Part shown: positions 1-64,000 of the stretch, piece by piece
Position numbering within the stretch: position 1 is the first letter of the stretch
Layout of the letters: each line of letters begins with the position of its first letter
NCBI RefSeq assembly: GCF_014863355.1
Contig: NZ_JACZEP010000010.1
Coordinates: 1 to 64,000, forward strand
Reading direction: 5' to 3'
Source: Aminobacter carboxidus
GTDB lineage: Bacteria > Pseudomonadota > Alphaproteobacteria > Rhizobiales > Rhizobiaceae
Length of the DNA: 64,000 nt
Position numbers and translations under genes: made by a program
The notes under the pieces: model-generated
The model's input: the letters and a program-made list of their open reading frames with translations, nothing else
The model's database searches: none
Told to the model about the DNA's origin: nothing

Positions 1-63
1 GACCGGGGGGAGAGACCGGGGGCAACCAGGCCGCGGCGAGGCGGCTGGGCGGGCTGAGAGTGT

Positions 64-133
64 GGACCGGAGCCTCCCCGAGGCGCCGGGCGGGCTGCGA
101 GTGGGGACCGGCGCCTCCCCAAAGGCGCCGGTC
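64..133. terminator. Tandem pair of related GC-rich hairpins downstream of the first binding-protein gene
   Basis: A perfect 10-bp stem (GACCGGCGCC at 106-115, GGCGCCGGTC at 124-133) encloses an 8-nt loop. An imperfect copy of the same element (GACCGGAGCC... GGCGCCGGGC) lies at 64-91. They sit just past the stop codon of the minus-strand gene ending at 143, so they probably act as its 3' end or as an intercistronic stabilising hairpin. No T-run follows on the minus strand, so a classic intrinsic terminator is not certain. Confidence 0.5.
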
Positions 134-142
134 TGGCCGCAG

Positions 143-1264
143 TCATTGCAGCGTCAGCACCAGGTCGGCGATCCGCTTGCGGGCAGCGGCTGTCTTCACC
201 GGATCGATGCGCCAGGCCTTGAGCTCCTTGAGCGGCACGGAATCCGGGCTGTCCTTGACAGTCGGTCGCACGGCGTAGTCGCCCGGCACGTTGAAGGGCT
301 CGAAGGCCGGTCCGCCGGTGGCAGAATCGTCGCCCATCATGAAGTCGATCAGCAACCGGGCCGCAGCTGGGCTCGGCGCCTTGTCGACAAGTGCAAGGAC
401 TGCAGGAAACAGGATGCCATTGGAAGGCTCGACGTCGTTGGCGACCTGCAGCGCCCAGCCTTCCTTGTCGTTGTCGCGGCGGTCGGAATAGGTGGCGAAG
501 CCGACAGGGGGATTGACCGAGGTCTTGTCGCCGATGGCCTTGTTGATGACGTCTGAGTTGGGGACCAGCACGAGGTCGTTGGCAAAGAGGTCGCGGACGA
601 ACTGTTCGCCGGCACCCTGCAGGTCGCTGTCGACAGCGATCGGCTTGCCGAACTGCGCCTCGTAGGCCTTGGCCATCTCGTCGGGGCGCAGCGAGAATTC
701 GACCAGCAGGTCGAGCAATTCGCCACGCTGCAGCGGGTCGACCATCAGGACACGGCCTTTCCAGTCCGGCGTCGTCAGCTGCCACAGGTTCTTGACCGGC
801 GCGCCGTTGGGATTGGCAGCTTCGTTGTACATCAGCACCTTGGTCGACAGGCGCTGGGTCAGAAGCGGGGTCTTGTGCTCGTCGGCAAGTTCGCCCGCCA
901 CGCGCGGCGGGATGTAGGGCACGACGCGGTTGGTCTTGACCAGGTCTTCATAGACCACCGGCGTGTCGGCGATGTAGAGCACGTCGACGGCGTTGACGCC
1001 GGCGGTCTGCTCGGCGACGACACGGGCGATCTGCTTGACCGAGCTCATGTCGATGCCGACGAAGTCGATGCCTGGATAGGTCTCCTCGAAGGCCTTTTCG
1101 ACCTTGGCGATGCGGCTCGACAGCGAGAAGACGGTGACCTTGCCTTCCTTCTGCGCCAGTGGCAGCAGCTCCTTGACGCTCATCGCGTCGAGTTCGGCAG
1201 CGCCGGCTGCCAGGGGCAGCAAGGCGACTGCTGCGAAAAGTGTCCATTTCATCGACTTGAGCAT
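143..1264 (-). CDS. ABC transporter periplasmic substrate-binding protein (extracellular solute-binding, AfuA-like)
   Basis: Predicted periplasmic binding protein of about 373 residues. It opens with a Sec-type signal peptide (MLKSMKWTLFAAVALLPLAAGA) and then a mature domain of the type seen in iron, polyamine or phosphonate binding proteins (KEGKVTVFSLSSR near the start, later GRVLMVDPLQRGELLD). The start at 1264 is chosen over the GTG-type extension to 1360 because it is preceded by GGGAGGG at proper spacing and begins the signal peptide. It lies 22 bp downstream of an RpiR-family regulator on the same strand, so the two likely form an operon that continues left of the window, where the permease and ATPase genes would be expected. 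The substrate cannot be told from the sequence. Confidence 0.85.
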   Translation of the reverse strand: MLKSMKWTLFAAVALLPLAAGAAELDAMSVKELLPLAQKEGKVTVFSLSSRIAKVEKAFEETYPGIDFVGIDMSSVKQIARVVAEQTAGVNAVDVLYIADTPVVYEDLVKTNRVVPYIPPRVAGELADEHKTPLLTQRLSTKVLMYNEAANPNGAPVKNLWQLTTPDWKGRVLMVDPLQRGELLDLLVEFSLRPDEMAKAYEAQFGKPIAVDSDLQGAGEQFVRDLFANDLVLVPNSDVINKAIGDKTSVNPPVGFATYSDRRDNDKEGWALQVANDVEPSNGILFPAVLALVDKAPSPAAARLLIDFMMGDDSATGGPAFEPFNVPGDYAVRPTVKDSPDSVPLKELKAWRIDPVKTAAARKRIADLVLTLQ

Positions 1265-1286
1265 ATTTTTCCCTCCCAGGTTTTTC

Positions 1287-2126
1287 TCAATCGAATTCGT
1301 CGAACAGGCCCGACAGGCGTTCGAGCGCGCCCATGACGCGGCTCTGGTGCCGGCCGGCAATGGTCAGCAAAATGGCGTTGACGATGGCGAACGGCACCGT
1401 CGGCGTCTGGAACTCGCTGCCCGAGCGGCCGCGCGGTGCGGCCAGCACAAGGTCGGCTTCGGGCTGCATCATGGTGCCGGCGAGGTCGGTGACCAGCATC
1501 GCTTTGGCGCCCTGCGCATGGCAGTGCTCGACAAGCGGGGCATAGCTTGTCGGCTGCTTGCGGAAGGCCAGCGCCAGCACGAGGTCGCCCTTGTCCATGC
1601 CGACGACACGCTCGGCAATGTCGCGGCCACGGCCTTCGAGCACGATGGTGGTCATGCCGAAGCGGTCGAGCCGGCGGCGCAGGAACTGGGTGATCGACTG
1701 GGCATGGCCCTGGCCGAACAGGAAGATGCGCCTGGCATCGACGATCATGTCGGCGGCGCGGTTGATGCTGTCCTGCGAAACGGCAAGGCGCAGATGTTCG
1801 AGTGCGGCGATCTCGCTGCCGATCAGGTCGAGCAGGAAATCGCCGTGCTCGACCTTGGCGACGGAGCGGCGCATGCGTTCGGCGGCGTCCTGGCTTTCGA
1901 CCAGTTCGCGCTGCAGCTGCGAACGCAGCTCGGGATAGCCCTTGAAACCAAGCTTCTGGGCCAGCCGGGTGGTTGCCGCCTCATGCACGCTGGCACGTTC
2001 GGCAAGCCTGGCGCTCGACAGGAAAGCGGCTTCGGCGGCGTTTTCGAGCAGGGCGGAGACGAGTCGCTGGTCGGCCTCGGTGAGGCGGGTCGAATGGCTC
2101 TTGATGCGATCCAGCAGCGTCATCAT
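1287..2126 (-). CDS. MurR/RpiR-family transcriptional regulator (HTH plus SIS domain)
   Basis: About 279 residues. The N-terminal RpiR-type helix-turn-helix (around residues 1-75, with SSARLAERASVHEAATTRLA) is followed by a SIS sugar-phosphate-binding domain (around 115-250, RIFLFGQGHAQSITQFL). RpiR proteins sense phosphosugars or other small effectors and control adjacent uptake and catabolic genes. The start is ambiguous: ATG at 2126 or 2123, or a TTG at 2162; none has a strong ribosome binding site. The upstream region carries a dense cluster of TTGCA/TGCAA motifs, consistent with autoregulation. The binding-protein gene follows by 22 bp. Confidence 0.85.
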   Translation of the reverse strand: MMTLLDRIKSHSTRLTEADQRLVSALLENAAEAAFLSSARLAERASVHEAATTRLAQKLGFKGYPELRSQLQRELVESQDAAERMRRSVAKVEHGDFLLDLIGSEIAALEHLRLAVSQDSINRAADMIVDARRIFLFGQGHAQSITQFLRRRLDRFGMTTIVLEGRGRDIAERVVGMDKGDLVLALAFRKQPTSYAPLVEHCHAQGAKAMLVTDLAGTMMQPEADLVLAAPRGRSGSEFQTPTVPFAIVNAILLTIAGRHQSRVMGALERLSGLFDEFD

Positions 2127-2215
2127 CTTGCATCCATTTTGCACTCGACTCTTATGATGCAAGATGTCTTGCAGTCAAGTGCAAACGTGTGCAAGATTGG
2201 CTTTTCTGTCTTGCA
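2127..2215. promoter_or_regulatory. Cluster of TTGCA/TGCAA motifs, probable RpiR operator region
   Basis: Seven copies of TTGCA or its complement TGCAA occur in 89 bp: near 2128, 2139, 2158, 2168, 2180, 2190 and 2210. Two form a perfect inverted repeat, TGCAAGA-TG-TCTTGCA, at 2158-2173. The cluster lies immediately upstream of the RpiR-type gene, so autoregulation of that operon is the simple reading. This is inferred from arrangement only. Confidence 0.5.
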
Positions 2216-2233
2216 GCGCCGGGGTTGGACATG

Positions 2234-2256
2234 AAAAAGGCGCTCCGGGGAGCGCC
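2234..2256 (-). terminator. Intrinsic terminator of the SDR-ABC-RpiR-NTF2 operon
   Basis: Read on the minus strand, GGCGCTC-CCCG-GAGCGCC is followed by five T residues (AAAAA at 2234-2238 on the plus strand). It lies 40 bp past the stop codon of the gene ending at 2298 and is a standard Rho-independent terminator. Confidence 0.75.
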
Positions 2257-2297
2257 GGGGTGTCGGTCAGGGCAGGGCACGGCCGTGGCCGAAAACC

Positions 2298-2771
2298 TCA
2301 GATGTATTTCATGTAGCCGACAAAACCGGTGATCTTCCAGCGCCCATCCGTCTTGCGGCAGAAATACAGCGTCTGCCAGTTCAGGACGTCGTCGCTGCCG
2401 TCGGCGCGTTTGATGGTGCCGTCGAACTTCTTGCGCGCCACAGCGACATCGCCTGATATGTCGATCTCGGTCAGCCGTGTCGCGCGGTGGATGCCTTGGG
2501 CAAGCGGCTCGGCATATTGGGTGGCGGCCGTTTCGGCTGCCTGGCGCAGCCACTCGTTGCGATAGACCGAAAGCGTCGGGAAAGCGGCGTCCCACGCGTC
2601 GGGATTGGCCGAATTGTGGGCGTGGATGCCGAGGAAGCGCTGCTCGTCGAAGTCGCCTGACACCATGGCCCAGTCCTGACCGACGAAGGCAGCGATGTCG
2701 CGCTCGACCAGCATCTCCCAGATGGCGGCGCGGTCGGCATCTCCAGGGAACGGGTTTTCGGCAATCGTCAT
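2298..2771 (-). CDS. NTF2/SnoaL-like hypothetical protein
   Basis: A 157-residue protein whose length and C-terminal pattern (DISGDVAVARKKFDG, then YFCRKTDGRWKITGF) match the NTF2/SnoaL-like fold, a cone-shaped alpha+beta barrel used by many small ligand-binding or isomerase-type proteins. It is the last gene of a minus-strand operon with an SDR oxidoreductase, an ABC ATPase and an RpiR regulator, so it probably serves catabolism of the transported compound. ATG at 2771 is preferred because AGGTGA lies 7 nt upstream; a GTG at 2780 is an alternative that overlaps the upstream stop. The exact activity is unknown. Confidence 0.7.
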   Translation of the reverse strand: MTIAENPFPGDADRAAIWEMLVERDIAAFVGQDWAMVSGDFDEQRFLGIHAHNSANPDAWDAAFPTLSVYRNEWLRQAAETAATQYAEPLAQGIHRATRLTEIDISGDVAVARKKFDGTIKRADGSDDVLNWQTLYFCRKTDGRWKITGFVGYMKYI

Positions 2772-2772
2772 G

Positions 2773-3654
2773 TCAGTCACCTAGAGGCAGTCTGGGGTCG
2801 TCGATCTTGAGCATGCTGAGGCTCTGCTTGATGCGTCGCAGGCCTTCGAGCACGTTGGTGCCGCGGGTCTCGGCGGTGGCGGTGGCGATCATGTCGAGGA
2901 TGGCAAGCAGCGCAAAACGCGACGAGGTCGGCTTGTAGATGTTGCCGTCTTCGATCGGCTGGAACGGGATGACGATGTCGGCGACCTTGGCCAAAGCCGA
3001 GCCCGGCGCTGTCACCGCAACGGTACGGGCGCCATATTGCCGGGCGACCTGGACCGCATCGACAACCGACTTGGCGTGGCCGGAAACGGAGAAGGCAACG
3101 ACAGTCGTCTCGGGCCTGGCGACCGCCGCATACATGCGCTGCAACTGGCCGTCGACCTGGGCGACGACCGACAGGCCGAGCCGGAACAGCCGGTTCTGCA
3201 GCTCCGTCGCCATCATCGAGGAGATGCCGCCGGAGCCGAAGCACAATATGTGCTGCGAGGCCGACAGCCGCTCGGCCACCGACACCAAAGTCGCCATGTC
3301 GAGATTGTCCGAGGCGCGCTGGATCGCCACGATCGCCGCTTCGGTGACGGCGGAAGCGATGCGCTGCTCGCGCGCGTCGCGGCTGAGCGGTTCGGGCTTG
3401 AGATATTGGCCGCCGATGGCGATGGCCTGGGCCAGGAAGAACTTGAAATCGCGCACCCCGTCGCAGCCGAGGTTGCGGCAGAAGCGGGTGACTGTCGGTT
3501 CGCTGACGCCGACGCGCGCGGCGATCTCCGAAATGGCGGCCTTGGAAGCGAAGTCGAGATCCGACAGCACCAGGCTCGCCAGGCGCTTGTCGGACTTCGA
3601 GCCGTCCTGCGCCATGACCTGAAGCCGGGTGATGATGTCGGCGATGTTGCTCAT
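2773..3654 (-). CDS. MurR/RpiR-family transcriptional regulator (HTH plus SIS), second copy
   Basis: A 293-residue regulator with an N-terminal RpiR helix-turn-helix (around 35-75, ISEIAARVGVSEPTVTRFCR) and a C-terminal SIS domain (around 125-260, HILCFGSGGISSMMATEL, then VVAFSVSGHAKSVVDA). It is of the HexR-like type in domain layout. Its start overlaps the stop of the upstream ATPase gene by four bases (ATGA), so it is translationally coupled to the transporter it presumably controls. A HexR-like half-palindrome lies in the divergent promoter region near 5554. Confidence 0.88.
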   Translation of the reverse strand: MSNIADIITRLQVMAQDGSKSDKRLASLVLSDLDFASKAAISEIAARVGVSEPTVTRFCRNLGCDGVRDFKFFLAQAIAIGGQYLKPEPLSRDAREQRIASAVTEAAIVAIQRASDNLDMATLVSVAERLSASQHILCFGSGGISSMMATELQNRLFRLGLSVVAQVDGQLQRMYAAVARPETTVVAFSVSGHAKSVVDAVQVARQYGARTVAVTAPGSALAKVADIVIPFQPIEDGNIYKPTSSRFALLAILDMIATATAETRGTNVLEGLRRIKQSLSMLKIDDPRLPLGD

Positions 3655-4721
3655 ACGGGCAGGCCGGTCGCCTTGTCGAACAGGTGGATGTTTTTCGGAT
3701 CGGCGCTGACCGGCAGTGTCTCGCCCGGCCGCACCGAAACGCGGTCGCGGAACACGGCGCGCACCTGCTCGTTGCCGATGGCGCCGTAGATATGGGTTTC
3801 CGAGCCCGTCGGCTCGATGACGTCGACCTTGAACGGCAGCGCGCCCGCGCTGGCGCTGATGATGAAATGCTCCGGCCTGATGCCAGCCTCGACAGCGCCT
3901 GCGAAGGCCGAGGCACGGCCGCCGTTGAGCGACAGCTTCTCGCCGGTCGCCGTCTCGAAATGCGTACCCGACGTTGAACTGCCAAGGTTGCCCGAGACAA
4001 AGCTCATCGACGGCGAGCCGATGAAGCTCGCGACGAACTTGTTGGCCGGCTTGTCGTAGAGTTCGAGCGGTGCACCCACCTGCAGGATCTTTCCCTGGTT
4101 CATGACAACGATGCGGTCGGCCATGGTCATGGCCTCGATCTGGTCGTGTGTCACGTAAACCACCGTCGATTTCAAGCGCTGATGCAGCGCCTTGATCTCG
4201 GTGCGCATCTGCACGCGCAGTTGCGCGTCGAGATTTGACAGCGGCTCGTCGAACAGGAACACCGAGGGTTCGCGCACGATGGCGCGACCCATGGCGACAC
4301 GCTGGCGCTGGCCGCCGGAGAGCTGGCGCGGATAGCGGTCGAGATAGGCGTGCAGGTTGAGGATCGCCGCGGCGTTGTTGATCTTGTTGTCGATGACCTC
4401 GGGCGCCTCGCCCCTGATCTTGGGGCCGAAGCCGATGTTTTCGGCCGCGGTGAGATGCGGAAACAGCGCGTAGGACTGGAACACCATGGCGATGTTGCGC
4501 TTTTGCGGCGGCAGCTCGTTGGCGCGCATGCCGCCGATCACAAGATCGCCGTGACTGATCGGCTCGAGCCCGGCCAGCATGCGCAGCAAGGTCGACTTGC
4601 CGCAGCCGGAGGGGCCGACCAGGACGACGAACTCGCCGCTTGGAATGTCGAGGTTGATGTCGTCGAGCACCTTGTGCTGGCCAAACGACTTGGAGAGGTT
4701 GCGGAAGGCTACGCCGGTCAT
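3651..4721 (-). CDS. ABC transporter ATP-binding protein, UgpC/MalK (CUT1) type
   Basis: A 356-residue importer ATPase. Walker A is GPSGCGKST (residues about 37-45), the Q-loop region MVFQSYALFPHLT, signature LSGGQRQRVAMGRA, Walker B VFLFDEPLSNLDA and the switch His in VYVTHDQIEA. The C-terminal third is the TOBE/regulatory domain of the MalK group (GIRPEHF..., HLFDKATGLPV). It would power the two permeases encoded divergently at 7000-8693 with the binding protein at 5688, since that cluster lacks its own ATPase. Four-base overlap with the RpiR gene downstream, 4-bp gap to the SDR gene upstream. Confidence 0.93.
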   Translation of the reverse strand: MTGVAFRNLSKSFGQHKVLDDINLDIPSGEFVVLVGPSGCGKSTLLRMLAGLEPISHGDLVIGGMRANELPPQKRNIAMVFQSYALFPHLTAAENIGFGPKIRGEAPEVIDNKINNAAAILNLHAYLDRYPRQLSGGQRQRVAMGRAIVREPSVFLFDEPLSNLDAQLRVQMRTEIKALHQRLKSTVVYVTHDQIEAMTMADRIVVMNQGKILQVGAPLELYDKPANKFVASFIGSPSMSFVSGNLGSSTSGTHFETATGEKLSLNGGRASAFAGAVEAGIRPEHFIISASAGALPFKVDVIEPTGSETHIYGAIGNEQVRAVFRDRVSVRPGETLPVSADPKNIHLFDKATGLPV

Positions 4722-4725
4722 GTCT

Positions 4726-5496
4726 TCACGCTCCCAATATGTCGTCGATGAATGGCAGGCAGCCGGCGGTCAGCCCGGCGTCGACCGGCAGCACAGTGCC
4801 GGTGATGCCGGAGGCGCGTGGCGAGGCAAGGAAGGCGACCGCCTCGGCCACTTCGCGCGCGTTGACGATGCGGCCAAGCGGATAAAGCCGCTGCAGCTTG
4901 CCCAGAATGGCCGGATCCTTGGCCAGGCGATGGTCCCAGGCCGGGGTGCGGATCGAGCCGGGGCAGACGACGTTGGCGCGGATGCCCTGGCGGCCATGCT
5001 CGACAGCAATGGCGCGCGACAAGGCGTTGATGCCGGCCTTGGCCGCGGCATAGGCCGGATTGCCGAAATGCGACAGCGCGTTGACCGAGGAGATGAAGAC
5101 GAAGCAGCCCGCGCCGCGCGTCACCATCGGCTTGAGCAGCGCGTTGGTCAGGCTGGCGACGCCGGTCAGGTTGAGGTCGATCTCGGTCTCGACCCGCTCC
5201 TGGGTCAGCGCCGGCAGGGTTTCGGCGCGGGTCCAGCCGGCATTGTTGATGACGATGTCGGGCACGCCGTCGGCTTCGATGAGCTTGCGTGCCGCTGTTG
5301 CAAGACCGGGGCGATCGGTCAGGTCGAAGCTGTGGCGCCCGGCGAGATCGAGACCGTCCATCGCCTCGATATACTGGTCGCAGCCGATGACGCGGGCGCC
5401 GCCTTCATTGAAGATCGCCACCAGCGCCCGGCCGAGGCCGCCACCGGCGCCGGTAATCAGGACGGACTTTCCGCTGAATTCGCTGTCACTGCTCAA
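4726..5496 (-). CDS. SDR-family NAD(P)-dependent oxidoreductase
   Basis: A 256-residue classical short-chain dehydrogenase/reductase. The cofactor motif TGAGGGLG is near residue 15, NNAG near 86, the catalytic Ser in FISSVNA and the YAAAK active site near 150. These enzymes oxidise or reduce an alcohol or ketone with NAD(P). The start is unusual: TTG at 5496, with GGGAG about 7 nt upstream; the ATG at 5510 is out of frame and soon hits a stop. It is the first gene of the minus-strand operon divergent from the binding protein at 5688, so its substrate is probably derived from the imported compound. Confidence 0.85.
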   Translation of the reverse strand: MSSDSEFSGKSVLITGAGGGLGRALVAIFNEGGARVIGCDQYIEAMDGLDLAGRHSFDLTDRPGLATAARKLIEADGVPDIVINNAGWTRAETLPALTQERVETEIDLNLTGVASLTNALLKPMVTRGAGCFVFISSVNALSHFGNPAYAAAKAGINALSRAIAVEHGRQGIRANVVCPGSIRTPAWDHRLAKDPAILGKLQRLYPLGRIVNAREVAEAVAFLASPRASGITGTVLPVDAGLTAGCLPFIDDILGA

Positions 5497-5553
5497 CGAT
5501 GTGCTCCCATAGCGATCTTGGCCGCTTTCTGTGTTCAGGACTATGGCCGAAAA

Positions 5554-5568
5554 TGTAATTAAGCAACA
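5554..5568. promoter_or_regulatory. HexR-like operator candidate in the divergent promoter region
   Basis: TGTAATTAAGCAACA matches 12 of 15 positions of the palindrome reported for HexR, an RpiR-family regulator (TGTAATTAAATTACA). It lies in the 191-bp AT-rich region between the divergent SDR and binding-protein genes. A second partly related segment (TGTAAG...CACTTAATCA) is at about 5605-5624. Site function is inferred only. Confidence 0.3.
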
Positions 5569-5687
5569 AAGAAAATCGCTTGATATGGCGAAATTGCTGG
5601 ATAATGTAAGAAAGTCACTTAATCAAAGAGGCGCGTTAAAGCGCCGGAGGACCGGGCCTTGGCCCGTGGGAGCAAGGGAACACCGAC

Positions 5688-6923
5688 ATGGCGATTTCGA
5701 AGTTGAAGACTGGCCTTCTGGCCGGGTTGAGCGTGCTGGCACTGGCCGCCCAGGCGAATGCCGGCGAAGTCAGGGTCACGGTCGCGGAATACAGCGCAAA
5801 GACCGGCCCCTATTTCCAGGAAGTGGAAAAGGCATTCGAGGCGGCCAATCCAGGTGTCGACGTCAAGTTCGAGGTCGTGCCGTGGGACGTGCTGCTGCAG
5901 AAGCTGACCACCGACATCACCGCCGGCACCAATGCCGACCTGTCGATCATCGGCACGCGCTGGCTGATCGACTTCGTCCAGCAGGGCGTCGCCGAGCCGC
6001 TCGACGGCTACATCAATGACGAGTTCAAGGGCCGCTTCATCGACACCTTCATGTCGCCTTCGGTGATGGACGGAAAGACCTACGGCCTGCCGATCGCCGC
6101 TTCGGCGCGGGCGATGTATTACAACAAGGAACTGCTCGAAAAGGCCGGCGTCGCCAACCCGCCGGCGACCTGGGCCGAGCTCAAGGATGCGGCCGCCAAG
6201 ATCAAGGCGCTGGGCGGCGAGAATTACGGCTTCGGCCTGCAGGGCAAGGAGATCGAGACCGACGTCTATTATTATTACGCGATGTGGTCGCAAGGCTCCG
6301 AGATCCTCGACAAGGACGGCACCTCGGGTCTCGACAGCCCCGGCGCCATCGAGGCGGCCAAGCTCTACAAGTCGCTGATCGACGAGGGCCTGACCCAGCC
6401 GGGCGTCACCTCCTATGCGCGTGAGGACGTGCAGAACCTGTTCAAGCAGGGCAAGGTCGGCATGATGATCACCGCGCCCTTCCTGTCCAACCAGATCAAG
6501 GAAGAAGCGCCGAACCTGAAATATGGCGTCGCCGCCATCCCCGCCGGCCCGACCGGTGCGCGCGGCACCTATGGCGTCACCGATTCCATCGTCATGTTCT
6601 CCAATTCGAAAAACAAGGACGAGGCCTGGAAGCTGCTCGACTTCCTGTTTCAGACCGACTGGCGCGCCAAGTTCACCCAGGGCGAAGGCTTCCTGCCGGT
6701 GAACAAGGAAGAGGCCAAGATGGACTACTACGTCAACAATGCCGACCTGGCCGCCTTCACCGCCCTTTTGCCCGACGCCCGTTTCGCGCCGATCATTCCG
6801 GGCTGGGAAGAGGTCGCGCAGATCACCTCTGACGCCATCCAGAAGGTCTATCTCGGCGAAGGCGACCCCGAGGCCCTGCTCAAGGAAGCCGCTGCCAAGG
6901 CCGACGGCATCCTGAAGAAGTAG
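5688..6923 (+). CDS. Sugar-type ABC transporter substrate-binding protein (CUT1 family)
   Basis: A 411-residue periplasmic binding protein with a signal peptide (cleavage likely after AQANA near residue 25) and the solute_binding family-1 fold: [20 protein letters not shown], then [22 protein letters not shown], and [15 protein letters not shown]. The ATG at 5688 follows an AGGGAA site. It begins the plus-strand operon that continues with two permeases and the MlrC-type hydrolase; the ATPase is encoded on the opposite strand. Aromatic-rich segments such as [12 protein letters not shown] are typical of carbohydrate-binding pockets, but the ligand is not identifiable here. Confidence 0.9.
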
Positions 6924-6931
6924 CTTTTTCA

Positions 6932-6963
6932 GGCGGCGGCGCATCCAAGGCTGCGCTGCCGCC
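6932..6963 (+). terminator. Hairpin after the binding-protein gene
   Basis: GGCGGC and GCGCA pair with TGCGC and GCCGCC around a short loop, 8 bp past the stop codon and with no strong T-run. Such hairpins after binding-protein genes usually protect the upstream transcript or partly attenuate the permease genes. The permease starts at 7000. Confidence 0.45.
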
Positions 6964-6999
6964 CCTTCACCTTGCCCCGCGCTCCAGGCCACGGCTCCC

Positions 7000-7869
7000 A
7001 TGCACAATCGCGCCCTGCCATATCTGCTGACGCTGCCGAGCCTGATCCTGGCGGCGGTGGTGATCTTCTGGCCGGTCGTCGACCTGATCCAGATCTCGAC
7101 GCATGAGGTCAGCCGTTTCGGCCAGCTGCGCGATTTCAGCGGCCTCGACAATTTCGCAGCGCTGGTGGCCGATCCCGATTTCATCAAGGCGCTTGTGCGT
7201 ACCGGCGTGTGGACGGCAGCCGTCGTCGGCGGCGCGCTGTTGGTGTCGATCCCGGTGGCGGTGATCCTCAACACCGATTTCTACGGCCGTTCGCTCGCCC
7301 GTGTCATCGTCATGCTGCCCTGGGCGGTGTCGCTGACCATGACGGCGATCGTCTGGCGCTGGGCGCTGAACGGCGAAAGCGGCATGCTGAATTCCGCCCT
7401 GCGCGGGCTCGGCCTTGCCGACCACAACATCCAGTGGCTGGCGAGTGCGGCGACCGCATTTCCGATGCAGATCATGATCGGCATCCTGGTGACGGTGCCG
7501 TTCACCACCACCATCTTTCTGGGCGGCCTGTCGTCGATCCCCGACGACCTCTACGAGGCGGCGGCACTGGAAGGGGCGGGACCGGTGCAGCAATTCCGGC
7601 GCATCACCTTTCCGCTGCTGAAGCCCTTCGTCAACATCGCCATCGTGCTAAACACGATCTATGTCTTCAACTCGTTCCCGATCATCTGGGTGATGACGCA
7701 GGGCGGTCCGGCCAACTCGACCGACATCCTCGTCACCCATCTCTACAAGCTGGCTTTCCGCATCGGCAAACTCGGCGAGGCGTCGGCGGTGTCGCTGGTC
7801 ATGCTGGCGATCCTTTTGGTGTTCACCGCCATCTACATCAGGCTCGCCATGCGGGGAGAACGCGCATGA
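7000..7869 (+). CDS. Sugar-type ABC transporter permease, MalF/UgpA-like
   Basis: A 289-residue inner-membrane permease with about six hydrophobic segments, starting with [20 protein letters not shown]. The EAA loop that contacts the ATPase is visible as [20 protein letters not shown] near residue 190. It pairs with the second permease, overlapping it by four bases (ATGA), so the two are translationally coupled and would form the heterodimeric channel with the UgpC-like ATPase at 3651. Confidence 0.92.
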
Positions 7870-8693
7870 TCGCGCCCAAACTCAAGCGCACCATCATCGC
7901 CTGGAGCCTGCTTGCGCCGCTTGTCGTCGTCACGCTGTTTCCCTTCGCGGTGATGTTTCTGACCGCGGTCAAGCCGGCGCAGGAAGTGCTGACGCCGAGC
8001 TGGTGGCCGAGCGAGTTTCGCTGGCGCAATTTCTACGACATGTGGGTGCAGGCCGGCTTCGGCCGGGCGCTGTTCAATTCGCTTTACGTGTCGGTGATCG
8101 CCACAGTCGGCGCCATCGTCATCTCGATCCCGGCCGCCTATGCGATGTCGCGCTTCCGCTTTGCCGGCCATGGCGCCTTCCGGCAGTTCCTGCTGGTCTC
8201 GCAGATGATCTCGCCGATCGTGCTGGTGCTCGGCCTGTTCCGGCTGCTCGCCTCCTTCGGCCTTGTCGAAAGCCTGAATGCCGTCGGCGGCGTCTACATG
8301 GCCTTCAACATCGCCTTCACCGTGTGGATGCTGCAGAGCTATTTCGACACCATCCCGCGCGACCTCGAGGAAGCCTCGTGGATGGAAGGCGGCAGCCGCT
8401 GGCTGACCTTGCGCAAGGTGTTCTTGCCTCTGTGCGTGCCGGCCATTGCCGTCACCGCCATCTTCACCTTCATCAATGCCTGGAACGAATTCGTCGTCGC
8501 ACTGACCATGCTGCGCAGCCAGGAAAGCTATACGCTGCCGATCCAGGTGTTTTCACTTGTTGCCGGGCGCTACAGTGTCGAATGGCACTACGTCATGGCG
8601 GCCACGCTCGTCGCCACCGTGCCGGTCGCCATCCTGTTTGTCTGGCTGCAGCGCTACCTCGTCCGCGGGCTGGCGCTCGGCGCCGTCAAGTGA
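7866..8693 (+). CDS. Sugar-type ABC transporter permease, MalG/UgpE-like
   Basis: A 275-residue inner-membrane permease: N-terminal hydrophobic helix [18 protein letters not shown], further membrane segments, and the EAA motif [20 protein letters not shown] near residue 170. Start ATG at 7866 overlaps the preceding stop. A much longer reading frame extends upstream inside the first permease gene, but that part is out-of-frame shadow. Partner of the MalF-like permease for uptake of the substrate bound by the 5688 protein. Confidence 0.92.
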
Positions 8694-8734
8694 CCCTAAC
8701 CCGCTGACGTCAACGATAAAGAAACGAACCCGAC

Positions 8735-10207
8735 ATGCGCATCTTCACCGCCTCGCTGGCGACCGAGACCAACACCTTCTCGCCGGTGCCGACCGACCGC
8801 GCCTCGTTCGAGATGGCATTCTACGCCGGGCCGGGCCAGCATCCTGAGACACCGACCTTGTGCTCGTCGCCGATGGTGGCGCTGCGCCGCCGCGCCGCTG
8901 CCGACGCACTGACCGTCATCGAAGGCACCGCCACCTGGGCCGAGCCGGGCGGGCTGGTGCAACGCCAGACCTTCGAGGCGCTGCGCGACGAAATTCTCGA
9001 CCAGCTCAAGGCGGCCATGCCGGTCGACGCCGTCATGCTTGGCCTGCACGGCGCGATGGTGGCGCAAGGCTATGACGATTGCGAAGGCGATCTGTTGGCG
9101 CGGGTGCGCGAGATCGTCGGGCCCGATGTCGTGATTGCTGCGGAATTCGACCCGCACAGCCACCTGACGCCGAAGCGTGTCGCGGCCTGCAACGTGCTGG
9201 CGGCCTTCCTCGAATTTCCGCACACCGATTTCTACGAGCGCGGCGAGCATGTCGTTGCGCTTGGCCTGGCGGCAGCGCGCGGCGAGATCAAGCCGGTCAT
9301 CTCGACCTTCGACTGCCGCATGATCACCGTGCTGCCGACCAGCCGCGAGCCGATGCGGAGCTTCGTCGACCGCATCAAGGCACTGCATGGCAAGGACGGC
9401 ATCCTGTCGGTGTCGGTGATCCATGGCTTCATGGCCTCCGACGTGCCCGAAATGGGAACGCGCATCGTCGTCGTCAGCGACAACGACAAGGCCAAGGGCG
9501 ATGCGCTCGCCGAAAAGCTCGGCCGCGAGCTCTATGCCATGCGCGAAAAGACGGCGATGACCATGGTCGACACCGACGCCGGCATCGACCAGGCGCTCGC
9601 CGCGCGCAAGGCCAATCCGGCAAAGCCCGCTGTTGTCGCCGACGTCTGGGACAATCCCGGCGGCGGCGTCGCCGGTGACGGCACCTTCATGCTGCGGCGG
9701 ATGCTGGAGCGTGGCCTCGACAAGGTTGGCGTCGCGACGATCTGGGACCCGATCGCGGTGACCTTCTGCCATGCGGCGGGCGAGGGCGCGGTGATCGACC
9801 TGCGTTTCGGCGGCAAGGCCGGGCCGCAGGCCGGCGAGCCGATCGATGCCAAAGTGCAGGTGCTGAAGGCGGTCGAGGAAGGCTGGCAGAGTTTCGGGCC
9901 AAGCCGCGTCACGCTCGGGCTGACGGCGCTGGTGCGCATCCTGGGCACCGAGGTCGACGTCATCCTCAACACCAACCGGACCCAGACCTTCGAGCCCGAC
10001 ATCTTTTCCAATCTCGGCATCGAGCTGGCCAGCAAGGACATTTTGCTGGTCAAGTCGACCAACCATTTTTATGCCGGTTTCGCGCCGGTGGCGGCCGAGA
10101 TCATCTATGTCGACGCGCCGAGCTCGTATCCAAGCAATCCGCGCGTCACCAACTACACCAAGCTTGTCCGTCCGGTCTGGCCGCGGGTCAGCGATCCCTG
10201 GGCGTGA
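8735..10207 (+). CDS. M81-family metallopeptidase, MlrC (microcystinase C) homologue
   Basis: A 490-residue protein matching the two-domain MlrC/M81 family throughout: N-terminal RIFTASLATETNTFSP, GLHGAMVAQGYDDCEGDLL, AEFDPHSHLTP, the FPHTDFYERG segment, and in the C-terminal domain DVWDNPGGGVAGDGT and NTNRTQTFEPDIFSNLGI. MlrC hydrolyses linearised microcystin fragments in sphingomonads; most relatives sit, as here, beside transporter genes and have unknown substrates. The Glu in ATETN and the Asp/His residues of FDPHSH and FPHTD are the probable metal ligands. It is the last gene of the CUT1 importer operon, 41 bp after the permease, so it likely acts on the imported compound. Confidence 0.85.
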   Translation: MRIFTASLATETNTFSPVPTDRASFEMAFYAGPGQHPETPTLCSSPMVALRRRAAADALTVIEGTATWAEPGGLVQRQTFEALRDEILDQLKAAMPVDAVMLGLHGAMVAQGYDDCEGDLLARVREIVGPDVVIAAEFDPHSHLTPKRVAACNVLAAFLEFPHTDFYERGEHVVALGLAAARGEIKPVISTFDCRMITVLPTSREPMRSFVDRIKALHGKDGILSVSVIHGFMASDVPEMGTRIVVVSDNDKAKGDALAEKLGRELYAMREKTAMTMVDTDAGIDQALAARKANPAKPAVVADVWDNPGGGVAGDGTFMLRRMLERGLDKVGVATIWDPIAVTFCHAAGEGAVIDLRFGGKAGPQAGEPIDAKVQVLKAVEEGWQSFGPSRVTLGLTALVRILGTEVDVILNTNRTQTFEPDIFSNLGIELASKDILLVKSTNHFYAGFAPVAAEIIYVDAPSSYPSNPRVTNYTKLVRPVWPRVSDPWA

Positions 10208-10209
10208 GG

Positions 10210-10235
10210 GGCGAGGCCGCAAGGCCTCGCCTTTT
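10210..10235 (+). terminator. Intrinsic terminator between convergent operons
   Basis: GGCGAGGCC-GCAA-GGCCTCGCC followed by TTTT, three bases past the stop of the MlrC-like gene. A strong 9-bp stem with a GNRA-type loop. It lies between convergent genes ending at 10207 and 10241. Confidence 0.85.
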
Positions 10236-10240
10236 GCCGG

Positions 10241-11161
10241 TCAGGTCGCGGGCCGGAACGGCTTGGCCAGCGACGCCGGGAAATGCAGCGCCAGCATCTG
10301 GCGGTTCTGCGAGATGATGACCAGCACGATGATGGTGGCGAGATAAGGCAGGGCGGAAAGCAGTTCCGAGGGAACCGCGATGCCGAGTGCCTGGCCCTGC
10401 AGCTGCAGGATGGTCATGCCGCCGAACAGCCAGGCGCCGAGCAGCACACGCAGCGGCCGCCATGTCGCAAAGACCACCAGCGCCAGCGAAATCCAGCCCT
10501 TGCCGGCGGTCATGTTCTCGACCCAGAGCGGGGTGTAGGCGACCGACAGATAAGCACCGGCAAGACCAGCCATCAGCCCGCCGAACAGCACGGCGAGATA
10601 GCGGATGCGGATCACCGGATAGCCGATGGCATGTGCGGTCTCCGGCGACTCGCCGATGGTGCGCAGCACCAGCCCGCCCTTGGTGCGGTAGAGGAACCAG
10701 CTGATGACGAAGAACATGACGATGGCGAAATAGACCATCGGATCGAAGCGGAACAGCATCGGCCCGACGACGGGAATGTCGGAGAGATAGGGGATGTAGA
10801 TCTTCTTCAGCGCATCGATCGGTGCCGAGCCGAAGTTGCGGCCCAAAAAGGCCGAGACGCCGGAGCCGAAGATGGCGAGCGCCAGGCCGGCGGCATACTG
10901 GTTGGTCAAAAAGGTCAGCGCCAGCACGCCGAACAAAAGCGAGGCGGCTGCCCCGCCAAGCGCGCCGGCGAGGATTGCGACCGGCATCGGCAGGCCGGCG
11001 ATGACAGCCCAGAAGGCGAAGGCCGCCCCCATCAGCATCATGCCTTCGATGCCAAGGTTGAGAACGCCCGATTTTTCGACGACGAGTTCGCCGAGCGCAG
11101 CGAAGATCAGAGGTGTTGCGGCAATGATGGTGCCGGTGAAAATGGCAATGAACAAGTCCAT
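10241..11161 (-). CDS. BMP-type (nucleoside/simple-sugar) ABC transporter permease 2
   Basis: A 306-residue branched-chain-type permease (BPD_transp_2 family), with hydrophobic helices throughout and the family segment ELVVEKSGVLNLGIEGMMLMGA near residue 25. Its relatives (NupQ, YufQ) pair with a second permease and a double ATPase to import nucleosides. Its ATG overlaps the TGA of the upstream permease (TGATG), indicating coupling. It is the last gene of the GntR-BMP-ATPase-permease-permease operon. Confidence 0.9.
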   Translation of the reverse strand: MDLFIAIFTGTIIAATPLIFAALGELVVEKSGVLNLGIEGMMLMGAAFAFWAVIAGLPMPVAILAGALGGAAASLLFGVLALTFLTNQYAAGLALAIFGSGVSAFLGRNFGSAPIDALKKIYIPYLSDIPVVGPMLFRFDPMVYFAIVMFFVISWFLYRTKGGLVLRTIGESPETAHAIGYPVIRIRYLAVLFGGLMAGLAGAYLSVAYTPLWVENMTAGKGWISLALVVFATWRPLRVLLGAWLFGGMTILQLQGQALGIAVPSELLSALPYLATIIVLVIISQNRQMLALHFPASLAKPFRPAT

Positions 11162-12243
11162 CAGGCATGCTCCGGAATGCGGCGAAGCCGGTAGAAGATG
11201 AAGAAGTCGGCGGCAAGCAAAAAGAACAACAAGATGCCCTGGAAGATGCGGGTCAGCGCAGCCGACAGGCCAAGATTCATTTGCACTGCTTCGCCGCCGA
11301 GGAAAAGTAGCGACATCAGCAATCCACCGAGGACGATGCCGAAGGCGTTGAGGCGGCCGATGAAGGCAACGATGATGGCAGCGAAGCCGTAGCCGGGCGA
11401 GATCTGCGGCGACAGCTGTCCGAGCGGGCCCGAGACCTCGGCCATGCCGGCAATACCGGCGGCAGCGCCACCGGCAAGCAGGCCGGTCCACACCGCAGCG
11501 GATTCGCGGAAGCCGGCGTAACGCGCGGCCAGAGGTGCGGCACCACTGACCGACATCTTGTAGCCAAGGAAGCTGCGGTCGGTGAACAGCCACATCAAAA
11601 ACACCGCGACCACGGTGATGAACACCGAGGCGTTGAGCCGGTAGGCATAGTCGAACGGCTCGAACATCGCCGCCGCCGACAAAAGGGCCGTCTGCGGATA
11701 GTTGAAGCCGGCCGGGTCGCGCCAGGGGCCGTGCACCAGCCACGACAACAGCAGCGTGGCGATATAGGTCAGCATCAGCGTGACCAGGATCTCGTTGGTG
11801 TTCATCCGCGCCCTGAGGAAGGCGGGGATGGCAGCCCAGGCCATGCCGGCGATGGCGCCGGCAAAAAACATCAGCGGCAACAGCAGAATGCTGTCGGGGT
11901 CGGGGTAAAACAGGCCGACGCCGCAGGCAGCGATGGCGCCGATGATCAGCTGGCCTTCGGCGCCGATGTTCCAGACATTGGCGCGGAAGCCGACGGCGAG
12001 GCCGCAGGCGATGAGGATCAGCGGCGAGGCCTTGAGCAGCCACTCCGACAGACCGTTCAACGAATTGAGCGGGGCGATGAAGAAGGCCTGTAGCGTCGCC
12101 AGCGGGTCATAGCCGAGCACGGCAAACAGCAGCGAGCCGACGAGAAGTGTTAACCCGGTCGCGATGACCGGTGCCGCCACCCGCATCCTGGCGGATGGTT
12201 CCGGTCTTTGTTCAATCCTGAATCGCAACTTCGGCTCTCCCAT
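11161..12243 (-). CDS. BMP-type (nucleoside/simple-sugar) ABC transporter permease 1
   Basis: A 360-residue permease (NupP/YufP-like) with about nine hydrophobic stretches and the family segment GLAVGFRANVWNIGAEGQLI near residue 85, which parallels LNLGIEGMM in the partner. The N-terminal tail is cytoplasmic and Arg-rich. It overlaps the end of the ATPase gene by 32 bp and the start of permease 2 by one base, so expression is tightly coupled. Together with the ATPase at 12212 and the binding protein at 13882 it makes a complete importer. Confidence 0.9.
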   Translation of the reverse strand: MGEPKLRFRIEQRPEPSARMRVAAPVIATGLTLLVGSLLFAVLGYDPLATLQAFFIAPLNSLNGLSEWLLKASPLILIACGLAVGFRANVWNIGAEGQLIIGAIAACGVGLFYPDPDSILLLPLMFFAGAIAGMAWAAIPAFLRARMNTNEILVTLMLTYIATLLLSWLVHGPWRDPAGFNYPQTALLSAAAMFEPFDYAYRLNASVFITVVAVFLMWLFTDRSFLGYKMSVSGAAPLAARYAGFRESAAVWTGLLAGGAAAGIAGMAEVSGPLGQLSPQISPGYGFAAIIVAFIGRLNAFGIVLGGLLMSLLFLGGEAVQMNLGLSAALTRIFQGILLFFLLAADFFIFYRLRRIPEHA

Positions 12244-13753
12244 TGCTACCGTTGCCGCGGTCGACCCTTGTCATCAGCAGGCCGATTTCTTCGCGGTTGG
12301 TTTTTGTCCTGATCAGTGGCGGCGAGACCTGGCCCTGGCAGATGACGAGCAGCCGGTCGCAGATCTCGAACAATTCGTCGAGCTCCTCCGAGATCACCAG
12401 CACCGCGGCACCCGAGCGGCTCAGGTCGACAATTGTCTGGCGAATGAAGGCGGCAGCGCCGACGTCGACGCCCCAGGTCGGCTGTGCCACGAGGAACAGC
12501 TTGGGCTCGAGCGCGATCTCGCGACCAACGATGAACTTCTGCAGATTGCCGCCCGACAGGCTTTGGGCGATCGATTGCGGGCCGTTGGCCTTGACCTTGA
12601 AGCGCTCGATGATCCCAGCGGCGAAACTGCTCGCCTGCTTGCGGTCGACGAGGCCGTTGCGCACCAGGCCAGCGCGGTGGGCGGTCAAAACGGCATTCTG
12701 CCACAAGGCATGCGGCGGCACGGCACCGCGGCCAAGCCGCTCTTCCGGCACGAAGGCCATGCCGAGCTTGCGCCTTTCGCTGGCATTGAGATGGGCGGCG
12801 GCCTTGCCGTCGATCTGGATCGCCAGCGCATTGGGATGGGTGCGTTCGCCGCTGAGCAGCGAGATCAGCTCGGCCTGGCCGTTGCCGGAAACGCCGGCAA
12901 GCCCGACGATCTCGCCGCCGCGCACTTCAAACGAGACGTTCTTGAGCTCGACGCCATATTGGTCGCGGGCAGGGGCGGTCAGCCCGCGCACCTCGAGCAC
13001 CGGCTTGTCGCTCGGCACGGAGGGGCTGACGTGCATTTCGGGCAGTTCGGCGCCGACCATCATGCGGGCGAGCTGGGCCGAGGTGCTTTCCTTGGGCCTT
13101 GCGGTGCCCGTCACCTTGCCGTTGCGCAGCACGGTTGCCGTGTCGCAAAGCTCCTGCACCTCGTCGAGCTTGTGGCTGATATAGACGATCGAGCAGCCTT
13201 CGCTGGCCAGCTGGCGCAAGGTCTCGAACAGCTTGACCACGGCCTGGGGTGTCAGCACCGATGTCGGCTCGTCGAGGATCAGAAGCTTCGGCGCCTGCAG
13301 CAGGCAACGCACGATCTCGACGCGCTGGCGTTCACCGACCGACAGGTCGTGGACGCGGCGATGCGGGTCGATCGGCATGCCGTAGCGGTTCGACAGCTCG
13401 GTGATCTGGCGGGCCAGCGCATCGAGGTCGAAGGTGCTCGAAACGGCGAGCGCGATGTTTTCGACCACGGTGACGGATTCAAACAGCGCGAAATGCTGGT
13501 AGACCATCTCGATGCCAAGCGCCCGCGATGTCGCTGGCGTGTGGGCGGCGACGGGTTTGCCGTCGCAGAAGATCTCGCCGGAATCGGCCTGGGCCGCGCC
13601 ATAGATGATCTTCATCAATGTCGATTTGCCGGCGCCGTTTTCGCCGAGCACGGCGTGGATTTCGCCTGGCATGATCGACATCGAGATGTCGTCATTGGCG
13701 ATGATGCCTGGGTAACTTTTGGTGATGTTGCGCAATTCGAGGCGTGGGGGCAT
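12212..13753 (-). CDS. BMP-type ABC transporter ATP-binding protein with two ABC domains
   Basis: A 513-residue tandem ATPase of the NupO/YufO/RbsA type. The first domain has Walker A GENGAGKST (about 37-45), signature LSVGERQRVEI and Walker B LLILDEPTSVLTP. The second domain begins near 255 (VLEVRGLTAP), has SGNGQAEL in place of a canonical Walker A, signature LSGGNLQKFIVGRE, and AQPTWGVD where a Walker B Asp-Glu would be. The degenerate second site is usual for this family. It energises the two permeases downstream. Confidence 0.93.
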   Translation of the reverse strand: MPPRLELRNITKSYPGIIANDDISMSIMPGEIHAVLGENGAGKSTLMKIIYGAAQADSGEIFCDGKPVAAHTPATSRALGIEMVYQHFALFESVTVVENIALAVSSTFDLDALARQITELSNRYGMPIDPHRRVHDLSVGERQRVEIVRCLLQAPKLLILDEPTSVLTPQAVVKLFETLRQLASEGCSIVYISHKLDEVQELCDTATVLRNGKVTGTARPKESTSAQLARMMVGAELPEMHVSPSVPSDKPVLEVRGLTAPARDQYGVELKNVSFEVRGGEIVGLAGVSGNGQAELISLLSGERTHPNALAIQIDGKAAAHLNASERRKLGMAFVPEERLGRGAVPPHALWQNAVLTAHRAGLVRNGLVDRKQASSFAAGIIERFKVKANGPQSIAQSLSGGNLQKFIVGREIALEPKLFLVAQPTWGVDVGAAAFIRQTIVDLSRSGAAVLVISEELDELFEICDRLLVICQGQVSPPLIRTKTNREEIGLLMTRVDRGNGSNGRAEVAIQD

Positions 13754-13808
13754 AGCCGGGTCCTGCCGTGAGGGTTGGACGGTGCGCAGCCATAGTCCAC
13801 CGGAGCGA

Positions 13809-13840
13809 GCCGCATGACCCCGAGATCGGAATCATGCGGC
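13809..13840 (-). terminator. Intercistronic hairpin between binding-protein and ATPase genes
   Basis: GCCGCATGA (13809-13817) pairs with TCATGCGGC (13832-13840), and an inner CCGA/TCGG pair extends the stem. It lies between the BMP-family gene and the ATPase gene of one operon, where such hairpins normally raise the abundance of the binding-protein message over the distal genes. No T-run is seen. Confidence 0.5.
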
Positions 13841-13881
13841 GCTGTAGAGCCCCGGTGGCCTTGCTAGCGGGTAAGCGAAGA

Positions 13882-14976
13882 TCAGCCGAGCTTGCCGATC
13901 ATTCCCTTGACGAACCAGTTCATGCCGCGGATGTCGGCATCGGCCAGCACGCTGCCTGCCGCAACCTTGACGTTGCCGTCCTGGTCCTTGAGTTCGCCGG
14001 CATAGGGGTGGATCTTGCCGGAGCCGATGTCGGCCTCGAGCTGCTTGAGCTTGGTGATGACGTCGGCCGGGATCGCCTCATTGTAGGGCGCCATCTTGAC
14101 GACGCCACCGGCCAGGCCGTCCCAGCGCGCTTCGGGCTTCCAGGTGCCTGCTGCCACGCCCTTGGCGGCGCCGACATAGTCGCTCGACCAGTCGAGCGTG
14201 AAGGCGGTGAGCTGCTTGCCCGAGCCGAACTTGGCCATGTCGCTGGCATAACCGATCGACCATGCGCCGCCTTCGCCGGCGACCTGGACACCGGTCGCGG
14301 TGTCGGTCATCGAGCAGATGACATCGCAGCCCTGCGACAGAAGCGTGTTGGCGGCTTCCTTTTCCTTGCCCGGATCGAACCAGGAATTGAGGAAGATGGC
14401 GTTGCAGGTGGCGTCGGGATTGACGCTTTGCGCGCCGAGCAGCAGCGCATTGGCCGGGCCGACGATATCGGGGATCGGGAAGCCGCCGATGAAGCCGATC
14501 TTGCCGGCCTTGCTCATATGCGCGCCGGCGGCACCGGCGACGAAAGTGCCTTCATAATATTTGGCTTCGAAGGTGCCGAGATTGGCGAGATGGACAATGC
14601 CGGAGCAATGCTCGAAGGCGACCTTGGGGAAGCGCGGGGCCACCTTCTGCATCGGCGTGCCATGCGAGAACGAGGTGCCGAAGACCAGCTGGTTGCCGGA
14701 GGCGGCGAGTTCGCGGAACACGCGTTCGGCATCCTGCGGCATGAAGATGTTGTCGATGACGGTCAGCGCGACCTTGTCGCCGAATTCCGCCTTGATGGCG
14801 TCGACGCCGAGGCTGTGCTGCTTGGTCCAGCCGATGTCGGCGATCGGCGAGACATAGACGACACCGATCTTGAGCGGCTCCTGGGCGCTGGCGATGCCGG
14901 CAAGGCCCGTGGTGCCGAGAGCGGCGCCCGCGGCGCCGGAATATTGCAGAAATTGCCGTCTGGTCAGATTGAACAT
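13882..14976 (-). CDS. BMP-family ABC transporter substrate-binding protein (Med/PnrA-like) with Tat signal
   Basis: A 364-residue periplasmic protein of the BMP (basic membrane protein, PnrA/Med) family, whose characterised members bind purine nucleosides. It starts MFNLTRRQFLQYSGAAG, a twin-arginine signal, followed by the mature fold KIGVVYVSPIADIGWTKQH, KVAFEHCSG and GKIGFIGGFPIPDIVG. ATG at 14976 is chosen because AGAGGG precedes it and the Tat signal begins there; an in-frame extension to 15048 is not needed. It is followed by the matching ATPase and permeases and preceded by a GntR regulator. The divergent oxygenase operon suggests the ligand is the oxygenase substrate. Confidence 0.9.
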   Translation of the reverse strand: MFNLTRRQFLQYSGAAGAALGTTGLAGIASAQEPLKIGVVYVSPIADIGWTKQHSLGVDAIKAEFGDKVALTVIDNIFMPQDAERVFRELAASGNQLVFGTSFSHGTPMQKVAPRFPKVAFEHCSGIVHLANLGTFEAKYYEGTFVAGAAGAHMSKAGKIGFIGGFPIPDIVGPANALLLGAQSVNPDATCNAIFLNSWFDPGKEKEAANTLLSQGCDVICSMTDTATGVQVAGEGGAWSIGYASDMAKFGSGKQLTAFTLDWSSDYVGAAKGVAAGTWKPEARWDGLAGGVVKMAPYNEAIPADVITKLKQLEADIGSGKIHPYAGELKDQDGNVKVAAGSVLADADIRGMNWFVKGMIGKLG

Positions 14977-15022
14977 GGTGGTAACCCTCTGTTGGTTGGA
15001 TGCGCCCGGCTTGTTGCCGGGT

Positions 15023-15793
15023 CTATTTTGAGGCGTGGACATGGGCATGTGCCCGTGCCGCGCCGTTTTCTCCGGCCTTTTTTCGTGGTGCCGGTTTCGG
15101 CGGCTCGCCTGACTTGCCGTCGAGATAGGGTTCGAGCGCTTCGCGCGGCGTCAGCTCGGGAAACACCTGCCGGTCCATGATGTAGCCGCGCACGACTGAA
15201 CGGTGATGCATGTCGATCAGCTCCATCGCCTGCTTCAGCCGGCCCTTTTCGAGCAGGTCGATGACCCGCGCATGGTCGTCGAGCAGGTTGCAGTAGTCGA
15301 AATCGGCGGTGATCAGCGAACGCAGCAAGGTCGTGCGGCGGACCAGCTGGGCATGGATTTCCTGCATCACCTTGTTGCGGCTGAGCCGGACGAAGACGGT
15401 GTGGAATTCCTGGCCGAGTACGTCAGCCAGCGCATCGTTGCCTGATGCCACCGCCTGGCGCTGGCGTTCGACATGCTGGCGCAGTTCGGCCCAGCCGGCG
15501 GGTCCGAGGCGGTCGCTCAACTGGGCGGCGACACCTTGCTCGACAAGCGTCAGCGCGTCGTAGATCTCGAGCGCTTCCTGCATGCTGGGACGGGCGACGA
15601 AGGCACCGCGGTTGCGCTCGATCTGGGCAAGGCCGTCGTCGGCGAGGCGGATCAGCGACTGGCGCACGACGATGCGGCTGACGTCGAAAATCTCGGCCAG
15701 TTCGCGTTCGCCGAGCTTGCAGCCGGGCACCAGCCGGTGATCGATGATCGCCCGCGTCAGTATGTCGGCAATGGCCTGCGAGCGACTGCTCAT
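15023..15793 (-). CDS. GntR-family transcriptional regulator (FCD domain)
   Basis: A 256-residue FadR-subfamily repressor. The winged HTH at the N-terminus (RELAEIFDVSRIVVRQSLIR, about 30-50) is followed by the all-helical FCD effector domain with conserved metal-binding-type residues (EFHTVFVRLSRNK, LLDDHARVIDLLEKG, DMHHRSV). The C-terminal tail is rich in Lys, Ala and His. It heads the BMP transporter operon and faces the oxygenase operon across a 243-bp intergenic region, the ideal position for co-regulating import and demethylation. Confidence 0.9.
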   Translation of the reverse strand: MSSRSQAIADILTRAIIDHRLVPGCKLGERELAEIFDVSRIVVRQSLIRLADDGLAQIERNRGAFVARPSMQEALEIYDALTLVEQGVAAQLSDRLGPAGWAELRQHVERQRQAVASGNDALADVLGQEFHTVFVRLSRNKVMQEIHAQLVRRTTLLRSLITADFDYCNLLDDHARVIDLLEKGRLKQAMELIDMHHRSVVRGYIMDRQVFPELTPREALEPYLDGKSGEPPKPAPRKKAGENGAARAHAHVHASK

Positions 15794-15936
15794 GGCATCT
15801 TCCTCCCCCGCCTGCGCACTTTGGCTTGCTCAGCGGTCACGACCGGCGTTGGCAACAGCTGATGTGCCGCATATCCCGAGTTGCGTTTCCCATATCGGTA
15901 GTCAATCAAATCAAGCTGTCAACCAAAATTCTTTCA

Positions 15937-15965
15937 TTGACATGCAAATTGTCATTGATTGATAT
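15937..15965 (+). promoter_or_regulatory. Sigma-70-type promoter of the split Rieske oxygenase operon with overlapping inverted repeat
   Basis: TTGACA at 15937-15942 and TGATAT at 15960-15965 are separated by 17 bp, a near-consensus promoter about 70 bp upstream of the first oxygenase start. The spacer contains TGTCA, forming TGACA-N7-TGTCA at 15938-15954, an inverted repeat that could be bound by the adjacent GntR regulator. Related TCAATCAA and TGTCAACC segments lie at 15902-15923. The promoter is supported by sequence; operator identity is inferred. Confidence 0.5.
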
Positions 15966-16036
15966 CCAATCCTGTGGTTCCAATATGGGCATAACAGAGC
16001 TAGGTTCACGGGGAAGTGCTAGCCAGGGAGGGTGCG

Positions 16037-16903
16037 ATGAGCATAGCTGCCCTTTGTAGCGACAGAGTCCTTCTTAACGATTGGCATGTGATCGCCGACC
16101 TGACCAACCTGTCGGCGCACGAGCCGTTCCAGACCCGGCTGCTTGGCGTCGACCTGACCGTCTATTGCCGTGGCCGATACAACAAGGAAGTGTTGCGAAA
16201 CGACACCGGGGCGCTGGTCAATGCGACCAAGCGTTATGGCTTCCTGTGGGCCTGCCTCGGCAAGCCGGAGCGCGACATCGTGTTCGTGCCGGAGGCCGAG
16301 GAGGAAGACCGTTACCTGCTCACCGGCGGGTCGATCGCGGTCAAGGTTTCAGGCCTGCGAACGGTCGAGAATTTCCTCGACATGGGCCATTTCCCGTTCG
16401 TCCACACCGGCTGGCTCGGCGAGGAGCCGCATACCGAAGTCGCGCCCTACAAGGTCGAGCTGACCGCTGCCGACGAACTGGTCGCGACCGAATGCAAATT
16501 CTACCAGCCGGTGGCGTCGCCGACGGCCAAGGAAGGCTTTGTCGTCGACTATATCTACAAGGTGATCCGCCCCTACACGGTGGCGCTCTACAAGAGCAAT
16601 CCGGTGCAGAAAGAGCGGCTCGACGTCATCACCTTGTTCGTCCAACCCGTCGACGAGGAAAATTGCGTCGCCCATCCCTTCCTTTGCTATCTCAAGGACG
16701 GCAGCGACGAGGCCGGAATCCGCAACTTCATGCAGCTGATCTTTGCCCAGGACAAACCGATCCTGGAAAACCAGCTGCCGAAACGCCTGCCGCTCGACCC
16801 GCGTGCTGAAACGCCGATCCGCGCCGATGCGGTCGCTGTCTTGTACCGGCGCTGGCTGCGCGACAAATCAGTCACTTACGGCGCGATACCGGCGCGGATG
16901 TGA
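16037..16903 (+). CDS. Rieske-less oxygenase catalytic subunit, NdmC-like (subunit 1)
   Basis: A 288-residue protein matching the catalytic half of Rieske non-heme iron oxygenases. The mononuclear-iron motif is intact: E111-N-F-L-D115-M-G-H118-F-P-F-V-H123. The N-terminal portion resembles a Rieske domain scaffold (LLGVDLTVYCRG..., FLWACLG) but the CxH...CxxH cluster ligands are absent, so it cannot bind its own [2Fe-2S]. The same arrangement defines NdmC of caffeine-degrading Pseudomonas, a 7-methylxanthine demethylase that takes electrons from the Rieske domain of NdmD. ATG at 16037 follows GGGAGGG. It is the first of four co-directional genes. The reaction is inferred to be oxidative N-demethylation yielding formaldehyde; substrate unknown. 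Confidence 0.85.
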   Translation: MSIAALCSDRVLLNDWHVIADLTNLSAHEPFQTRLLGVDLTVYCRGRYNKEVLRNDTGALVNATKRYGFLWACLGKPERDIVFVPEAEEEDRYLLTGGSIAVKVSGLRTVENFLDMGHFPFVHTGWLGEEPHTEVAPYKVELTAADELVATECKFYQPVASPTAKEGFVVDYIYKVIRPYTVALYKSNPVQKERLDVITLFVQPVDEENCVAHPFLCYLKDGSDEAGIRNFMQLIFAQDKPILENQLPKRLPLDPRAETPIRADAVAVLYRRWLRDKSVTYGAIPARM

Positions 16904-16929
16904 ACCCGCGCCCTCAGGAGGAACCTCAG

Positions 16930-17835
16930 ATGACCGAGACGAGATGCAAGGATCAGGTGATCCTCGACCTTTGGCACCCGCTTGCCGCACTTTCCGAAGT
17001 GCCGGCCGGCGTGGTGGTCGGCACCATCCTGCTCGAAGAGCGCCTCAGCCTGGCCTGCGACGGCACCGGCAAGGTTGCCGTCTGGCGTTCGCGACGCGAT
17101 CTGCCTGTCGACGGGCCGGTCGACATTTCAGCGGTCGCAGGCACGCTGCCGGTCAAGCTTGCCTATGGCTATGTCTGGACGTCGCTCGGCAATCCGCCGG
17201 CCGACATCTTCCCGATCCCCGAATATGCCGAAGCTGACCGACGCAAGCTCAACGCCGCCACCTTCGGGGTCAATGTCTCGGCGCCGCGGGCGATCGAGAA
17301 CTTCCTCGACATGGGCCATTTCCCTTATGTCCACACCGATATCCTCGGTGCTGAACCGCACACGGAAGTGAAGGAATACGACGTCGAGATCTCGGTCGAC
17401 CGCGACGAGATCCTGGCCACACGCTGCCGCTTTTTCCAGCCGATGGCATCGACCACTTCGGATGGCGGCGCCGATGTCGATTATATCTACCGCGTGCCGC
17501 ATCCCTATTGCTCGGTGCTCTACAAATCGAGCCCGATGGACGAGACGCGGCTCGACGTCATTGCCGTGTTCCTGCAGCCGGTCGACCAGGAACATGTCCG
17601 GGCGCACATGTTGCTGTGCGTGCTCGACGAGGACAATGAAGACAAGGTGATCAAGCGTTTCCAGCAGACGATCTTCGGCCAGGACAAGCCGATCCTGGAG
17701 AACCAGTTCCCCAAGCGCCTGCCGCTCGATCCGCGCGCCGAGACCCCCATCAGAGCCGACAAGTCGGCGATCGCCTACCGCCGGTGGCTGAGCCAGAAGG
17801 GCGTGACCTACGGGGTCATCCCGGCCGCCACCTGA
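16930..17835 (+). CDS. Rieske-less oxygenase catalytic subunit, NdmC-like (subunit 2)
   Basis: A 301-residue paralogue of the preceding protein, sharing NFLDMGHFP, LYKS, the C-terminal QDKPILENQ and KRLPLDPRAETPIRAD segments. The iron site D127...H130-x4-H135 is intact and the Rieske Cys/His ligands are again missing. The pair may form a hetero-oligomer or act on two different N-methyl groups. ATG at 16930 has AGGAGGAAC upstream; the in-frame extension to 16900 overlaps the previous gene and is rejected. A small hairpin (GCGCC-TGAA-GGCGC, 17836-17849) lies between it and the reductase gene. Confidence 0.85.
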   Translation: MTETRCKDQVILDLWHPLAALSEVPAGVVVGTILLEERLSLACDGTGKVAVWRSRRDLPVDGPVDISAVAGTLPVKLAYGYVWTSLGNPPADIFPIPEYAEADRRKLNAATFGVNVSAPRAIENFLDMGHFPYVHTDILGAEPHTEVKEYDVEISVDRDEILATRCRFFQPMASTTSDGGADVDYIYRVPHPYCSVLYKSSPMDETRLDVIAVFLQPVDQEHVRAHMLLCVLDEDNEDKVIKRFQQTIFGQDKPILENQFPKRLPLDPRAETPIRADKSAIAYRRWLSQKGVTYGVIPAAT

Positions 17836-17876
17836 GCGCCTGAAGGCGCCAACGACAAGATATCAGCGAGGAACCT

Positions 17877-19643
17877 ATGCTCGACCTAGCCAAATCCAGA
17901 TGGCATCCCATCGCCGCGGCGCACGACCTTCCGTTGCGTCATGTCTTTCATGGCCAGCTGCTTGGCCGCGAATTCGCCGTCTGGCGCGCCGACGACGGCT
18001 ACGTCAACATCTGGGAGAACCGCTGCCTGCATCGCGGCGTGCGCCTGTCGATCGGCATCAATGACGGCCGCGAGCTGAAGTGCCAGTACCATGGCTGGCG
18101 CTATTCGAACCGCACCGCCGGCTGCACCTATATCCCGGCACACCCGGCCGATGCGCCGGCCCGCACCATCACCAACCGCACCTTTGCCGCCGTCGAGCGT
18201 TACGGCCTGGTGTGGTCGGCAGAAGAGCCGCAAGGCGAGGTGCCCGAGGTGTCAGGGTTTGCCGAAGGCAAGCTTCTGGCGCTGCGCGCCATTCCGGTCA
18301 ACGCGCCCGCCGACGTGGTGGCGGCGCAGCTTACGGGCTACCGCTTCCAGCCAAGCGGCAACATCGACGGCTCTGCAGCCAAGGTCGCGGTCGAAGCGTC
18401 CAACGCCTTTTCGGTGGCGCTGCGTTCGAGCGAGGGCGATGCCAGCACACTCGCCGTGTTGTTCGTCCAGCCGGTCGATTCCAACCGCTCGGTGATCCGC
18501 GGCGTGCTCGACAGCGAGGTCGAAGGCGCTGCCCGTCTTGCCGTGCTGCGCCACCACAATGAACTTCTGTCGCGCCTGCGGGTCGCCGTCGAAGCCGAGG
18601 CCGCGCGGGAACCTGCACCGGCCCCGCTGGAGCCGATCATCGAACGGGTCTCGCCAGAACTGGCCGAGATGCCGGAAGAGACGACACATGGCCGCAAGGC
18701 GACGATCCGCGTCCAGGTTACGAGGAAGTGGTCGGCCGCCGATGGCATTGCCGGCTTCGAACTCAGGCCGCTCAAGGGCCTGTTGCCGACCTTCCAGCCC
18801 GGCGCCCATATCGACGTGCATCTGCCCAACGGGTTGATCCGGCAATATTCAATCACCAACGGTCCGGGCGAAAGCGACAGCTACGTCATCGGCGTCAAGC
18901 TCGAACGCGACTCCAAGGGCGGCTCGACCTGCCTGCACGAGACGGTGCGCGAAGGCGACGTGCTGGCGATCTCCGAGCCGCGCAACAACTTCCCGCTGCG
19001 CCGCGATGCGATCCAGACATTGTTCATCGCCGGCGGCATCGGCATCACCCCGCTGCTCGCCATGGCCCAGGCGCTCAACAACCAGAGCCTCGGCCACGAG
19101 CTGCACTACTTCGCCCAGAACCAAGCCCAGCTCGCTTTCCCCGAAAAGACCAAGACGCTTGGCGCCTCGCTCAAGCCGCATCTTGGGCTTTCGCCAGACC
19201 AGACCGGCGCGAAGCTGCGCGAGATCCTGTCAGGCTATGGCCCCGACAAGCATGTCTATCTCTGCGGACCCGGCCCGATGCTGGAAGCGGCGCGCGCCAT
19301 CGCCGCCGAGATGGGCTGGCCGGAAACGGCGGTGCATTTCGAATATTTCAAGAACACCAATGTCATCGACGACTCCACCAGCTTCGAAGTGGCGCTGGCG
19401 CGCTCCTGCATGACGCTGACGGTGCCGGCCGGCAAGACGATCCTCGAAGTGATGCGCGACGCCGGCATCGACATGCCGTCGTCCTGCGAGCAGGGCGCCT
19501 GCGGTACCTGCCTGGCCACCGTCATCGAAGGCGAGCCCGACCATCAGGACGTCTATCTCAACGATGCCGAGCGCAAGTCCGGCACCAAGATCATGACCTG
19601 CGTGTCGCGTGCCAAGTCGGCGCGGCTTGTGCTCGACCTCTAG
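17877..19643 (+). CDS. NdmD-like reductase: Rieske domain fused to a flavin/NAD reductase and plant-type ferredoxin
   Basis: A 588-residue electron-transfer fusion. Residues about 1-110 are a Rieske domain with intact ligands C50-L-H52 and C69-Q-Y-H72. Residues about 110-270 are a linker resembling the remains of an oxygenase fold (LFVQPVDSNRSVIRG). Residues about 275-500 are a phthalate-dioxygenase-reductase-type module (RQYSITNGPG for flavin, GGIGITPLLAMA for NAD(P)H). The C-terminus is a plant-type [2Fe-2S] ferredoxin: C537-x4-C542-x2-C545...C575. This order is that of NdmD, the dedicated reductase supplying the Rieske centre to NdmC. It lies between the two Rieske-less subunits and a GST-like gene and must serve them. 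Confidence 0.9.
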   Translation: MLDLAKSRWHPIAAAHDLPLRHVFHGQLLGREFAVWRADDGYVNIWENRCLHRGVRLSIGINDGRELKCQYHGWRYSNRTAGCTYIPAHPADAPARTITNRTFAAVERYGLVWSAEEPQGEVPEVSGFAEGKLLALRAIPVNAPADVVAAQLTGYRFQPSGNIDGSAAKVAVEASNAFSVALRSSEGDASTLAVLFVQPVDSNRSVIRGVLDSEVEGAARLAVLRHHNELLSRLRVAVEAEAAREPAPAPLEPIIERVSPELAEMPEETTHGRKATIRVQVTRKWSAADGIAGFELRPLKGLLPTFQPGAHIDVHLPNGLIRQYSITNGPGESDSYVIGVKLERDSKGGSTCLHETVREGDVLAISEPRNNFPLRRDAIQTLFIAGGIGITPLLAMAQALNNQSLGHELHYFAQNQAQLAFPEKTKTLGASLKPHLGLSPDQTGAKLREILSGYGPDKHVYLCGPGPMLEAARAIAAEMGWPETAVHFEYFKNTNVIDDSTSFEVALARSCMTLTVPAGKTILEVMRDAGIDMPSSCEQGACGTCLATVIEGEPDHQDVYLNDAERKSGTKIMTCVSRAKSARLVLDL

Positions 19644-19652
19644 GAGTTACCG

Positions 19653-20300
19653 ATGATTACGCTTTACGACTACGAACTGTCGGGCAACTGCTACAAGCTG
19701 CGCCTGCTGATGGGCATGCTCGGTGTCGAGTGGAAGACCGTTCCCGTCGACTTCTATCCCGGCCGCGAGCACAAGTCGGACTGGTTCCTCAAGATCAATC
19801 CGCTCGGCCAGCTGCCTGTCATCGACGACGACGGGCTCATCCTGCGCGACGCCCAGGCGATCCTTGTCTATCTCGCTTCTAAATACGATGCGTCCGGCAC
19901 GTGGTACCCACGCGACAATCCAGCTCTGCTCGGCGAGATCAGCCAGTGGCTGGCCTTTGCCGACGGCATCACCGGCACGGCTTCGGCAGCGCGCCTACAT
20001 GATGCACTGTTTTACGACTTCGACGTCGAGGCGGCGCGGGCCGGTGCGCATCGGCTGTTTCGCATCCTCGACGAACATCTGTGGTTCGGCGAACAGGAAG
20101 GGCGCAACTGGATCTGCTCGGCGGCTCAGCCGACGATCGCCGACATCGCCTGCTTCCCTTACATCATGCTGTCGGAAGAAGGCGGCATACCAAGACAGGA
20201 CTATCCGGCGATCCGTCGCTGGTGTGACCGTTTAAAGCGCATCAAGGGTTTTGCCGTGATGTCGGGCGTGTTCCCGGCCGGACCAGCCAAGGCTGCCTGA
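19653..20300 (+). CDS. Glutathione S-transferase-like protein, NdmE-like
   Basis: A 215-residue GST-fold protein: N-terminal thioredoxin-like domain (MITLYDYELSGNCYKLRLLM, the cis-Pro motif NPLGQLPVIDDDG and LRDAQAILVYLASKY) and an all-helical C-terminal domain. In the Pseudomonas caffeine cluster the GST homologue NdmE is needed to make the soluble NdmC-NdmD-NdmE complex. Position directly after the NdmD-like gene (9 bp gap, AGGAG site) supports the same structural role. Alternatively it could handle glutathione adducts of formaldehyde, as a glutathione-dependent formaldehyde dehydrogenase follows. Confidence 0.85.
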   Translation: MITLYDYELSGNCYKLRLLMGMLGVEWKTVPVDFYPGREHKSDWFLKINPLGQLPVIDDDGLILRDAQAILVYLASKYDASGTWYPRDNPALLGEISQWLAFADGITGTASAARLHDALFYDFDVEAARAGAHRLFRILDEHLWFGEQEGRNWICSAAQPTIADIACFPYIMLSEEGGIPRQDYPAIRRWCDRLKRIKGFAVMSGVFPAGPAKAA

Positions 20301-20314
20301 ATTCGATAGTTCGC

Positions 20315-20328
20315 CGGGCGAGCGCCCG
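20315..20328 (+). terminator. Short intercistronic hairpin between the GST-like and formaldehyde dehydrogenase genes
   Basis: CGGGCG-AG-CGCCCG is a perfect inverted repeat in the 55-bp gap between the two genes. No T-run follows, so partial attenuation or RNA processing is more likely than full termination. Confidence 0.35.
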
Positions 20329-20355
20329 ACATTTACCTGATACTGGGAGAAAAAA

Positions 20356-21483
20356 ATGAAAACCCGCGCTGCAGTCGCCGTCGGAGCTGGAAAGCCGCTC
20401 GAGATCATGGAGGTCGACCTCGAGGGGCCGCGCGAGGGCGAGGTGCTTGTCGAGATCAAGGCGACCGGCATCTGCCACACCGACGAGTTCACTTTGTCGG
20501 GTGCCGATCCCGAAGGCATCTTCCCTGCCATTTTGGGCCATGAAGGTGCCGGTGTCGTCGTCGATGTCGGCAAGGGTGTGACCTCGCTCAAGAAGGGCGA
20601 CCACGTCATCCCGCTCTACACGCCGGAATGCCGCTCCTGCCCGTCCTGCCTCAGCCGCAAGACCAATCTGTGCACCGCGATCCGCTCGACCCAAGGCCAA
20701 GGTCTGATGCCGGATGGCTCGAGCCGGTTTTCGATCGGCAAGGACAAGATTTTTCACTATATGGGCTGCTCGACCTTTTCGAACTTCACCGTGCTGCCCG
20801 AGATCGCGCTGGCCAAGGTCAACCCGGACGCCCCGTTCGACAAGATCTGCTACATCGGTTGCGGGGTAACGACAGGCATCGGCGCGGTCATCAATACCGC
20901 CAAGGTCGAGATCGGTTCGACGGCGATCGTCTTTGGCCTCGGCGGCATCGGCCTCAACGTGCTGCAGGGTCTTCGTCTTGCCGGTGCCGACATGATCATC
21001 GGCGTCGACATCAACAATGACCGCAAGGCCTGGGGCGAAAAGTTCGGCATGACGCATTTCGTCAATCCGAAGGAGGTCGAGGGCGACATCGTGCCTTACC
21101 TCGTCAACATGACCAAGCGTGGTGCCGACCAGATCGGCGGTGCCGACTACACCTTCGACTGCACCGGCAACGTCAAAGTGATGCGCCAGGCGCTCGAAGC
21201 CAGCCATCGCGGCTGGGGCGAAAGCATCGTCATCGGTGTCGCCGGTGCCGGCCAGGAGATCGCAACGCGGCCGTTCCAGCTGGTCACCGGCCGGACCTGG
21301 AAGGGCACTGCCTTTGGTGGCGCGCGTGGCCGTACTGACGTTCCGAAGATCGTCGACTGGTACATGGAAGGCAAGATCCTGATCGACCCGATGATCACGC
21401 ATACGCTCAAGCTCGAAGACATCAACAAGGGTTTTGACCTGATGCACTCGGGCGAAAGCATCCGCAGCGTCGTGGTCTACTGA
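20356..21483 (+). CDS. adhC: S-(hydroxymethyl)glutathione dehydrogenase / class III alcohol dehydrogenase
   Basis: A 375-residue zinc alcohol dehydrogenase of class III, the glutathione-dependent formaldehyde dehydrogenase (also called frmA or flhA). Visible features: catalytic zinc Cys in ATGICHTDEFT, GHEGAG, structural-zinc cysteines in CRSCPSCLSRKTNLC, NAD motif GLGGIGLNVLQG and the class-III C-terminus DLMHSGESIRSVVVY. It oxidises S-hydroxymethylglutathione, the spontaneous adduct of formaldehyde, to S-formylglutathione. It lies 55 bp after the oxygenase operon and before the S-formylglutathione hydrolase, so it likely removes formaldehyde released by demethylation. Confidence 0.95.
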   Translation: MKTRAAVAVGAGKPLEIMEVDLEGPREGEVLVEIKATGICHTDEFTLSGADPEGIFPAILGHEGAGVVVDVGKGVTSLKKGDHVIPLYTPECRSCPSCLSRKTNLCTAIRSTQGQGLMPDGSSRFSIGKDKIFHYMGCSTFSNFTVLPEIALAKVNPDAPFDKICYIGCGVTTGIGAVINTAKVEIGSTAIVFGLGGIGLNVLQGLRLAGADMIIGVDINNDRKAWGEKFGMTHFVNPKEVEGDIVPYLVNMTKRGADQIGGADYTFDCTGNVKVMRQALEASHRGWGESIVIGVAGAGQEIATRPFQLVTGRTWKGTAFGGARGRTDVPKIVDWYMEGKILIDPMITHTLKLEDINKGFDLMHSGESIRSVVVY

Positions 21484-21506
21484 GCTCCCCGTCTACTGAG
21501 CTCCCA
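21475..21506. repeat. 16-bp tandem duplication spanning the stop codon of the formaldehyde dehydrogenase gene
   Basis: GTCTACTGAGCTCCCC (21475-21490) is followed directly by GTCTACTGAGCTCCCA (21491-21506), identical at 15 of 16 positions. The first copy contains the last two codons and the TGA stop of the dehydrogenase gene. It looks like a small recent duplication. Confidence 0.7.
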
Positions 21507-21508
21507 AG

Positions 21509-21533
21509 ACCGGCCAGGCTCCCATGGCCGGTC
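21509..21533 (+). terminator. Terminator-like hairpin after the formaldehyde dehydrogenase gene
   Basis: GACCGGCCA-GGCTCCCA-TGGCCGGTC is a perfect 9-bp stem 25 bp past the stop. Only a short pyrimidine tract follows (CTCT). It separates the dehydrogenase gene from the hydrolase gene 200 bp downstream. Confidence 0.5.
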
Positions 21534-21734
21534 CTCTAAACGCTGTGGCTTTTCGCCGGCCCTCAAGCCTCCCAGCTTGGCCCGCGTGTTCCCAAAGTCA
21601 TGGCGTTGACCGGCGGTGCGTCCGAGGTGTCTGCAACCCTCGTCCGCACCGCCGGCATCTCTTTTTGAGCGGTTGCAGGTCCCGCATCCCGACGTTATGC
21701 CGGGTCGGGATTGTTTGACGAGAAGGCTAAGCAG

Positions 21735-22568
21735 ATGAAGACCATTTCCACGTCGAAGTCGCATGGCGGCATCCAGGGCGTCTATGCGCACGCATCCGCG
21801 GCCTGCGCCTGCGACATGACCTTTGCCGTCTTCGTGCCGCCGCAGGCCAAGGACGGCCCGGTGCCGGTGCTGTGGTATCTCTCTGGCCTGACCTGCACCC
21901 ATGCCAATGTCATGGACAAGGGTGAATACCGCCGCCTTGCCGCCGAGCTTGGCCTGATGATCGTCTGCCCGGATACCAGCCCGCGCGGCGAAGGTATCGC
22001 CGACGAGAAGGACAACTGGCAGTTCGGTTCGGGTGCCGGCTTTTATGTCGACGCGACCGAGGCGCCGTTCGCGAAAAACTATCTGATGTATTCCTATGTC
22101 ACCGAGGAACTGCCGGCGCTGATCGCGGCAAACTTCCCCGCCGACATGTCGCGCCAGGCGATTACAGGCCATTCGATGGGCGGCCATGGTGCGCTGACCA
22201 TCGCGCTCAAGCACCCCGAGCGCTTCAAGAGCTGCTCGGCCTTCGCGCCCATCGCCCAGCCTTCGACGGCGGGCTGGTCGAAGCCGGCGCTGGAGAAATA
22301 TCTCGGTTCCGATGAGGCCGCCTGGCGCGCCTATGACACGACGTTGCTGATCGAGGACGGCAAGCGTTTCCCGGAATTCCTCGTCGACCAGGGTTCATCC
22401 GACAGCTTCCTCGACGAGGGCCTGCGCCCCTGGCTGCTCGAAGAGGCCTGCACGAAATCAGGCATCGGCCTGACCTTGCGCATGCAGGATGGCTACGATC
22501 ATTCCTACAACTTCATCTCGACCTTCATGGACGATCACCTGAGGTGGCACGCCGCCCGGCTTGGCTGA
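21735..22568 (+). CDS. fghA: S-formylglutathione hydrolase
   Basis: A 277-residue alpha/beta-hydrolase of the esterase D family: N-terminal KTISTSKSHGGIQGVYAH, oxyanion region YLSGLTCTHANVMDKG, nucleophile elbow GHSMGG, and the His in DGYDHSYNFISTF. It hydrolyses S-formylglutathione to formate and glutathione, the step after the dehydrogenase at 20356. ATG at 21735 is chosen with AGAAGG upstream; a TTG extension to 21711 is less likely. The 250-bp gap upstream holds a hairpin and could hold a separate promoter. Confidence 0.93.
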   Translation: MKTISTSKSHGGIQGVYAHASAACACDMTFAVFVPPQAKDGPVPVLWYLSGLTCTHANVMDKGEYRRLAAELGLMIVCPDTSPRGEGIADEKDNWQFGSGAGFYVDATEAPFAKNYLMYSYVTEELPALIAANFPADMSRQAITGHSMGGHGALTIALKHPERFKSCSAFAPIAQPSTAGWSKPALEKYLGSDEAAWRAYDTTLLIEDGKRFPEFLVDQGSSDSFLDEGLRPWLLEEACTKSGIGLTLRMQDGYDHSYNFISTFMDDHLRWHAARLG

Positions 22569-22569
22569 G

Positions 22570-22584
22570 CGGCGAAACTCGCCG
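22570..22584. terminator. Compact hairpin between convergent fghA and thiD
   Basis: CGGCGA-AAC-TCGCCG fills the 16-bp gap between the stop codons of the two convergent genes. It is symmetric and could act on both transcripts, though no T-run accompanies it. Confidence 0.4.
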
Positions 22585-23343
22585 TCACGGCCTCGCCGCC
22601 AGCAGCTTGGTGAAGACATGGCGCTTCGCCTTGCCGATGCTGATCTCCAGCGTTTCATATTGTGCCAGATGTGCCGCGATCGCGCTGGCCAGCATGCAGC
22701 CGGTGCCGCGCATGGCGACAGCGATGCGCGATGCGTCGAAGCGGACGGGTTCGCGCCCCGGCTGGATCAGCAGGTCCGTCGCGGTGGCGCCGGTTGCGTG
22801 GCCGCCTTTGACCAGGATGGCGGATGCGCCGGCGGCGAACAGTTTTTCGGCTTGTTCGACGATCTCTGTTTCGCCGCTGGCGAGCGGCCGGCCGCTCAGC
22901 AGCGCCAGTTCGGGCAGGTTGGGCGTGACAAGCGTGCACAGCGGAAACAGCTTGCGCTTCAGCGTGTCGATGGCCTCGTCGTCGAGCAGCTGCCCCCCCG
23001 AGCTCGAGGCGAGCACAGGGTCGAGCACGACAGGCACCGGCAGGCTGCTCGCCAGCACCGAAGCGACGGTGTCGATAACAGCCGCCGTTCCGAGCATGCC
23101 GATCTTGACCGCAGCGACAGGGTCGGCGGCGAAGGCGGCGCGCATCTGGTCGGCGACAAGGTCGGGCGGCATCTGTTCGATACGCTCGACGCGCTGATGC
23201 GTCTGCACCGTCACCGCCGTGATGGCGAGGCTGCAGCGCAGGCCGAAGGCCGACACCGTCTCGATATCGCGGACGATGCCGGCGCCGCCGCTCGAATCCG
23301 AGCCGGCGACAACAAGCACATGCGGGGGCACATGCGGGCTCAT
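22585..23343 (-). CDS. thiD: Hydroxymethylpyrimidine/phosphomethylpyrimidine kinase
   Basis: A 252-residue ribokinase-fold kinase that phosphorylates HMP and HMP-P to HMP-PP for thiamine synthesis. Signature segments: VLVVAGSDSSGGAGI at the N-terminus, KIGMLGTA, VLDPVLASSSG, VTPNLPELALLSG, ILVKGGH, and the anion-hole motif GTGCMLASAIAA. ATG at 23343 overlaps the thiE stop by four bases, and is preferred over a GTG at 23349. Last gene of the TPP-riboswitch-controlled thi operon. Confidence 0.95.
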   Translation of the reverse strand: MSPHVPPHVLVVAGSDSSGGAGIVRDIETVSAFGLRCSLAITAVTVQTHQRVERIEQMPPDLVADQMRAAFAADPVAAVKIGMLGTAAVIDTVASVLASSLPVPVVLDPVLASSSGGQLLDDEAIDTLKRKLFPLCTLVTPNLPELALLSGRPLASGETEIVEQAEKLFAAGASAILVKGGHATGATATDLLIQPGREPVRFDASRIAVAMRGTGCMLASAIAAHLAQYETLEISIGKAKRHVFTKLLAARP

Positions 23344-23945
23344 CGCCACTCAGCCGTCGCTGCCAGCCATTGACGCGTGCGCGCCTCGGGATCGGCGTTG
23401 AGCGTGATGTCGGTGACGACGGCAGCAATGTCGGCGCCGTGGGCAAAGACGCCTGATATACGCTCGACATTGAGCCCGCCAATGGCAACCAGCGGTGTGG
23501 TGCCAACACGCTTTTTCCATTCGACGATGCGGTCGAGCCCTTGCGGCGCCCACTTCATCGCCTTGAGGATGGTCGGATAGACAGGGCCTAGCGCGACATA
23601 GTCGGGTGCGGCGGCAAGTGCGGTGTCGAGTTCGGCATCGTCATGGGTGCTGAGGCCGAGCTTCAGGCCGGCATGGCGGATCGCTGCCACATCAGCCTCG
23701 GCCAGATCCTCCTGGCCGAGATGGACGTAGTCGCAGCCCGCGTCGATGGCGAGGCGCCAGTAATCGTTGACGACGAGCTGGCAGCCATGGCGCGCGCAGA
23801 TGGTTTTCGCCACGCGGATTTCGCGGCGCAGGCCGGCCTCGTCCATGTCCTTGATGCGCAGTTGCACCAGCTTGACGCCCAACGGCACCAGCCGCTCGAT
23901 CCAGGCGGCGGAATCGACAATCAGGTAGAACGGGTCGAGCTTCAT
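23340..23945 (-). CDS. thiE: Thiamine-phosphate synthase
   Basis: A 201-residue TIM-barrel enzyme coupling HMP-PP and thiazole phosphate to thiamine phosphate. Visible motifs are [55 protein letters not shown] and LVAIGGLN. It overlaps thiG upstream and thiD downstream by four bases each (ATGA), so the three are translationally coupled. It is slightly short relative to other ThiE proteins but has all the conserved segments. Confidence 0.93.
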
Positions 23946-24715
23946 GAAAATGCTGCCATGCCGATGACGGGGGTGGAGGGAACGGCCATGTCGCGCGGTT
24001 CGAGCGGGCCGGCGCGGAACGCCTGCCGTCCGGCTTCAACCGCCTTGCCGAAAGCACAAGCCATGGCGACGGGGTCGCTGGCCTTGGCAACAGCCGTGTT
24101 GAGCAGCACGGCGTCGTAGCCGAGTTCCATGACGGTGGCGGCATGCGAGGGACGGCCGATGCCGGCATCGACGATCAGCGGCACGTCGGGGAAATGGCCG
24201 CGCAGGCTGCGCAAGGCGTCGAGGTTCTGCGGCCCGCGGGCAGAGCCGATCGGCGCGCACCACGGCATCAGCACCTTGCAGCCGGCATCGAGCAGCCGCC
24301 CGGCGACGACCAGATCGTCTGTCGTGTAGGGGAAGACCTCGAAGCCGTCGGCAGCGAGAATCCTGGCCGCCTCGACGAGGCCGAACACGTCGGGCTGCAG
24401 CGTGTCGTGATTGCCGATGACCTCAAGCTTGATCCAGATGGTGGCAAAGACCTCGCGCGCCATCTTCGCCGTGGTCACCGCTTCCTTGACCGAGTGGCAG
24501 CCGGCGGTGTTGGGCAACACGCGCACCCCGAGCGACTGGATCAGCGACCAGAATTTTCCGCCCGTCTTGCCGCCGGAAGTCTCGCGGCGCAGCGAGACAG
24601 TGACGATGTCGGCGCCCGACGCCTTGATCGCCTCGGCCATGATGGCGGGCGAGGGGTAAAGCGCGGTGCCGAGCAGCAGGCGGGACGGGATTTGTTGTCC
24701 GTAGAGTTCGAGCAT
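23942..24715 (-). CDS. thiG: Thiazole synthase
   Basis: A 257-residue TIM-barrel enzyme that forms the thiazole ring from deoxyxylulose phosphate, dehydroglycine and ThiS-thiocarboxylate. The Schiff-base lysine is in the strand [12 protein letters not shown]; other signatures are [49 protein letters not shown] and [12 protein letters not shown]. It follows thiS by 3 bp, matching their functional partnership. Confidence 0.95.
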
Positions 24716-24718
24716 GGC

Positions 24719-24899
24719 TTACCCTCCCTTCATCGGTGCGAGGATTTCGATGCGGTCGCCATCGGCGAGCGCGCAGCCGTCGCGCTGCCTGGCCGGCACG
24801 ACCTCGCCATTGAGTGCTGTGGCGAGCCAGCCGCCTTCATAGTCGAGCTCAGTGAGCAGCGCTGCGAGCGTGGCGGCCGTCACCTCGCACTGTTCGCCG

Positions 24900-24916
<17 letters not shown>
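24719..24916 (-). CDS. thiS: Sulfur carrier protein ThiS
   Basis: A 65-residue ubiquitin-fold carrier ending in the Gly-Gly required for thiocarboxylate formation (PMKGG). Internal signatures are LAALLTELDY and ALNGEVVPARQRD. It donates sulfur to ThiG for the thiazole ring. Its start overlaps the end of thiO by 17 bp and it is followed closely by thiG. Confidence 0.93.
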
Positions 24917-28027
<3,111 letters not shown>

Positions 28028-28088
28028 CCCCCTGGTGAGGCCGGCAACATGAGGGAGGAAGGCCGGTGCTGTCAACCGGGCTTTCGAT

Positions 28089-28168
28089 ATTGTCGCGACA
28101 ATGCCAAACTCGCCTCAGCAGCCATTGCGGTTTCGAAAGCGTTGGGATAATAGGTCAGCGTTGCTGAC
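28089..28168. promoter_or_regulatory. Palindromes in the divergent thiC / branched-chain dehydrogenase promoter region
   Basis: ATTGTCGCGACAAT at 28089-28102 is a perfect 14-bp palindrome. GTCAGC-GTT-GCTGAC at 28154-28168 is a second inverted repeat. Both lie between the TPP riboswitch and the E1-alpha gene, where the divergent promoters must be. They are candidate operators; the binding proteins are not encoded nearby. Confidence 0.35.
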
Positions 28169-28172
28169 ATAA

Positions 28173-29465
<1,293 letters not shown>

Positions 29466-29468
29466 ACC

Positions 29469-30482
29469 ATGCCGCGCATGACCATGATCGAAGCCATCCG
29501 CAGCGCCATGGACGTTGCCATGGGGCGTGACGACGATGTCGTCGTCTTTGGCGAGGACGTCGGCTATTTCGGCGGCGTCTTCCGCTGCACCCAGGGGCTG
29601 CAGCAGAAATACGGCCGCTCGCGCTGTTTCGACGCGCCGATCAGCGAACTCGGCATCGTTGGTGCTGCCATCGGCATGGCCGCCTACGGGCTCAAGCCTT
29701 GTGTCGAAGTGCAGTTCGCCGACTATGTCTATCCAGCCTATGACCAGATCGTTTCGGAAGCGGCACGATTGCGCTACCGCTCCAATGGCGAATTTACCTG
29801 CCCGATCGTCGTGCGCATGCCGACCGGCGGCGGCATCTTTGGCGGCCAGACCCACAGCCAGAGCCCGGAAGCGCTGTTCACCCATGTTTCGGGCCTGAAA
29901 GTCGTCGTGCCGTCGAACCCGCTCGACGCCAAGGGCCTGCTGATCGCCTCGATCGAAGACCCCGATCCGGTGATCTTTCTGGAGCCGAAACGATTGTACA
30001 ACGGCCCCTTCGACGGCCATCACGACCGGCCTGTCACGGCCTGGTCGAAGCATGAGCTCGGCGAGGTGCCGGAGGGGCATTACACCACCCCGCTCGGCAA
30101 GGCGGAGATCCGCAGGGCCGGTTCAGCCGTCACCGTGCTTGCTTACGGCACCATGGTTTATGTCGCCCAGGCGGCGGTTGAGGAGACCGGCATCGATGCC
30201 GAAATCATCGATCTCAGGACGCTGCTGCCGCTCGACCTCGACACCATCATCGCCTCGGTCAAGAAGACCGGCCGCTGTGTCGTCGTGCATGAGGCGACGC
30301 TGACCTCGGGCTTCGGTGCCGAGCTTGCGGCACTGGTGCAGGAGCACTGCTTCTACCATCTCGAAGCACCGGTCGCGCGTGTCACCGGCTGGGACACGCC
30401 GTATCCGCATGCCCAGGAATGGGACTATTTCCCCGGCCCCAAGCGGGTCGGCGAAGCTTTGATCGAAACGATGGGGGCCTGA
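29469..30482 (+). CDS. bkdA2: Branched-chain 2-oxoacid dehydrogenase E1 component, beta subunit
   Basis: A 337-residue E1-beta subunit: MTMIEAIRSAMDVAM start, VVFGEDVGYFGGVFRCT, FDAPISELGIVGAAIGMA and the C-terminal domain with VVVHEATLTSGFGAELAAL and RVTGWDTPYPHAQEWDYFP. Together with the alpha subunit it forms the alpha2beta2 decarboxylase. It starts 3 bp after the E1-alpha stop and is followed by E2 with a 2-bp gap. Confidence 0.94.
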   Translation: MPRMTMIEAIRSAMDVAMGRDDDVVVFGEDVGYFGGVFRCTQGLQQKYGRSRCFDAPISELGIVGAAIGMAAYGLKPCVEVQFADYVYPAYDQIVSEAARLRYRSNGEFTCPIVVRMPTGGGIFGGQTHSQSPEALFTHVSGLKVVVPSNPLDAKGLLIASIEDPDPVIFLEPKRLYNGPFDGHHDRPVTAWSKHELGEVPEGHYTTPLGKAEIRRAGSAVTVLAYGTMVYVAQAAVEETGIDAEIIDLRTLLPLDLDTIIASVKKTGRCVVVHEATLTSGFGAELAALVQEHCFYHLEAPVARVTGWDTPYPHAQEWDYFPGPKRVGEALIETMGA

Positions 30483-30484
30483 AC

Positions 30485-31771
30485 ATGGGCGAACATGTCA
30501 TCAAGCTTCCCGACGTCGGCGAAGGCGTGGCCGAGGCCGAACTGGTCGAATGGCACGTCAAGATCGGCGACCTCGTGCGCGAGGATACGGTGATCGCCGC
30601 CGTCATGACCGACAAGGCGACGGTCGAAATCCCCTCGCCGGTCGATGGCGAAATCATCTGGCTCGGGGCCGAGATCGGCGAAACCGTCGCCGTCGGCTCG
30701 CCGATCGTGCGCATCAAGATTGCCGGCGACGGACCGGCACCCGTCGAGCCGAAAAGCGAGGCCAGGCAGCCGGCCCCGGCAGCTGTGGAAGCAGCTCCCG
30801 CGCCGGCTAAGAAAGCCGAACCTGCGGCAAAGCCACCAGCACCTGCGGCAGCACTCAAGCCTGTGCCACGTGCGACAACGCTCGGCCTGCCCAGGCCGGA
30901 AGGCGAACGCCCTGTTGCCTCGCCTGCCGTGCGCTTGCGCGCCAAGGAAGCCGGCATCGACCTGCGCCAGATCCCCGGCACCGGTCCGGCCGGCCGTGTC
31001 ACCCATGAAGATCTCGACGGTTTTGCCGCGCGCGGTGCGGCGGTCCCGGTGGCCGGATTGCAGGCCAGGACAGGGGTCGAGGAGATCAAGGTCATCGGCC
31101 TGCGCCGGCGCATCGCCGAAAAGATGGCGCTGGCCAAGTCGCGCATCCCCCACATCACCTATGTCGAAGAGATCGATGTCACAGCACTCGAGGAGTTGCG
31201 CGCCAGGCTCAACGCCACGAAGAAGCCGGAGAGGCCGAAGCTGACGCTTCTGCCGTTCCTGATGCGGGCGCTGGTCAAGGCGGTGGCCGAACAGCCGCAG
31301 CTCAATGCGATCTATGACGACGATGCCGGCATCATCCATCGCCATGCCGGCGTGCATATCGGCATGGCCGCCCAGACGCCGGGCGGGCTGATGGTGCCTG
31401 TGGTCAAGCATGCCGAGGCGCGCGACCTGTGGGACTGTGCTGTCGAGGTCAACCGTCTTGCCGAAGCCGCCAAGGCCGGCACCGCGACACGCGAGGAGCT
31501 GACCGGCTCGACCATCACCATCACCTCGCTCGGTGCGATGGGCGGTGTCGCCACAACGCCTGTCATCAACTACCCGGAAGTGGCGATCGTCGGCGTCAAC
31601 AAGATCATGATCCGGCCGATGTGGGACGGCTCCCAGTTCGTGCCGCGCAAGATGATGAACCTGTCGTCCAGCTTCGACCATCGCGTCATCGACGGCTGGG
31701 ACGCGGCGGTCTTTGTCCAGCGCCTCAAGGCGCTGCTCGAAGCACCGGCAATGATCTTCGTGGAGGGCTGA
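30485..31771 (+). CDS. bkdB: Dihydrolipoyl acyltransferase (E2) of branched-chain 2-oxoacid dehydrogenase
   Basis: A 428-residue E2. One N-terminal lipoyl domain with lipoylated K44 in [10 protein letters not shown], an Ala/Pro-rich flexible linker (about 90-135), a peripheral-subunit-binding domain ([20 protein letters not shown]), and the catalytic acyltransferase domain ending in [13 protein letters not shown], whose HxxxDG is the active site. It moves the branched acyl group to CoA. ATG at 30485 follows the E1-beta stop by two bases. Confidence 0.95.
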
Positions 31772-31775
31772 GGCT

Positions 31776-33173
31776 GTGAAGGAAATCTCCTGCAAGCTTC
31801 TGATCATCGGTGCCGGTCCCGGCGGCTATATCTGCGCCATCCGCGCCGGCCAGCTCGGCATCGACACCGTCATCGTCGAAGCGGTCAAGCCCGGCGGCAC
31901 CTGCCTCAATGTCGGCTGCATCCCCTCCAAGGCGATGATCCATGCCGCCGACGAATATCTCAAGGTTTCGGAAATGGCGTCGGGCACAAGCCCGCTCGGC
32001 ATCTCCTTGTCGGCACCGGCACTCGATCTCGCCAGGACCGTCGCCTGGAAAGACCGCATCGTTGGCCGCCTGACCACAGGCGTCGCCGGCCTGCTCAAGA
32101 AGGCAAGGGTCAAGTCGGTGCAGGGCTGGGCACGCTTCCGCGACGGCAAGACCGTCGAGGTCGACACCGAGACCGGCCTGCAGGTGATCCGCGCCGAAAC
32201 CATCGTCATTGCCACCGGCTCTGTGCCTGTCGAACTGCCGTTCCTGCCCTTTGGCGGATCGGTGATCTCGTCGACCGGGGCGCTGGCGCTGAAGCAGGTG
32301 CCGCAGGCGCTGGCCGTCGTCGGCGGCGGTTATATCGGCCTTGAGCTCGGCACCGCCTTTGCCAAGCTCGGCGCCAAGGTGACGGTGATCGAAGCCTTGC
32401 CGCGCATCCTGCCGCAATATGATGCCGAGCTGACCCGGCCCGTCGCCAAAAGGCTTGAAGCGCTCGGCGTCAAGGTGCTGACAGGCGCCAAGGCCAAGGG
32501 GCTTTCCGCCAAGGGCGATGCCCTTCTGGTCGAGGCCGCCGACGGCAGCGAGCAGAAGATTGCGGCCGACAAGGTGCTGGTGACTGTCGGGCGCAAGCCG
32601 CTGGTCGAAGGCTGGGGCCTCGAAGAGATCGACCTCGACCGCGACGGCCGTTTCATCCGCATCGACGAGCAGTGCCGCACCTCGATGCGCGGCATCTACG
32701 CCATCGGCGACGTTACCGGCGAGCCGATGCTGGCGCACCGCGCCATGGCCCAGGGCGAAATGGTCGCCGAGATCGTTGCCGGCCACAAGCGCAGCTGGGA
32801 CAAACGTTCGATCCCCGCCGTCTGCTTCACCGATCCGGAGGTCGTCACCGCGGGTCTTTCGCCCGACGAAGCCAAGGCGCTCGGCATCGAGATCAAGTCG
32901 TCGTCATTCCCGTTCTCGGCCAATGGCCGGGCGATGACCTTGCTCGGCGAAGACGGCTTTGTGCGCATCGTTGCCCGCGCGGACAACCATCTGGTGCTCG
33001 GCATCCAGGCCGTCGGCACCGGTGTCTCCGAGCTTTCCTCGGCCTTCAGCCTGGCGATCGAGATGGGGGCGCGGCTGGAGGACATCGCCGGCACCATCCA
33101 TGCCCATCCGACCCAAAGCGAGGCTTTCCTCGAGGCAGCACTGCGCACGCTCGGCCACGCGCTGCACATCTGA
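31776..33173 (+). CDS. lpdV: Dihydrolipoyl dehydrogenase (E3)
   Basis: A 465-residue FAD-dependent pyridine nucleotide-disulfide oxidoreductase. FAD motif [19 protein letters not shown], redox disulfide C43-x4-C48 in [17 protein letters not shown] motif [19 protein letters not shown], and the C-terminal catalytic His-Glu pair in [11 protein letters not shown]. It reoxidises the E2 lipoyl group. GTG start at 31776. As the fourth gene of the bkd operon it is likely the dedicated E3, although E3 can be shared with other complexes. Confidence 0.95.
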
Positions 33174-33189
33174 TGCCCTATCCCGATTT

Positions 33190-33212
33190 GGACGCGGCCT
33201 TGCGCCGCGTCC
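33190..33212 (+). terminator. Hairpin after the bkd operon
   Basis: GGACGCGGC-CTTGC-GCCGCGTCC forms a perfect 9-bp stem 17 bp past the E3 stop codon. The following sequence (CTTACTGTC) is only weakly T-rich, so it is a probable terminator or 3'-end stabiliser. The rest of the 298-bp gap to the next gene shows no open frame that I can support. Confidence 0.55.
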
Positions 33213-33471
33213 CTTACTGTCTTGCCCAATCAGCTGAGCTGGGCTAACAAGCCCACGCACTGGACGACCAGTGTCTAGTACGTTCGGGGACGGCCCCATC
33301 CAAGAGATGGCGCCGCAGACTTGTCACCCGAACCTGTTCACCCCTTGAAACCGCGAGAACATGCAGCCGCCGCGCGGCGGACTGCGCTGTGCGCTCGACC
33401 CTGTCAGGCTTCCGGATTCGGTTCCGGGGCGCGCGCTTTCGCATTCGCATCACCCAGACCGGAGAGGCGCC

Positions 33472-34221
33472 ATGGCCGGACCGATAGAACAATTTGAAAT
33501 CAAGCCGATCGTCACCCTGTTCGAGTTTGCCGGCCAGGAGATCGCCTTCACCAACTCCGCCGCTTACATGGTCGGCGTCGCCGTGTTCGGTGGGCTGTTC
33601 CTGCTTTTGTCGACAAGCGCGCGTGCGCTCGTGCCAACCCGGCTGCAGTCGATCACCGAGCTGATCTATGAGTTCGTGTCGAAGACCTTGCGCGAAAATG
33701 CCGGCGAGGGCGGCATGACATTTTTCCCGCTGGTGTTTTCGCTGTTCGTCTTCATCCTGATCGCCAACCTCGCCGGCATGTTTCCTTATGCCTTCACTGT
33801 CACCAGCCACATCATCGTCACCTTCTCTTTCGCCATGATCGTGTTCGGCACCGTCACGCTCTACGGCATCTGGAAAAACGGCCTCGGTTTTTTCAGGTTG
33901 TTTCTGCCATCCGGCGTGCCGCTGGCACTGGCGCCGATCATCGTGCCGATCGAGATCGTCTCCTACATCTCGCGGCCGATCAGCCATTCGGTGCGCCTGT
34001 TTGCCGTCATGCTGGCCGGCCACATCACGCTCAAGGTCTTTGCCGGTTTCGTCGCAAGCCTCGGCAGCATGGGCACGCTCGGCATCTTCGCCGCCGTGCT
34101 GCCGCTTGCCATGACGGTCGCGCTGACCGCGCTCGAACTTTTGATGGCGGTGATCCAGGCCTACATCTTCACCATGCTGACCTGCATGTATCTCAACGAC
34201 GCGCTCCACCCCGGGCACTGA
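33472..34221 (+). CDS. Orphan F0F1 ATP synthase subunit a homologue (AtpB-like)
   Basis: A 249-residue membrane protein clearly homologous to subunit a of the F0 proton channel, with about five hydrophobic segments. The essential Arg is present as R175 in [10 protein letters not shown], and the C-terminal Gln (Q229 in [10 protein letters not shown]) is kept. However, the Asn that normally follows in RLFANM or RLFGNM is V179 here. No other ATP synthase gene (c, b, b', I) lies nearby, whereas atpB normally sits in a cluster. ATG at 33472 follows GGAGAGG. It may be a paralogue with altered function or a displaced gene. Confidence 0.85.
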
Positions 34222-34245
34222 CCGGGCGCGCTTGCACGACAAAAC

Positions 34246-34272
34246 AAAAACCCCGGCATAAAGCCGGGGTTT
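34246..34272. terminator. Bidirectional intrinsic terminator
   Basis: AAAAA-CCCCGGC-ATAAA-GCCGGGG-TTT: a 7-bp GC stem flanked by A-run and T-run, between convergent genes ending at 34221 and 34296. It suits termination from both sides. Confidence 0.85.
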
Positions 34273-34295
34273 GAGTCCAAAGCGGATCGATCGGC

Positions 34296-36032
34296 TCAGT
34301 CGCGCGGCGGCCAGGCCTCGTCGCTTTTGCCCATCTTGGGCTCGCCGAGCAGCGGCGTCTTCAGCGCGTGCACGCCGCCGACCGAAAACAGCCAGATAAT
34401 GTTGCGGTCATATTCGGTGAACACGGCAAAGCTGGCATTGTCGAAAGTGTAGTCGGGCATTTCAGATGTCGTGGGGAAACGCGGCACGAAATAGCCAGTA
34501 ATCTTCGGCTGTGCCGGGTCCTTGACGTCGAAGATCTGCAGCCCGGCATTGTAGAAGGCGTAAGGCACGATGCCGTCGCGGCCATGGCCGGGCTGGTGGG
34601 TGGTGCCGGAGCGCTTGGGCCCGAAGCTGCCCTTGCGCTGGCAGAAATCGCTGAACTTCGCTTCCTTCGGCGGCGTCGGGCGCGGCAAGGTCGCCACCAC
34701 CTTGGGGGCCGCCACATCCTTGGCGTCGATCACCAGCACGTCCTTGTAGGGCTCGTAGCAGTTCGAGTTCATCGGATAGCCATTGGCAAAGACATAGCCG
34801 GTGCGGGCATATTGCGAGGTGTCGACATTGTCGAACTCGGTGCCGGCAAAGCTCGGCGCTGTGCTCACATGGCCCTTGATCTCCGGCCTGTCGGGATTGG
34901 AAAGATCGAAGGTGTAGAGGCCGAGCCCGCCCATCGCGCCGAAGGCCACCTTGCCGCCCTTTTCAACAGGGGTCGGCAGGAACGGCGGCATGCGCGAACC
35001 CATCCACGACGTGCGATTGCCGGCGCGCGGGTTCTTGAGATACGCGTCCTCGCTTGCCTTGTCGCCGACCACCTGGCCGGGCACCGTGACCTGGCTGACA
35101 AAGACCGGATTGGCCGGATCCGACATGTCCCAGACCTGATAGCCGGGCGAGTGCAGATAATCAGGATATTCGGTCAGCGCGTAGGAATCGTCTGGAGCCG
35201 CCGACAGATACATGTATTTGCCGCCGAACCAGGCCGGCGCGTCGAGCGAACCCGAGCCCTGCTGCTGACCGATCGGCGCATCGGGATTTTTGGTGTCGGT
35301 GGTGCGGGTGGCGATCAGCTTCCAGTCGTCGGGCGTCGGCCCGTTCATCTCATAGACCTTGAAGCCCTTGAGCGAATTGTAGTTGCGCAGGCTCGCGACG
35401 ATGTCGGGCTGGGTGCGCTTGTTGTCGAGAATGCCGAAGCGGCCGATCTCGTAGGAGGCGACGACGACATTCTTTTGAAGCTTCGCGCTCCAGGCGATGG
35501 TGATGCCGCCGAAATAGTCCTGGACTGTCTTGGCGTCCCAGTCCTCGCTCGAGCCCTCCGGCCCCCACACACCGCCCTTGGAATAGACGACCTTCGCCTT
35601 GGCCGGGTCGGTGATGTCGAGCACGCGCATATAGTCGCGGTCGTGCACATACATGTAGCGCTTGCCGTCGAAATCGGCGACATCGGGCCAGGCATGCCAG
35701 GGCGAGCTTACTCCAGGGTAAAACGCGATCTCCTCGACATTGTGGCTATAGCTGTTGTCGTCCCAGGTCTCGAGCTGGCCGGGAAAGGCTGGGCTTTCGC
35801 CCAAAGGCGTGGCGCGCGGCGCGCGAAACGTGCCGTCCTCCGCCATGCCATAATCCTTGCCCGGCTCCAGCGCCGGCGGCGCCTTGTCATAGGTCAAGGC
35901 GTTCCACTGCTTGAGGGCGGGGTCGGTGATGTTGATCTCGCTCGGCACCTTGCTGCCCCAGTCGGCGGCCTCAGCCACGCCGGCCGTCAACGCCAGCACC
36001 GAACAGCCGATCGCGATAATCCTAGGTGTCAT
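34296..36032 (-). CDS. Exported LVIVD-repeat (beta-propeller-like) protein
   Basis: A 578-residue secreted protein with an N-terminal signal peptide (MTPRIIAIGCSVLALTAGVA, cleavage after AEA). It contains LVIVD-type repeats with a recurrent D-x2-D/N-P pattern: VLDITDPAKAKVV, VWDMSDPANPVFV, TFDLSNPDRPEI, VLVIDAKDVAAPKVV and IFDVKDPAQPKITGYF. Such repeats form propeller-like folds often seen in surface or periplasmic proteins of unknown function. ATG at 36032 follows GGGAGGG; the longer open frame to 36416 crosses the island boundary and is not coding. The gene stands alone next to the left end of the genomic island. Confidence 0.75.
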   Translation of the reverse strand: MTPRIIAIGCSVLALTAGVAEAADWGSKVPSEINITDPALKQWNALTYDKAPPALEPGKDYGMAEDGTFRAPRATPLGESPAFPGQLETWDDNSYSHNVEEIAFYPGVSSPWHAWPDVADFDGKRYMYVHDRDYMRVLDITDPAKAKVVYSKGGVWGPEGSSEDWDAKTVQDYFGGITIAWSAKLQKNVVVASYEIGRFGILDNKRTQPDIVASLRNYNSLKGFKVYEMNGPTPDDWKLIATRTTDTKNPDAPIGQQQGSGSLDAPAWFGGKYMYLSAAPDDSYALTEYPDYLHSPGYQVWDMSDPANPVFVSQVTVPGQVVGDKASEDAYLKNPRAGNRTSWMGSRMPPFLPTPVEKGGKVAFGAMGGLGLYTFDLSNPDRPEIKGHVSTAPSFAGTEFDNVDTSQYARTGYVFANGYPMNSNCYEPYKDVLVIDAKDVAAPKVVATLPRPTPPKEAKFSDFCQRKGSFGPKRSGTTHQPGHGRDGIVPYAFYNAGLQIFDVKDPAQPKITGYFVPRFPTTSEMPDYTFDNASFAVFTEYDRNIIWLFSVGGVHALKTPLLGEPKMGKSDEAWPPRD

Positions 36033-36163
36033 GACGTCCCTCCCGACGGTTGGCCGCCGGTCCCTCGCATCGGGCCAGCCTGGCCAGTTGAGGAAAGTTC
36101 GGTCAGTCAGAAAAGTGAATTTTTGGCAGGTGGGTATGAGGGGTTGGCATAGGTGGAGGCGGG

Positions 36164-36193
36164 ATTGCATGCACGGAGGGTAAATTGCATGCA
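36164..36193. promoter_or_regulatory. Two copies of ATTGCATGCA, candidate operator upstream of the LVIVD gene
   Basis: ATTGCATGCA occurs at 36164-36173 and again at 36184-36193, exactly 20 bp apart, so both face the same side of the helix. Each contains the 8-bp palindrome TGCATGCA. They lie about 130-160 bp upstream of the LVIVD gene start. Function is inferred. Confidence 0.35.
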
Positions 36194-36242
36194 GAAAGAG
36201 GCTGCTAGGGCCACGCCGCATCCGTCGGGGGCAAATAAAGTT

Positions 36243-36268
36243 GTGATCCCGACAGGATTCGAACCTGT
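36243..36268. repeat. Left attachment repeat (attL): duplicated 3' end of tRNA-Arg
   Basis: GTGATCCCGACAGGATTCGA and the following ACCTGT match the 3' (T-arm and acceptor) end of the tRNA-Arg gene at 47903-47928 with one mismatch in 26 bp. Divergence begins directly after. This is the classic footprint of site-specific integration into a tRNA 3' end and sets the left boundary of the island. Confidence 0.85.
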
Positions 36269-36538
36269 CACGGCTGATCAGCGTCGGCGCGCCTACGGAT
36301 CTGTTCACTTCGGCGACGAAGCAGTCGGCTTTCTGGCCAGTTCCAGTCTTGTCAGGCCTGATTGGCGGCTGCTGTGCGCCCCAAGTTGGTCGTCGAACAG
36401 TCCTGCTCAAAGCCACAAAACCTGCCGGTCCGGTTGGCTTACGTGATGATCGTGTAAGCGCGGGATGCGCCAGCGACTGTGTCGTCTACCAGCCTGGCTC
36501 TTCGTCTCAACCGTAGTCCTCATTTCTACAGCAAGTGG
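36269..36538. other. Island left flank without a recognisable gene
   Basis: About 270 bp between the attachment repeat and the decayed methyltransferase fragment. Short open frames exist on the plus strand but none resembles a known protein or has a supported start. I see no integrase remnant that I can name. Confidence 0.5.
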
Positions 36539-36733
36539 TCAGCGTTTCGCTGCTTGCCTGTCGCATGCAACGAAAGCGGCCTTGCAAAAGCTGGTCGCGA
36601 AGGCAAGCGGATCCTGCTCGATCGCACAAGACATTCCCAGCCAGCGCGCAAAAAGGTCGATGAATGTCAACGCCGCGCGAGGCGTGGGATCCACGAAAGG
36701 AAGTACAGACCTAGTGGCCAGTGGCCGTGCCAT
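36539..36733 (-). pseudogene. Decayed N-terminal fragment of a C5-cytosine DNA methyltransferase
   Basis: A 64-residue open frame contains LTFIDLFARWLGMSCAIEQ and DPLAFATSF. Compared with motif I of the intact enzyme in this island (FADLFSGCGGLSLGL, then FAIERDPMAFGTF), it keeps FIDLFA, AIEQDP and LAFAT but has lost the Gly-rich turn and about ten residues, and ends early. It begins 4 bp after the vsr stop. The likeness is by eye; a degraded second methyltransferase is the best reading. The alternative is a chance frame. Confidence 0.45.
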
Positions 36734-36736
36734 TCC

Positions 36737-37168
36737 CTAGCCTGGGCTGCAGGCACGGATGGTGCTGGCAAGCTCCAGCGCCTTGGCCGATGCCTTGCGG
36801 CCGGAATCGAGCTCGCATTCCCATGCCACGAACACGCGCCACCCGAGCGCTCGCAGCTCGTCGATGACTCGATTATCCCGGGCTACGTTCCGCTCGAACT
36901 TCTGGACCCAAAATTCCGTATTCGACTTGGGCGTCGTCGCGACCTTGCAGGCCTCGTGGCGGTGCCAGAAACACCCATGGACGAAGACGGCGGCCTTGTA
37001 TCGAGGCAGCACCAAGTCTGGTTTGCCGGGCAGCTTGCAATTATCGAGCCGGAAGCGAAGGCCAGAGGCATGCAGCGCCTTGCGCAACGAGATTTCCGGC
37101 GAGGTGTCTCGCGATTTGATGCGCGACATCCGGGTCGATCGATCGGCAGGTGTGAGGAAGTCGGCCAT
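36737..37168 (-). CDS. vsr: Very short patch repair endonuclease Vsr
   Basis: A 143-residue Vsr endonuclease, which nicks next to T:G mismatches made by deamination of 5-methylcytosine. Family segments are RSTRMSRIKSRDTSPEI, LRFRLDNCKLPGKPDLVLP (catalytic Asp), VFVHGCFWHRHEAC (zinc and active-site residues), FWVQKFERNVARD and GWRVFVAWECEL. ATG at 37168 has GAGGGG upstream; a GTG at 37174 is possible. It is the last intact gene of the island operon, 9 bp after the 1812-residue ATPase gene, and complements the cytosine methyltransferase encoded at the operon start. Confidence 0.95.
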   Translation of the reverse strand: MADFLTPADRSTRMSRIKSRDTSPEISLRKALHASGLRFRLDNCKLPGKPDLVLPRYKAAVFVHGCFWHRHEACKVATTPKSNTEFWVQKFERNVARDNRVIDELRALGWRVFVAWECELDSGRKASAKALELASTIRACSPG

Positions 37169-37177
37169 CCACACCCC

Positions 37178-40100
37178 TCAGCCCTTGTCGTGTCGCTGGA
37201 CGAGCTCGAAGAACGGCAGCCCTCGTATGATCTCGCCTGGCACGTCGAAGGACTTGTAGAGGCACTGGTGATTCTGGAGGGATTTCACCCGCTCGGCGAG
37301 GTCCGCCAGCGAACCTGTCAACCCGAGGGCGGAAAGCTCGCCTGGCGTGACGTTCGGCACCTTGTGGATAAACCACGTCAGCAGCGGCTCACGATAATCG
37401 GTCGCATTCACCTTGAAGTGCCGCAGGTATTGCGAGGCGAGGATGATGCCGGTGCCGAACTCGCGACCCTGAAGAAGGAGCTTCCGCAACACGTCGAACT
37501 CGTAGCACATTATATTGTCTGCCTCGTCGACGAGCATGTAGGAATCGATGGCACGTAGCTGCGGATCGGTGCCGAGGAAGGGGCGCTTCGGCGTTCGGAG
37601 CATGTTTTCATAAAACAAGTTGAGCATAACTGCGACGAGCATGTTCTTGCTGCGGTCGTCCTGGCCGAGCGCATCAAGCGATATCACCACTACGCCGTTG
37701 AGAAAGTCGTTGAACGGGATCGTCTCACGCGTATTTGGCGCGAATACCTCCATGTCTACAAGGTCGTCGATGATCGCCATGATCGAGTCCGACTTGCCGT
37801 CCAGCATCTCCCCGTAGATGGCGTGAACGTCGTACAGTGTTGGCTGCTGTCCGGGCAGCGCCGAGTCATAAGCGGCCCGAACCGCCTTCTTGAGCTTGTC
37901 GCGCTGGACCGGGCCGATGCCCGAGTAGATCTTGTCGAGCACGTCCGCAAAGAAACGATAGCGATGCAGCCAAGGCGCAGTCGTCTCTTCCATCATGCTC
38001 GTGTCGAAGAGATTAATTGGCAGGCGTTCCGGCCGGACTACACGCGCACCGGTGGCAGCCACGAACTCTGGACTGCTATAGTCTCGCTTGTAGTCGAAGA
38101 TCAGGAAGCGCGGCCGGATGCCGCGGTTTGCCTCCGTCGCCGCCGATATCTGCAAGATTAGCGACTTCAGGAGTTGCGTCTTCCCGGTCCCGAGATCGCC
38201 GACCACCCCCATGTTGAGATGGTTCAGCCGGGTGTCTGTGATATTCAGATCGATATCGCGCGGCTGGAACCCGTCGACCGTCCGGCCGACCTCCACCGCG
38301 ATGCCCCTCGCATCCCCAGCTGGCGTAGGCTCCACGTTTTCAGTGACAGCATCGTCGCCGGTGCTAGGCGGAACCTGCTTGGCCGCTGGTGACGACGCCT
38401 GCGGGGCATCGCGCGCGGCTGTCTGCTCGAGCTTGGCGGTCGGGGGAATGGGATTGTCAACCGAAGGCAAGAGGCCCCATTCGCCGACCTTCGCCCTTAC
38501 ACTATCATAGAAGGCAGCCGGGGCGCCGGCGACCATGCAGCCGCCGTCCTCCAGGCCGATCGTAATCGTCTCGTCGAACCCGTCGCCATCCCGGTCTCGC
38601 GCGCTGCTACGCGGGTTGTCATCGATGACCACGAGCCTACCGCGCTGGTCGACCGTGACAGGGCAATCCTCTGCAAGAATGGCTGCGGCAATCCGTTCGT
38701 GGAACATCGACCACAGCTCCTGATCCACGACATCGGGATGCTGGCTGTAGACGCGCATACCAAAGCCAACGACCGAGAGGAGCAGGTGCTGGAACGCCAG
38801 GGACCACGCACGCGGCTGCCCCTCATGCGGCAGCATCGATGACAATAGCCGCGACATGGTCTTGGCCTGGTCGAGTGCATCGGCGACCTCGGCCGCAGGG
38901 AAGCTGGATCCAGGGCGGCACTTTACCTCGACCGGGGTCAGGTGGATGCGAACCTTGTCGCCGGAAAGGCGAACGCCGATGACAAGCAAGTCCGGGCGCG
39001 CAAGACTCGTCTCCCTCCCCTTACGCAATGTCCGTGCGATGTCCGAGATGTAGCCGCGAAACGGATCGACCGGCACGATGATCGCGATTTGCGCATCGTC
39101 GCCGGTGCCGCCAATGACGGGCAGAAGGCTTTCGACCTCGCTCGTTGCGCGGAAGCGGTCCTGCAACAGGCGGACGGCGAGAAAGAGCCCTAGGTCGCCG
39201 GTCGCCCCTGAATCGTCGCCTGCCAGCCCCCGGATGGTCGGAATGCCACGGCGCGCGACCTCAAGGAGCACGTCCTGAACCTTGCCAGGCGGCATATCCC
39301 CACATCCGGGCAGCCGGGACAAGGCCTTCGCGAGCGCCTCGCGGTCGGCATCTTTCACTCGCGACAGCAGATAGTATCCGTTCGTGTCACCCGCCCGGTG
39401 TGAATAGGAAGGCAGGTCGTAGTCCCAGAGATAGCTTCCCTCAAGCCATCCGCCAAGGAAGCATGCCGGGTCAATGGCCGAGGAAGACACTGCGACGAAG
39501 TCTGTCTTGCGGGTCTCCAGCATGTCGTGGATGGCGTTCACGTTGGGCGCAAAACTCAGCCCAGTCCGTTCTTGGCCCAGGTTTTCCATCGCAGCTACGC
39601 AAGCAGCGAGCTTGTCAGCGAGCGGATCGCCGGACATGCCAGGTTGCTGCCCCTGGCGGGATTCACTGATGAAGGCACCGCGCAACTGGCGTCGGATACG
39701 ATGGCGGATCAGCGCCGCGTGGCCGAGCGGAGTGCGGTTCTGGACCTTTGTGGTGCCGGGCTCGGACATATCGAGCTGGGCGATGATCCCGAGGTCGGGC
39801 ACGATGTCGGGCGGCTGGCCATCGAACCATCGGACCTTGTTCCCAGTGTCTTCCGAGAGGTTGGCGATGCGGGCGTCGTCTGGCCGGGAAGCCAAGTCGC
39901 GATCATCGAAGATGTTGACCAGGCGAGGACCGACGGATTGTCGCACCGGACGTCGCTCGTCCTGCTGGTATCGGGCGCCACACCATCCGATAAGGCCTTC
40001 GTTGCAGGCATCCGTGGTGCCACCGGCGCTAGTCACCGCGACTCCTATCACTGGCTTGGCAGCCAGGAGATCCGACACGTCATCAAGCGCGCGACCTACC

Positions 40101-42616
40101 TGGGCAGCACTGAAGCCAACCGAGATGCCGCCCACCGAGATCCCAAACCCGTCGCCGAACGGCGCCATCTGAGACCGCTTGGGAAGGCCGCGTAGTTGCT
40201 GGCCATTCCAGAGGACCGACCAATAGTCGGTGCCGTTCTCGACCGCTACGAAGTCGACATGGTCGATCCCGCTGGGCGAACGCAAGGCCATCGAGAGGAT
40301 GTCGGGGACGCAGTCTGGGTCCAGCACGCTTGCAGCCGGGCAAGGCTTCTCCGCCTCGTCGGCTTCGACCAGCACCTGTTGTGCGATGGCTTGCCAAGCA
40401 ATCCTCACGGGATGGAGCGGCGACAGCAAGATGGCATCCGGGACGCGCGACAAGGTGCGACCGTCTTGTTGGAGCGACGTGATCGCCACGACGTCCACCC
40501 AGCACGCGACATCGGGCTCGGCCGCCAGCCAGGACTGATAGGCGCCCAGGTATTGCTCGACAAGCCTGCTGAACTCGGTGTCCGTATTCAGCCATTTGCC
40601 GAGCTGGGCAGATTCAACAAGCCCTGTTTCGTCATCCCCACCTCGGATCCGTGCGGCGATCGCCACCCGTGCCTCGACAAACCCTGCGGGGGGGTGGAAA
40701 TCCGATGGCGCCGGCCGGGGATCCTTGAGGAAGCGGCCGCCCGAGAAGATTGGCCCTGCTGGCTCGGTCCAGCTGGGCTGGACCCAGGACTCAACATAGT
40801 CGTCGGCCATGATGATCGGCATATACGACCTGTCGGCAAGCTCGGCCGAAAGCATCCAGTCCTGGAGGCTCGAGCAACGCGCATTACGATTGAGCTGCAC
40901 GATTGCACGCGCCTCGGTAGGCTGGATCGTGCGCCGGTTGGCACGGATTAGTCGCTCGAACTCGCTCCGACAACCCTGTTGCTGGATCTCCTCGATCGAG
41001 AGGGACACGCGACAGGTTTCTCGCGAGACCCTCCCGTCGGCCAACTCCCGGTCGAATCGAAGATCGACCTGATAATTACCGTCTAGCTCTACTTCGACCT
41101 GAAACTGCCGTGGCTTGACCGTGCGGACCGCGAGCACCGTTGCCGCGTCACCGCGTTCGGCAGCATCATCGGGGTTGCCGGCGGCTGAATCCTCGAGCTC
41201 TACACCTGGCGAGGCGAACACGAGCAATTCGTATCGCCCTGCGCCTGGGAGCAGCAAGCCCGCCTCGAACTCGGGCCCGGCGCGTCCCTTGCGTCGCTTC
41301 GGGGGCGTGAGTTTGCGGGCAAGGCGGCATGTCACGAAGATCCCGGGAGCCCAGGTTGCCAGGGAAACGACCTTGATCGCGCCAGGCTTGAAATGCTCCG
41401 CTGACGCGACATAGCGCATTGGGGTTCGGTGGACCGGCGGGGCGGCGTCGAGGAATGCCTTGCCGCTGTCAGCGCGAACTTGGCCGATTTGCTTGCCGGC
41501 CGTCCCCCCTGGCGTTCGCTCGATCGTGACGACCGCGTCTGACGCATCGGGACCTACGGTCTCGAACTCAAGGGCAACCTCGGACTCGACCAGCACCGGC
41601 ATACCCTTGCCGAGCGGGATGATCCCATTCGAGCAAATCATGTTGATGTCACCGGTTGCCGTGGCGTCCTCGGCTAGCAGCTCGGACCATTTCTCCACAG
41701 TCAGCGCGGTCCACCAGTCCGGTGCCGGGCCAACCTCAAGGCCTCCAACTGGTGCATAATATGCAGCGGCGGCGCGCTCGAACGCCGTCGGGCGGTCGCA
41801 TATTGCCTTGAGATGCGCAAGGAACTCACCGAGGTTTGCCGCGTCTTCGTCGCTTGCGCCTTCTTGCGCGCGCGCTATTCCCGCATTGAAGCCGTCGCCA
41901 AGGGCATCCGCGATCTTGTCGAGGGTTGCTAACTGCTCCTTGGACGAAAGACTGCCGTCCCGCATCGGTGGCACGCCGACAGCAAGGCTGACGCGCGAAG
42001 CCGGTGATAGGCCATCGCCAATGGGATTGGCCGAGAAAAGACGCGATACGACACGCCAGGCAGCGGCCCGCTGGGTGCGGTCGATGTCGACTTCGTCGCC
42101 AGCCCCTGAGGCATGCTCGACTACCGCGCGGGCGCCTTCGCGATCCACCTCTGGCACGCCCGCTTGCGCGATGCCTATGCCAACCAGCTCCTGGAGGAAC
42201 TCGTCCGACCACCAGTCCTCGAAGGGAACGTTGCCAGAGTTGTTCGAGGCGAGCATCCCGAACTCGTCGGTCGTGCTCGAAACCGACTTGTTGCTATGCT
42301 GCCCGGGCGGAACGAGCGCGATATAGGTAGGCTTGGACGGCGAATTCCGCAGGTTGAGGAGGTGCGTCTCATCACAGCGGCCTGCAGACCCAACCGCGGG
42401 ATTCGCCTGGTCCGGCGCAAGTGACGGGACCTGCAGGAGGATCGGGACAGGTAGGCGGCCGTCGAGCGTCCCGTCCACAAGCAAGTCGAACGCCGGGCTC
42501 AAGATCTCGAGCGGCGGTCCGTGGAAGATAAACCGGACCTCGGCGCCCGCCTCGACCGCTGCGCGGTTTATCCTGCCGCGGATGATATCCGCCAACGCCA
42601 TGGCAAGGCGGTTCAT
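37178..42616 (-). CDS. Giant HerA/FtsK-like ATPase with PD-(D/E)XK-like motif (DptH-like)
   Basis: An 1812-residue protein. The C-terminal 350 residues are a HerA/FtsK-type motor: Walker A G1473-DLGTG-K1479-T, FLIFDYKRDYSSPEF, Walker B YMLVD1697-E-ADNIM and the sensor-like GREFGTGIILASQYLRHF. Before it, ARPD1209LLVIGVRL...VE1230VK1232 fits a PD-(D/E)XK nuclease core. The N-terminal 1200 residues are not recognisable to me; a low-complexity linker rich in Ala/Pro/Gln precedes the motor. Size, order and operon position resemble DptH of phosphorothioate-linked restriction. ATGA overlap with the gene upstream. Probably the DNA-translocating effector of a defence system. Confidence 0.75.
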   Translation of the reverse strand: MNRLAMALADIIRGRINRAAVEAGAEVRFIFHGPPLEILSPAFDLLVDGTLDGRLPVPILLQVPSLAPDQANPAVGSAGRCDETHLLNLRNSPSKPTYIALVPPGQHSNKSVSSTTDEFGMLASNNSGNVPFEDWWSDEFLQELVGIGIAQAGVPEVDREGARAVVEHASGAGDEVDIDRTQRAAAWRVVSRLFSANPIGDGLSPASRVSLAVGVPPMRDGSLSSKEQLATLDKIADALGDGFNAGIARAQEGASDEDAANLGEFLAHLKAICDRPTAFERAAAAYYAPVGGLEVGPAPDWWTALTVEKWSELLAEDATATGDINMICSNGIIPLGKGMPVLVESEVALEFETVGPDASDAVVTIERTPGGTAGKQIGQVRADSGKAFLDAAPPVHRTPMRYVASAEHFKPGAIKVVSLATWAPGIFVTCRLARKLTPPKRRKGRAGPEFEAGLLLPGAGRYELLVFASPGVELEDSAAGNPDDAAERGDAATVLAVRTVKPRQFQVEVELDGNYQVDLRFDRELADGRVSRETCRVSLSIEEIQQQGCRSEFERLIRANRRTIQPTEARAIVQLNRNARCSSLQDWMLSAELADRSYMPIIMADDYVESWVQPSWTEPAGPIFSGGRFLKDPRPAPSDFHPPAGFVEARVAIAARIRGGDDETGLVESAQLGKWLNTDTEFSRLVEQYLGAYQSWLAAEPDVACWVDVVAITSLQQDGRTLSRVPDAILLSPLHPVRIAWQAIAQQVLVEADEAEKPCPAASVLDPDCVPDILSMALRSPSGIDHVDFVAVENGTDYWSVLWNGQQLRGLPKRSQMAPFGDGFGISVGGISVGFSAAQVGRALDDVSDLLAAKPVIGVAVTSAGGTTDACNEGLIGWCGARYQQDERRPVRQSVGPRLVNIFDDRDLASRPDDARIANLSEDTGNKVRWFDGQPPDIVPDLGIIAQLDMSEPGTTKVQNRTPLGHAALIRHRIRRQLRGAFISESRQGQQPGMSGDPLADKLAACVAAMENLGQERTGLSFAPNVNAIHDMLETRKTDFVAVSSSAIDPACFLGGWLEGSYLWDYDLPSYSHRAGDTNGYYLLSRVKDADREALAKALSRLPGCGDMPPGKVQDVLLEVARRGIPTIRGLAGDDSGATGDLGLFLAVRLLQDRFRATSEVESLLPVIGGTGDDAQIAIIVPVDPFRGYISDIARTLRKGRETSLARPDLLVIGVRLSGDKVRIHLTPVEVKCRPGSSFPAAEVADALDQAKTMSRLLSSMLPHEGQPRAWSLAFQHLLLSVVGFGMRVYSQHPDVVDQELWSMFHERIAAAILAEDCPVTVDQRGRLVVIDDNPRSSARDRDGDGFDETITIGLEDGGCMVAGAPAAFYDSVRAKVGEWGLLPSVDNPIPPTAKLEQTAARDAPQASSPAAKQVPPSTGDDAVTENVEPTPAGDARGIAVEVGRTVDGFQPRDIDLNITDTRLNHLNMGVVGDLGTGKTQLLKSLILQISAATEANRGIRPRFLIFDYKRDYSSPEFVAATGARVVRPERLPINLFDTSMMEETTAPWLHRYRFFADVLDKIYSGIGPVQRDKLKKAVRAAYDSALPGQQPTLYDVHAIYGEMLDGKSDSIMAIIDDLVDMEVFAPNTRETIPFNDFLNGVVVISLDALGQDDRSKNMLVAVMLNLFYENMLRTPKRPFLGTDPQLRAIDSYMLVDEADNIMCYEFDVLRKLLLQGREFGTGIILASQYLRHFKVNATDYREPLLTWFIHKVPNVTPGELSALGLTGSLADLAERVKSLQNHQCLYKSFDVPGEIIRGLPFFELVQRHDKG

Positions 42617-44118
42617 GCGTTTTGCTCCACGAACGGGGGCACGAGCAGCATCCCGCTCTCGGCGTCGGGGCTGTCGAGCACAAGGCCCAGCATGCGAAGC
42701 TGGTGGCCCAGGTCGTTGAACGCGATGTCGCGGTGGTCAATGGAAATGCCATATTCAGCAAGGTGCTGTGCAAGCCGCCGGACCGAGCGCGGTCCTGCCG
42801 TTCCTGCGAGCGAGCAATGTACAAGCGTCAGGACGGCGACCGGCCCAAGCCCGACGATCCAGGGGCTCGACTTGCTGGAGTTCTTCTTCCGAAGGACATA
42901 GCCCTGATCGTAACCCCGCAGGATCTCGCTAGCGGCTTGGCGCTGTCCGAGGACGTGCCGTGCGAACTCCATGATGTTCGAGCCGATGCCTTTCCGGCAA
43001 AGGATTGCCCGATTCTCCCGCTCTTGGATTTCCGCGACGATGTCGACTATACCAAGGGCGGCTAGCCCCCCTGCGGCGCTCCGGGCAGCATCGCAAAGAG
43101 CCAGCAACTGCTCAGCCGATCCTAGGCCGCCTGCGACATCGCCGCTGACCTCCTGGATACCCCAGAGGGTCGCGTTCATCCCAACACGAGCCTGAAGGAA
43201 CGACGATGCCCAGTCCTTGATGGTCGGCAGGGCACGGTCGCCGTAGGAGAGATAGGAAAATGCGCCCGGGAACATGGCTACGCGTGCCTCTTCAACCGTG
43301 CGCGGCCCATTGCCGGCGGCCGATGCACGAAGGCACGACCAAGTGCGATCATGTAGCTCGCACAACCACACGACATGGGACACGGCGCCGATGCGGAGGA
43401 CCGCCTCGAGGAGGCTGGTCCATTGCCGGCGCGTCATTGCGCCTTTCGCTCGCAGCACGGCAACGAGGTCCTTGGCAAATTGCCGTGCCGGATAGGACAG
43501 GCCGTCGCGATCGGCGTCGACCAGTGACGCGTTTTCTTCTGGCTCTGCCGCGCGCCATGTCGAGCCTGACGTCCAGACGGCTATCTCCTGCTGGAGGAAC
43601 CGCGCAAACACATCATCGTCCGCATCGACCGACAGTGCCGCGAACAGCTCGCTCCAGATTGCCTGGGCGTCTTCGGGGCTCGCGGCGCCGAGCCATACCA
43701 TCCGGCGCACAAGCGTACCTGCAGACCAGGGATTGCCCGCAAGGCGGGCAGAACCCGAGAATGCCGTTGCCTGGGGGACCAGGGGCGTCACCTGCAGGAA
43801 CCGCTTCGACGACTGGTTCGGCAACTTAGGGCTCTCGAGCGCCGAGTGCAGCATCATATGGAAGGAATCTGCATCGAGCGCCGCGCCCTTGCGCTCCTTG
43901 CGATTGTTCCGGAACTTCTGGATGTCTTTGTCAACGTCCCGGCCAGCTTGCGGCACTGCACCCTCGGACAATCCGGGAAAGCCGACGACGCGGTACAGGG
44001 ACGAGAGGATGACTTCCGAGCTAGCGTATTCGGGTGCTGGCGTCATCGCCAGCGCCGAGGAGGAATAGACGCGATGCGACGTCTTCCACGGCTCTTCGCG
44101 AAACTTGGCAAGCGTCAT
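42613..44118 (-). CDS. Unknown protein of the methylation-linked defence operon
   Basis: A 501-residue soluble protein that I do not recognise. It has no P-loop, no membrane segments and no obvious nuclease motif; it is mostly predicted helical, with a C-terminal stretch (RRLAQHLAEYGISIDHRDI, then FNDLGHQLRMLGLVLDSPD) that reads like a winged-helix. It overlaps both neighbours by four bases (ATGA), so it is translated with the two ATPases and is probably a structural or DNA-binding partner. By position it would be the DptG counterpart if the cassette is Dpt-like; that is inference. Confidence 0.6.
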   Translation of the reverse strand: MTLAKFREEPWKTSHRVYSSSALAMTPAPEYASSEVILSSLYRVVGFPGLSEGAVPQAGRDVDKDIQKFRNNRKERKGAALDADSFHMMLHSALESPKLPNQSSKRFLQVTPLVPQATAFSGSARLAGNPWSAGTLVRRMVWLGAASPEDAQAIWSELFAALSVDADDDVFARFLQQEIAVWTSGSTWRAAEPEENASLVDADRDGLSYPARQFAKDLVAVLRAKGAMTRRQWTSLLEAVLRIGAVSHVVWLCELHDRTWSCLRASAAGNGPRTVEEARVAMFPGAFSYLSYGDRALPTIKDWASSFLQARVGMNATLWGIQEVSGDVAGGLGSAEQLLALCDAARSAAGGLAALGIVDIVAEIQERENRAILCRKGIGSNIMEFARHVLGQRQAASEILRGYDQGYVLRKKNSSKSSPWIVGLGPVAVLTLVHCSLAGTAGPRSVRRLAQHLAEYGISIDHRDIAFNDLGHQLRMLGLVLDSPDAESGMLLVPPFVEQNA

Positions 44119-46223
44119 CGGCTTGCCCCCTCTCGGTGGGAGGCGAAGCCAAGTCGCCGTTCCTCGATCACGACGCCACCGGATCCGATGCGGATGCGCG
44201 CCCGGTCGAGAATCTCGCGGTCTCGGACGATCGAACCAGACAGTCGCGCCCGCGTCGTGTCGAGCAAGGCGAGCACGGTCCTCGGCAGCGACGCGATCGA
44301 CATGCCGCGCTCAAGCTCCTTGACCGCCTTGAACAGGTCGTAAGTCAGGGCGATCGGCCGTGATGACCTGCCGGCACCGACCTTGAGGAAAGAGATCGGA
44401 TTGCGTGGTCGGTCCACAGGGTCCTCGTCCAGCGGCTTCACTGGTCGCGCGGGCACAACGAGCACTGCGCGCTGCATCGGCGAGGGAAGTGGTTGGCCGA
44501 ACGTCGTCGTGAGGGAAATCTCAAAATCCTGGTTGGTGTTGAGTAGCCGCTCCACCTCCCGGGCAACGTCGTAGAGGTCGTTCCCACCAACGTCCTCGAT
44601 GACCGCCTGGAAGTCGGCGAGGATACCTGCGTCGAGGACTGACGAAGTCCGAGCTCCTAGGGTGCGCCTGACCATGCGGCATGCAAAGTCACGACAGATC
44701 CGTTGCACCCGGCTCGCCGCCTGCGGGCGCTTCCTGCGGATCGCGCTGTTGGACAGGACGGCGTCCAGAGCGGCAATTCGGTCCAGCAGCTCCAGCTCGA
44801 CCTTCGACATTACCTGGGACTTCCTCACATATTCCAGCCCTTCGCTGACTGACCGGCTGAACCGCACATCGATATCGCGCAGCCACCATGTCGTTCGCTG
44901 GGTTGCCTGGACCTCAGTGTCGGGATCCGTCAGAGCAGGATCCATGATGTCAACCATGCCCTCCAGCGACACGCCGATCGTTGCCGGAAGATATTGCACG
45001 CGCCGTGACATTAAGAACCAGTGCAGGCCCATCGCCGTGTTGTCATCCTCGAGGCCCAGCTCCTTGATATCCCGCAGCAGTGATGGACCAGCCTCACGGT
45101 CCCATCGATGAAATAGCGCGTGCTGGTACTGGGCTGCGACCAGATGGAACAAGGCGGACGAGGTATCCTTCGATGGCTTGCCCTTTCGCCGGGAAAGGTC
45201 GTCCAGCTGCACGAGCCGTGCGGCCCAGCTACATGGCGCGAGCCCGCTATTCCGGGATGATGCCTGATGCCCTGCCAGGAGGTATGATGCTAACGAGAAG
45301 AGATCGCGGAAGCTCCATCGCTTGCCACTCGCGACCTCGTACCACCGCAACATCTTCAGTAGCGCGGAAAGCTCGCGGTCGCGAGACAGCTGCTCCCGGC
45401 TCGAGCAAAAAGGGCAAGACGGGCCAGCTTCGCAACTGCCAAGGGGCGCCCATTTCCGCTCGTCCAGCGCGACCTGCAGCAAGGCACTGGCGGGTGCCGG
45501 GCCACCCGCAACAGGGTTGACGAGCAGAGACTCGGCGTCCATCGGCCAGACCGCCACGGTGGGGTACGACGGCAAGGGCCAGCATGGCGGGGCGTCCGGG
45601 AACAAGCCCACCGCTCTCGACACGGCCTCCAGCAGGTCACGCACAGAATCGGCTCCCGCGTCGATCGCCTCGATCAAGGCATCGTCGAGGACACCACGGT
45701 TGACGCAACACAAATATACGCCGCCCGTATCGTCCGACATCGTCGCCTTCAATTCCGCGAGGAGCATTTGCGCTGCCGTGCGTGTTTCCCGGCCTGTCAC
45801 GACCGATGCATCTTGTACGACGATCAGGTTTCCGCGACCATCGAGGCCAGGCAGGTTGCCGAGCTTGAAGTCGACCACTCTTGGAACGATACCATCCGGC
45901 GGGGAGAAGGCGAGCCGCAAGGCGTCGACCAGTCTCGACCCGGCGCCAAGCGACGCATCGAGCCAGCGGATCGTCGACTCTATGGCCTCGGTCTTTCCGT
46001 TGCCTGGGCCACCGACGAGCAACAGGACTCGCGGTACACCGGGCTCCTTCCTACCGAAGGCGCCTGCCCACGCCTCGAGGCGATGCAGGAGGTTTGTCTC
46101 GAATATGATGTCGCCAGGCCGGCCACTGTCGTCGTCAAACAGGCGCCGGACACCACCTGCCCGATGGCCAGCCCAGTTTACTAGCTTTGCAGGGAACTCC
46201 CCCCTTGCTTCCCCGTCCGTCAT
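44115..46223 (-). CDS. P-loop ATPase of the defence operon (DptF-like position)
   Basis: A 702-residue protein with a Walker A at residues 71-78 (GGPGNGKT) following RVLLLV, and a later NLIVVQDASVVTGRE that may be the Walker B region. A cysteine cluster C264-x5-C270-x2-C273 (GSCEAGPSCPFCSSRE) could bind zinc. Long helical C-terminal half without recognised domains. ATG at 46223 is 12 bp after the methyltransferase stop. It may be a AAA-type regulator of the large HerA-like ATPase. Its relation to DptF is inferred from size, P-loop, cysteines and order. Confidence 0.65.
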   Translation of the reverse strand: MTDGEARGEFPAKLVNWAGHRAGGVRRLFDDDSGRPGDIIFETNLLHRLEAWAGAFGRKEPGVPRVLLLVGGPGNGKTEAIESTIRWLDASLGAGSRLVDALRLAFSPPDGIVPRVVDFKLGNLPGLDGRGNLIVVQDASVVTGRETRTAAQMLLAELKATMSDDTGGVYLCCVNRGVLDDALIEAIDAGADSVRDLLEAVSRAVGLFPDAPPCWPLPSYPTVAVWPMDAESLLVNPVAGGPAPASALLQVALDERKWAPLGSCEAGPSCPFCSSREQLSRDRELSALLKMLRWYEVASGKRWSFRDLFSLASYLLAGHQASSRNSGLAPCSWAARLVQLDDLSRRKGKPSKDTSSALFHLVAAQYQHALFHRWDREAGPSLLRDIKELGLEDDNTAMGLHWFLMSRRVQYLPATIGVSLEGMVDIMDPALTDPDTEVQATQRTTWWLRDIDVRFSRSVSEGLEYVRKSQVMSKVELELLDRIAALDAVLSNSAIRRKRPQAASRVQRICRDFACRMVRRTLGARTSSVLDAGILADFQAVIEDVGGNDLYDVAREVERLLNTNQDFEISLTTTFGQPLPSPMQRAVLVVPARPVKPLDEDPVDRPRNPISFLKVGAGRSSRPIALTYDLFKAVKELERGMSIASLPRTVLALLDTTRARLSGSIVRDREILDRARIRIGSGGVVIEERRLGFASHREGASR

Positions 46224-46235
46224 GCCACCCCCTGG

Positions 46236-47561
46236 CTACGCTGTTGCCGCGAGTGGCAGTCTCGTGCTCGCGCATTCGAACGCTAGCCTGCGCTCGGACA
46301 TTTCCTGCAGCAGCGCACTCAACGCAATGCCTAGTGCGCGGGCGAGGTAGGGTGGAACTGCATTGCCCACCTGGGTGTAGCGCGGGCATTCCTTGGTCCT
46401 CCGGGCACCGCCCGTGGTGAACTTGCCGGTGAAACGGAACCAGTCAGGAAATGACTGTAGGCGAGCACATTCGCGGACGGTGAGGATGCGCGGCTCGGAG
46501 TAATGCAGGATGTCGTCGGGCAGCGTTGTGATGGTCGGCGCAGCGTCACCGGCAGCCATTGGGTAGATACGGTGCTTCCTCAGCCCGTAGGTCTTGCGGC
46601 TGGCGTCATCCATGCGGACGCCCTTCCGGCATTCCGAGATGATCCTTGCAAATCGATCGCGGACGTCATCGCGATGCCGCGCAAGGCGCATGCTGTTCAT
46701 CTTTCGTGGCGCATCCTTGTGCATCAGCTCTTGAAATCGGGTGCGCGGTGCGAGATAGGCCCCCTCGCTGAAGTGGCGCGGGGATTCCGGATCGTCGCAC
46801 GGCAAGATGCTCGTCCGCGCGAGCTCAAGGTCTGAAATCGCCTCCTCAGCGGTCACGGGCGCCCTGAGTCCAAGCTCCGCGAGTTGGGCCGCACCAGCCG
46901 CCTCGAGCAAGTCGAAGGCTCGCTGGACGCCGCCATCAACCCAGGCCAGGAGATCCTTGCGGATGCCGATTGCAATGAGCCGGTTGCGTCGCTGTGGTAC
47001 CCCAAAGTGCGAGGCGTCGACCAATTCGCCCTCGACGACATAGCCAGCGCCGTCGAGGCTCTCGACAAGGCGCTCGAAGAACGACTGCCGCGCCGGTTCC
47101 TCGGCGTGAGGAACAAGGTCAACGACATTTCGCCGGCTATGGATGACCTTCATGCCGGGTACGTTTTCCAGCACAAGGACCTGTGGCCTGATAGCGCGAA
47201 CGACCTCCACATATTTCTCGAACAGGAGGTTGCGAGGATCTTCCTCCTGACGGCGGCCCGCAAAGCTAAATCCCTGGCAAGGCGGCCCGCCTGCAAGGAC
47301 GTCGATCGTACCGCGCAATGAGATGAGCTCGCTTCTGTGCAGGGTGAGCAGTTCCTCGATGTCCCAGGCCTTCTGCTCGAGCCACGCAGGCCAGTCGAAG
47401 TCGCCCGCCTTACCGAGCCCCGAAAGAAAATTCGCCGAGAACGTACCAAATGCCATTGGATCGCGCTCGATTGCGAAGCGCCCGGACAATCCTGCAAGCG
47501 ACAGTCCCAGTGAAAGGCCGCCGCAACCGGAGAATAAATCGGCAAAACTAAATTGGCTCAT
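46236..47561 (-). CDS. C5-cytosine DNA methyltransferase (Dcm type)
   Basis: A 441-residue enzyme with all main C5-MTase motifs: FADLFSGCGGLSLG (SAM binding), catalytic C95 in GGPPCQGFSFAGRR, LVLENVPGM (ENV), GVPQRRNRLIAIG (QRR) and the C-terminal YTQVGNAVPPYLA. The region between about residues 225 and 350 is the target recognition domain. It would protect host DNA by making 5-methylcytosine at an unknown site. ATG at 47561 starts the usual N-terminus; a GTG at 47579 is in frame. It leads the defence operon, with vsr at the far end. Confidence 0.93.
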   Translation of the reverse strand: MSQFSFADLFSGCGGLSLGLSLAGLSGRFAIERDPMAFGTFSANFLSGLGKAGDFDWPAWLEQKAWDIEELLTLHRSELISLRGTIDVLAGGPPCQGFSFAGRRQEEDPRNLLFEKYVEVVRAIRPQVLVLENVPGMKVIHSRRNVVDLVPHAEEPARQSFFERLVESLDGAGYVVEGELVDASHFGVPQRRNRLIAIGIRKDLLAWVDGGVQRAFDLLEAAGAAQLAELGLRAPVTAEEAISDLELARTSILPCDDPESPRHFSEGAYLAPRTRFQELMHKDAPRKMNSMRLARHRDDVRDRFARIISECRKGVRMDDASRKTYGLRKHRIYPMAAGDAAPTITTLPDDILHYSEPRILTVRECARLQSFPDWFRFTGKFTTGGARRTKECPRYTQVGNAVPPYLARALGIALSALLQEMSERRLAFECASTRLPLAATA

Positions 47562-47678
47562 TCCCGGCAATATCCCCACGCGCCTTCATGTATTTGCACA
47601 CGCTATACAGCCTCGCGAGTATTGTCTTCCTCGATCGGCAGCGGCTTCCCAGGCAAACGAATCGCAGGGTAAAGCCAG
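47562..47678 (-). promoter_or_regulatory. Probable promoter region of the defence operon
   Basis: The 117 bp upstream of the methyltransferase start is AT-richer than its surroundings and holds no gene. On the minus strand it should carry the operon promoter; I cannot pick convincing -35 and -10 boxes. Confidence 0.3.
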
Positions 47679-47837
47679 TTAGCGCTCGAGCACAACCGTG
47701 CCGCCGACAGAATACACTTCCCGCCCAAGATTAGGAAGGCTGTTCTTGGATTGTTCCAAGGCTTTTGCCGGGTCTTGCTGACATTGCGGCGCTACGAGCG
47801 GTTCGATTCCAAGTCGGTCAATCAGACCGTATGGCAT
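47679..47837 (-). CDS. Small hypothetical ORF between tRNA-Arg and the methyltransferase gene
   Basis: An open frame of 52 residues beginning MPYGLIDRLGIEPLVAP and ending REVYSVGGTVVLER before TAA. Composition is protein-like, but the ribosome binding site is poor (AAGG only two bases before ATG) and I do not recognise the sequence. It could be a small accessory gene or the C-terminal remnant of a truncated gene at the island edge. Confidence 0.3.
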   Translation of the reverse strand: MPYGLIDRLGIEPLVAPQCQQDPAKALEQSKNSLPNLGREVYSVGGTVVLER

Positions 47838-47900
47838 TGCCTTGGTAGCCGTCCCGGAAAATCACCAGGCTAAAAATTCGCTGCGCTCTTGATTTTCGAG

Positions 47901-47977
47901 TGGTGATCCCGACAGGAATCGAACCTGTGACCTACAGATTAGGAATCTGCCGCTCTATCCTACTGAGCTACGGGACC
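47901..47977 (-). tRNA. tRNA-Arg (CCT anticodon)
   Basis: On the minus strand: acceptor GGTCCCG pairs with CGGGATC, D-arm TAGCTCAGTAGGATAGAGC, anticodon stem-loop GCAGA-TTCCTAA-TCTGT with anticodon CCT (reads AGG, Arg), T-arm CAGGTTCGATTCCTG, discriminator A and encoded CCA. A complete 77-nt gene. Its 3' end is the integration site of the island to its left. Confidence 0.97.
47903..47928. repeat. Right attachment repeat (attR) inside tRNA-Arg
   Basis: The 26 bp GTGATCCCGACAGGAATCGA plus ACCTGT match 36243-36268 with one mismatch. The intact tRNA is on this side, as expected when an element inserts and restores the 3' end. Confidence 0.85.
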
Positions 47978-48128
47978 ACTCGGCTGCACACATAGCGGCT
48001 TCGAGCGGATTCGCCAACGGTTTTTGGCGGGCCGGTTGTGAAACGTTTTGGCGGCGGCCGGCCTAGCCAAATGCTGTTGCCGCGTCCAGGGCCGGCAGGC
48101 GGCCATGGATGTGTTTGGGCGGCGACGG

Positions 48129-49292
48129 TCAGGCCGCCAGGGCGGTTTCGGCGAGGCGGACCCAGTAGCTGACGCCGTGGGGGATGGCTTCGTCGTTGAA
48201 GTCGTAGGCGGGGTGGTGGAGGTTGGCGGTGTCGCCATTGCCGATGAAGATGAAGGCGCCGGGGCGGGCTTCGAGCATGTAGGAAAAGTCCTCGCCGCCC
48301 ATCAGGGGCTGGATCGCCCGGTGGACCTGCGGCTCGCCGGCGACGGATGCGGCGATATCGCCGGCAAACACCGTCTCGTTTTCATGGTTGAAGGTGACGG
48401 GATAGTTGGCGTCATAGTCGAGATGGATCGCCGTGCCGGTGGCTTCGGCAATGCCGCGGCAGATGGCATTCATGCGCTCTTCGGCGAGCTTGGCGATCTC
48501 CTTTTTCAGCGTGCGCACGGTGCCGGCGATGATCGCCTGTTCGGGGATGATGTTGTAGGCGGTGCCGGCGTTGAACTTGGTCACCGAAACGACGATCGCC
48601 TCGGCCGGGTCGGTGCTGCGCGAGGCGATCGCCTGAAGTGCGGTCACCAGCTGGCTGCCGGCGACGATCGGGTCGATGGCGCGGTGCGGCATGGCGGCAT
48701 GGCCGCCCTTGCCCTTGACGGTGATGGTGAACTCGGCGGTCGCCGCCATGATCGCGCCCGGACGGATGGCGAACTGGCCGACCGGCAGGCTCGGCATGTT
48801 GTGCATGCCAAACACCTTCTGGATGCCGAAACGCTCCATCATGCCGTCCTTGACCATTTCGTTGCCGCCGCCGCCGCCCTCTTCGGCGGGCTGGAAGATG
48901 ACCGCGACGGAGCCGGCGAAATTGCGGGTTTCGGCGAGATATTTGGCAGCGCCCAAAAGCATGGCGGTGTGGCCGTCATGGCCGCAGGCATGCATCTTGC
49001 CAGGTACGGTTGAAGCGTAAGGCTTGCCGGTGATCTCTTCGATCGGCAGCGCGTCCATGTCGGCGCGCAGGCCGACAACGCCGCCGGCGCCGAGGCTGCC
49101 CTTGATGATGCCGACGACGCCTGTCTTGCCCAGGCCGGTGACGATTTCGTCGCAGCCGAATTCTTCCAGCCTGGCTTTGACGAAAGCGGCGGTTTCGAAG
49201 ACGTCGAAATTGAGCTCCGGCTTCTGGTGCAGGTGACGGCGCCAGCCGGCGATCTCGTCCTGCAGTTCGGCGGCTCGGTTCAGGATCGGCAT
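48129..49292 (-). CDS. M20-family amidohydrolase (hippurate/N-acyl amino acid hydrolase type)
   Basis: A 387-residue M20D metallopeptidase-fold amidohydrolase. Metal-site segments are GLRADMDALPI, HACGHDGHTAMLLGAA, VFQPAEEGGGGG in form IFQPAEEGG, and the C-terminal GGEDFSYML; HQKPEL near the start is typical. Such enzymes remove acyl groups from hippurate, N-acyl amino acids or IAA-amino acids. It stands alone on the minus strand beside the tRNA and is divergent from the carboxypeptidase at 49519. Confidence 0.9.
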   Translation of the reverse strand: MPILNRAAELQDEIAGWRRHLHQKPELNFDVFETAAFVKARLEEFGCDEIVTGLGKTGVVGIIKGSLGAGGVVGLRADMDALPIEEITGKPYASTVPGKMHACGHDGHTAMLLGAAKYLAETRNFAGSVAVIFQPAEEGGGGGNEMVKDGMMERFGIQKVFGMHNMPSLPVGQFAIRPGAIMAATAEFTITVKGKGGHAAMPHRAIDPIVAGSQLVTALQAIASRSTDPAEAIVVSVTKFNAGTAYNIIPEQAIIAGTVRTLKKEIAKLAEERMNAICRGIAEATGTAIHLDYDANYPVTFNHENETVFAGDIAASVAGEPQVHRAIQPLMGGEDFSYMLEARPGAFIFIGNGDTANLHHPAYDFNDEAIPHGVSYWVRLAETALAA

Positions 49293-49518
49293 GGTTGTCT
49301 CGACTTCCTGTGTGGTGGACCCACTGGGTGTGGAACCAGGGTCCGGATTCGCAATTGTGATCGTCCAAGCTCTGCCATCTTGGCGTCACATAGGTTATTT
49401 AGCAGCGGCGGCGACGCCGTGGCCATGGTCTTTCGTACCGGCCAGCGCGTTGCCATCCCGGTTTACGGAAATCTTATGGACGGCCGGCTATGATCGGCAA
49501 GAGGCGATTTCGGATTTG

Positions 49519-50667
49519 ATGATGAAGATTAGGTTCGTCAAAAGCATGCTCCTTGGCCTGGCGGCCGCAACCGTGCTCAGCGCTGCGCCCGTGTCGGCCA
49601 ATCCGGCGATGCTGTTCGACGTCAATTCGGGTGCCGTCATCGAGCACCAGGAGGCGTTCAAGCGCTGGCATCCGGCCTCGCTGACCAAGCTGATGACCGC
49701 CTACACCACTTTCCGCGCCGTTAAGGCCGGCGAGCTGGCGCTCAATTCGCCGATCAAGATCTCCAGGAAGGCGGCGGCTTTCCCGCCGGCCAAGATGGGC
49801 TACAAGCCGGGTTCGGTGCTGACGCTCGACAACGCGCTCAAGATCATCATGGTCAAGTCGGCCAATGACGTGGCAGCGGCGATCGGCGAAAATGTCGGCG
49901 GCACCCCAGAGGCGTTTGCTGCCAGGATGAACGCCGAGGCGCAGCGCCTGGGCATGTCGGGCAGCCACTGGGTCAACGCCAACGGCCTGCATGACCCCGA
50001 GCAATACACCACGGCGCGCGACCTCGCGGTGCTGGTCAGGGCGATCCGCCTCGAATATCCTGAATATGCCGCCTATTTCGACATCGAAGGCATCATTGCC
50101 GGCAAGGCGAAGCTCAAGAATTTCAACCCGCTGGTCGGCCGCTTCCCCGGCACCGACGGCATGAAGACAGGGTTCGTCTGCGAATCCGGCTTCAACCTGA
50201 TCGCCACCGCCACCCGCGACGGCAGGACGCTTGCGGCCATCGTGCTTGGTGCCGATTCACCCGACAAGCGCGCCGAAGAAGCGGCAAAGATGCTGCAGAC
50301 CGGTTTTGTCCGCAACGGCGCCTCGGTCAGTGTTACAGGGCTTGCGCCTTATGGCGACAGCCGCGACGTGGCGACCAGCATGCGCGAGGAGGTCTGCTCG
50401 CCCAAGGCCAAGCATGCGGCTTCAGACGGTCCGGCACCGACCGAAGCGGGAGCTGCGCCCGACAAGGTCTCGATCATTCCCGAAATGACGCGCCAGCGTA
50501 ACTGGGTCACCGTCAGCCTCGGCGGCGCCACCGGGCCGAAACCCAAGGCGTTGGGCGGCGGCGATATTGTTGTCGACACCGGCGTGCCGCTGCCGACCTG
50601 GCGTCCCGACCGGCCGGCCCCGGTCGGTGCAGCACCTCTCGCTGCCAACGTCCAGGCGCGCTCGTGA
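49519..50667 (+). CDS. D-alanyl-D-alanine carboxypeptidase (DacF/PBP5-6 type)
   Basis: A 382-residue low-molecular-weight penicillin-binding protein with a signal peptide (MMKIRFVKSMLLGLAAATVL, cleavage near VSA). The three serine-peptidase motifs are present: S-x-x-K in HPASLTKLMT, S-x-N in VKSANDVAA and K-T-G in TDGMKTGFV. It trims the terminal D-Ala of peptidoglycan pentapeptides in the periplasm. The C-terminal 120 residues are Pro/Ala-rich. Start at 49519 or the adjacent ATG 49522; the frame upstream to 49291 is not coding. Its stop overlaps the GTG of the next gene. Confidence 0.92.
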   Translation: MMKIRFVKSMLLGLAAATVLSAAPVSANPAMLFDVNSGAVIEHQEAFKRWHPASLTKLMTAYTTFRAVKAGELALNSPIKISRKAAAFPPAKMGYKPGSVLTLDNALKIIMVKSANDVAAAIGENVGGTPEAFAARMNAEAQRLGMSGSHWVNANGLHDPEQYTTARDLAVLVRAIRLEYPEYAAYFDIEGIIAGKAKLKNFNPLVGRFPGTDGMKTGFVCESGFNLIATATRDGRTLAAIVLGADSPDKRAEEAAKMLQTGFVRNGASVSVTGLAPYGDSRDVATSMREEVCSPKAKHAASDGPAPTEAGAAPDKVSIIPEMTRQRNWVTVSLGGATGPKPKALGGGDIVVDTGVPLPTWRPDRPAPVGAAPLAANVQARS

Positions 50668-51797
50668 ATTCGCTAGCCGCGTTTCCGATCCCGGTATCGG
50701 TGCTGACCGGCTTTCTCGGCGCCGGCAAGACGACGCTGCTCAACCGCCTGCTCAAGGATCCCGAGCTCACCGACACCGCCGTCATCATCAATGAGTTCGG
50801 CGACGTCGCCATCGACCACCTGCTGGTCGAAAAGGCCTCCGACGGGGTCATCGAACTGTCCGACGGCTGCCTGTGCTGCACGGTACGCGGCGAACTCTTG
50901 GACACGCTGGCCGATCTCGTCGACCGGCTGCAGACCGGCCGCATCGCCAGGCTTTCGCGGGTGGTGATCGAAACCACCGGGCTTGCCGATCCGGTGCCGG
51001 TGCTGCAGTCGATCATGGGCCATCCGGCCCTTCTCCATGCCTTCCGGCTCGACGGCGTCATCACCGTCGTCGATGCGGTCAATGGTTCAGCGACACTCGA
51101 CGCCCATGTCGAGGCGGTCAAGCAGGTGGCGGTGGCCGACCGCATCGTGTTGACCAAGGCCGATCTCGTCGACGATGCCGAATGGCTCGATGCGCTTGAG
51201 GCGCGGCTGCTGCGCATCAATCCGGGCGCCGAAATCCGCGCGGTCGACACCGCTGTGGCCAGGCTTTTGCAATGCGGGCTCTACGACCCCGAAAGCAAGA
51301 CCGCCGATGTGCGCCGCTGGCTCGGCGAGGCGCATGCGCATGACCATCACGGCGAGCACGATCACCATCATCACCACCACGACCACGACCACGGCCATGA
51401 TCACGATCATCAGCACGCTCACGGCCATGATGCCCGCATCGGCTCGTTTTCGCTGACCCATGCCGGGCCGCTGCCGTTTTCGACGGTCGAGATGTTCCTC
51501 GACCTTTTGCTGTCGACCCAGGGCGACAGGCTGTTGCGCATCAAGGGCATCGTCGAGCTGATGGAGGACCGGGAGCGGCCGCTGGTCATCCATGGCGTGC
51601 AGAAGCTTCTGCATCCGCCGGCACGCCTGCCGTCCTGGCCCGATGCCGTGCGCGGCACAAGGCTGGTGCTGATCGGCATCGACCTGCCGCGCGACTATGT
51701 CGAACGGCTGTTTGCAGCCTTCGTCAACAAGCCTGCCATCGACACGCCGGACCGTCAGGCGATGGAAAACAACCCGCTGGCGATCGCCGGGCTGTAG
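50664..51797 (+). CDS. CobW/COG0523-family GTPase with His-rich metal-binding loop
   Basis: A 377-residue G3E-type GTPase. Walker A GFLGAGKTT (residues 16-24), the metal motif C69-L-C71-C72 in GCLCCTVRG, TTGLADP, and LTKADL as the guanine-specificity region. Residues about 225-255 are dominated by His and Asp, an obvious zinc/metal-buffering stretch. The CobW_C domain follows. COG0523 proteins deliver zinc or cobalt to client enzymes or maintain metal supply. GTG start overlaps the preceding stop (GTGA), so it is coupled to the carboxypeptidase gene, itself a possible metal-unrelated partner. Confidence 0.9.
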   Translation: MNSLAAFPIPVSVLTGFLGAGKTTLLNRLLKDPELTDTAVIINEFGDVAIDHLLVEKASDGVIELSDGCLCCTVRGELLDTLADLVDRLQTGRIARLSRVVIETTGLADPVPVLQSIMGHPALLHAFRLDGVITVVDAVNGSATLDAHVEAVKQVAVADRIVLTKADLVDDAEWLDALEARLLRINPGAEIRAVDTAVARLLQCGLYDPESKTADVRRWLGEAHAHDHHGEHDHHHHHHDHDHGHDHDHQHAHGHDARIGSFSLTHAGPLPFSTVEMFLDLLLSTQGDRLLRIKGIVELMEDRERPLVIHGVQKLLHPPARLPSWPDAVRGTRLVLIGIDLPRDYVERLFAAFVNKPAIDTPDRQAMENNPLAIAGL

Positions 51798-51818
51798 TTT
51801 CCCAGATTTTGCCGAAAA

Positions 51819-52052
51819 TCAGCTGCCGCGTTCGACGAGAAAGCGGTGGCCGCCGGTGACCGGCGCCGTTTCGACCAGCTTATGGCCGGCCTCCTGGCAG
51901 AAGGCCGGGATGTCGATGACGGCGAGCGGGTCGGTGGTTTCGAGCCACAACAGCTCGCCCGATGCCATGTCGGCGAGGCGGCGCCTCGCCTTGAGCACGG
52001 GCAGGGGGCAGTTGAGCCCCCTGAGATCGTAAATGTCGGTGGTTTCGCTCAC
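51819..52052 (-). CDS. TusA/SirA-like sulfurtransferase
   Basis: A 77-residue TusA-family protein with the diagnostic Cys-Pro-x-Pro motif at residues 15-18 (DLRGLNCPLPVLKARR). TusA proteins carry persulfide sulfur to tRNA thiolation or other targets; in bacteria lacking TusBCD, relatives have varied roles in redox and metabolism. It is 5 bp downstream of the L,D-transpeptidase gene on the same strand and convergent with the CobW-like gene. Confidence 0.85.
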   Translation of the reverse strand: MSETTDIYDLRGLNCPLPVLKARRRLADMASGELLWLETTDPLAVIDIPAFCQEAGHKLVETAPVTGGHRFLVERGS

Positions 52053-52057
52053 GCTGG

Positions 52058-53329
52058 TCAGCTGCCGAACAGGCCGAGCAGCTTCTTCTTGAGCTTGGTG
52101 GCGGCACCTGCCTCTTCGACAGGGGCGACCTGGGCGGCCTGCGTCGGCGCTTCTGTTACCACAGGCTGTTGCTGCGGCACGGTGGCGGTCACGACTTCCT
52201 GCTGGGCGGCAAGCTTGGCAGCCTTGGCGGCAGCGACGGCCTGGGCCTTTTCTTCGGCCGCCTTCTTCTTGGCGTCCGCTGCGGCGTCAGCCGCTGCCAT
52301 GCGGCGGCCTTCGGCCGAATCGATGCGGCCCATGCGTGCGGTGGTCTGGACGATGCTGCCGTCCTGGGCCATGGCAGGCGGTTCGATGGTCACGCGCTCG
52401 CCACGGGCGCGGCGCTTGGTCCAGTCGGAAACGATGGCCGCTTCCTTGAGGCCGGCAATCGTCGGCTTGGGTGCTGGAATGTCAGCGCCGGTGGCGCTGG
52501 CAAAGGCCGCGTCATACTTGCTCTTATAGGCCTGGTAGGCGGTCTGCAGCGCCTGCGGCTGGGTCACCGCAGGGCAGGCGCCGGTCGGATTGAACGCTGT
52601 GCCGGCTTCGGGGATCTGGTTGAAGACATAGCGCTTTTCGCAGACGTCGACCTTCGGCGGCACCTTGGTGATTTCGAAGTGGTCGTAGCCTTCCTTCAGC
52701 ATCGCCCAGAACTGGTAGTTCGGGTCCTTGCGGTAACGCGCCATGTTGGCTGGGGTCATGCGGAACGGATAGGACTGGACCTGGAACTCGGTCTGGCCGC
52801 CCTTGAAGGCGTCGCGGGCGAAGGCATAGATCTCTTCGATCTGCGCATCGGTCATCGAAAAACAGCCCGACGACGAGCAGGCGCCGTGCACCATCAGGTT
52901 CGAGCCGGTGCGGCCGTTGGCGCGGTCATAGCTGTTGGGATAGCCGATGTTGAAGGCGAGGTGGTAGCTGGAGTTCGGGTTCATCTGGCCCGGACGCACG
53001 GTGTAGAAACCTTCCGGCGACTGGCGGTCGCCTTCGGTGAATTTGGGGCCGAGCTTGCCCGACATCTTGCAGATGTCGTAGGTGGCGATCAGGTCGTAGC
53101 GGCCGTTGGTCTTTTGTTTCCAGACTTCCAGCTTGGCCTCTTCCTTGAACACGCGCGCCAAGACCGGCGAGGTGCGTGTCATGCCCTTGGCCTTCATTTC
53201 GGCCACGATCTTGGCCGGCAGCTGCCTGTTGGCGTGCTGCGGCACGAAGTCGGTCACGGAAGATTCCGAACAGCCGGCTACCGCAAGGGCAGCGAGAAGC
53301 AATCCGGCGCGTGCGATATTGGCGATCAT
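52058..53329 (-). CDS. L,D-transpeptidase (YkuD domain) lipoprotein with long C-terminal tail
   Basis: A 423-residue envelope protein. The lipobox LAVAGC puts the lipidated Cys at residue 20. The YkuD catalytic motif HG-x5-GC is visible as MVHGACSSSGCFSM with His148 and nucleophile Cys156. Such enzymes make 3-3 crosslinks or attach outer-membrane proteins to peptidoglycan; in rhizobia they are numerous. The C-terminal 110 residues are an Ala/Lys-rich coiled-coil-like region (AAADAAADAKKKAAEEKA) followed by Gln/Val-rich and a Lys-rich end. Upstream lie 280 bp without a gene, which should hold its promoter. Confidence 0.9.
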   Translation of the reverse strand: MIANIARAGLLLAALAVAGCSESSVTDFVPQHANRQLPAKIVAEMKAKGMTRTSPVLARVFKEEAKLEVWKQKTNGRYDLIATYDICKMSGKLGPKFTEGDRQSPEGFYTVRPGQMNPNSSYHLAFNIGYPNSYDRANGRTGSNLMVHGACSSSGCFSMTDAQIEEIYAFARDAFKGGQTEFQVQSYPFRMTPANMARYRKDPNYQFWAMLKEGYDHFEITKVPPKVDVCEKRYVFNQIPEAGTAFNPTGACPAVTQPQALQTAYQAYKSKYDAAFASATGADIPAPKPTIAGLKEAAIVSDWTKRRARGERVTIEPPAMAQDGSIVQTTARMGRIDSAEGRRMAAADAAADAKKKAAEEKAQAVAAAKAAKLAAQQEVVTATVPQQQPVVTEAPTQAAQVAPVEEAGAATKLKKKLLGLFGS

Positions 53330-53609
53330 CGGTCTAAATGTCGTCTCTGATTGCAGTCATGGCACATGCGCCAACGACCGGCCCGTCCTGGTACTGCCTC
53401 GACCTTAGGGTCGTTAACCTTGAAAAATCCTTACCGCAAGTTCCTGGCCCGTCCCACGCGCGAAAAATCACGGCAAGTTCATTGAACCGGGCGAGGCGGC
53501 AATTTTGTGGCGAAACCGTGCCGTGGCCCGTCGAGGCCACAGTTTATGCAATCACTGGCTGCGTATCGCGCCTTTTCGGAAAAATCGTTGGCGATCCTCG
53601 GGCCGATGC
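53330..53609 (-). promoter_or_regulatory. Intergenic region between accA and the L,D-transpeptidase gene
   Basis: The 280 bp contain no supported gene. GTGGCC-CGTCGA-GGCCAC at 53523-53540 is a 6-bp stem about 70 bp past the accA stop, perhaps the accA 3' end. The remainder should include the transpeptidase promoter; no clear boxes were identified. Confidence 0.35.
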
Positions 53610-54560
53610 TCAGAGGCTGCGGCCGATGGCGAGATATTTCTCGCGCCGCTGCTCGCGGAAGTCGATGTTGGAGCCGTTGAATTCGCCAAACGTCCTGGCG
53701 ATCAGGTCGCCGGTGGCCGAAATGACGGCTTCGGCGTTGCGGTGCGCGCCACCGAGCGGCTCTTCGATGATCTTGTCGATGATCTTGAGCGAGAGCAGGT
53801 CCTGCGCGGTGATCTTCATATTGGTCGCCGCGTCCTTGGAGCGCGTCGTGTCGCGCCACAGGATCGAGGCTGCACCTTCCGGCGAGATCACCGAATAGAT
53901 CGCATGTTCGAGCATGAAGACGCGGTTGGCCGCGGCAATGGCGATGGCGCCGCCCGAGCCGCCTTCGCCGATGACGATGGCAATCGACGGCACCTTGAGG
54001 CCAAGGCAGGTCGAGGTCGAGCGTGCGATGGCCTCGGCCTGGCCGCGCTCTTCGGCGCCGACGCCGGGATAAGCACCGGCGGTGTCGACCAGCATGACGA
54101 CAGGGATGTTGAAACGGTCGGCCATTTCAAGCAGGCGCACCGCCTTGCGGTAGCCTTCGGGGCGGACCGAGCCGAAATTGTGCTTGAGGCGGCTCTTGGT
54201 GTCGTTGCCCTTTTCCTGGCCGAGCACCAGCACCGGCTCGCCGCGGAAGCGGGCGAAGCCGCCGACCATGGCGTTGTCTTCGCCGAAATTGCGGTCGCCG
54301 GCCAGAAGCGTGAAGTCGGTGAACAGGCCGTTGATGTAGTCGAGGCAATGCGGACGGTCGGGGTGGCGCGCCACCTGGACCTTCTGCCACGGCGTCAGCG
54401 CCTTGTAGGCGTCGCGCAGCGCATCGCGCGAGCGCTTCTCCAGCCGCTTGATCTCGTCGCCGACATCGACGGCCTCGCCATTTTCGGCAAGCTTCTTGAG
54501 CTCGAGGATCTTGCCTTCGAGATCTTGGACCGGTTTTTCGAAATCGAGGTAATTGTACAT
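53610..54560 (-). CDS. accA: Acetyl-CoA carboxylase carboxyltransferase subunit alpha
   Basis: A 316-residue carboxyltransferase alpha subunit, which with AccD moves CO2 from biotin to acetyl-CoA in fatty acid synthesis. Signatures are YLDFEKPVQDLEGKI, QVARHPDRPHCLDYI, GQEKGNDTKSRLKHNFG, VDTAGAYPGVGAEERGQAEA and GEGGSGGAIAI. ATG at 54560 matches the usual AccA N-terminus; the frame extends to 54596. It lies 98 bp downstream of xerD on the same strand. Confidence 0.96.
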   Translation of the reverse strand: MYNYLDFEKPVQDLEGKILELKKLAENGEAVDVGDEIKRLEKRSRDALRDAYKALTPWQKVQVARHPDRPHCLDYINGLFTDFTLLAGDRNFGEDNAMVGGFARFRGEPVLVLGQEKGNDTKSRLKHNFGSVRPEGYRKAVRLLEMADRFNIPVVMLVDTAGAYPGVGAEERGQAEAIARSTSTCLGLKVPSIAIVIGEGGSGGAIAIAAANRVFMLEHAIYSVISPEGAASILWRDTTRSKDAATNMKITAQDLLSLKIIDKIIEEPLGGAHRNAEAVISATGDLIARTFGEFNGSNIDFREQRREKYLAIGRSL

Positions 54561-54658
54561 TGGCGAGCGGACTACCACGCTGAAAATTTGAGGCACCGGG
54601 GGCCGGGGAATGTGGCACCGCGCCAGTGGAACGTGGCACTCACATAGCGATATGGGCT

Positions 54659-55570
54659 CTAATCGGCAAGCGGATGATGCTCGTTGACCAGTTTCAGCAG
54701 CCGTTCTTCCAGAACATGGGTGTAGATCTGGGTGGTCGAAATGTCGGAATGGCCGAGCAATTGCTGCACGGCGCGCAGGTCGGCACCATTTTGCAGCAGG
54801 TGGCTGGCAAAGGCATGGCGCAGCACGTGCGGTGAGATTTTCGCCGAAGCGATGCCGGCCCGCGCCGCAAGGCCCTTGAGGTCGCGGGCAAAAACCTGGC
54901 GCGGCAGGTGGCCGCTTTGTGATGAAGCGGGAAACAAAAACACACTGTCGGCTTGCCTTGGATCACGATTGCGCTGGTCGAGCCAGGCCCGCATCGCTGT
55001 GCGCGCCTTGGATGACAACGGCACCATGCGGTCCTTGTCGCCCTTGCCGCGCACGACGAAAAAGCGTTCGTCGCGCATGGCAACCGTCAGCGGCAGGCTG
55101 ACCAGCTCGGAGACGCGCAAGCCGGTGGCGTAGAGCACCTCGACAAGCGCGTGCATCCGGGTCGCTGCCAGGCTGTCGCCATCGGCTGTTTCACTTGCCT
55201 CGGTCGCTGCGCGGTCGAGCAGCCGGCCTGTTTCAGCCTCGCTCATCGTCTTGGGCAGCGGCCGATCCTTTTTCGGGCTGTCGAGGATGCCGGTCGGATC
55301 GTCGCTGCGCAGCCCTTCGGCATAAAGGAAGCGGAAGAACTGCCTGAGCGCCGAGAGCTTGCGCGCCTGCGAGGTCGCCGCGAAGCCGCGCCCGGCAATG
55401 TCGTCGAGATAGCTGCGGATCGCTGCGGCGTCGGCCTCGGCGAGGCGGCCGCCCAGAAATTCCGAGGCGTCTTCGAGGTCGCGGCGATAGCTCGAAAGCG
55501 TGTTGTCGGCAGCCCCGCGCTCGGCGCTCATCATTTCAAGGAAGGCCTCGATGCGCGCGCCGCTTTTCAT
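54659..55570 (-). CDS. xerD: Site-specific tyrosine recombinase XerD
   Basis: A 303-residue tyrosine recombinase that resolves chromosome dimers with XerC at dif. The N-terminal SAM-like core-binding domain ([21 protein letters not shown]) is followed by the catalytic domain with Arg in [13 protein letters not shown], Lys in [24 protein letters not shown], and [14 protein letters not shown] carrying the nucleophilic Tyr. Its position next to accA and aroK is the housekeeping arrangement in rhizobia, so it is not a mobile-element integrase. ATGA overlap with a small membrane-protein gene upstream. Confidence 0.94.
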
Positions 55571-55716
55571 TTTTTGGGCGCGAGCTTTTCCGGTGGAATG
55601 CGCACGGTGATTTCGGCCTTCTTCGGCTCGACGAACATCACCAGCGCAAACATGGCGCCGTAAGCGATGCCCGCCAGAACAGCGAGCGTGACAAGGAACC
55701 GGAAAAGTGTCGGCAT
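55567..55716 (-). CDS. Small single-pass membrane protein upstream of xerD
   Basis: A 49-residue open frame starting [20 protein letters not shown]: one transmembrane helix (about residues 4-30) and a polar C-terminal tail ([20 protein letters not shown]). Its stop overlaps the xerD start by four bases (ATGA), which together with typical codon use argues it is real. Function unknown. Confidence 0.7.
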
Positions 55717-55848
55717 CGATGTGTTTGCCCGTCTGTCCTATCCTGTGCCCTTATGGGACGCCGCTTCAGGCAATTCAAGGGCGCGTTTGGCCTCATGCGC
55801 TTGACGCAACGGGGCTTTTCATGTCGATACGCCGGCGAAAGGCACGCC

Positions 55849-56472
55849 ATGACACCCGACGCGCAGACACCATTTCCCGAAGGCTCCGTCGCTGCCCTGC
55901 TTGAACGGCTGGGCACGCGCTCGATCGTCTTTGTCGGCCTGATGGGGGCCGGCAAGACCGCCATCGGCCGCAAGGTCGCGCAGGCACTCGGGCTCGGCTT
56001 CATCGACAGCGACCACGAGATCGAAAGCGTGTCGCGGATGAGCATTCCCGAACTGTTCGAACGTTATGGCGAGGTCGAGTTCCGCGCGCTCGAGCAGCGC
56101 GTCATCGGCCGCGTTTTGGAGAACGGTCCGCAGGTGCTGTCGACCGGCGGCGGCGCCTTCATGAACGCGCAGACCCGCGCGGCGATCTCAGGCCACGGCG
56201 TGTCGATCTGGCTCAAGGCCGAGCTCGACCTGCTGATGGAACGGGTTTCCAAAAAGCAGAACCGGCCGCTGCTGCAGAACGCCGATCCGCGCGCCGTGCT
56301 TTCCAAGCTGATGGACGAGCGCTACCCGGTCTATGGCCTTGCAGACCTCATGGTGGCGACGCGCGACGACCGCAAGGAAGCGATCGCCAGCGAGGTCATC
56401 GAAGCGCTGTGCAGCCATTTCGGCGTGCCCGGCAGGATTCACGTTTCGGAAGGCTCGGAGGATCACGAATGA
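55849..56472 (+). CDS. aroK: Shikimate kinase
   Basis: A 207-residue P-loop kinase for the fifth shikimate-pathway step. Walker A GLMGAGKT (residues 30-37), the shikimate-binding [22 protein letters not shown] and TGGGAFM, and a lid region [17 protein letters not shown] at 55849 is chosen with GAAAGG upstream; the open frame to 55753 is longer than needed. Overlaps aroB by four bases. Confidence 0.95.
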
Positions 56473-57581
56473 GCGTCGTCACTGTCGAAGTCGGACTTGG
56501 CGAGCGCGCCTATGACATTTTGATCGGTCCCGGCCTGATCGGACGTGGCGGCGAGCTGATCCACAAGCGCCTGCCCAAGGCGCGTGCGGCTGTTGTCACC
56601 GACGAAAACGTCGCTGCCGCCCATCTTGAACCTTTGGTCGAAAGCCTGAGCGCTGCCGGCAATGCGCCTGCGGTGATCACCTTGCCGGCAGGCGAAAAGA
56701 CCAAGAGCTTTGCTTCGCTCGAAACCGTCGTCGACCAGATCATCGCCGCCCGGCTCGAACGCGGCGATGCGGTGATCGCGCTTGGCGGCGGTGTCATCGG
56801 CGATCTCACCGGCTTTGCCGCCGGCATCGTCAGGCGCGGCATGCATTTCGTGCAGATGCCGACCTCGCTTCTGGCCCAGGTCGATTCGTCGGTCGGCGGC
56901 AAGACCGGCATCAACAGCCCGCGCGGCAAGAACCTGATCGGCGTCTTCCACCAGCCCAGGCTGGTGCTGGCCGATACCGCAGCGCTCGACACGCTGCCAT
57001 TGCGCGAGTTCCGCGCCGGTTATGCCGAGGTCGCCAAATATGGCCTGATCGACCGCCCCGACTTCTTTTCCTGGCTGGAAAACAACTGGCAGGAGGTGTT
57101 TTCAGGCGGTCCGGCCCGCATCGAGGCCATTGCCCAGTCCTGCCGTGCCAAGGCCGATGTCGTTGCCCGCGACGAGTTCGAAACCGGCGACCGCGCCTTG
57201 CTCAATCTCGGCCACACCTTCGGTCATGCGCTCGAAGCCGCCACAGCCTATGACGGCGCGCGGCTGGTGCATGGCGAGGGCGTTGCCATCGGCATGGCGC
57301 TGGCGCATCGCTTCTCGGCCCGGCTCAACCTGGCAAGCCCCGACGATGCGGCGCGTGTCGAGGCGCATCTGCGCGCCGTCGGCCTGCCATGGCGCATGGC
57401 CGACATTCCCGGCGCGCTGCCCGATGCCGAGGCACTGTTTGGCTACATCACCCAGGACAAGAAGGTGTCGCGCGGCGCCTTGACCTTCATCCTGACGCGC
57501 GGCATCGGCCAGTCCTTCATCGCCAAGGACGTGCCGGCCTCGGAGGTCGTGTCGTTTCTCAAGGAGAACCATCCGGGATGA
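56469..57581 (+). CDS. aroB: 3-dehydroquinate synthase
   Basis: A 370-residue NAD- and zinc-dependent enzyme for the second shikimate-pathway step. Signatures are [55 protein letters not shown], and the zinc ligand His in [13 protein letters not shown] and [10 protein letters not shown]. Start ATG overlaps the aroK stop and its own stop overlaps the next gene (ATGA both sides), an aroK-aroB-CorC operon common in alphaproteobacteria. Confidence 0.96.
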
Positions 57582-58486
57582 GCGCTGGCTGGATCGTCGC
57601 AGGCATTCTGGCGGGGCTGATCTTGTTGGCCCTGGTGTTTCGCGACCGTCTGCTCGCATCGCTGGGCTACGAGCTTTTTGAGCTGACGCCGCAGCGCTCG
57701 GCCCATGACGAGCTGCGCGGCGCGGTCGACGATTTCCACCGCGACGGCCATGTCGTCAAGCAGGACCGCGACCAGGTCGGTGGCCTGCTCGACCTGCACG
57801 AGCTCGAAGTCTCCGACGTCATGGTCCACCGCACGGCGATGCGTTCGGTCAATGCCGACATCGCCTCTGAAGCGCTGGTCCGCGAGATCCTGCAAAGCCC
57901 CTATACACGCATGCCGTTGTGGCGCGGCTCGATCGACAACATCGTCGGCGTCGTCCACGCCAAGGACCTGTTGCGCGCGCTCAACGACGTCGAGGGCGAC
58001 TATTCCAGGGTCGATGTGCCAAAGGTCGCCTCCAAGCCGTGGTTCGTGCCCGACACGACGACGCTGCAGGAACAGCTCAACGCCTTTTTGCGGCGCAAGG
58101 CGCATTTCGCCATCGTCGTCGACGAATATGGCGAGGTCGAAGGGCTGGTGACGCTCGAAGACATCATCGAAGAGATCGTCGGCGAGATCGCCGACGAGCA
58201 CGACATCGACGTCCAGGGCGTCAAGCAGGAGGCCGACGGCTCGGTGGTCGTCGACGGCACCGTGCCGATCCGCGACCTCAACCGCGCGCTCGACTGGCAT
58301 CTGCCCGACGACGAGGCAACGACCATCGCTGGCCTGGTCATCCACGAGACCCAGTCGATCCCCGAGGAAAAGCAGGCCTTCACCTTCCACGGCAAGCGCT
58401 TCATCGTCATGAAGCGCGACAAGAACCGGCTGGCGCGAATCAGGATCCGGCCGGCATTGGTGGTGGAGCCGCCATCGCCGCGCTGA
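57578..58486 (+). CDS. CorC/HlyC-type CBS-domain protein lacking the DUF21 membrane domain
   Basis: A 302-residue protein with the CBS pair ([32 protein letters not shown]) and the C-terminal CorC_HlyC domain ([30 protein letters not shown]). Full-length rhizobial relatives at this locus are about 430 residues, with an N-terminal DUF21/CNNM membrane domain. Here only one hydrophobic segment ([18 protein letters not shown]) remains before [18 protein letters not shown], so about 130 residues are missing. The reading frame is intact and translationally coupled to aroB. It may be a natural truncated form that is no longer a Mg/Co transporter. Confidence 0.85.
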
Positions 58487-58508
58487 CCATGGTCATTGAC
58501 CATAGTCA
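58484..58508. promoter_or_regulatory. Tandem 12-bp palindromic operators of the toxin-antitoxin pair
   Basis: TGACCATGGTCA (58484-58495, perfect palindrome) and TGACCATAGTCA (58497-58508, one imperfect pair) lie 13 bp apart. A possible promoter overlaps: TTGACC at 58496-58501 and TATCTT 16 bp on. Antitoxins of this family bind paired palindromes to autoregulate. The first site contains the stop codon of the CorC-like gene. Confidence 0.55.
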
Positions 58509-58547
58509 TTTTTGCACTATCTTCGGAAGATGCAGGAGGTGCGACCG

Positions 58548-58781
58548 ATGGTTGCGCGCGTTTCGAAATCCCAGTTCAAGGCAAAAGCGCTGGAGTTGTT
58601 TCGTGAAATCGAAGCGACCGGCGAGCCGCTTATTGTCACTGATCATGGCCAGCCGAAGCTGGAGATCAGGCGGATCGCTCAAAAGCCCCACAACCCGCTT
58701 GATAGGCTGAAGGGGTCAGTGCTGCGCTATGACGATCCGTTCGCGCCGGTCGGCGAGGGGGACTGGGAAGTCCTGAAATGA
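58548..58781 (+). CDS. Phd/YefM-family antitoxin
   Basis: A 77-residue antitoxin: MVARVSKSQFKAKALELFRE followed by IVTDHGQPKLEI, the Phd/YefM DNA-binding fold, and a C-terminal toxin-binding tail (HNPLDRLKGSVLRYDDPFAPV). ATG at 58548 with AGGAGG 7 nt upstream is preferred to in-frame starts at 58530 or 58512. Overlaps the toxin start by four bases, as usual for TA pairs. It would neutralise the PIN toxin and repress the operon. Confidence 0.88.
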   Translation: MVARVSKSQFKAKALELFREIEATGEPLIVTDHGQPKLEIRRIAQKPHNPLDRLKGSVLRYDDPFAPVGEGDWEVLK

Positions 58782-59173
58782 TCGTCCTGGATACCCACGC
58801 CCTCGTCTGGTGGGTCAATGGCAGTTCCAGCCTGTCCAAGGCTGCGCTGCAGGCGATCGAAAGCGGACTGCGTGGCGATGGCGTCGTCGCGTCGTCGATC
58901 TCAGCCTGGGAGATCGCCATGCTGGTTGCGAAAGGCAAGCTGGAAATTTCAATGGACGTCTCGCATTGGCTCGATCTTGCCGGCGAAATCGAGGGCTTTC
59001 GTTTCATTCCCGTCGACAATGTGGTGGCGGTGCGGAGTGTGACGCTACCGGGCAAATTCCATGCCGACCCGGCGGACCGGATGATTGTCGCGTTGGCGAG
59101 AGAACTGGGCGCGCCGCTGGTTAGCGCAGACACCAGGATCTCGCGCTACCCTCACGTGAAGAGCATCTGGTAG
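58778..59173 (+). CDS. PIN-domain toxin (VapC-like ribonuclease)
   Basis: A 131-residue PIN-domain protein with the acidic active site: D5 (MIVLDTHALVWW), E45 (SAWEIAML), D100 (HADPADRMIVA) and D118 (LVSADTRI). Such toxins cleave tRNA or rRNA when freed of antitoxin. Paired with the Phd-type antitoxin upstream. The stop codon abuts the stop of the convergent aquaporin gene with no intervening base. Confidence 0.9.
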   Translation: MIVLDTHALVWWVNGSSSLSKAALQAIESGLRGDGVVASSISAWEIAMLVAKGKLEISMDVSHWLDLAGEIEGFRFIPVDNVVAVRSVTLPGKFHADPADRMIVALARELGAPLVSADTRISRYPHVKSIW

Positions 59174-59866
59174 TCATCGCGCCGTGGCGGCCTCCTCTGC
59201 GGATCGAGGGGCGGGCCACAACAGTCTTGCCGCCGCCAGACCGAGCAGGGCTCCAACCAGCTGCGCTGCGATGAACGCCGGCGCGTCGGTCGGTGCTATG
59301 CCGGCAAATGTGTCGCTCAGCGCGCGTGCGATGGTCACGGCAGGATTGGCAAACGACGTCGACGAGGTGAACCAGTAGGCCGCGAGAATGTAGAGGCCGA
59401 CAGCGACCGGCGTCGTTTTCGGCGCCTGGGCCATGCAGCCGAGGATGGTCAGCACCAGGCCAAATGTCGCGATGGCTTCGCCGAGCCATTGGCCCGGGCC
59501 GGTGCGGATGGTTGTCGAAAGCTGCAGCAGCGGCAGATCGAACATCGCATGCGCCAGCCATACGCCGAGGATCGCCCCGGCGAGCTGTGCGGCGATGTAG
59601 GGCACAACCTGCGACCATGCCAGGCGCCGGTCGAGCGCCATGACCAGGCTGACCGCCGGGTTCAATTGCGCGCCGGAAACCGGCCCCAATATGGTGATCA
59701 GCACGACCAGCATGGCACCGGTCGCCACAGCGTTACAGAGCAAAGCGAGCGCGACGTTGCCGCCCGCAAGCTGCGTTGCCATGATGCCGGAGCCAATGAC
59801 GGTGGCGAGCAGGAAGGCGGTGCCGAGACATTCGGCAAACAGGCGTCGTGCCAGCGGCATGCTCAT
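59174..59866 (-). CDS. MIP-family aquaglyceroporin of the ars operon (AqpS-like)
   Basis: A 230-residue channel with six membrane helices and the two half-helix motifs: NPA in AQLNPAVSLVMALD and NPA in SFANPAVTIARALSD, with Arg of the selectivity filter in the second (NPAVTIAR). In Sinorhizobium the ars operon encodes AqpS, which lets arsenite made by ArsC leave the cell. Here the order is arsR-arsC-aqp, so the same downhill efflux route is likely. Its ATG overlaps the arsC stop by four bases. Confidence 0.88.
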   Translation of the reverse strand: MSMPLARRLFAECLGTAFLLATVIGSGIMATQLAGGNVALALLCNAVATGAMLVVLITILGPVSGAQLNPAVSLVMALDRRLAWSQVVPYIAAQLAGAILGVWLAHAMFDLPLLQLSTTIRTGPGQWLGEAIATFGLVLTILGCMAQAPKTTPVAVGLYILAAYWFTSSTSFANPAVTIARALSDTFAGIAPTDAPAFIAAQLVGALLGLAAARLLWPAPRSAEEAATAR

Positions 59867-60441
59867 TTGCCCGAGTCGCCGATGCTTTTGCCGCTGGGAT
59901 CAATGCCGCTGCCGGTATTCGTGTCGCTGGCCTTGGCGCTTGCGCCTTCCATCTTGCCGATGTCGTGGAGATGCGAGGTCAGCGCCATGCGGTCGAGGCT
60001 TGATATCGGCAAGGCAACGAATGCCGCGATGCGGTTGCGCATGTATTTGAAGGCGGTGACGAAGGCGGCTTCCTTTTCGAGGTCGCTGCCCAAGACGTGG
60101 CTCGGGTCCTCGATGCCCCAATGGGCATTGGCCGGATGGCCGAGCCAGACCGGGCAGGCTTCGCCGGCGGCATCGTCGCAGACGGTGAAGATGAAATCCA
60201 TCTCCGGCGCGCCTGCAACGGCAAATTCGTCCCAGGTTTTCGAGCGGAAGCCGTCGATCGGATAGTCGTAGCTTTCGAGCACCTTCAGCGCGAACGGATT
60301 GACGCTGCCCTTGGGCTGGCTGCCGGCGGAAAAGGCGTTGAAGTTGGCAGCGCCGTCCTTGCGCAGGATGCTCTCGGCAAGGATCGAGCGGGCGCTGTTG
60401 CCGGTGCAGAGGAACAGCACGTTGAAGGGCCTGTGCGTCAT
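59863..60441 (-). CDS. arsC: Arsenate reductase, low-molecular-weight phosphatase type
   Basis: A 192-residue ArsC. The P-loop C12-x5-R18 is in LFLCTGNSARS, and VCDDAAGEACPVW gives the second pair of cysteines of the thioredoxin-coupled class. It reduces arsenate to arsenite. ATG at 60441 follows AGGAG. It is preceded by arsR with a 4-bp gap. The C-terminal 40 residues extend beyond the core and look disordered (KASDTNTGSGIDPSG). Confidence 0.92.
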   Translation of the reverse strand: MTHRPFNVLFLCTGNSARSILAESILRKDGAANFNAFSAGSQPKGSVNPFALKVLESYDYPIDGFRSKTWDEFAVAGAPEMDFIFTVCDDAAGEACPVWLGHPANAHWGIEDPSHVLGSDLEKEAAFVTAFKYMRNRIAAFVALPISSLDRMALTSHLHDIGKMEGASAKASDTNTGSGIDPSGKSIGDSGK

Positions 60442-60445
60442 GGCA

Positions 60446-60790
60446 TCACTCCTGTGGAACGCAGCAAGGGGACAGTTCGGCAATCAGAGGGGCGCAGATT
60501 TCCGGCCGGCCGTCGCAGCAATCCTGCAGCAAAAACAGCACGACGTTGCGCAAGGCAGTAAGGTCGGCGCGGTAGATGATCGAGCGGCCGTGGCGGTCGC
60601 CGGCGGCGAGGCCGGCACGGACAAGCACGGCCAGATGCGCCGACAGGGTGTTTTGCGGAATGTCGAGCCGGCGCGCCAGCTCGCCGGCGGCGATGCCTTC
60701 GGGTTCGGCGGCGGCAAGCCGGCGAAAGGCTTCCATCCGGGTCGGCTGCGCCAAAGCGGCGAGCGCGTCGATCGTGTCATTTGCATCCAT
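60446..60790 (-). CDS. arsR: ArsR-family metalloregulator
   Basis: A 114-residue winged-helix repressor: DALAALAQPTRMEAFRRLA, recognition helix IPQNTLSAHLAVL, wing RHGRSIIYR. Probable arsenite ligands are clustered at the C-terminus (QDCCDGRPEIC, then SPCC), differing in spacing from the classical ArsR CxC site in the DNA-binding helix. ATG at 60790 lies in the palindromic operator at 60788-60813. It heads arsR-arsC-aqp. Confidence 0.9.
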   Translation of the reverse strand: MDANDTIDALAALAQPTRMEAFRRLAAAEPEGIAAGELARRLDIPQNTLSAHLAVLVRAGLAAGDRHGRSIIYRADLTALRNVVLFLLQDCCDGRPEICAPLIAELSPCCVPQE

Positions 60791-60813
60791 ATATCCGGAG
60801 TAATGGATATATG
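60788..60813. promoter_or_regulatory. ArsR operator palindrome overlapping the arsR start
   Basis: CATATATCC-GGAGTAAT-GGATATATG: two perfect 9-bp inverted arms (60788-60796 and 60805-60813) with an 8-bp spacer. The left arm contains the arsR start codon, so bound repressor would block both transcription and the translation start region. Confidence 0.7.
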
Positions 60814-60888
60814 TGACAGCCACATGACGGCACAGCCCTAGCCGCGATCATTCAAACGCTGGCGTTCAAAGCGGGCGTCGAGGGTCTG

Positions 60889-61191
60889 CTACCAGCGCGT
60901 CTTTTCGCCAGGCGCTGCCGGTTCGATGGCGAGCGCGTGCAGGCCGGCCTTGAGCTCGGCTGCAAGTGCCTCGTTGACGGCGCGGTGGCGATCGATGCGG
61001 CTCATGCCGGCAAAAGCGGGTGCGACGATACGGATGCGGAAATGGGTTTCGCCTGAGCCGTCGAATGTTGCATGGTGGCCGCCATCGACGTGGTGATGGC
61101 CGGCATGGAGGTGGCTTTCGTTGAGGACGGCAAGCCGTTCCGGCGAAAATGCCTGGTTCAGCTTTGTTTCGATGGTCGCCTGTATGGACAT
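60889..61191 (-). CDS. BolA-family protein
   Basis: A 100-residue BolA protein: IETKLNQAFSPERLAVLNES, a His-rich loop (HLHAGHHHVDGGHHATFDG), HFRIRIVAPAFAGMSRIDRH and RAVNEALAAEL. BolA proteins pair with monothiol glutaredoxins in iron-sulfur handling and stress control. The inserted His residues are notable. It is divergent from the J-domain gene. Confidence 0.9.
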   Translation of the reverse strand: MSIQATIETKLNQAFSPERLAVLNESHLHAGHHHVDGGHHATFDGSGETHFRIRIVAPAFAGMSRIDRHRAVNEALAAELKAGLHALAIEPAAPGEKTRW

Positions 61192-61332
61192 CGCTCTCGC
61201 CTTTCACCACATGTGTCGCCGCGGCAAATCGTGCCTTCGGGCAAAATTGGGCCGCAAATCAGGCGTTAGGGCCAACATCCTTGAAATGTCAATTCTTGTT
61301 TCGCCGCGCCAAGAGGCGGTAAATACAATCAG

Positions 61333-61959
61333 ATGAAGTCGTATCCGAAATATTTCGACAAGATCCGCGTCCGGCCCGATCCGGAAGCGGAGGTGAAGTC
61401 GCACGCCCCGGCCTGCCAGTGGGACGGCTGCAAGCAGCCGGGAACGCACAAGGCGCCTGTCGGCCGGATGAAGGAAGGCGAGTACTTCCGCTTCTGTTTC
61501 GACCACGTGCGCGAGTACAACAAGGGCTTCAATTATTTCTCCGGCCTCGCCGACGGCGACATCGCGCGCTTCCAGAAGGAAGCGCTGACCGGCCACCGGC
61601 CGACCTGGACCATCGGTTCCAATGCGTCCGCAGCTTCCAACGGCGCGGCGCGCTCGGCACCGGATTTTGCCCAGCAGCGCTCGGGCCGCGCCGGCTACTA
61701 CAATCGCATGCGCGACGCCAGCAACGTGTTCGGCGGGCAGGGCGCACCGCGCCAGCGCAAGGCCAAGCCGCTGGAAGCCAAGGCGCTGGAGACGCTGGGG
61801 CTCGATACCAGGGCGACTGCGACCGACATCAAGACGCGCTACAAGGAACTGGTCAAACGCCACCACCCCGACGCCAATGGCGGCGACCGGGGGTCTGAGG
61901 ACCGCTTCAGGGACGTGCTCCAGGCCTATCGCGTGCTCAAGCAAGCGGGATTGTGTTGA
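61333..61959 (+). CDS. J-domain (DnaJ-like) protein
   Basis: A 208-residue protein with a C-terminal J domain: LETLGLDTRATATDIKTRYKEL, then HPD at residues 178-180 in VKRHHPDANGG and FRDVLQAYRVLKQAG. The N-terminal 90 residues include CQWDGCKQPGTHKAPVG and FRFCFDHVREYNKGFNYF, a Cys/His-containing module that may bind zinc. J domains stimulate DnaK ATPase. It is upstream of cobS-cobT, the usual neighbourhood in rhizobia. Confidence 0.9.
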   Translation: MKSYPKYFDKIRVRPDPEAEVKSHAPACQWDGCKQPGTHKAPVGRMKEGEYFRFCFDHVREYNKGFNYFSGLADGDIARFQKEALTGHRPTWTIGSNASAASNGAARSAPDFAQQRSGRAGYYNRMRDASNVFGGQGAPRQRKAKPLEAKALETLGLDTRATATDIKTRYKELVKRHHPDANGGDRGSEDRFRDVLQAYRVLKQAGLC

Positions 61960-61963
61960 GCCA

Positions 61964-61983
61964 GCCGCGGCCGCGGCCTTTTT
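61964..61983 (+). terminator. Terminator after the J-domain gene
   Basis: GCCGC-GGCC-GCGGC followed by CTTTTT, five bases past the stop codon. A short GC stem with a clear T-run. Confidence 0.65.
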
Positions 61984-62075
61984 CCAACTTTCATCTGGTC
62001 AAAAAAGGCTTTAAGACCGCCCCCGAAGAAAATTCGATTGCCGGCGTGGCCTGAAGCCACGCGCGTGGAGACGCT

Positions 62076-63062
62076 ATGAACAAGGTCGATCGCGACATCA
62101 CCAATCTGCCTGATACCACGGTGTCGGTGAAAGACACCTTCGGCTTCGATTCGAAGATGGTCGTGCCGGCCTATTCGGCCTCGTCGGAGCATGTGCCCGA
62201 CATCGATCCGGACTATCTGTTCGACAAGGCAACGACCATGGCGATCCTCGCCGGCTTTGCCTACAACCGCCGCGTCATGGTGTCGGGTTATCACGGCACC
62301 GGCAAGTCGACCCATATCGAGCAGGTCGCCGCCCGCCTCAACTGGCCGATGGTCCGCGTCAACCTCGACAGCCATGTCAGCCGTATCGATCTCGTCGGCA
62401 AGGACGCGATCGTCGTCAAGGAAGGCATGCAGGTCACCGAATTCAAGGACGGCATCCTGCCCTGGGCCTACCAGCACAATGTCGCCTTGTGCTTCGACGA
62501 ATATGATGCCGGCCGCCCCGACGTGATGTTCGTCATCCAGCGCGTGCTCGAATCCTCGGGCCGCCTGACCCTGCTCGACCAGAGCCGCGTCATCCGTCCG
62601 CACCCGGCCTTCCGCCTGTTTGCCACCGCCAACACGGTTGGCCTTGGCGACACCACAGGGCTTTATCACGGCACCCAGCAGATCAACCAGGCACAGATGG
62701 ACCGCTGGTCGATCGTGACGACGCTGAACTATCTGCCGCACGACAATGAAGTGAACATCGTCATTGCCAAGGCCAAGCATTACCGCGACGCCAAGGGCAA
62801 GGAGATCGTCAACAAGATGGTCCGCGTCGCCGACATGACGCGTTCGGCCTTCATCAATGGCGACCTGTCGACGGTCATGAGCCCGCGTACCGTCATCACC
62901 TGGGCCGAAAACGCCGAGATCTTCGGCGATGTCGGCATGGCGTTCCGGCTGACCTTCCTCAACAAGTGCGACGAGCTCGAACGTTCCGTGGTGGCCGAGT
63001 TCTACCAGCGCGCCTTCGGCGAAGACCTGCCGGAATCCGCCGCCAACGTCGTTTTGGGATAA
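62076..63062 (+). CDS. cobS: Cobaltochelatase AAA+ subunit CobS
   Basis: A 328-residue AAA+ ATPase of the aerobic cobaltochelatase, which with CobT and CobN inserts Co2+ into hydrogenobyrinate a,c-diamide in cobalamin synthesis. Walker [10 protein letters not shown] at residues 71-79, Walker [12 protein letters not shown], and sensor-region [19 protein letters not shown]. Start ATG at 62076 after GGAGACGCT. Followed 12 bp later by cobT. Confidence 0.96.
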
Positions 63063-63074
63063 GAACGGTCTCAG

Positions 63075-64000
63075 ATGGCGGGGCCGGGCGACAACACACG
63101 CAACAAGTCGAAGACGGGCTCGGAAGCCGACAGCTTCAAGCGCGCCATGACCGTTTGCATGCGTGCCATTTCGGGCGACAACGGGCTTGAAGTGGCCTTC
63201 GCCAAGGAGCGGCCGGCACTTGCCGGCAATCGCGCCCGCCTGCCTGAACTGCCCAAGAAGGCCTCGCCCAGTGACATTGCCGTCACCCGTGGCCTTGGCG
63301 ATTCGATGGCGCTGAAGCGCGCCTGCCACGATGCGCGCATCCACACCCGCCTGGCGCCCGAGGGCAAGCAGGCGCGTGCCGTGTTCGACGCCGTCGAGCA
63401 GGCCCGCGTCGAGGCCATCGGCAGCCGCGCCATGTCAGGCGTTGCCCAAAACATCAGCTCGATGCTCGAGGACAAATACGCCAAGGCCAATCTCGCCGAC
63501 GTCACCGAACAGTCGGAAGCGCCGCTCGAAGAAGCGCTGGCGCTGATGGTGCGCGAGAAGCTGACCGGCCAGCCGGTGCCCAAGAGCGGCGAGCGCATGG
63601 TCGCGCTCTGGCGCGAATGGGTCGACCAGAAGGCCGGCGGCGATCTCGAAGGGCTTATCGGCAGCCTCGAGGACCAGCAGGCCTTCGCCCGCGTCGTCCG
63701 CCACATGCTGGCCTCGCTCGAGATGGCCGAGGAATATGGCGACGACCAGGAAACCGAAGACAACGACGACCAGGACGACGACCAGCCGCAAGGCGAGGAA
63801 CAGAGCGAGGAGGGCGGCGAGGACGATGCCGGCTCCGACCAGTCGCAGTCCGAAGATGCCGAATCCGCCGCCGAGGACGAGCAGTCCGGCGAGATGGAAG
63901 CGTCGGATGCGACCTCCGACGAGATGTCCGACGACGATGACGTCGATTCGGAGACGCCGGGCGAAGCCCGGCGCCAGGACAACCCGTTCGCCAACCTGCC
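63075..64000 (+). CDS. cobT: Cobaltochelatase subunit CobT (5' part, runs off the window)
   Basis: About 308 codons of CobT are present, starting [19 protein letters not shown] at 63075. It shows the expected [16 protein letters not shown]-terminus, [16 protein letters not shown], and a long acidic Asp/Glu-rich linker (about residues 215-300: [17 protein letters not shown] and similar) that precedes the von Willebrand-type metal-binding domain, which lies beyond the window. It forms the CobST chaperone ring with CobS. Confidence 0.95.

Follow-up and report, generated by a model that had tools for sequence, protein, structure and literature searches.

Positions 16037–20300 of the window, the 64,000-nucleotide stretch of DNA analysed here, from an Aminobacter-like genome related to the rhizobia, carry four tightly spaced plus-strand genes in the order ndmC1-ndmC2-ndmD-ndmE. 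They encode two paralogous Rieske-less catalytic subunits, NdmC1 (16037–16903, +, 288 aa) and NdmC2 (16930–17835, +, 301 aa), the Rieske-bearing reductase NdmD (17877–19643, +, 588 aa) and the GST-like subunit NdmE (19653–20300, +, 215 aa). Downstream lie frmA (S-(hydroxymethyl)glutathione dehydrogenase; 20356–21483, +; TIGR02818, 589.2 bits against a cut-off of 543.95) and frmB (S-formylglutathione hydrolase; 21738–22568, +; TIGR02821, 452.9 bits against a cut-off of 281.7), so that the cluster reaches beyond 20300, the end first given. Transcribed divergently from the ndm operon are the genes for a GntR-family regulator (15023–15793, −; GntR-type models, each of the 25 models listed scoring below its own cut-off) and for an ABC transporter with a BMP-type binding protein. 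The transporter genes encode an AtzT-like BMP-family solute-binding protein (13882–15048, −; matching AtzT, 6pi5, at 1e-95 and Brucella 3s99 at 1.7e-89), an ATPase (12212–13753, −; NF047930, 432.9 bits, below the cut-off of 670) and two putative permeases (permease 1, 11161–12243, −; permease 2, 10241–11164, −), both assigned from position, the conserved cluster and the permeases annotated at the matching place in Sinorhizobium sp. K101. A near-palindrome read from the upstream sequence, GATTGATATCCAATC (15957–15971), is a possible regulator site; TATCCAAT was present in all 19 of 19 upstream regions chosen from among the loci. Microcystinase identity for an upstream MlrC-like gene was dropped (383.8 bits against a cut-off of 999).

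NdmC1 and NdmC2 matched the Pfam model VanA_C (4.1e-21 and 2.2e-20, respectively) and none of the Pfam Rieske models up to an E value of 0.1. Among 147 NdmC-like proteins scoring above 150 bits, D-x2-H-x4-H was found in 146, the sole exception (L017) being truncated by a contig end, and the C-x-H...C-x2-H pattern in none. D127, H130, H135 and a downstream aspartate, D252, were invariant across 91 aligned NdmC sequences. We take the aspartate of the motif (D127 in NdmC2) to be the bridging Asp, as in known Rieske oxygenases; for this reason, and given the motif and the invariance of D252, the latter is probably the carboxylate ligand of the iron. The possibility that one paralogue is dead was ruled out, since every iron-site residue is kept in both. 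A classical alpha subunit carries a Rieske cluster and a mononuclear iron site on one polypeptide, and NdmC has only the second of these. By sequence, the solved relatives of NdmC1 were SxtT, SxtDIOX, NdmA and NdmB, and SxtT and GxtA/SxtDIOX were the best solved matches of both paralogues. They were also the best matches by fold of the NdmC2 AlphaFold monomer model (mean pLDDT 88.7), which matched whole Rieske oxygenases (TMq up to 0.81 for SxtT and 0.68 for NdmA). SxtT and GxtA/SxtDIOX are complete alpha subunits with both centres on one polypeptide.

The missing cluster is found on NdmD, which matched the Pfam models Rieske (2.7e-16), NAD_binding_1 and Fer2, and in which C50, H52, C69 and H72 were invariant across 46 fused NdmD sequences. 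Its layout comprises a Rieske domain (residues ~1–115), a degenerate catalytic-type domain (~139–243), a flavin/NAD reductase and a C-terminal plant-type ferredoxin. Profile comparison by hhalign aligned the NdmC N-terminus with the Rieske fold of NdmD (96.5%, E = 9e-10; the score of 51.9 compares with a maximum of 21.2 over 50 column shuffles) and the middle of NdmD with the catalytic domain of NdmC (81.8%, E = 1.1e-5; the score of 41.5 compares with a maximum of 25.8, again over 50 shuffles); comparison profiles of NdmE, the BMP protein and the reductase gave E values of 0.11–0.41. In Foldseek, the NdmD monomer model likewise matched whole Rieske oxygenases. By these comparisons the split is complementary: a vestige of the Rieske fold survives in NdmC, and in NdmD a vestige of the catalytic domain that lacks the iron site. 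The Rieske part of NdmD thus reads as a degenerate complete oxygenase subunit fused to a reductase, and NdmC as its mirror image. Each has lost the half that the other keeps, and therefore neither would be expected to work alone. One NdmD sequence (L035) does contain a D-x2-H-x4-H-like string, but it lies at residue 17 and belongs to no iron site. The Rieske partner is arranged in at least four layouts among relatives, including a separate Rieske protein, a Rieske-ferredoxin fusion and the full Rieske-reductase fusion. NdmE, whose gene adjoins those of NdmC and NdmD, matched GST_N and GST_C. At the usual GST glutathione motif, Glu-Ser, aligned NdmE sequences have Asp (79 of 83) and Ala (72 of 83). 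The first-pass annotation, which had proposed two Rieske-less iron-site proteins, a reductase with an N-terminal C-x-H/C-x2-H Rieske centre and a following GST-like gene in one operon, is borne out in each of these elements. Its statement that the Rieske centre was transplanted onto the reductase needs amending: the centre does lie on NdmD, but the degenerate catalytic-type domain behind it rules out transfer of a Rieske domain alone, a whole degenerate oxygenase subunit having been fused.

In the tree, 92 NdmC rows formed one clade (support 100/99) apart from seven complete oxygenases, and this clade included the proteins of two caffeine-type clusters (L085 and L086, anchors picked by gene content rather than CBB5 proteins). 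The C1 clade, to which NdmC1 belongs, was supported at 100/99 and the C2 clade weakly, at 64/0; the two caffeine-type NdmC fell outside both groups, with Paraburkholderia. Close relatives of the cluster are present in both Sinorhizobium and Mesorhizobium, and clusters of this kind occur in many other bacteria; the tandem ndmC1-ndmC2 pair is common to many of these relatives. Domain content, gene order and the single NdmC clade agree with the original assignment to the NdmCDE class, and the claim of a different subunit set holds for the tandem pair. The description "new member" needs qualifying, as homologues of the family had already been reported. The sequences themselves establish the domains with their full ligand sets, the complementary decay of the two proteins, the linkage of the genes and the clade to which NdmC belongs; new here are the complementary split, the four or more Rieske-partner layouts, the purine context described below and a difference between NdmC1 and NdmC2 at one NdmA specificity residue.

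NdmCDE of Pseudomonas putida CBB5 is a 7-methylxanthine N7-demethylase, which removes a methyl group; NdmA and NdmB, which demethylate caffeine at N1 and theobromine at N3, respectively, each have a Rieske cluster of their own and are both served by NdmD (PMC4408171). As described there, CBB5 shares with the window a Rieske-less NdmC, a Rieske-bearing reductase NdmD, a GST-like NdmE and, on its gene map, frmA and frmB; the window differs in its tandem NdmC pair, its divergent AtzT-like ABC transporter and the lack of an adjacent ndmA or ndmB noticed in our searches. NdmA and NdmB are N-demethylating Rieske oxygenases, as the window's NdmC proteins are predicted to be. The same review, citing Summers 2013, refers to ndmCDE homologues of unknown function, found mainly in Sinorhizobium and Mesorhizobium; these very probably belong to the same family as the window cluster, and the passages of the review that concern them mention no tandem NdmC, vestigial domains or transporter.

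We examined the gene neighbourhoods of 82 loci. Neighbouring ORFs were called with a home-made codon score, which gave ORFs in 81 of the 82 loci and missed genes in some (e.g. L056 and L070), and the cluster counts are therefore lower bounds: close BMP relatives in at least 65 of 82, GntR relatives in at least 41, and called frmA and frmB genes in at least 27 and 10, respectively, some loci ending at contig ends. Annotation covered chosen representatives of the neighbours. Some relatives adjoin genes for guanine-deaminase-like proteins, adenine deaminase, adenosine deaminase, 8-oxoguanine deaminase or xanthine dehydrogenase. Purine genes lay near the cluster in 21 of 80 loci against 0 of 20 control stretches, a small control drawn from one genome and partly circular, the queries coming from five test loci (16 of 75 without those five); of the 21, 10 counted through the guanine-deaminase-like subfamily, L041 and L062 partly or wholly through weak matches (25–28%) to a subunit of xanthine dehydrogenase, and L030 almost duplicates L029. 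The guanine-deaminase-like subfamily, for which the two proteins tested scored 405.8 and 404.3 bits (cut-off 375.4), was encoded within the cluster or next to it at 10 of 80 loci. In the reverse search, 26 of the 297 genomes searched from the order had it; among its 20 best-scoring neighbourhoods, 8 contained an NdmC-like gene (at least 47%), 13 contained BMP or ABC genes, and 7 had neither NdmC nor transporter. Sixteen genomes of the order carry a fused NdmD, among them one of the 26 deaminase-bearing genomes (G179). The window's own genome lacks the subfamily (best match 27%, none at E = 1e-80). Betaine and pyrimidine substrates were discarded, the annotated neighbours giving no hint of either. 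Pointing the other way, Sinorhizobium sp. K101 has an annotated glycine-betaine binding protein at a distance of ~14 kb.

The guanine-deaminase-like genes near relatives, together with the AtzT-like binding protein, favour a purine substrate: the neighbours suggest purine bases rather than caffeine. We consider it on balance likely that the product of the operon is an N-demethylase of the NdmCDE type acting on an N-methylated purine base, and an N-methyl substrate other than the known NdmCDE one, as originally proposed, is plausible. Methylguanine or methylxanthine from nucleic-acid turnover is our favoured guess, held tentatively. AtzT binds guanine (110 nM), 2-hydroxyatrazine (2.2 μM) and ammeline (0.36 μM; PMC6834077). 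The window protein retains 3 of the 7 guanine contacts (Ser97, Phe98 and Trp194); it departs from AtzT at four others (Tyr45→Trp, Glu165→Asp, Asn218→Met and Asn220→Asp) and at Asn169→Pro.

A caffeine-family enzyme, a methylxanthine N7-demethylase sharing its substrate with the NdmCDE of Pseudomonas, would account for the same subunits and overall clade, for frmA and frmB, present also in the Paraburkholderia caffeinilytica cluster, and for the Gln that NdmC2 shares with both caffeine-type NdmC at the position equivalent to NdmA Asn282. We nevertheless think it unlikely, given the position of the two caffeine-type NdmC outside C1 and C2 and a binding-protein pocket (WSFTDPWMD) unlike that of the caffeine-plasmid protein (WAFEENWND). 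Moreover, caffeine Alx-type clusters have ndmA/ndmB next to ndmCDE, and no such gene was noticed here with NdmC1 and NdmD, rather than NdmA or NdmB, as queries: NdmC1 retrieved only NdmC2 and one 33% match on another contig, and NdmD no further Rieske match on the window's contig. Demethylation or dealkylation of a heterocycle other than a purine, for instance an N-alkyl-s-triazine or a hydantoin, would fit the triazine ligands of AtzT (PMC6834077) and the window itself, where no purine-catabolism gene was noticed next to the operon; the purine deaminase or xanthine dehydrogenase genes adjoining some relatives make it quite improbable. Finally, a hydroxylase or dioxygenase releasing no formaldehyde, with frmA and frmB adjacent by chance, would suit the nearest solved structures, SxtT and GxtA, which are hydroxylases, and the majority of the 82 loci, in which no frmA was called, but is very hard to reconcile with frmA directly after ndmE in the window and many relatives and with the methyl removal by characterised NdmCDE (PMC4408171).

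For the N-methylpurine demethylase we infer complex formation, an electron path, demethylation, a purine substrate and a division of labour between NdmC1 and NdmC2, as follows. The methylated base would be imported by the BMP binding protein and ABC transporter. Electrons from NADH would travel by way of the NdmD flavin and plant-type ferredoxin to the Rieske cluster on the same protein, from where the bridging Asp would relay them over the subunit interface to the iron of either NdmC1 or NdmC2. This iron would activate O2 and hydroxylate the N-methyl carbon, formaldehyde would leave, and FrmA and FrmB would clear it. NdmE probably keeps NdmC and NdmD together, and the two NdmC paralogues are probably specialised, either for different methyl positions or for different but related purines.

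On a broader and rather doubtful reading, the operon would represent a single branch of a pathway, widespread in bacteria, that handles methylated nucleobases set free in RNA and DNA turnover: import by a dedicated AtzT-like transporter (e.g. of 7-methyl- or N2-methylguanine), conversion to methylxanthine by the SESDW guanine-deaminase subfamily in some relatives, and demethylation by the split oxygenase into ordinary purine catabolism, with NdmC1 and NdmC2 position-specific on one Rieske-reductase. We found no literature tying 7-methylguanine to Rieske enzymes, to guanine deaminase together with 7-methylxanthine, or to bacterial deaminase-demethylation catabolism, and the titles and abstract openings of papers on 7-methylguanine with 7-methylxanthine concerned no bacterial breakdown. 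If this pathway exists, the use of NdmCDE to degrade caffeine would have come later, drawing on a salvage chemistry that is older. The cluster offers an example of a two-domain oxygenase divided between two subunits that are each half defective and depend on each other, and the natural variants of the Rieske partner are open to experimental comparison. It also gives the Sinorhizobium and Mesorhizobium clusters previously reported without a function a testable one, and provides a candidate route for the recycling of methylated purines.

Domain models matched VanA_C in both NdmC1 and NdmC2 and no Rieske model in either, Rieske, NAD-binding and Fer2 domains in NdmD, and GST domains in NdmE. Sequence searches of solved structures gave SxtT, SxtDIOX, NdmA and NdmB as the best for NdmC1 and NdmC2 alike; matches to NdmD included phthalate dioxygenase reductase, SxtT, NdmA and the NdmD ferredoxin domain. 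Trees were anchored with two caffeine-type clusters, on a Klebsiella plasmid (one complete oxygenase) and on plasmid p1 of Paraburkholderia caffeinilytica CF1 (two), with a Rieske-less NdmC, NdmD and NdmE alongside in each case; from motifs compared by eye, these complete oxygenases appear NdmA/B-like. Rows were thinned (102 of 157 in the first tree, 99 in the second, three long outgroup rows having been removed beforehand). All 92 NdmC rows formed a single clade in the 99-row tree (100/99), and the caffeine-type NdmC grouped with Paraburkholderia (100/99). The NdmC1 clade was firm (100/99) and included the sole NdmC of L058, L059, L061 and L067; the NdmC2 grouping was weak (64/0, 99-row tree). 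With Rieske-less NdmC proteins, a Rieske-bearing NdmD reductase, a GST-like NdmE and one NdmC clade that takes in the caffeine-type members, the first-pass assignment of the operon to the NdmCDE class is upheld.

Profile-profile comparison aligned NdmD residues 5-46, the start of the Rieske domain, to NdmC2 residues 11-52 (96.5%, E 9e-10), and NdmD 146-241 to the second half of the NdmC2 catalytic domain (residues 160-259; 81.8%, E 1.1e-5), with a QPVD motif common to the latter pair; the E-values are single-comparison values, and controls (column shuffles, unrelated profiles) scored far below these matches. The first half of the catalytic domain, with D-x2-H-x4-H, had no counterpart in NdmD in this alignment. 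The predicted NdmC2 model (pLDDT 88.7, N-terminal strand domain confident) matched whole Rieske oxygenases, at rmsd ~5 Å for SxtT and 6-7 Å for NdmA. The NdmD model, confident in its middle domain and poor at 50-99 (including the Rieske ligands) and 257-273, matched reductases first and then SxtT/GxtA (270-295 columns, E 3e-13 to 7e-13, rmsd 10-12 Å). From these cross-alignments and model matches, NdmC and NdmD each resemble a complete oxygenase subunit that no longer has the centre kept by its partner, and this split may have arisen by duplication followed by complementary loss.

We surveyed Rieske-partner layouts at 80 loci (L004-L083), the best 80 of 264 relatives; since these were retrieved with NdmC1 as query, the set is biased toward NdmC1-bearing systems. 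Full-fusion NdmD (at least 540 aa) was found at 62/80 loci. Seven Paraburkholderia loci (L064, L065, L066, L069, L071, L074, L075) encode 388-400-aa fusions of Rieske domain, vestige (the degenerate catalytic-type domain of NdmD) and ferredoxin; no flavin/NAD part was matched, so their electron donor is presumably encoded elsewhere. Rieske plus vestige alone (230-256 aa) occurred at L058, L060, L061, L067 and L068, and Rieske-plus-vestige proteins also in two further genomes of the order (L161, L162). Reductase and Rieske domain lie on separate genes in Herminiimonas (L082, 231 aa), and L059 and L079 have a 351-aa Rieske partner with a long low-complexity stretch. Incomplete partners were cut by the locus ends (L017, L055) or split in two frames (L042). 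NdmC was tandem at 52/80 loci and single at 23/80; the other five had two NdmC outside the tandem rule, with overlapping genes at L051 and L056, NdmC1 in pieces at L057, and L063 and L082 besides. A third Rieske-less paralogue, ~50% identical to NdmC2, lies just 5' of ndmC1-C2-D-E at five loci (L032 3946, L036 3848, L037 3859, L038 3956, L047 3965), preceded by SHMT, 2-hydroxyacid dehydrogenase and AraC-type genes and followed by its own BMP/ABC transporter.

Fixed differences between NdmC1 and NdmC2 include Met232/Gln245, Gly106-Leu107/Ala118-Pro119, Arg178/His191 and Asn188/Ser201. Met232 and Gln245 align to the NdmA Asn, which we take to be residue 282, that reads Gln in the NdmA QL mutant. 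Together with the reported switch of NdmA from N1 to N3 by two active-site changes (PMC8055839), this makes differing positional specificity of NdmC1 and NdmC2 plausible. The alpha3alpha'3 arrangement listed for NdmA and NdmB (PMC12445004) is a possible model, by analogy, for NdmC1/NdmC2. NdmE keeps Ser10 in 76/83 sequences. At positions 66-67, which presumably correspond to the glutathione-binding Glu-Ser motif, it has Asp66 (79/83) and Ala67 (72/83). This departure from Glu-Ser is consistent with, and does not prove, the structural role proposed for NdmE (PMC4408171, PMC13237722).

The operon genes lie on the + strand: ndmC1 (16037-16903), ndmC2 (16930-17835, 26 bases on), ndmD (17877-19643, 41 bases on) and ndmE (19653-20300, nine bases on). 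On the same strand, frmA follows 55 bases after ndmE and frmB 254 bases after frmA. Divergent to them are genes for a GntR regulator, for the BMP binding protein and for an ABC transporter (ATPase plus two permeases). The order NdmC-NdmD-NdmE with GntR, BMP and ABC genes is common to Mesorhizobium, Ensifer, Labrys, Nitratireductor and others, part of these clusters having frmA; ndmC1-C2-D-E with GntR, BMP and ABC genes is also on Sinorhizobium meliloti 1021 plasmid pSymA (L084). The genome is 6.29 Mb; of the loci found, that of Aminobacter anthyllidis is its closest relative (NdmC1 99%). A near-palindrome lies 5' of ndmC1 (15957-15971), its core TATCCAAT recurring in 19/19 chosen upstream regions. 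Elsewhere in the window are an M81/MlrC-like hydrolase gene adjoining the transporter (8735-10207; of the loci read, L004 and L007 alone have it at that position), apparent thiamine biosynthesis genes recognized by eye (thiD, thiE, thiG, thiO, thiC; 22585-27910, - strand) and the sole tRNA found, tRNA-Arg (CCT) (47901-47977, - strand).

Close relatives of the BMP occur at 65/82 loci. It is closest to AtzT and Brucella 3s99, the latter with adenine modelled into it; in AtzT, guanine is sandwiched by Tyr45/Trp194, with further contacts from Ser97, Phe98, Glu165, Asn218 and Asn220 (both PMC6834077). The window protein has Trp, Trp, Ser, Phe, Asp, Met and Asp at Tyr45, Trp194, Ser97, Phe98, Glu165, Asn218 and Asn220, and 42 binding proteins, itself included, have an identical nine-position pocket. 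A hydrophobic residue in place of Asn218 would suit a methylated ring. A guanine-deaminase-like gene lies within or adjoining the cluster at 10/80 loci (L014, L039, L061, L067, L070, L072, L073, L078, L080, L083); two of the proteins scored 405.8 and 404.3 bits against a guanine deaminase cut-off of 375.4. The subfamily motif TH[CV]SESDW was present in 20/20 further members inspected; in L061's canonical enzyme the corresponding stretch is THLSEN. Among the further neighbours at some loci are adenine deaminase, NCS2 permease, adenosine deaminase, xanthine dehydrogenase and 8-oxoguanine deaminase. Against the purine link, the window genome has no subfamily member at E 1e-80 (best match 27%), and just 1/16 order genomes with fused NdmD has one.

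A reverse test started from the deaminase subfamily, present in 26/297 order genomes, and covered the 20 best-scoring neighbourhoods. An NdmC-like gene (at least 47%) was found in 8/20, five of these also having NdmE and a Rieske protein; two others had one at 33-35%. BMP or ABC genes were found in 13/20, and 7/20 had no match to NdmC, NdmE, Rieske protein, BMP or ABC, which slightly weakens the case for a purine N-demethylase. Because the SESDW deaminase stands without a matched NdmC or BMP neighbour at seven loci (L145, L147, L154, L155, L156, L158, L164), the subfamily probably has a wider role. At L146, L148 and L153 an NdmC-like gene adjoins the deaminase, an ABC transporter and a second amidohydrolase (plus an 8-oxoguanine deaminase at L153); the sequence read there gave no match to a Rieske partner or to NdmE.

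Fused NdmD (E 1e-120) was found in 16/297 order genomes, and NdmE (E 1e-50) and the deaminase subfamily (E 1e-80) in 10/398 and 6/398 phylum genomes, one genome (G591) being in both phylum lists. In the literature searched, including PMC4408171, PMC8055839, PMC6834077, PMC12445004 and PMC13237722, we found no function assigned to the rhizobial clusters. We conclude that this real catabolic operon, for which action on a purine is a concrete but hypothetical function, belongs to a class already known and little studied, the architecture of which is better resolved here.
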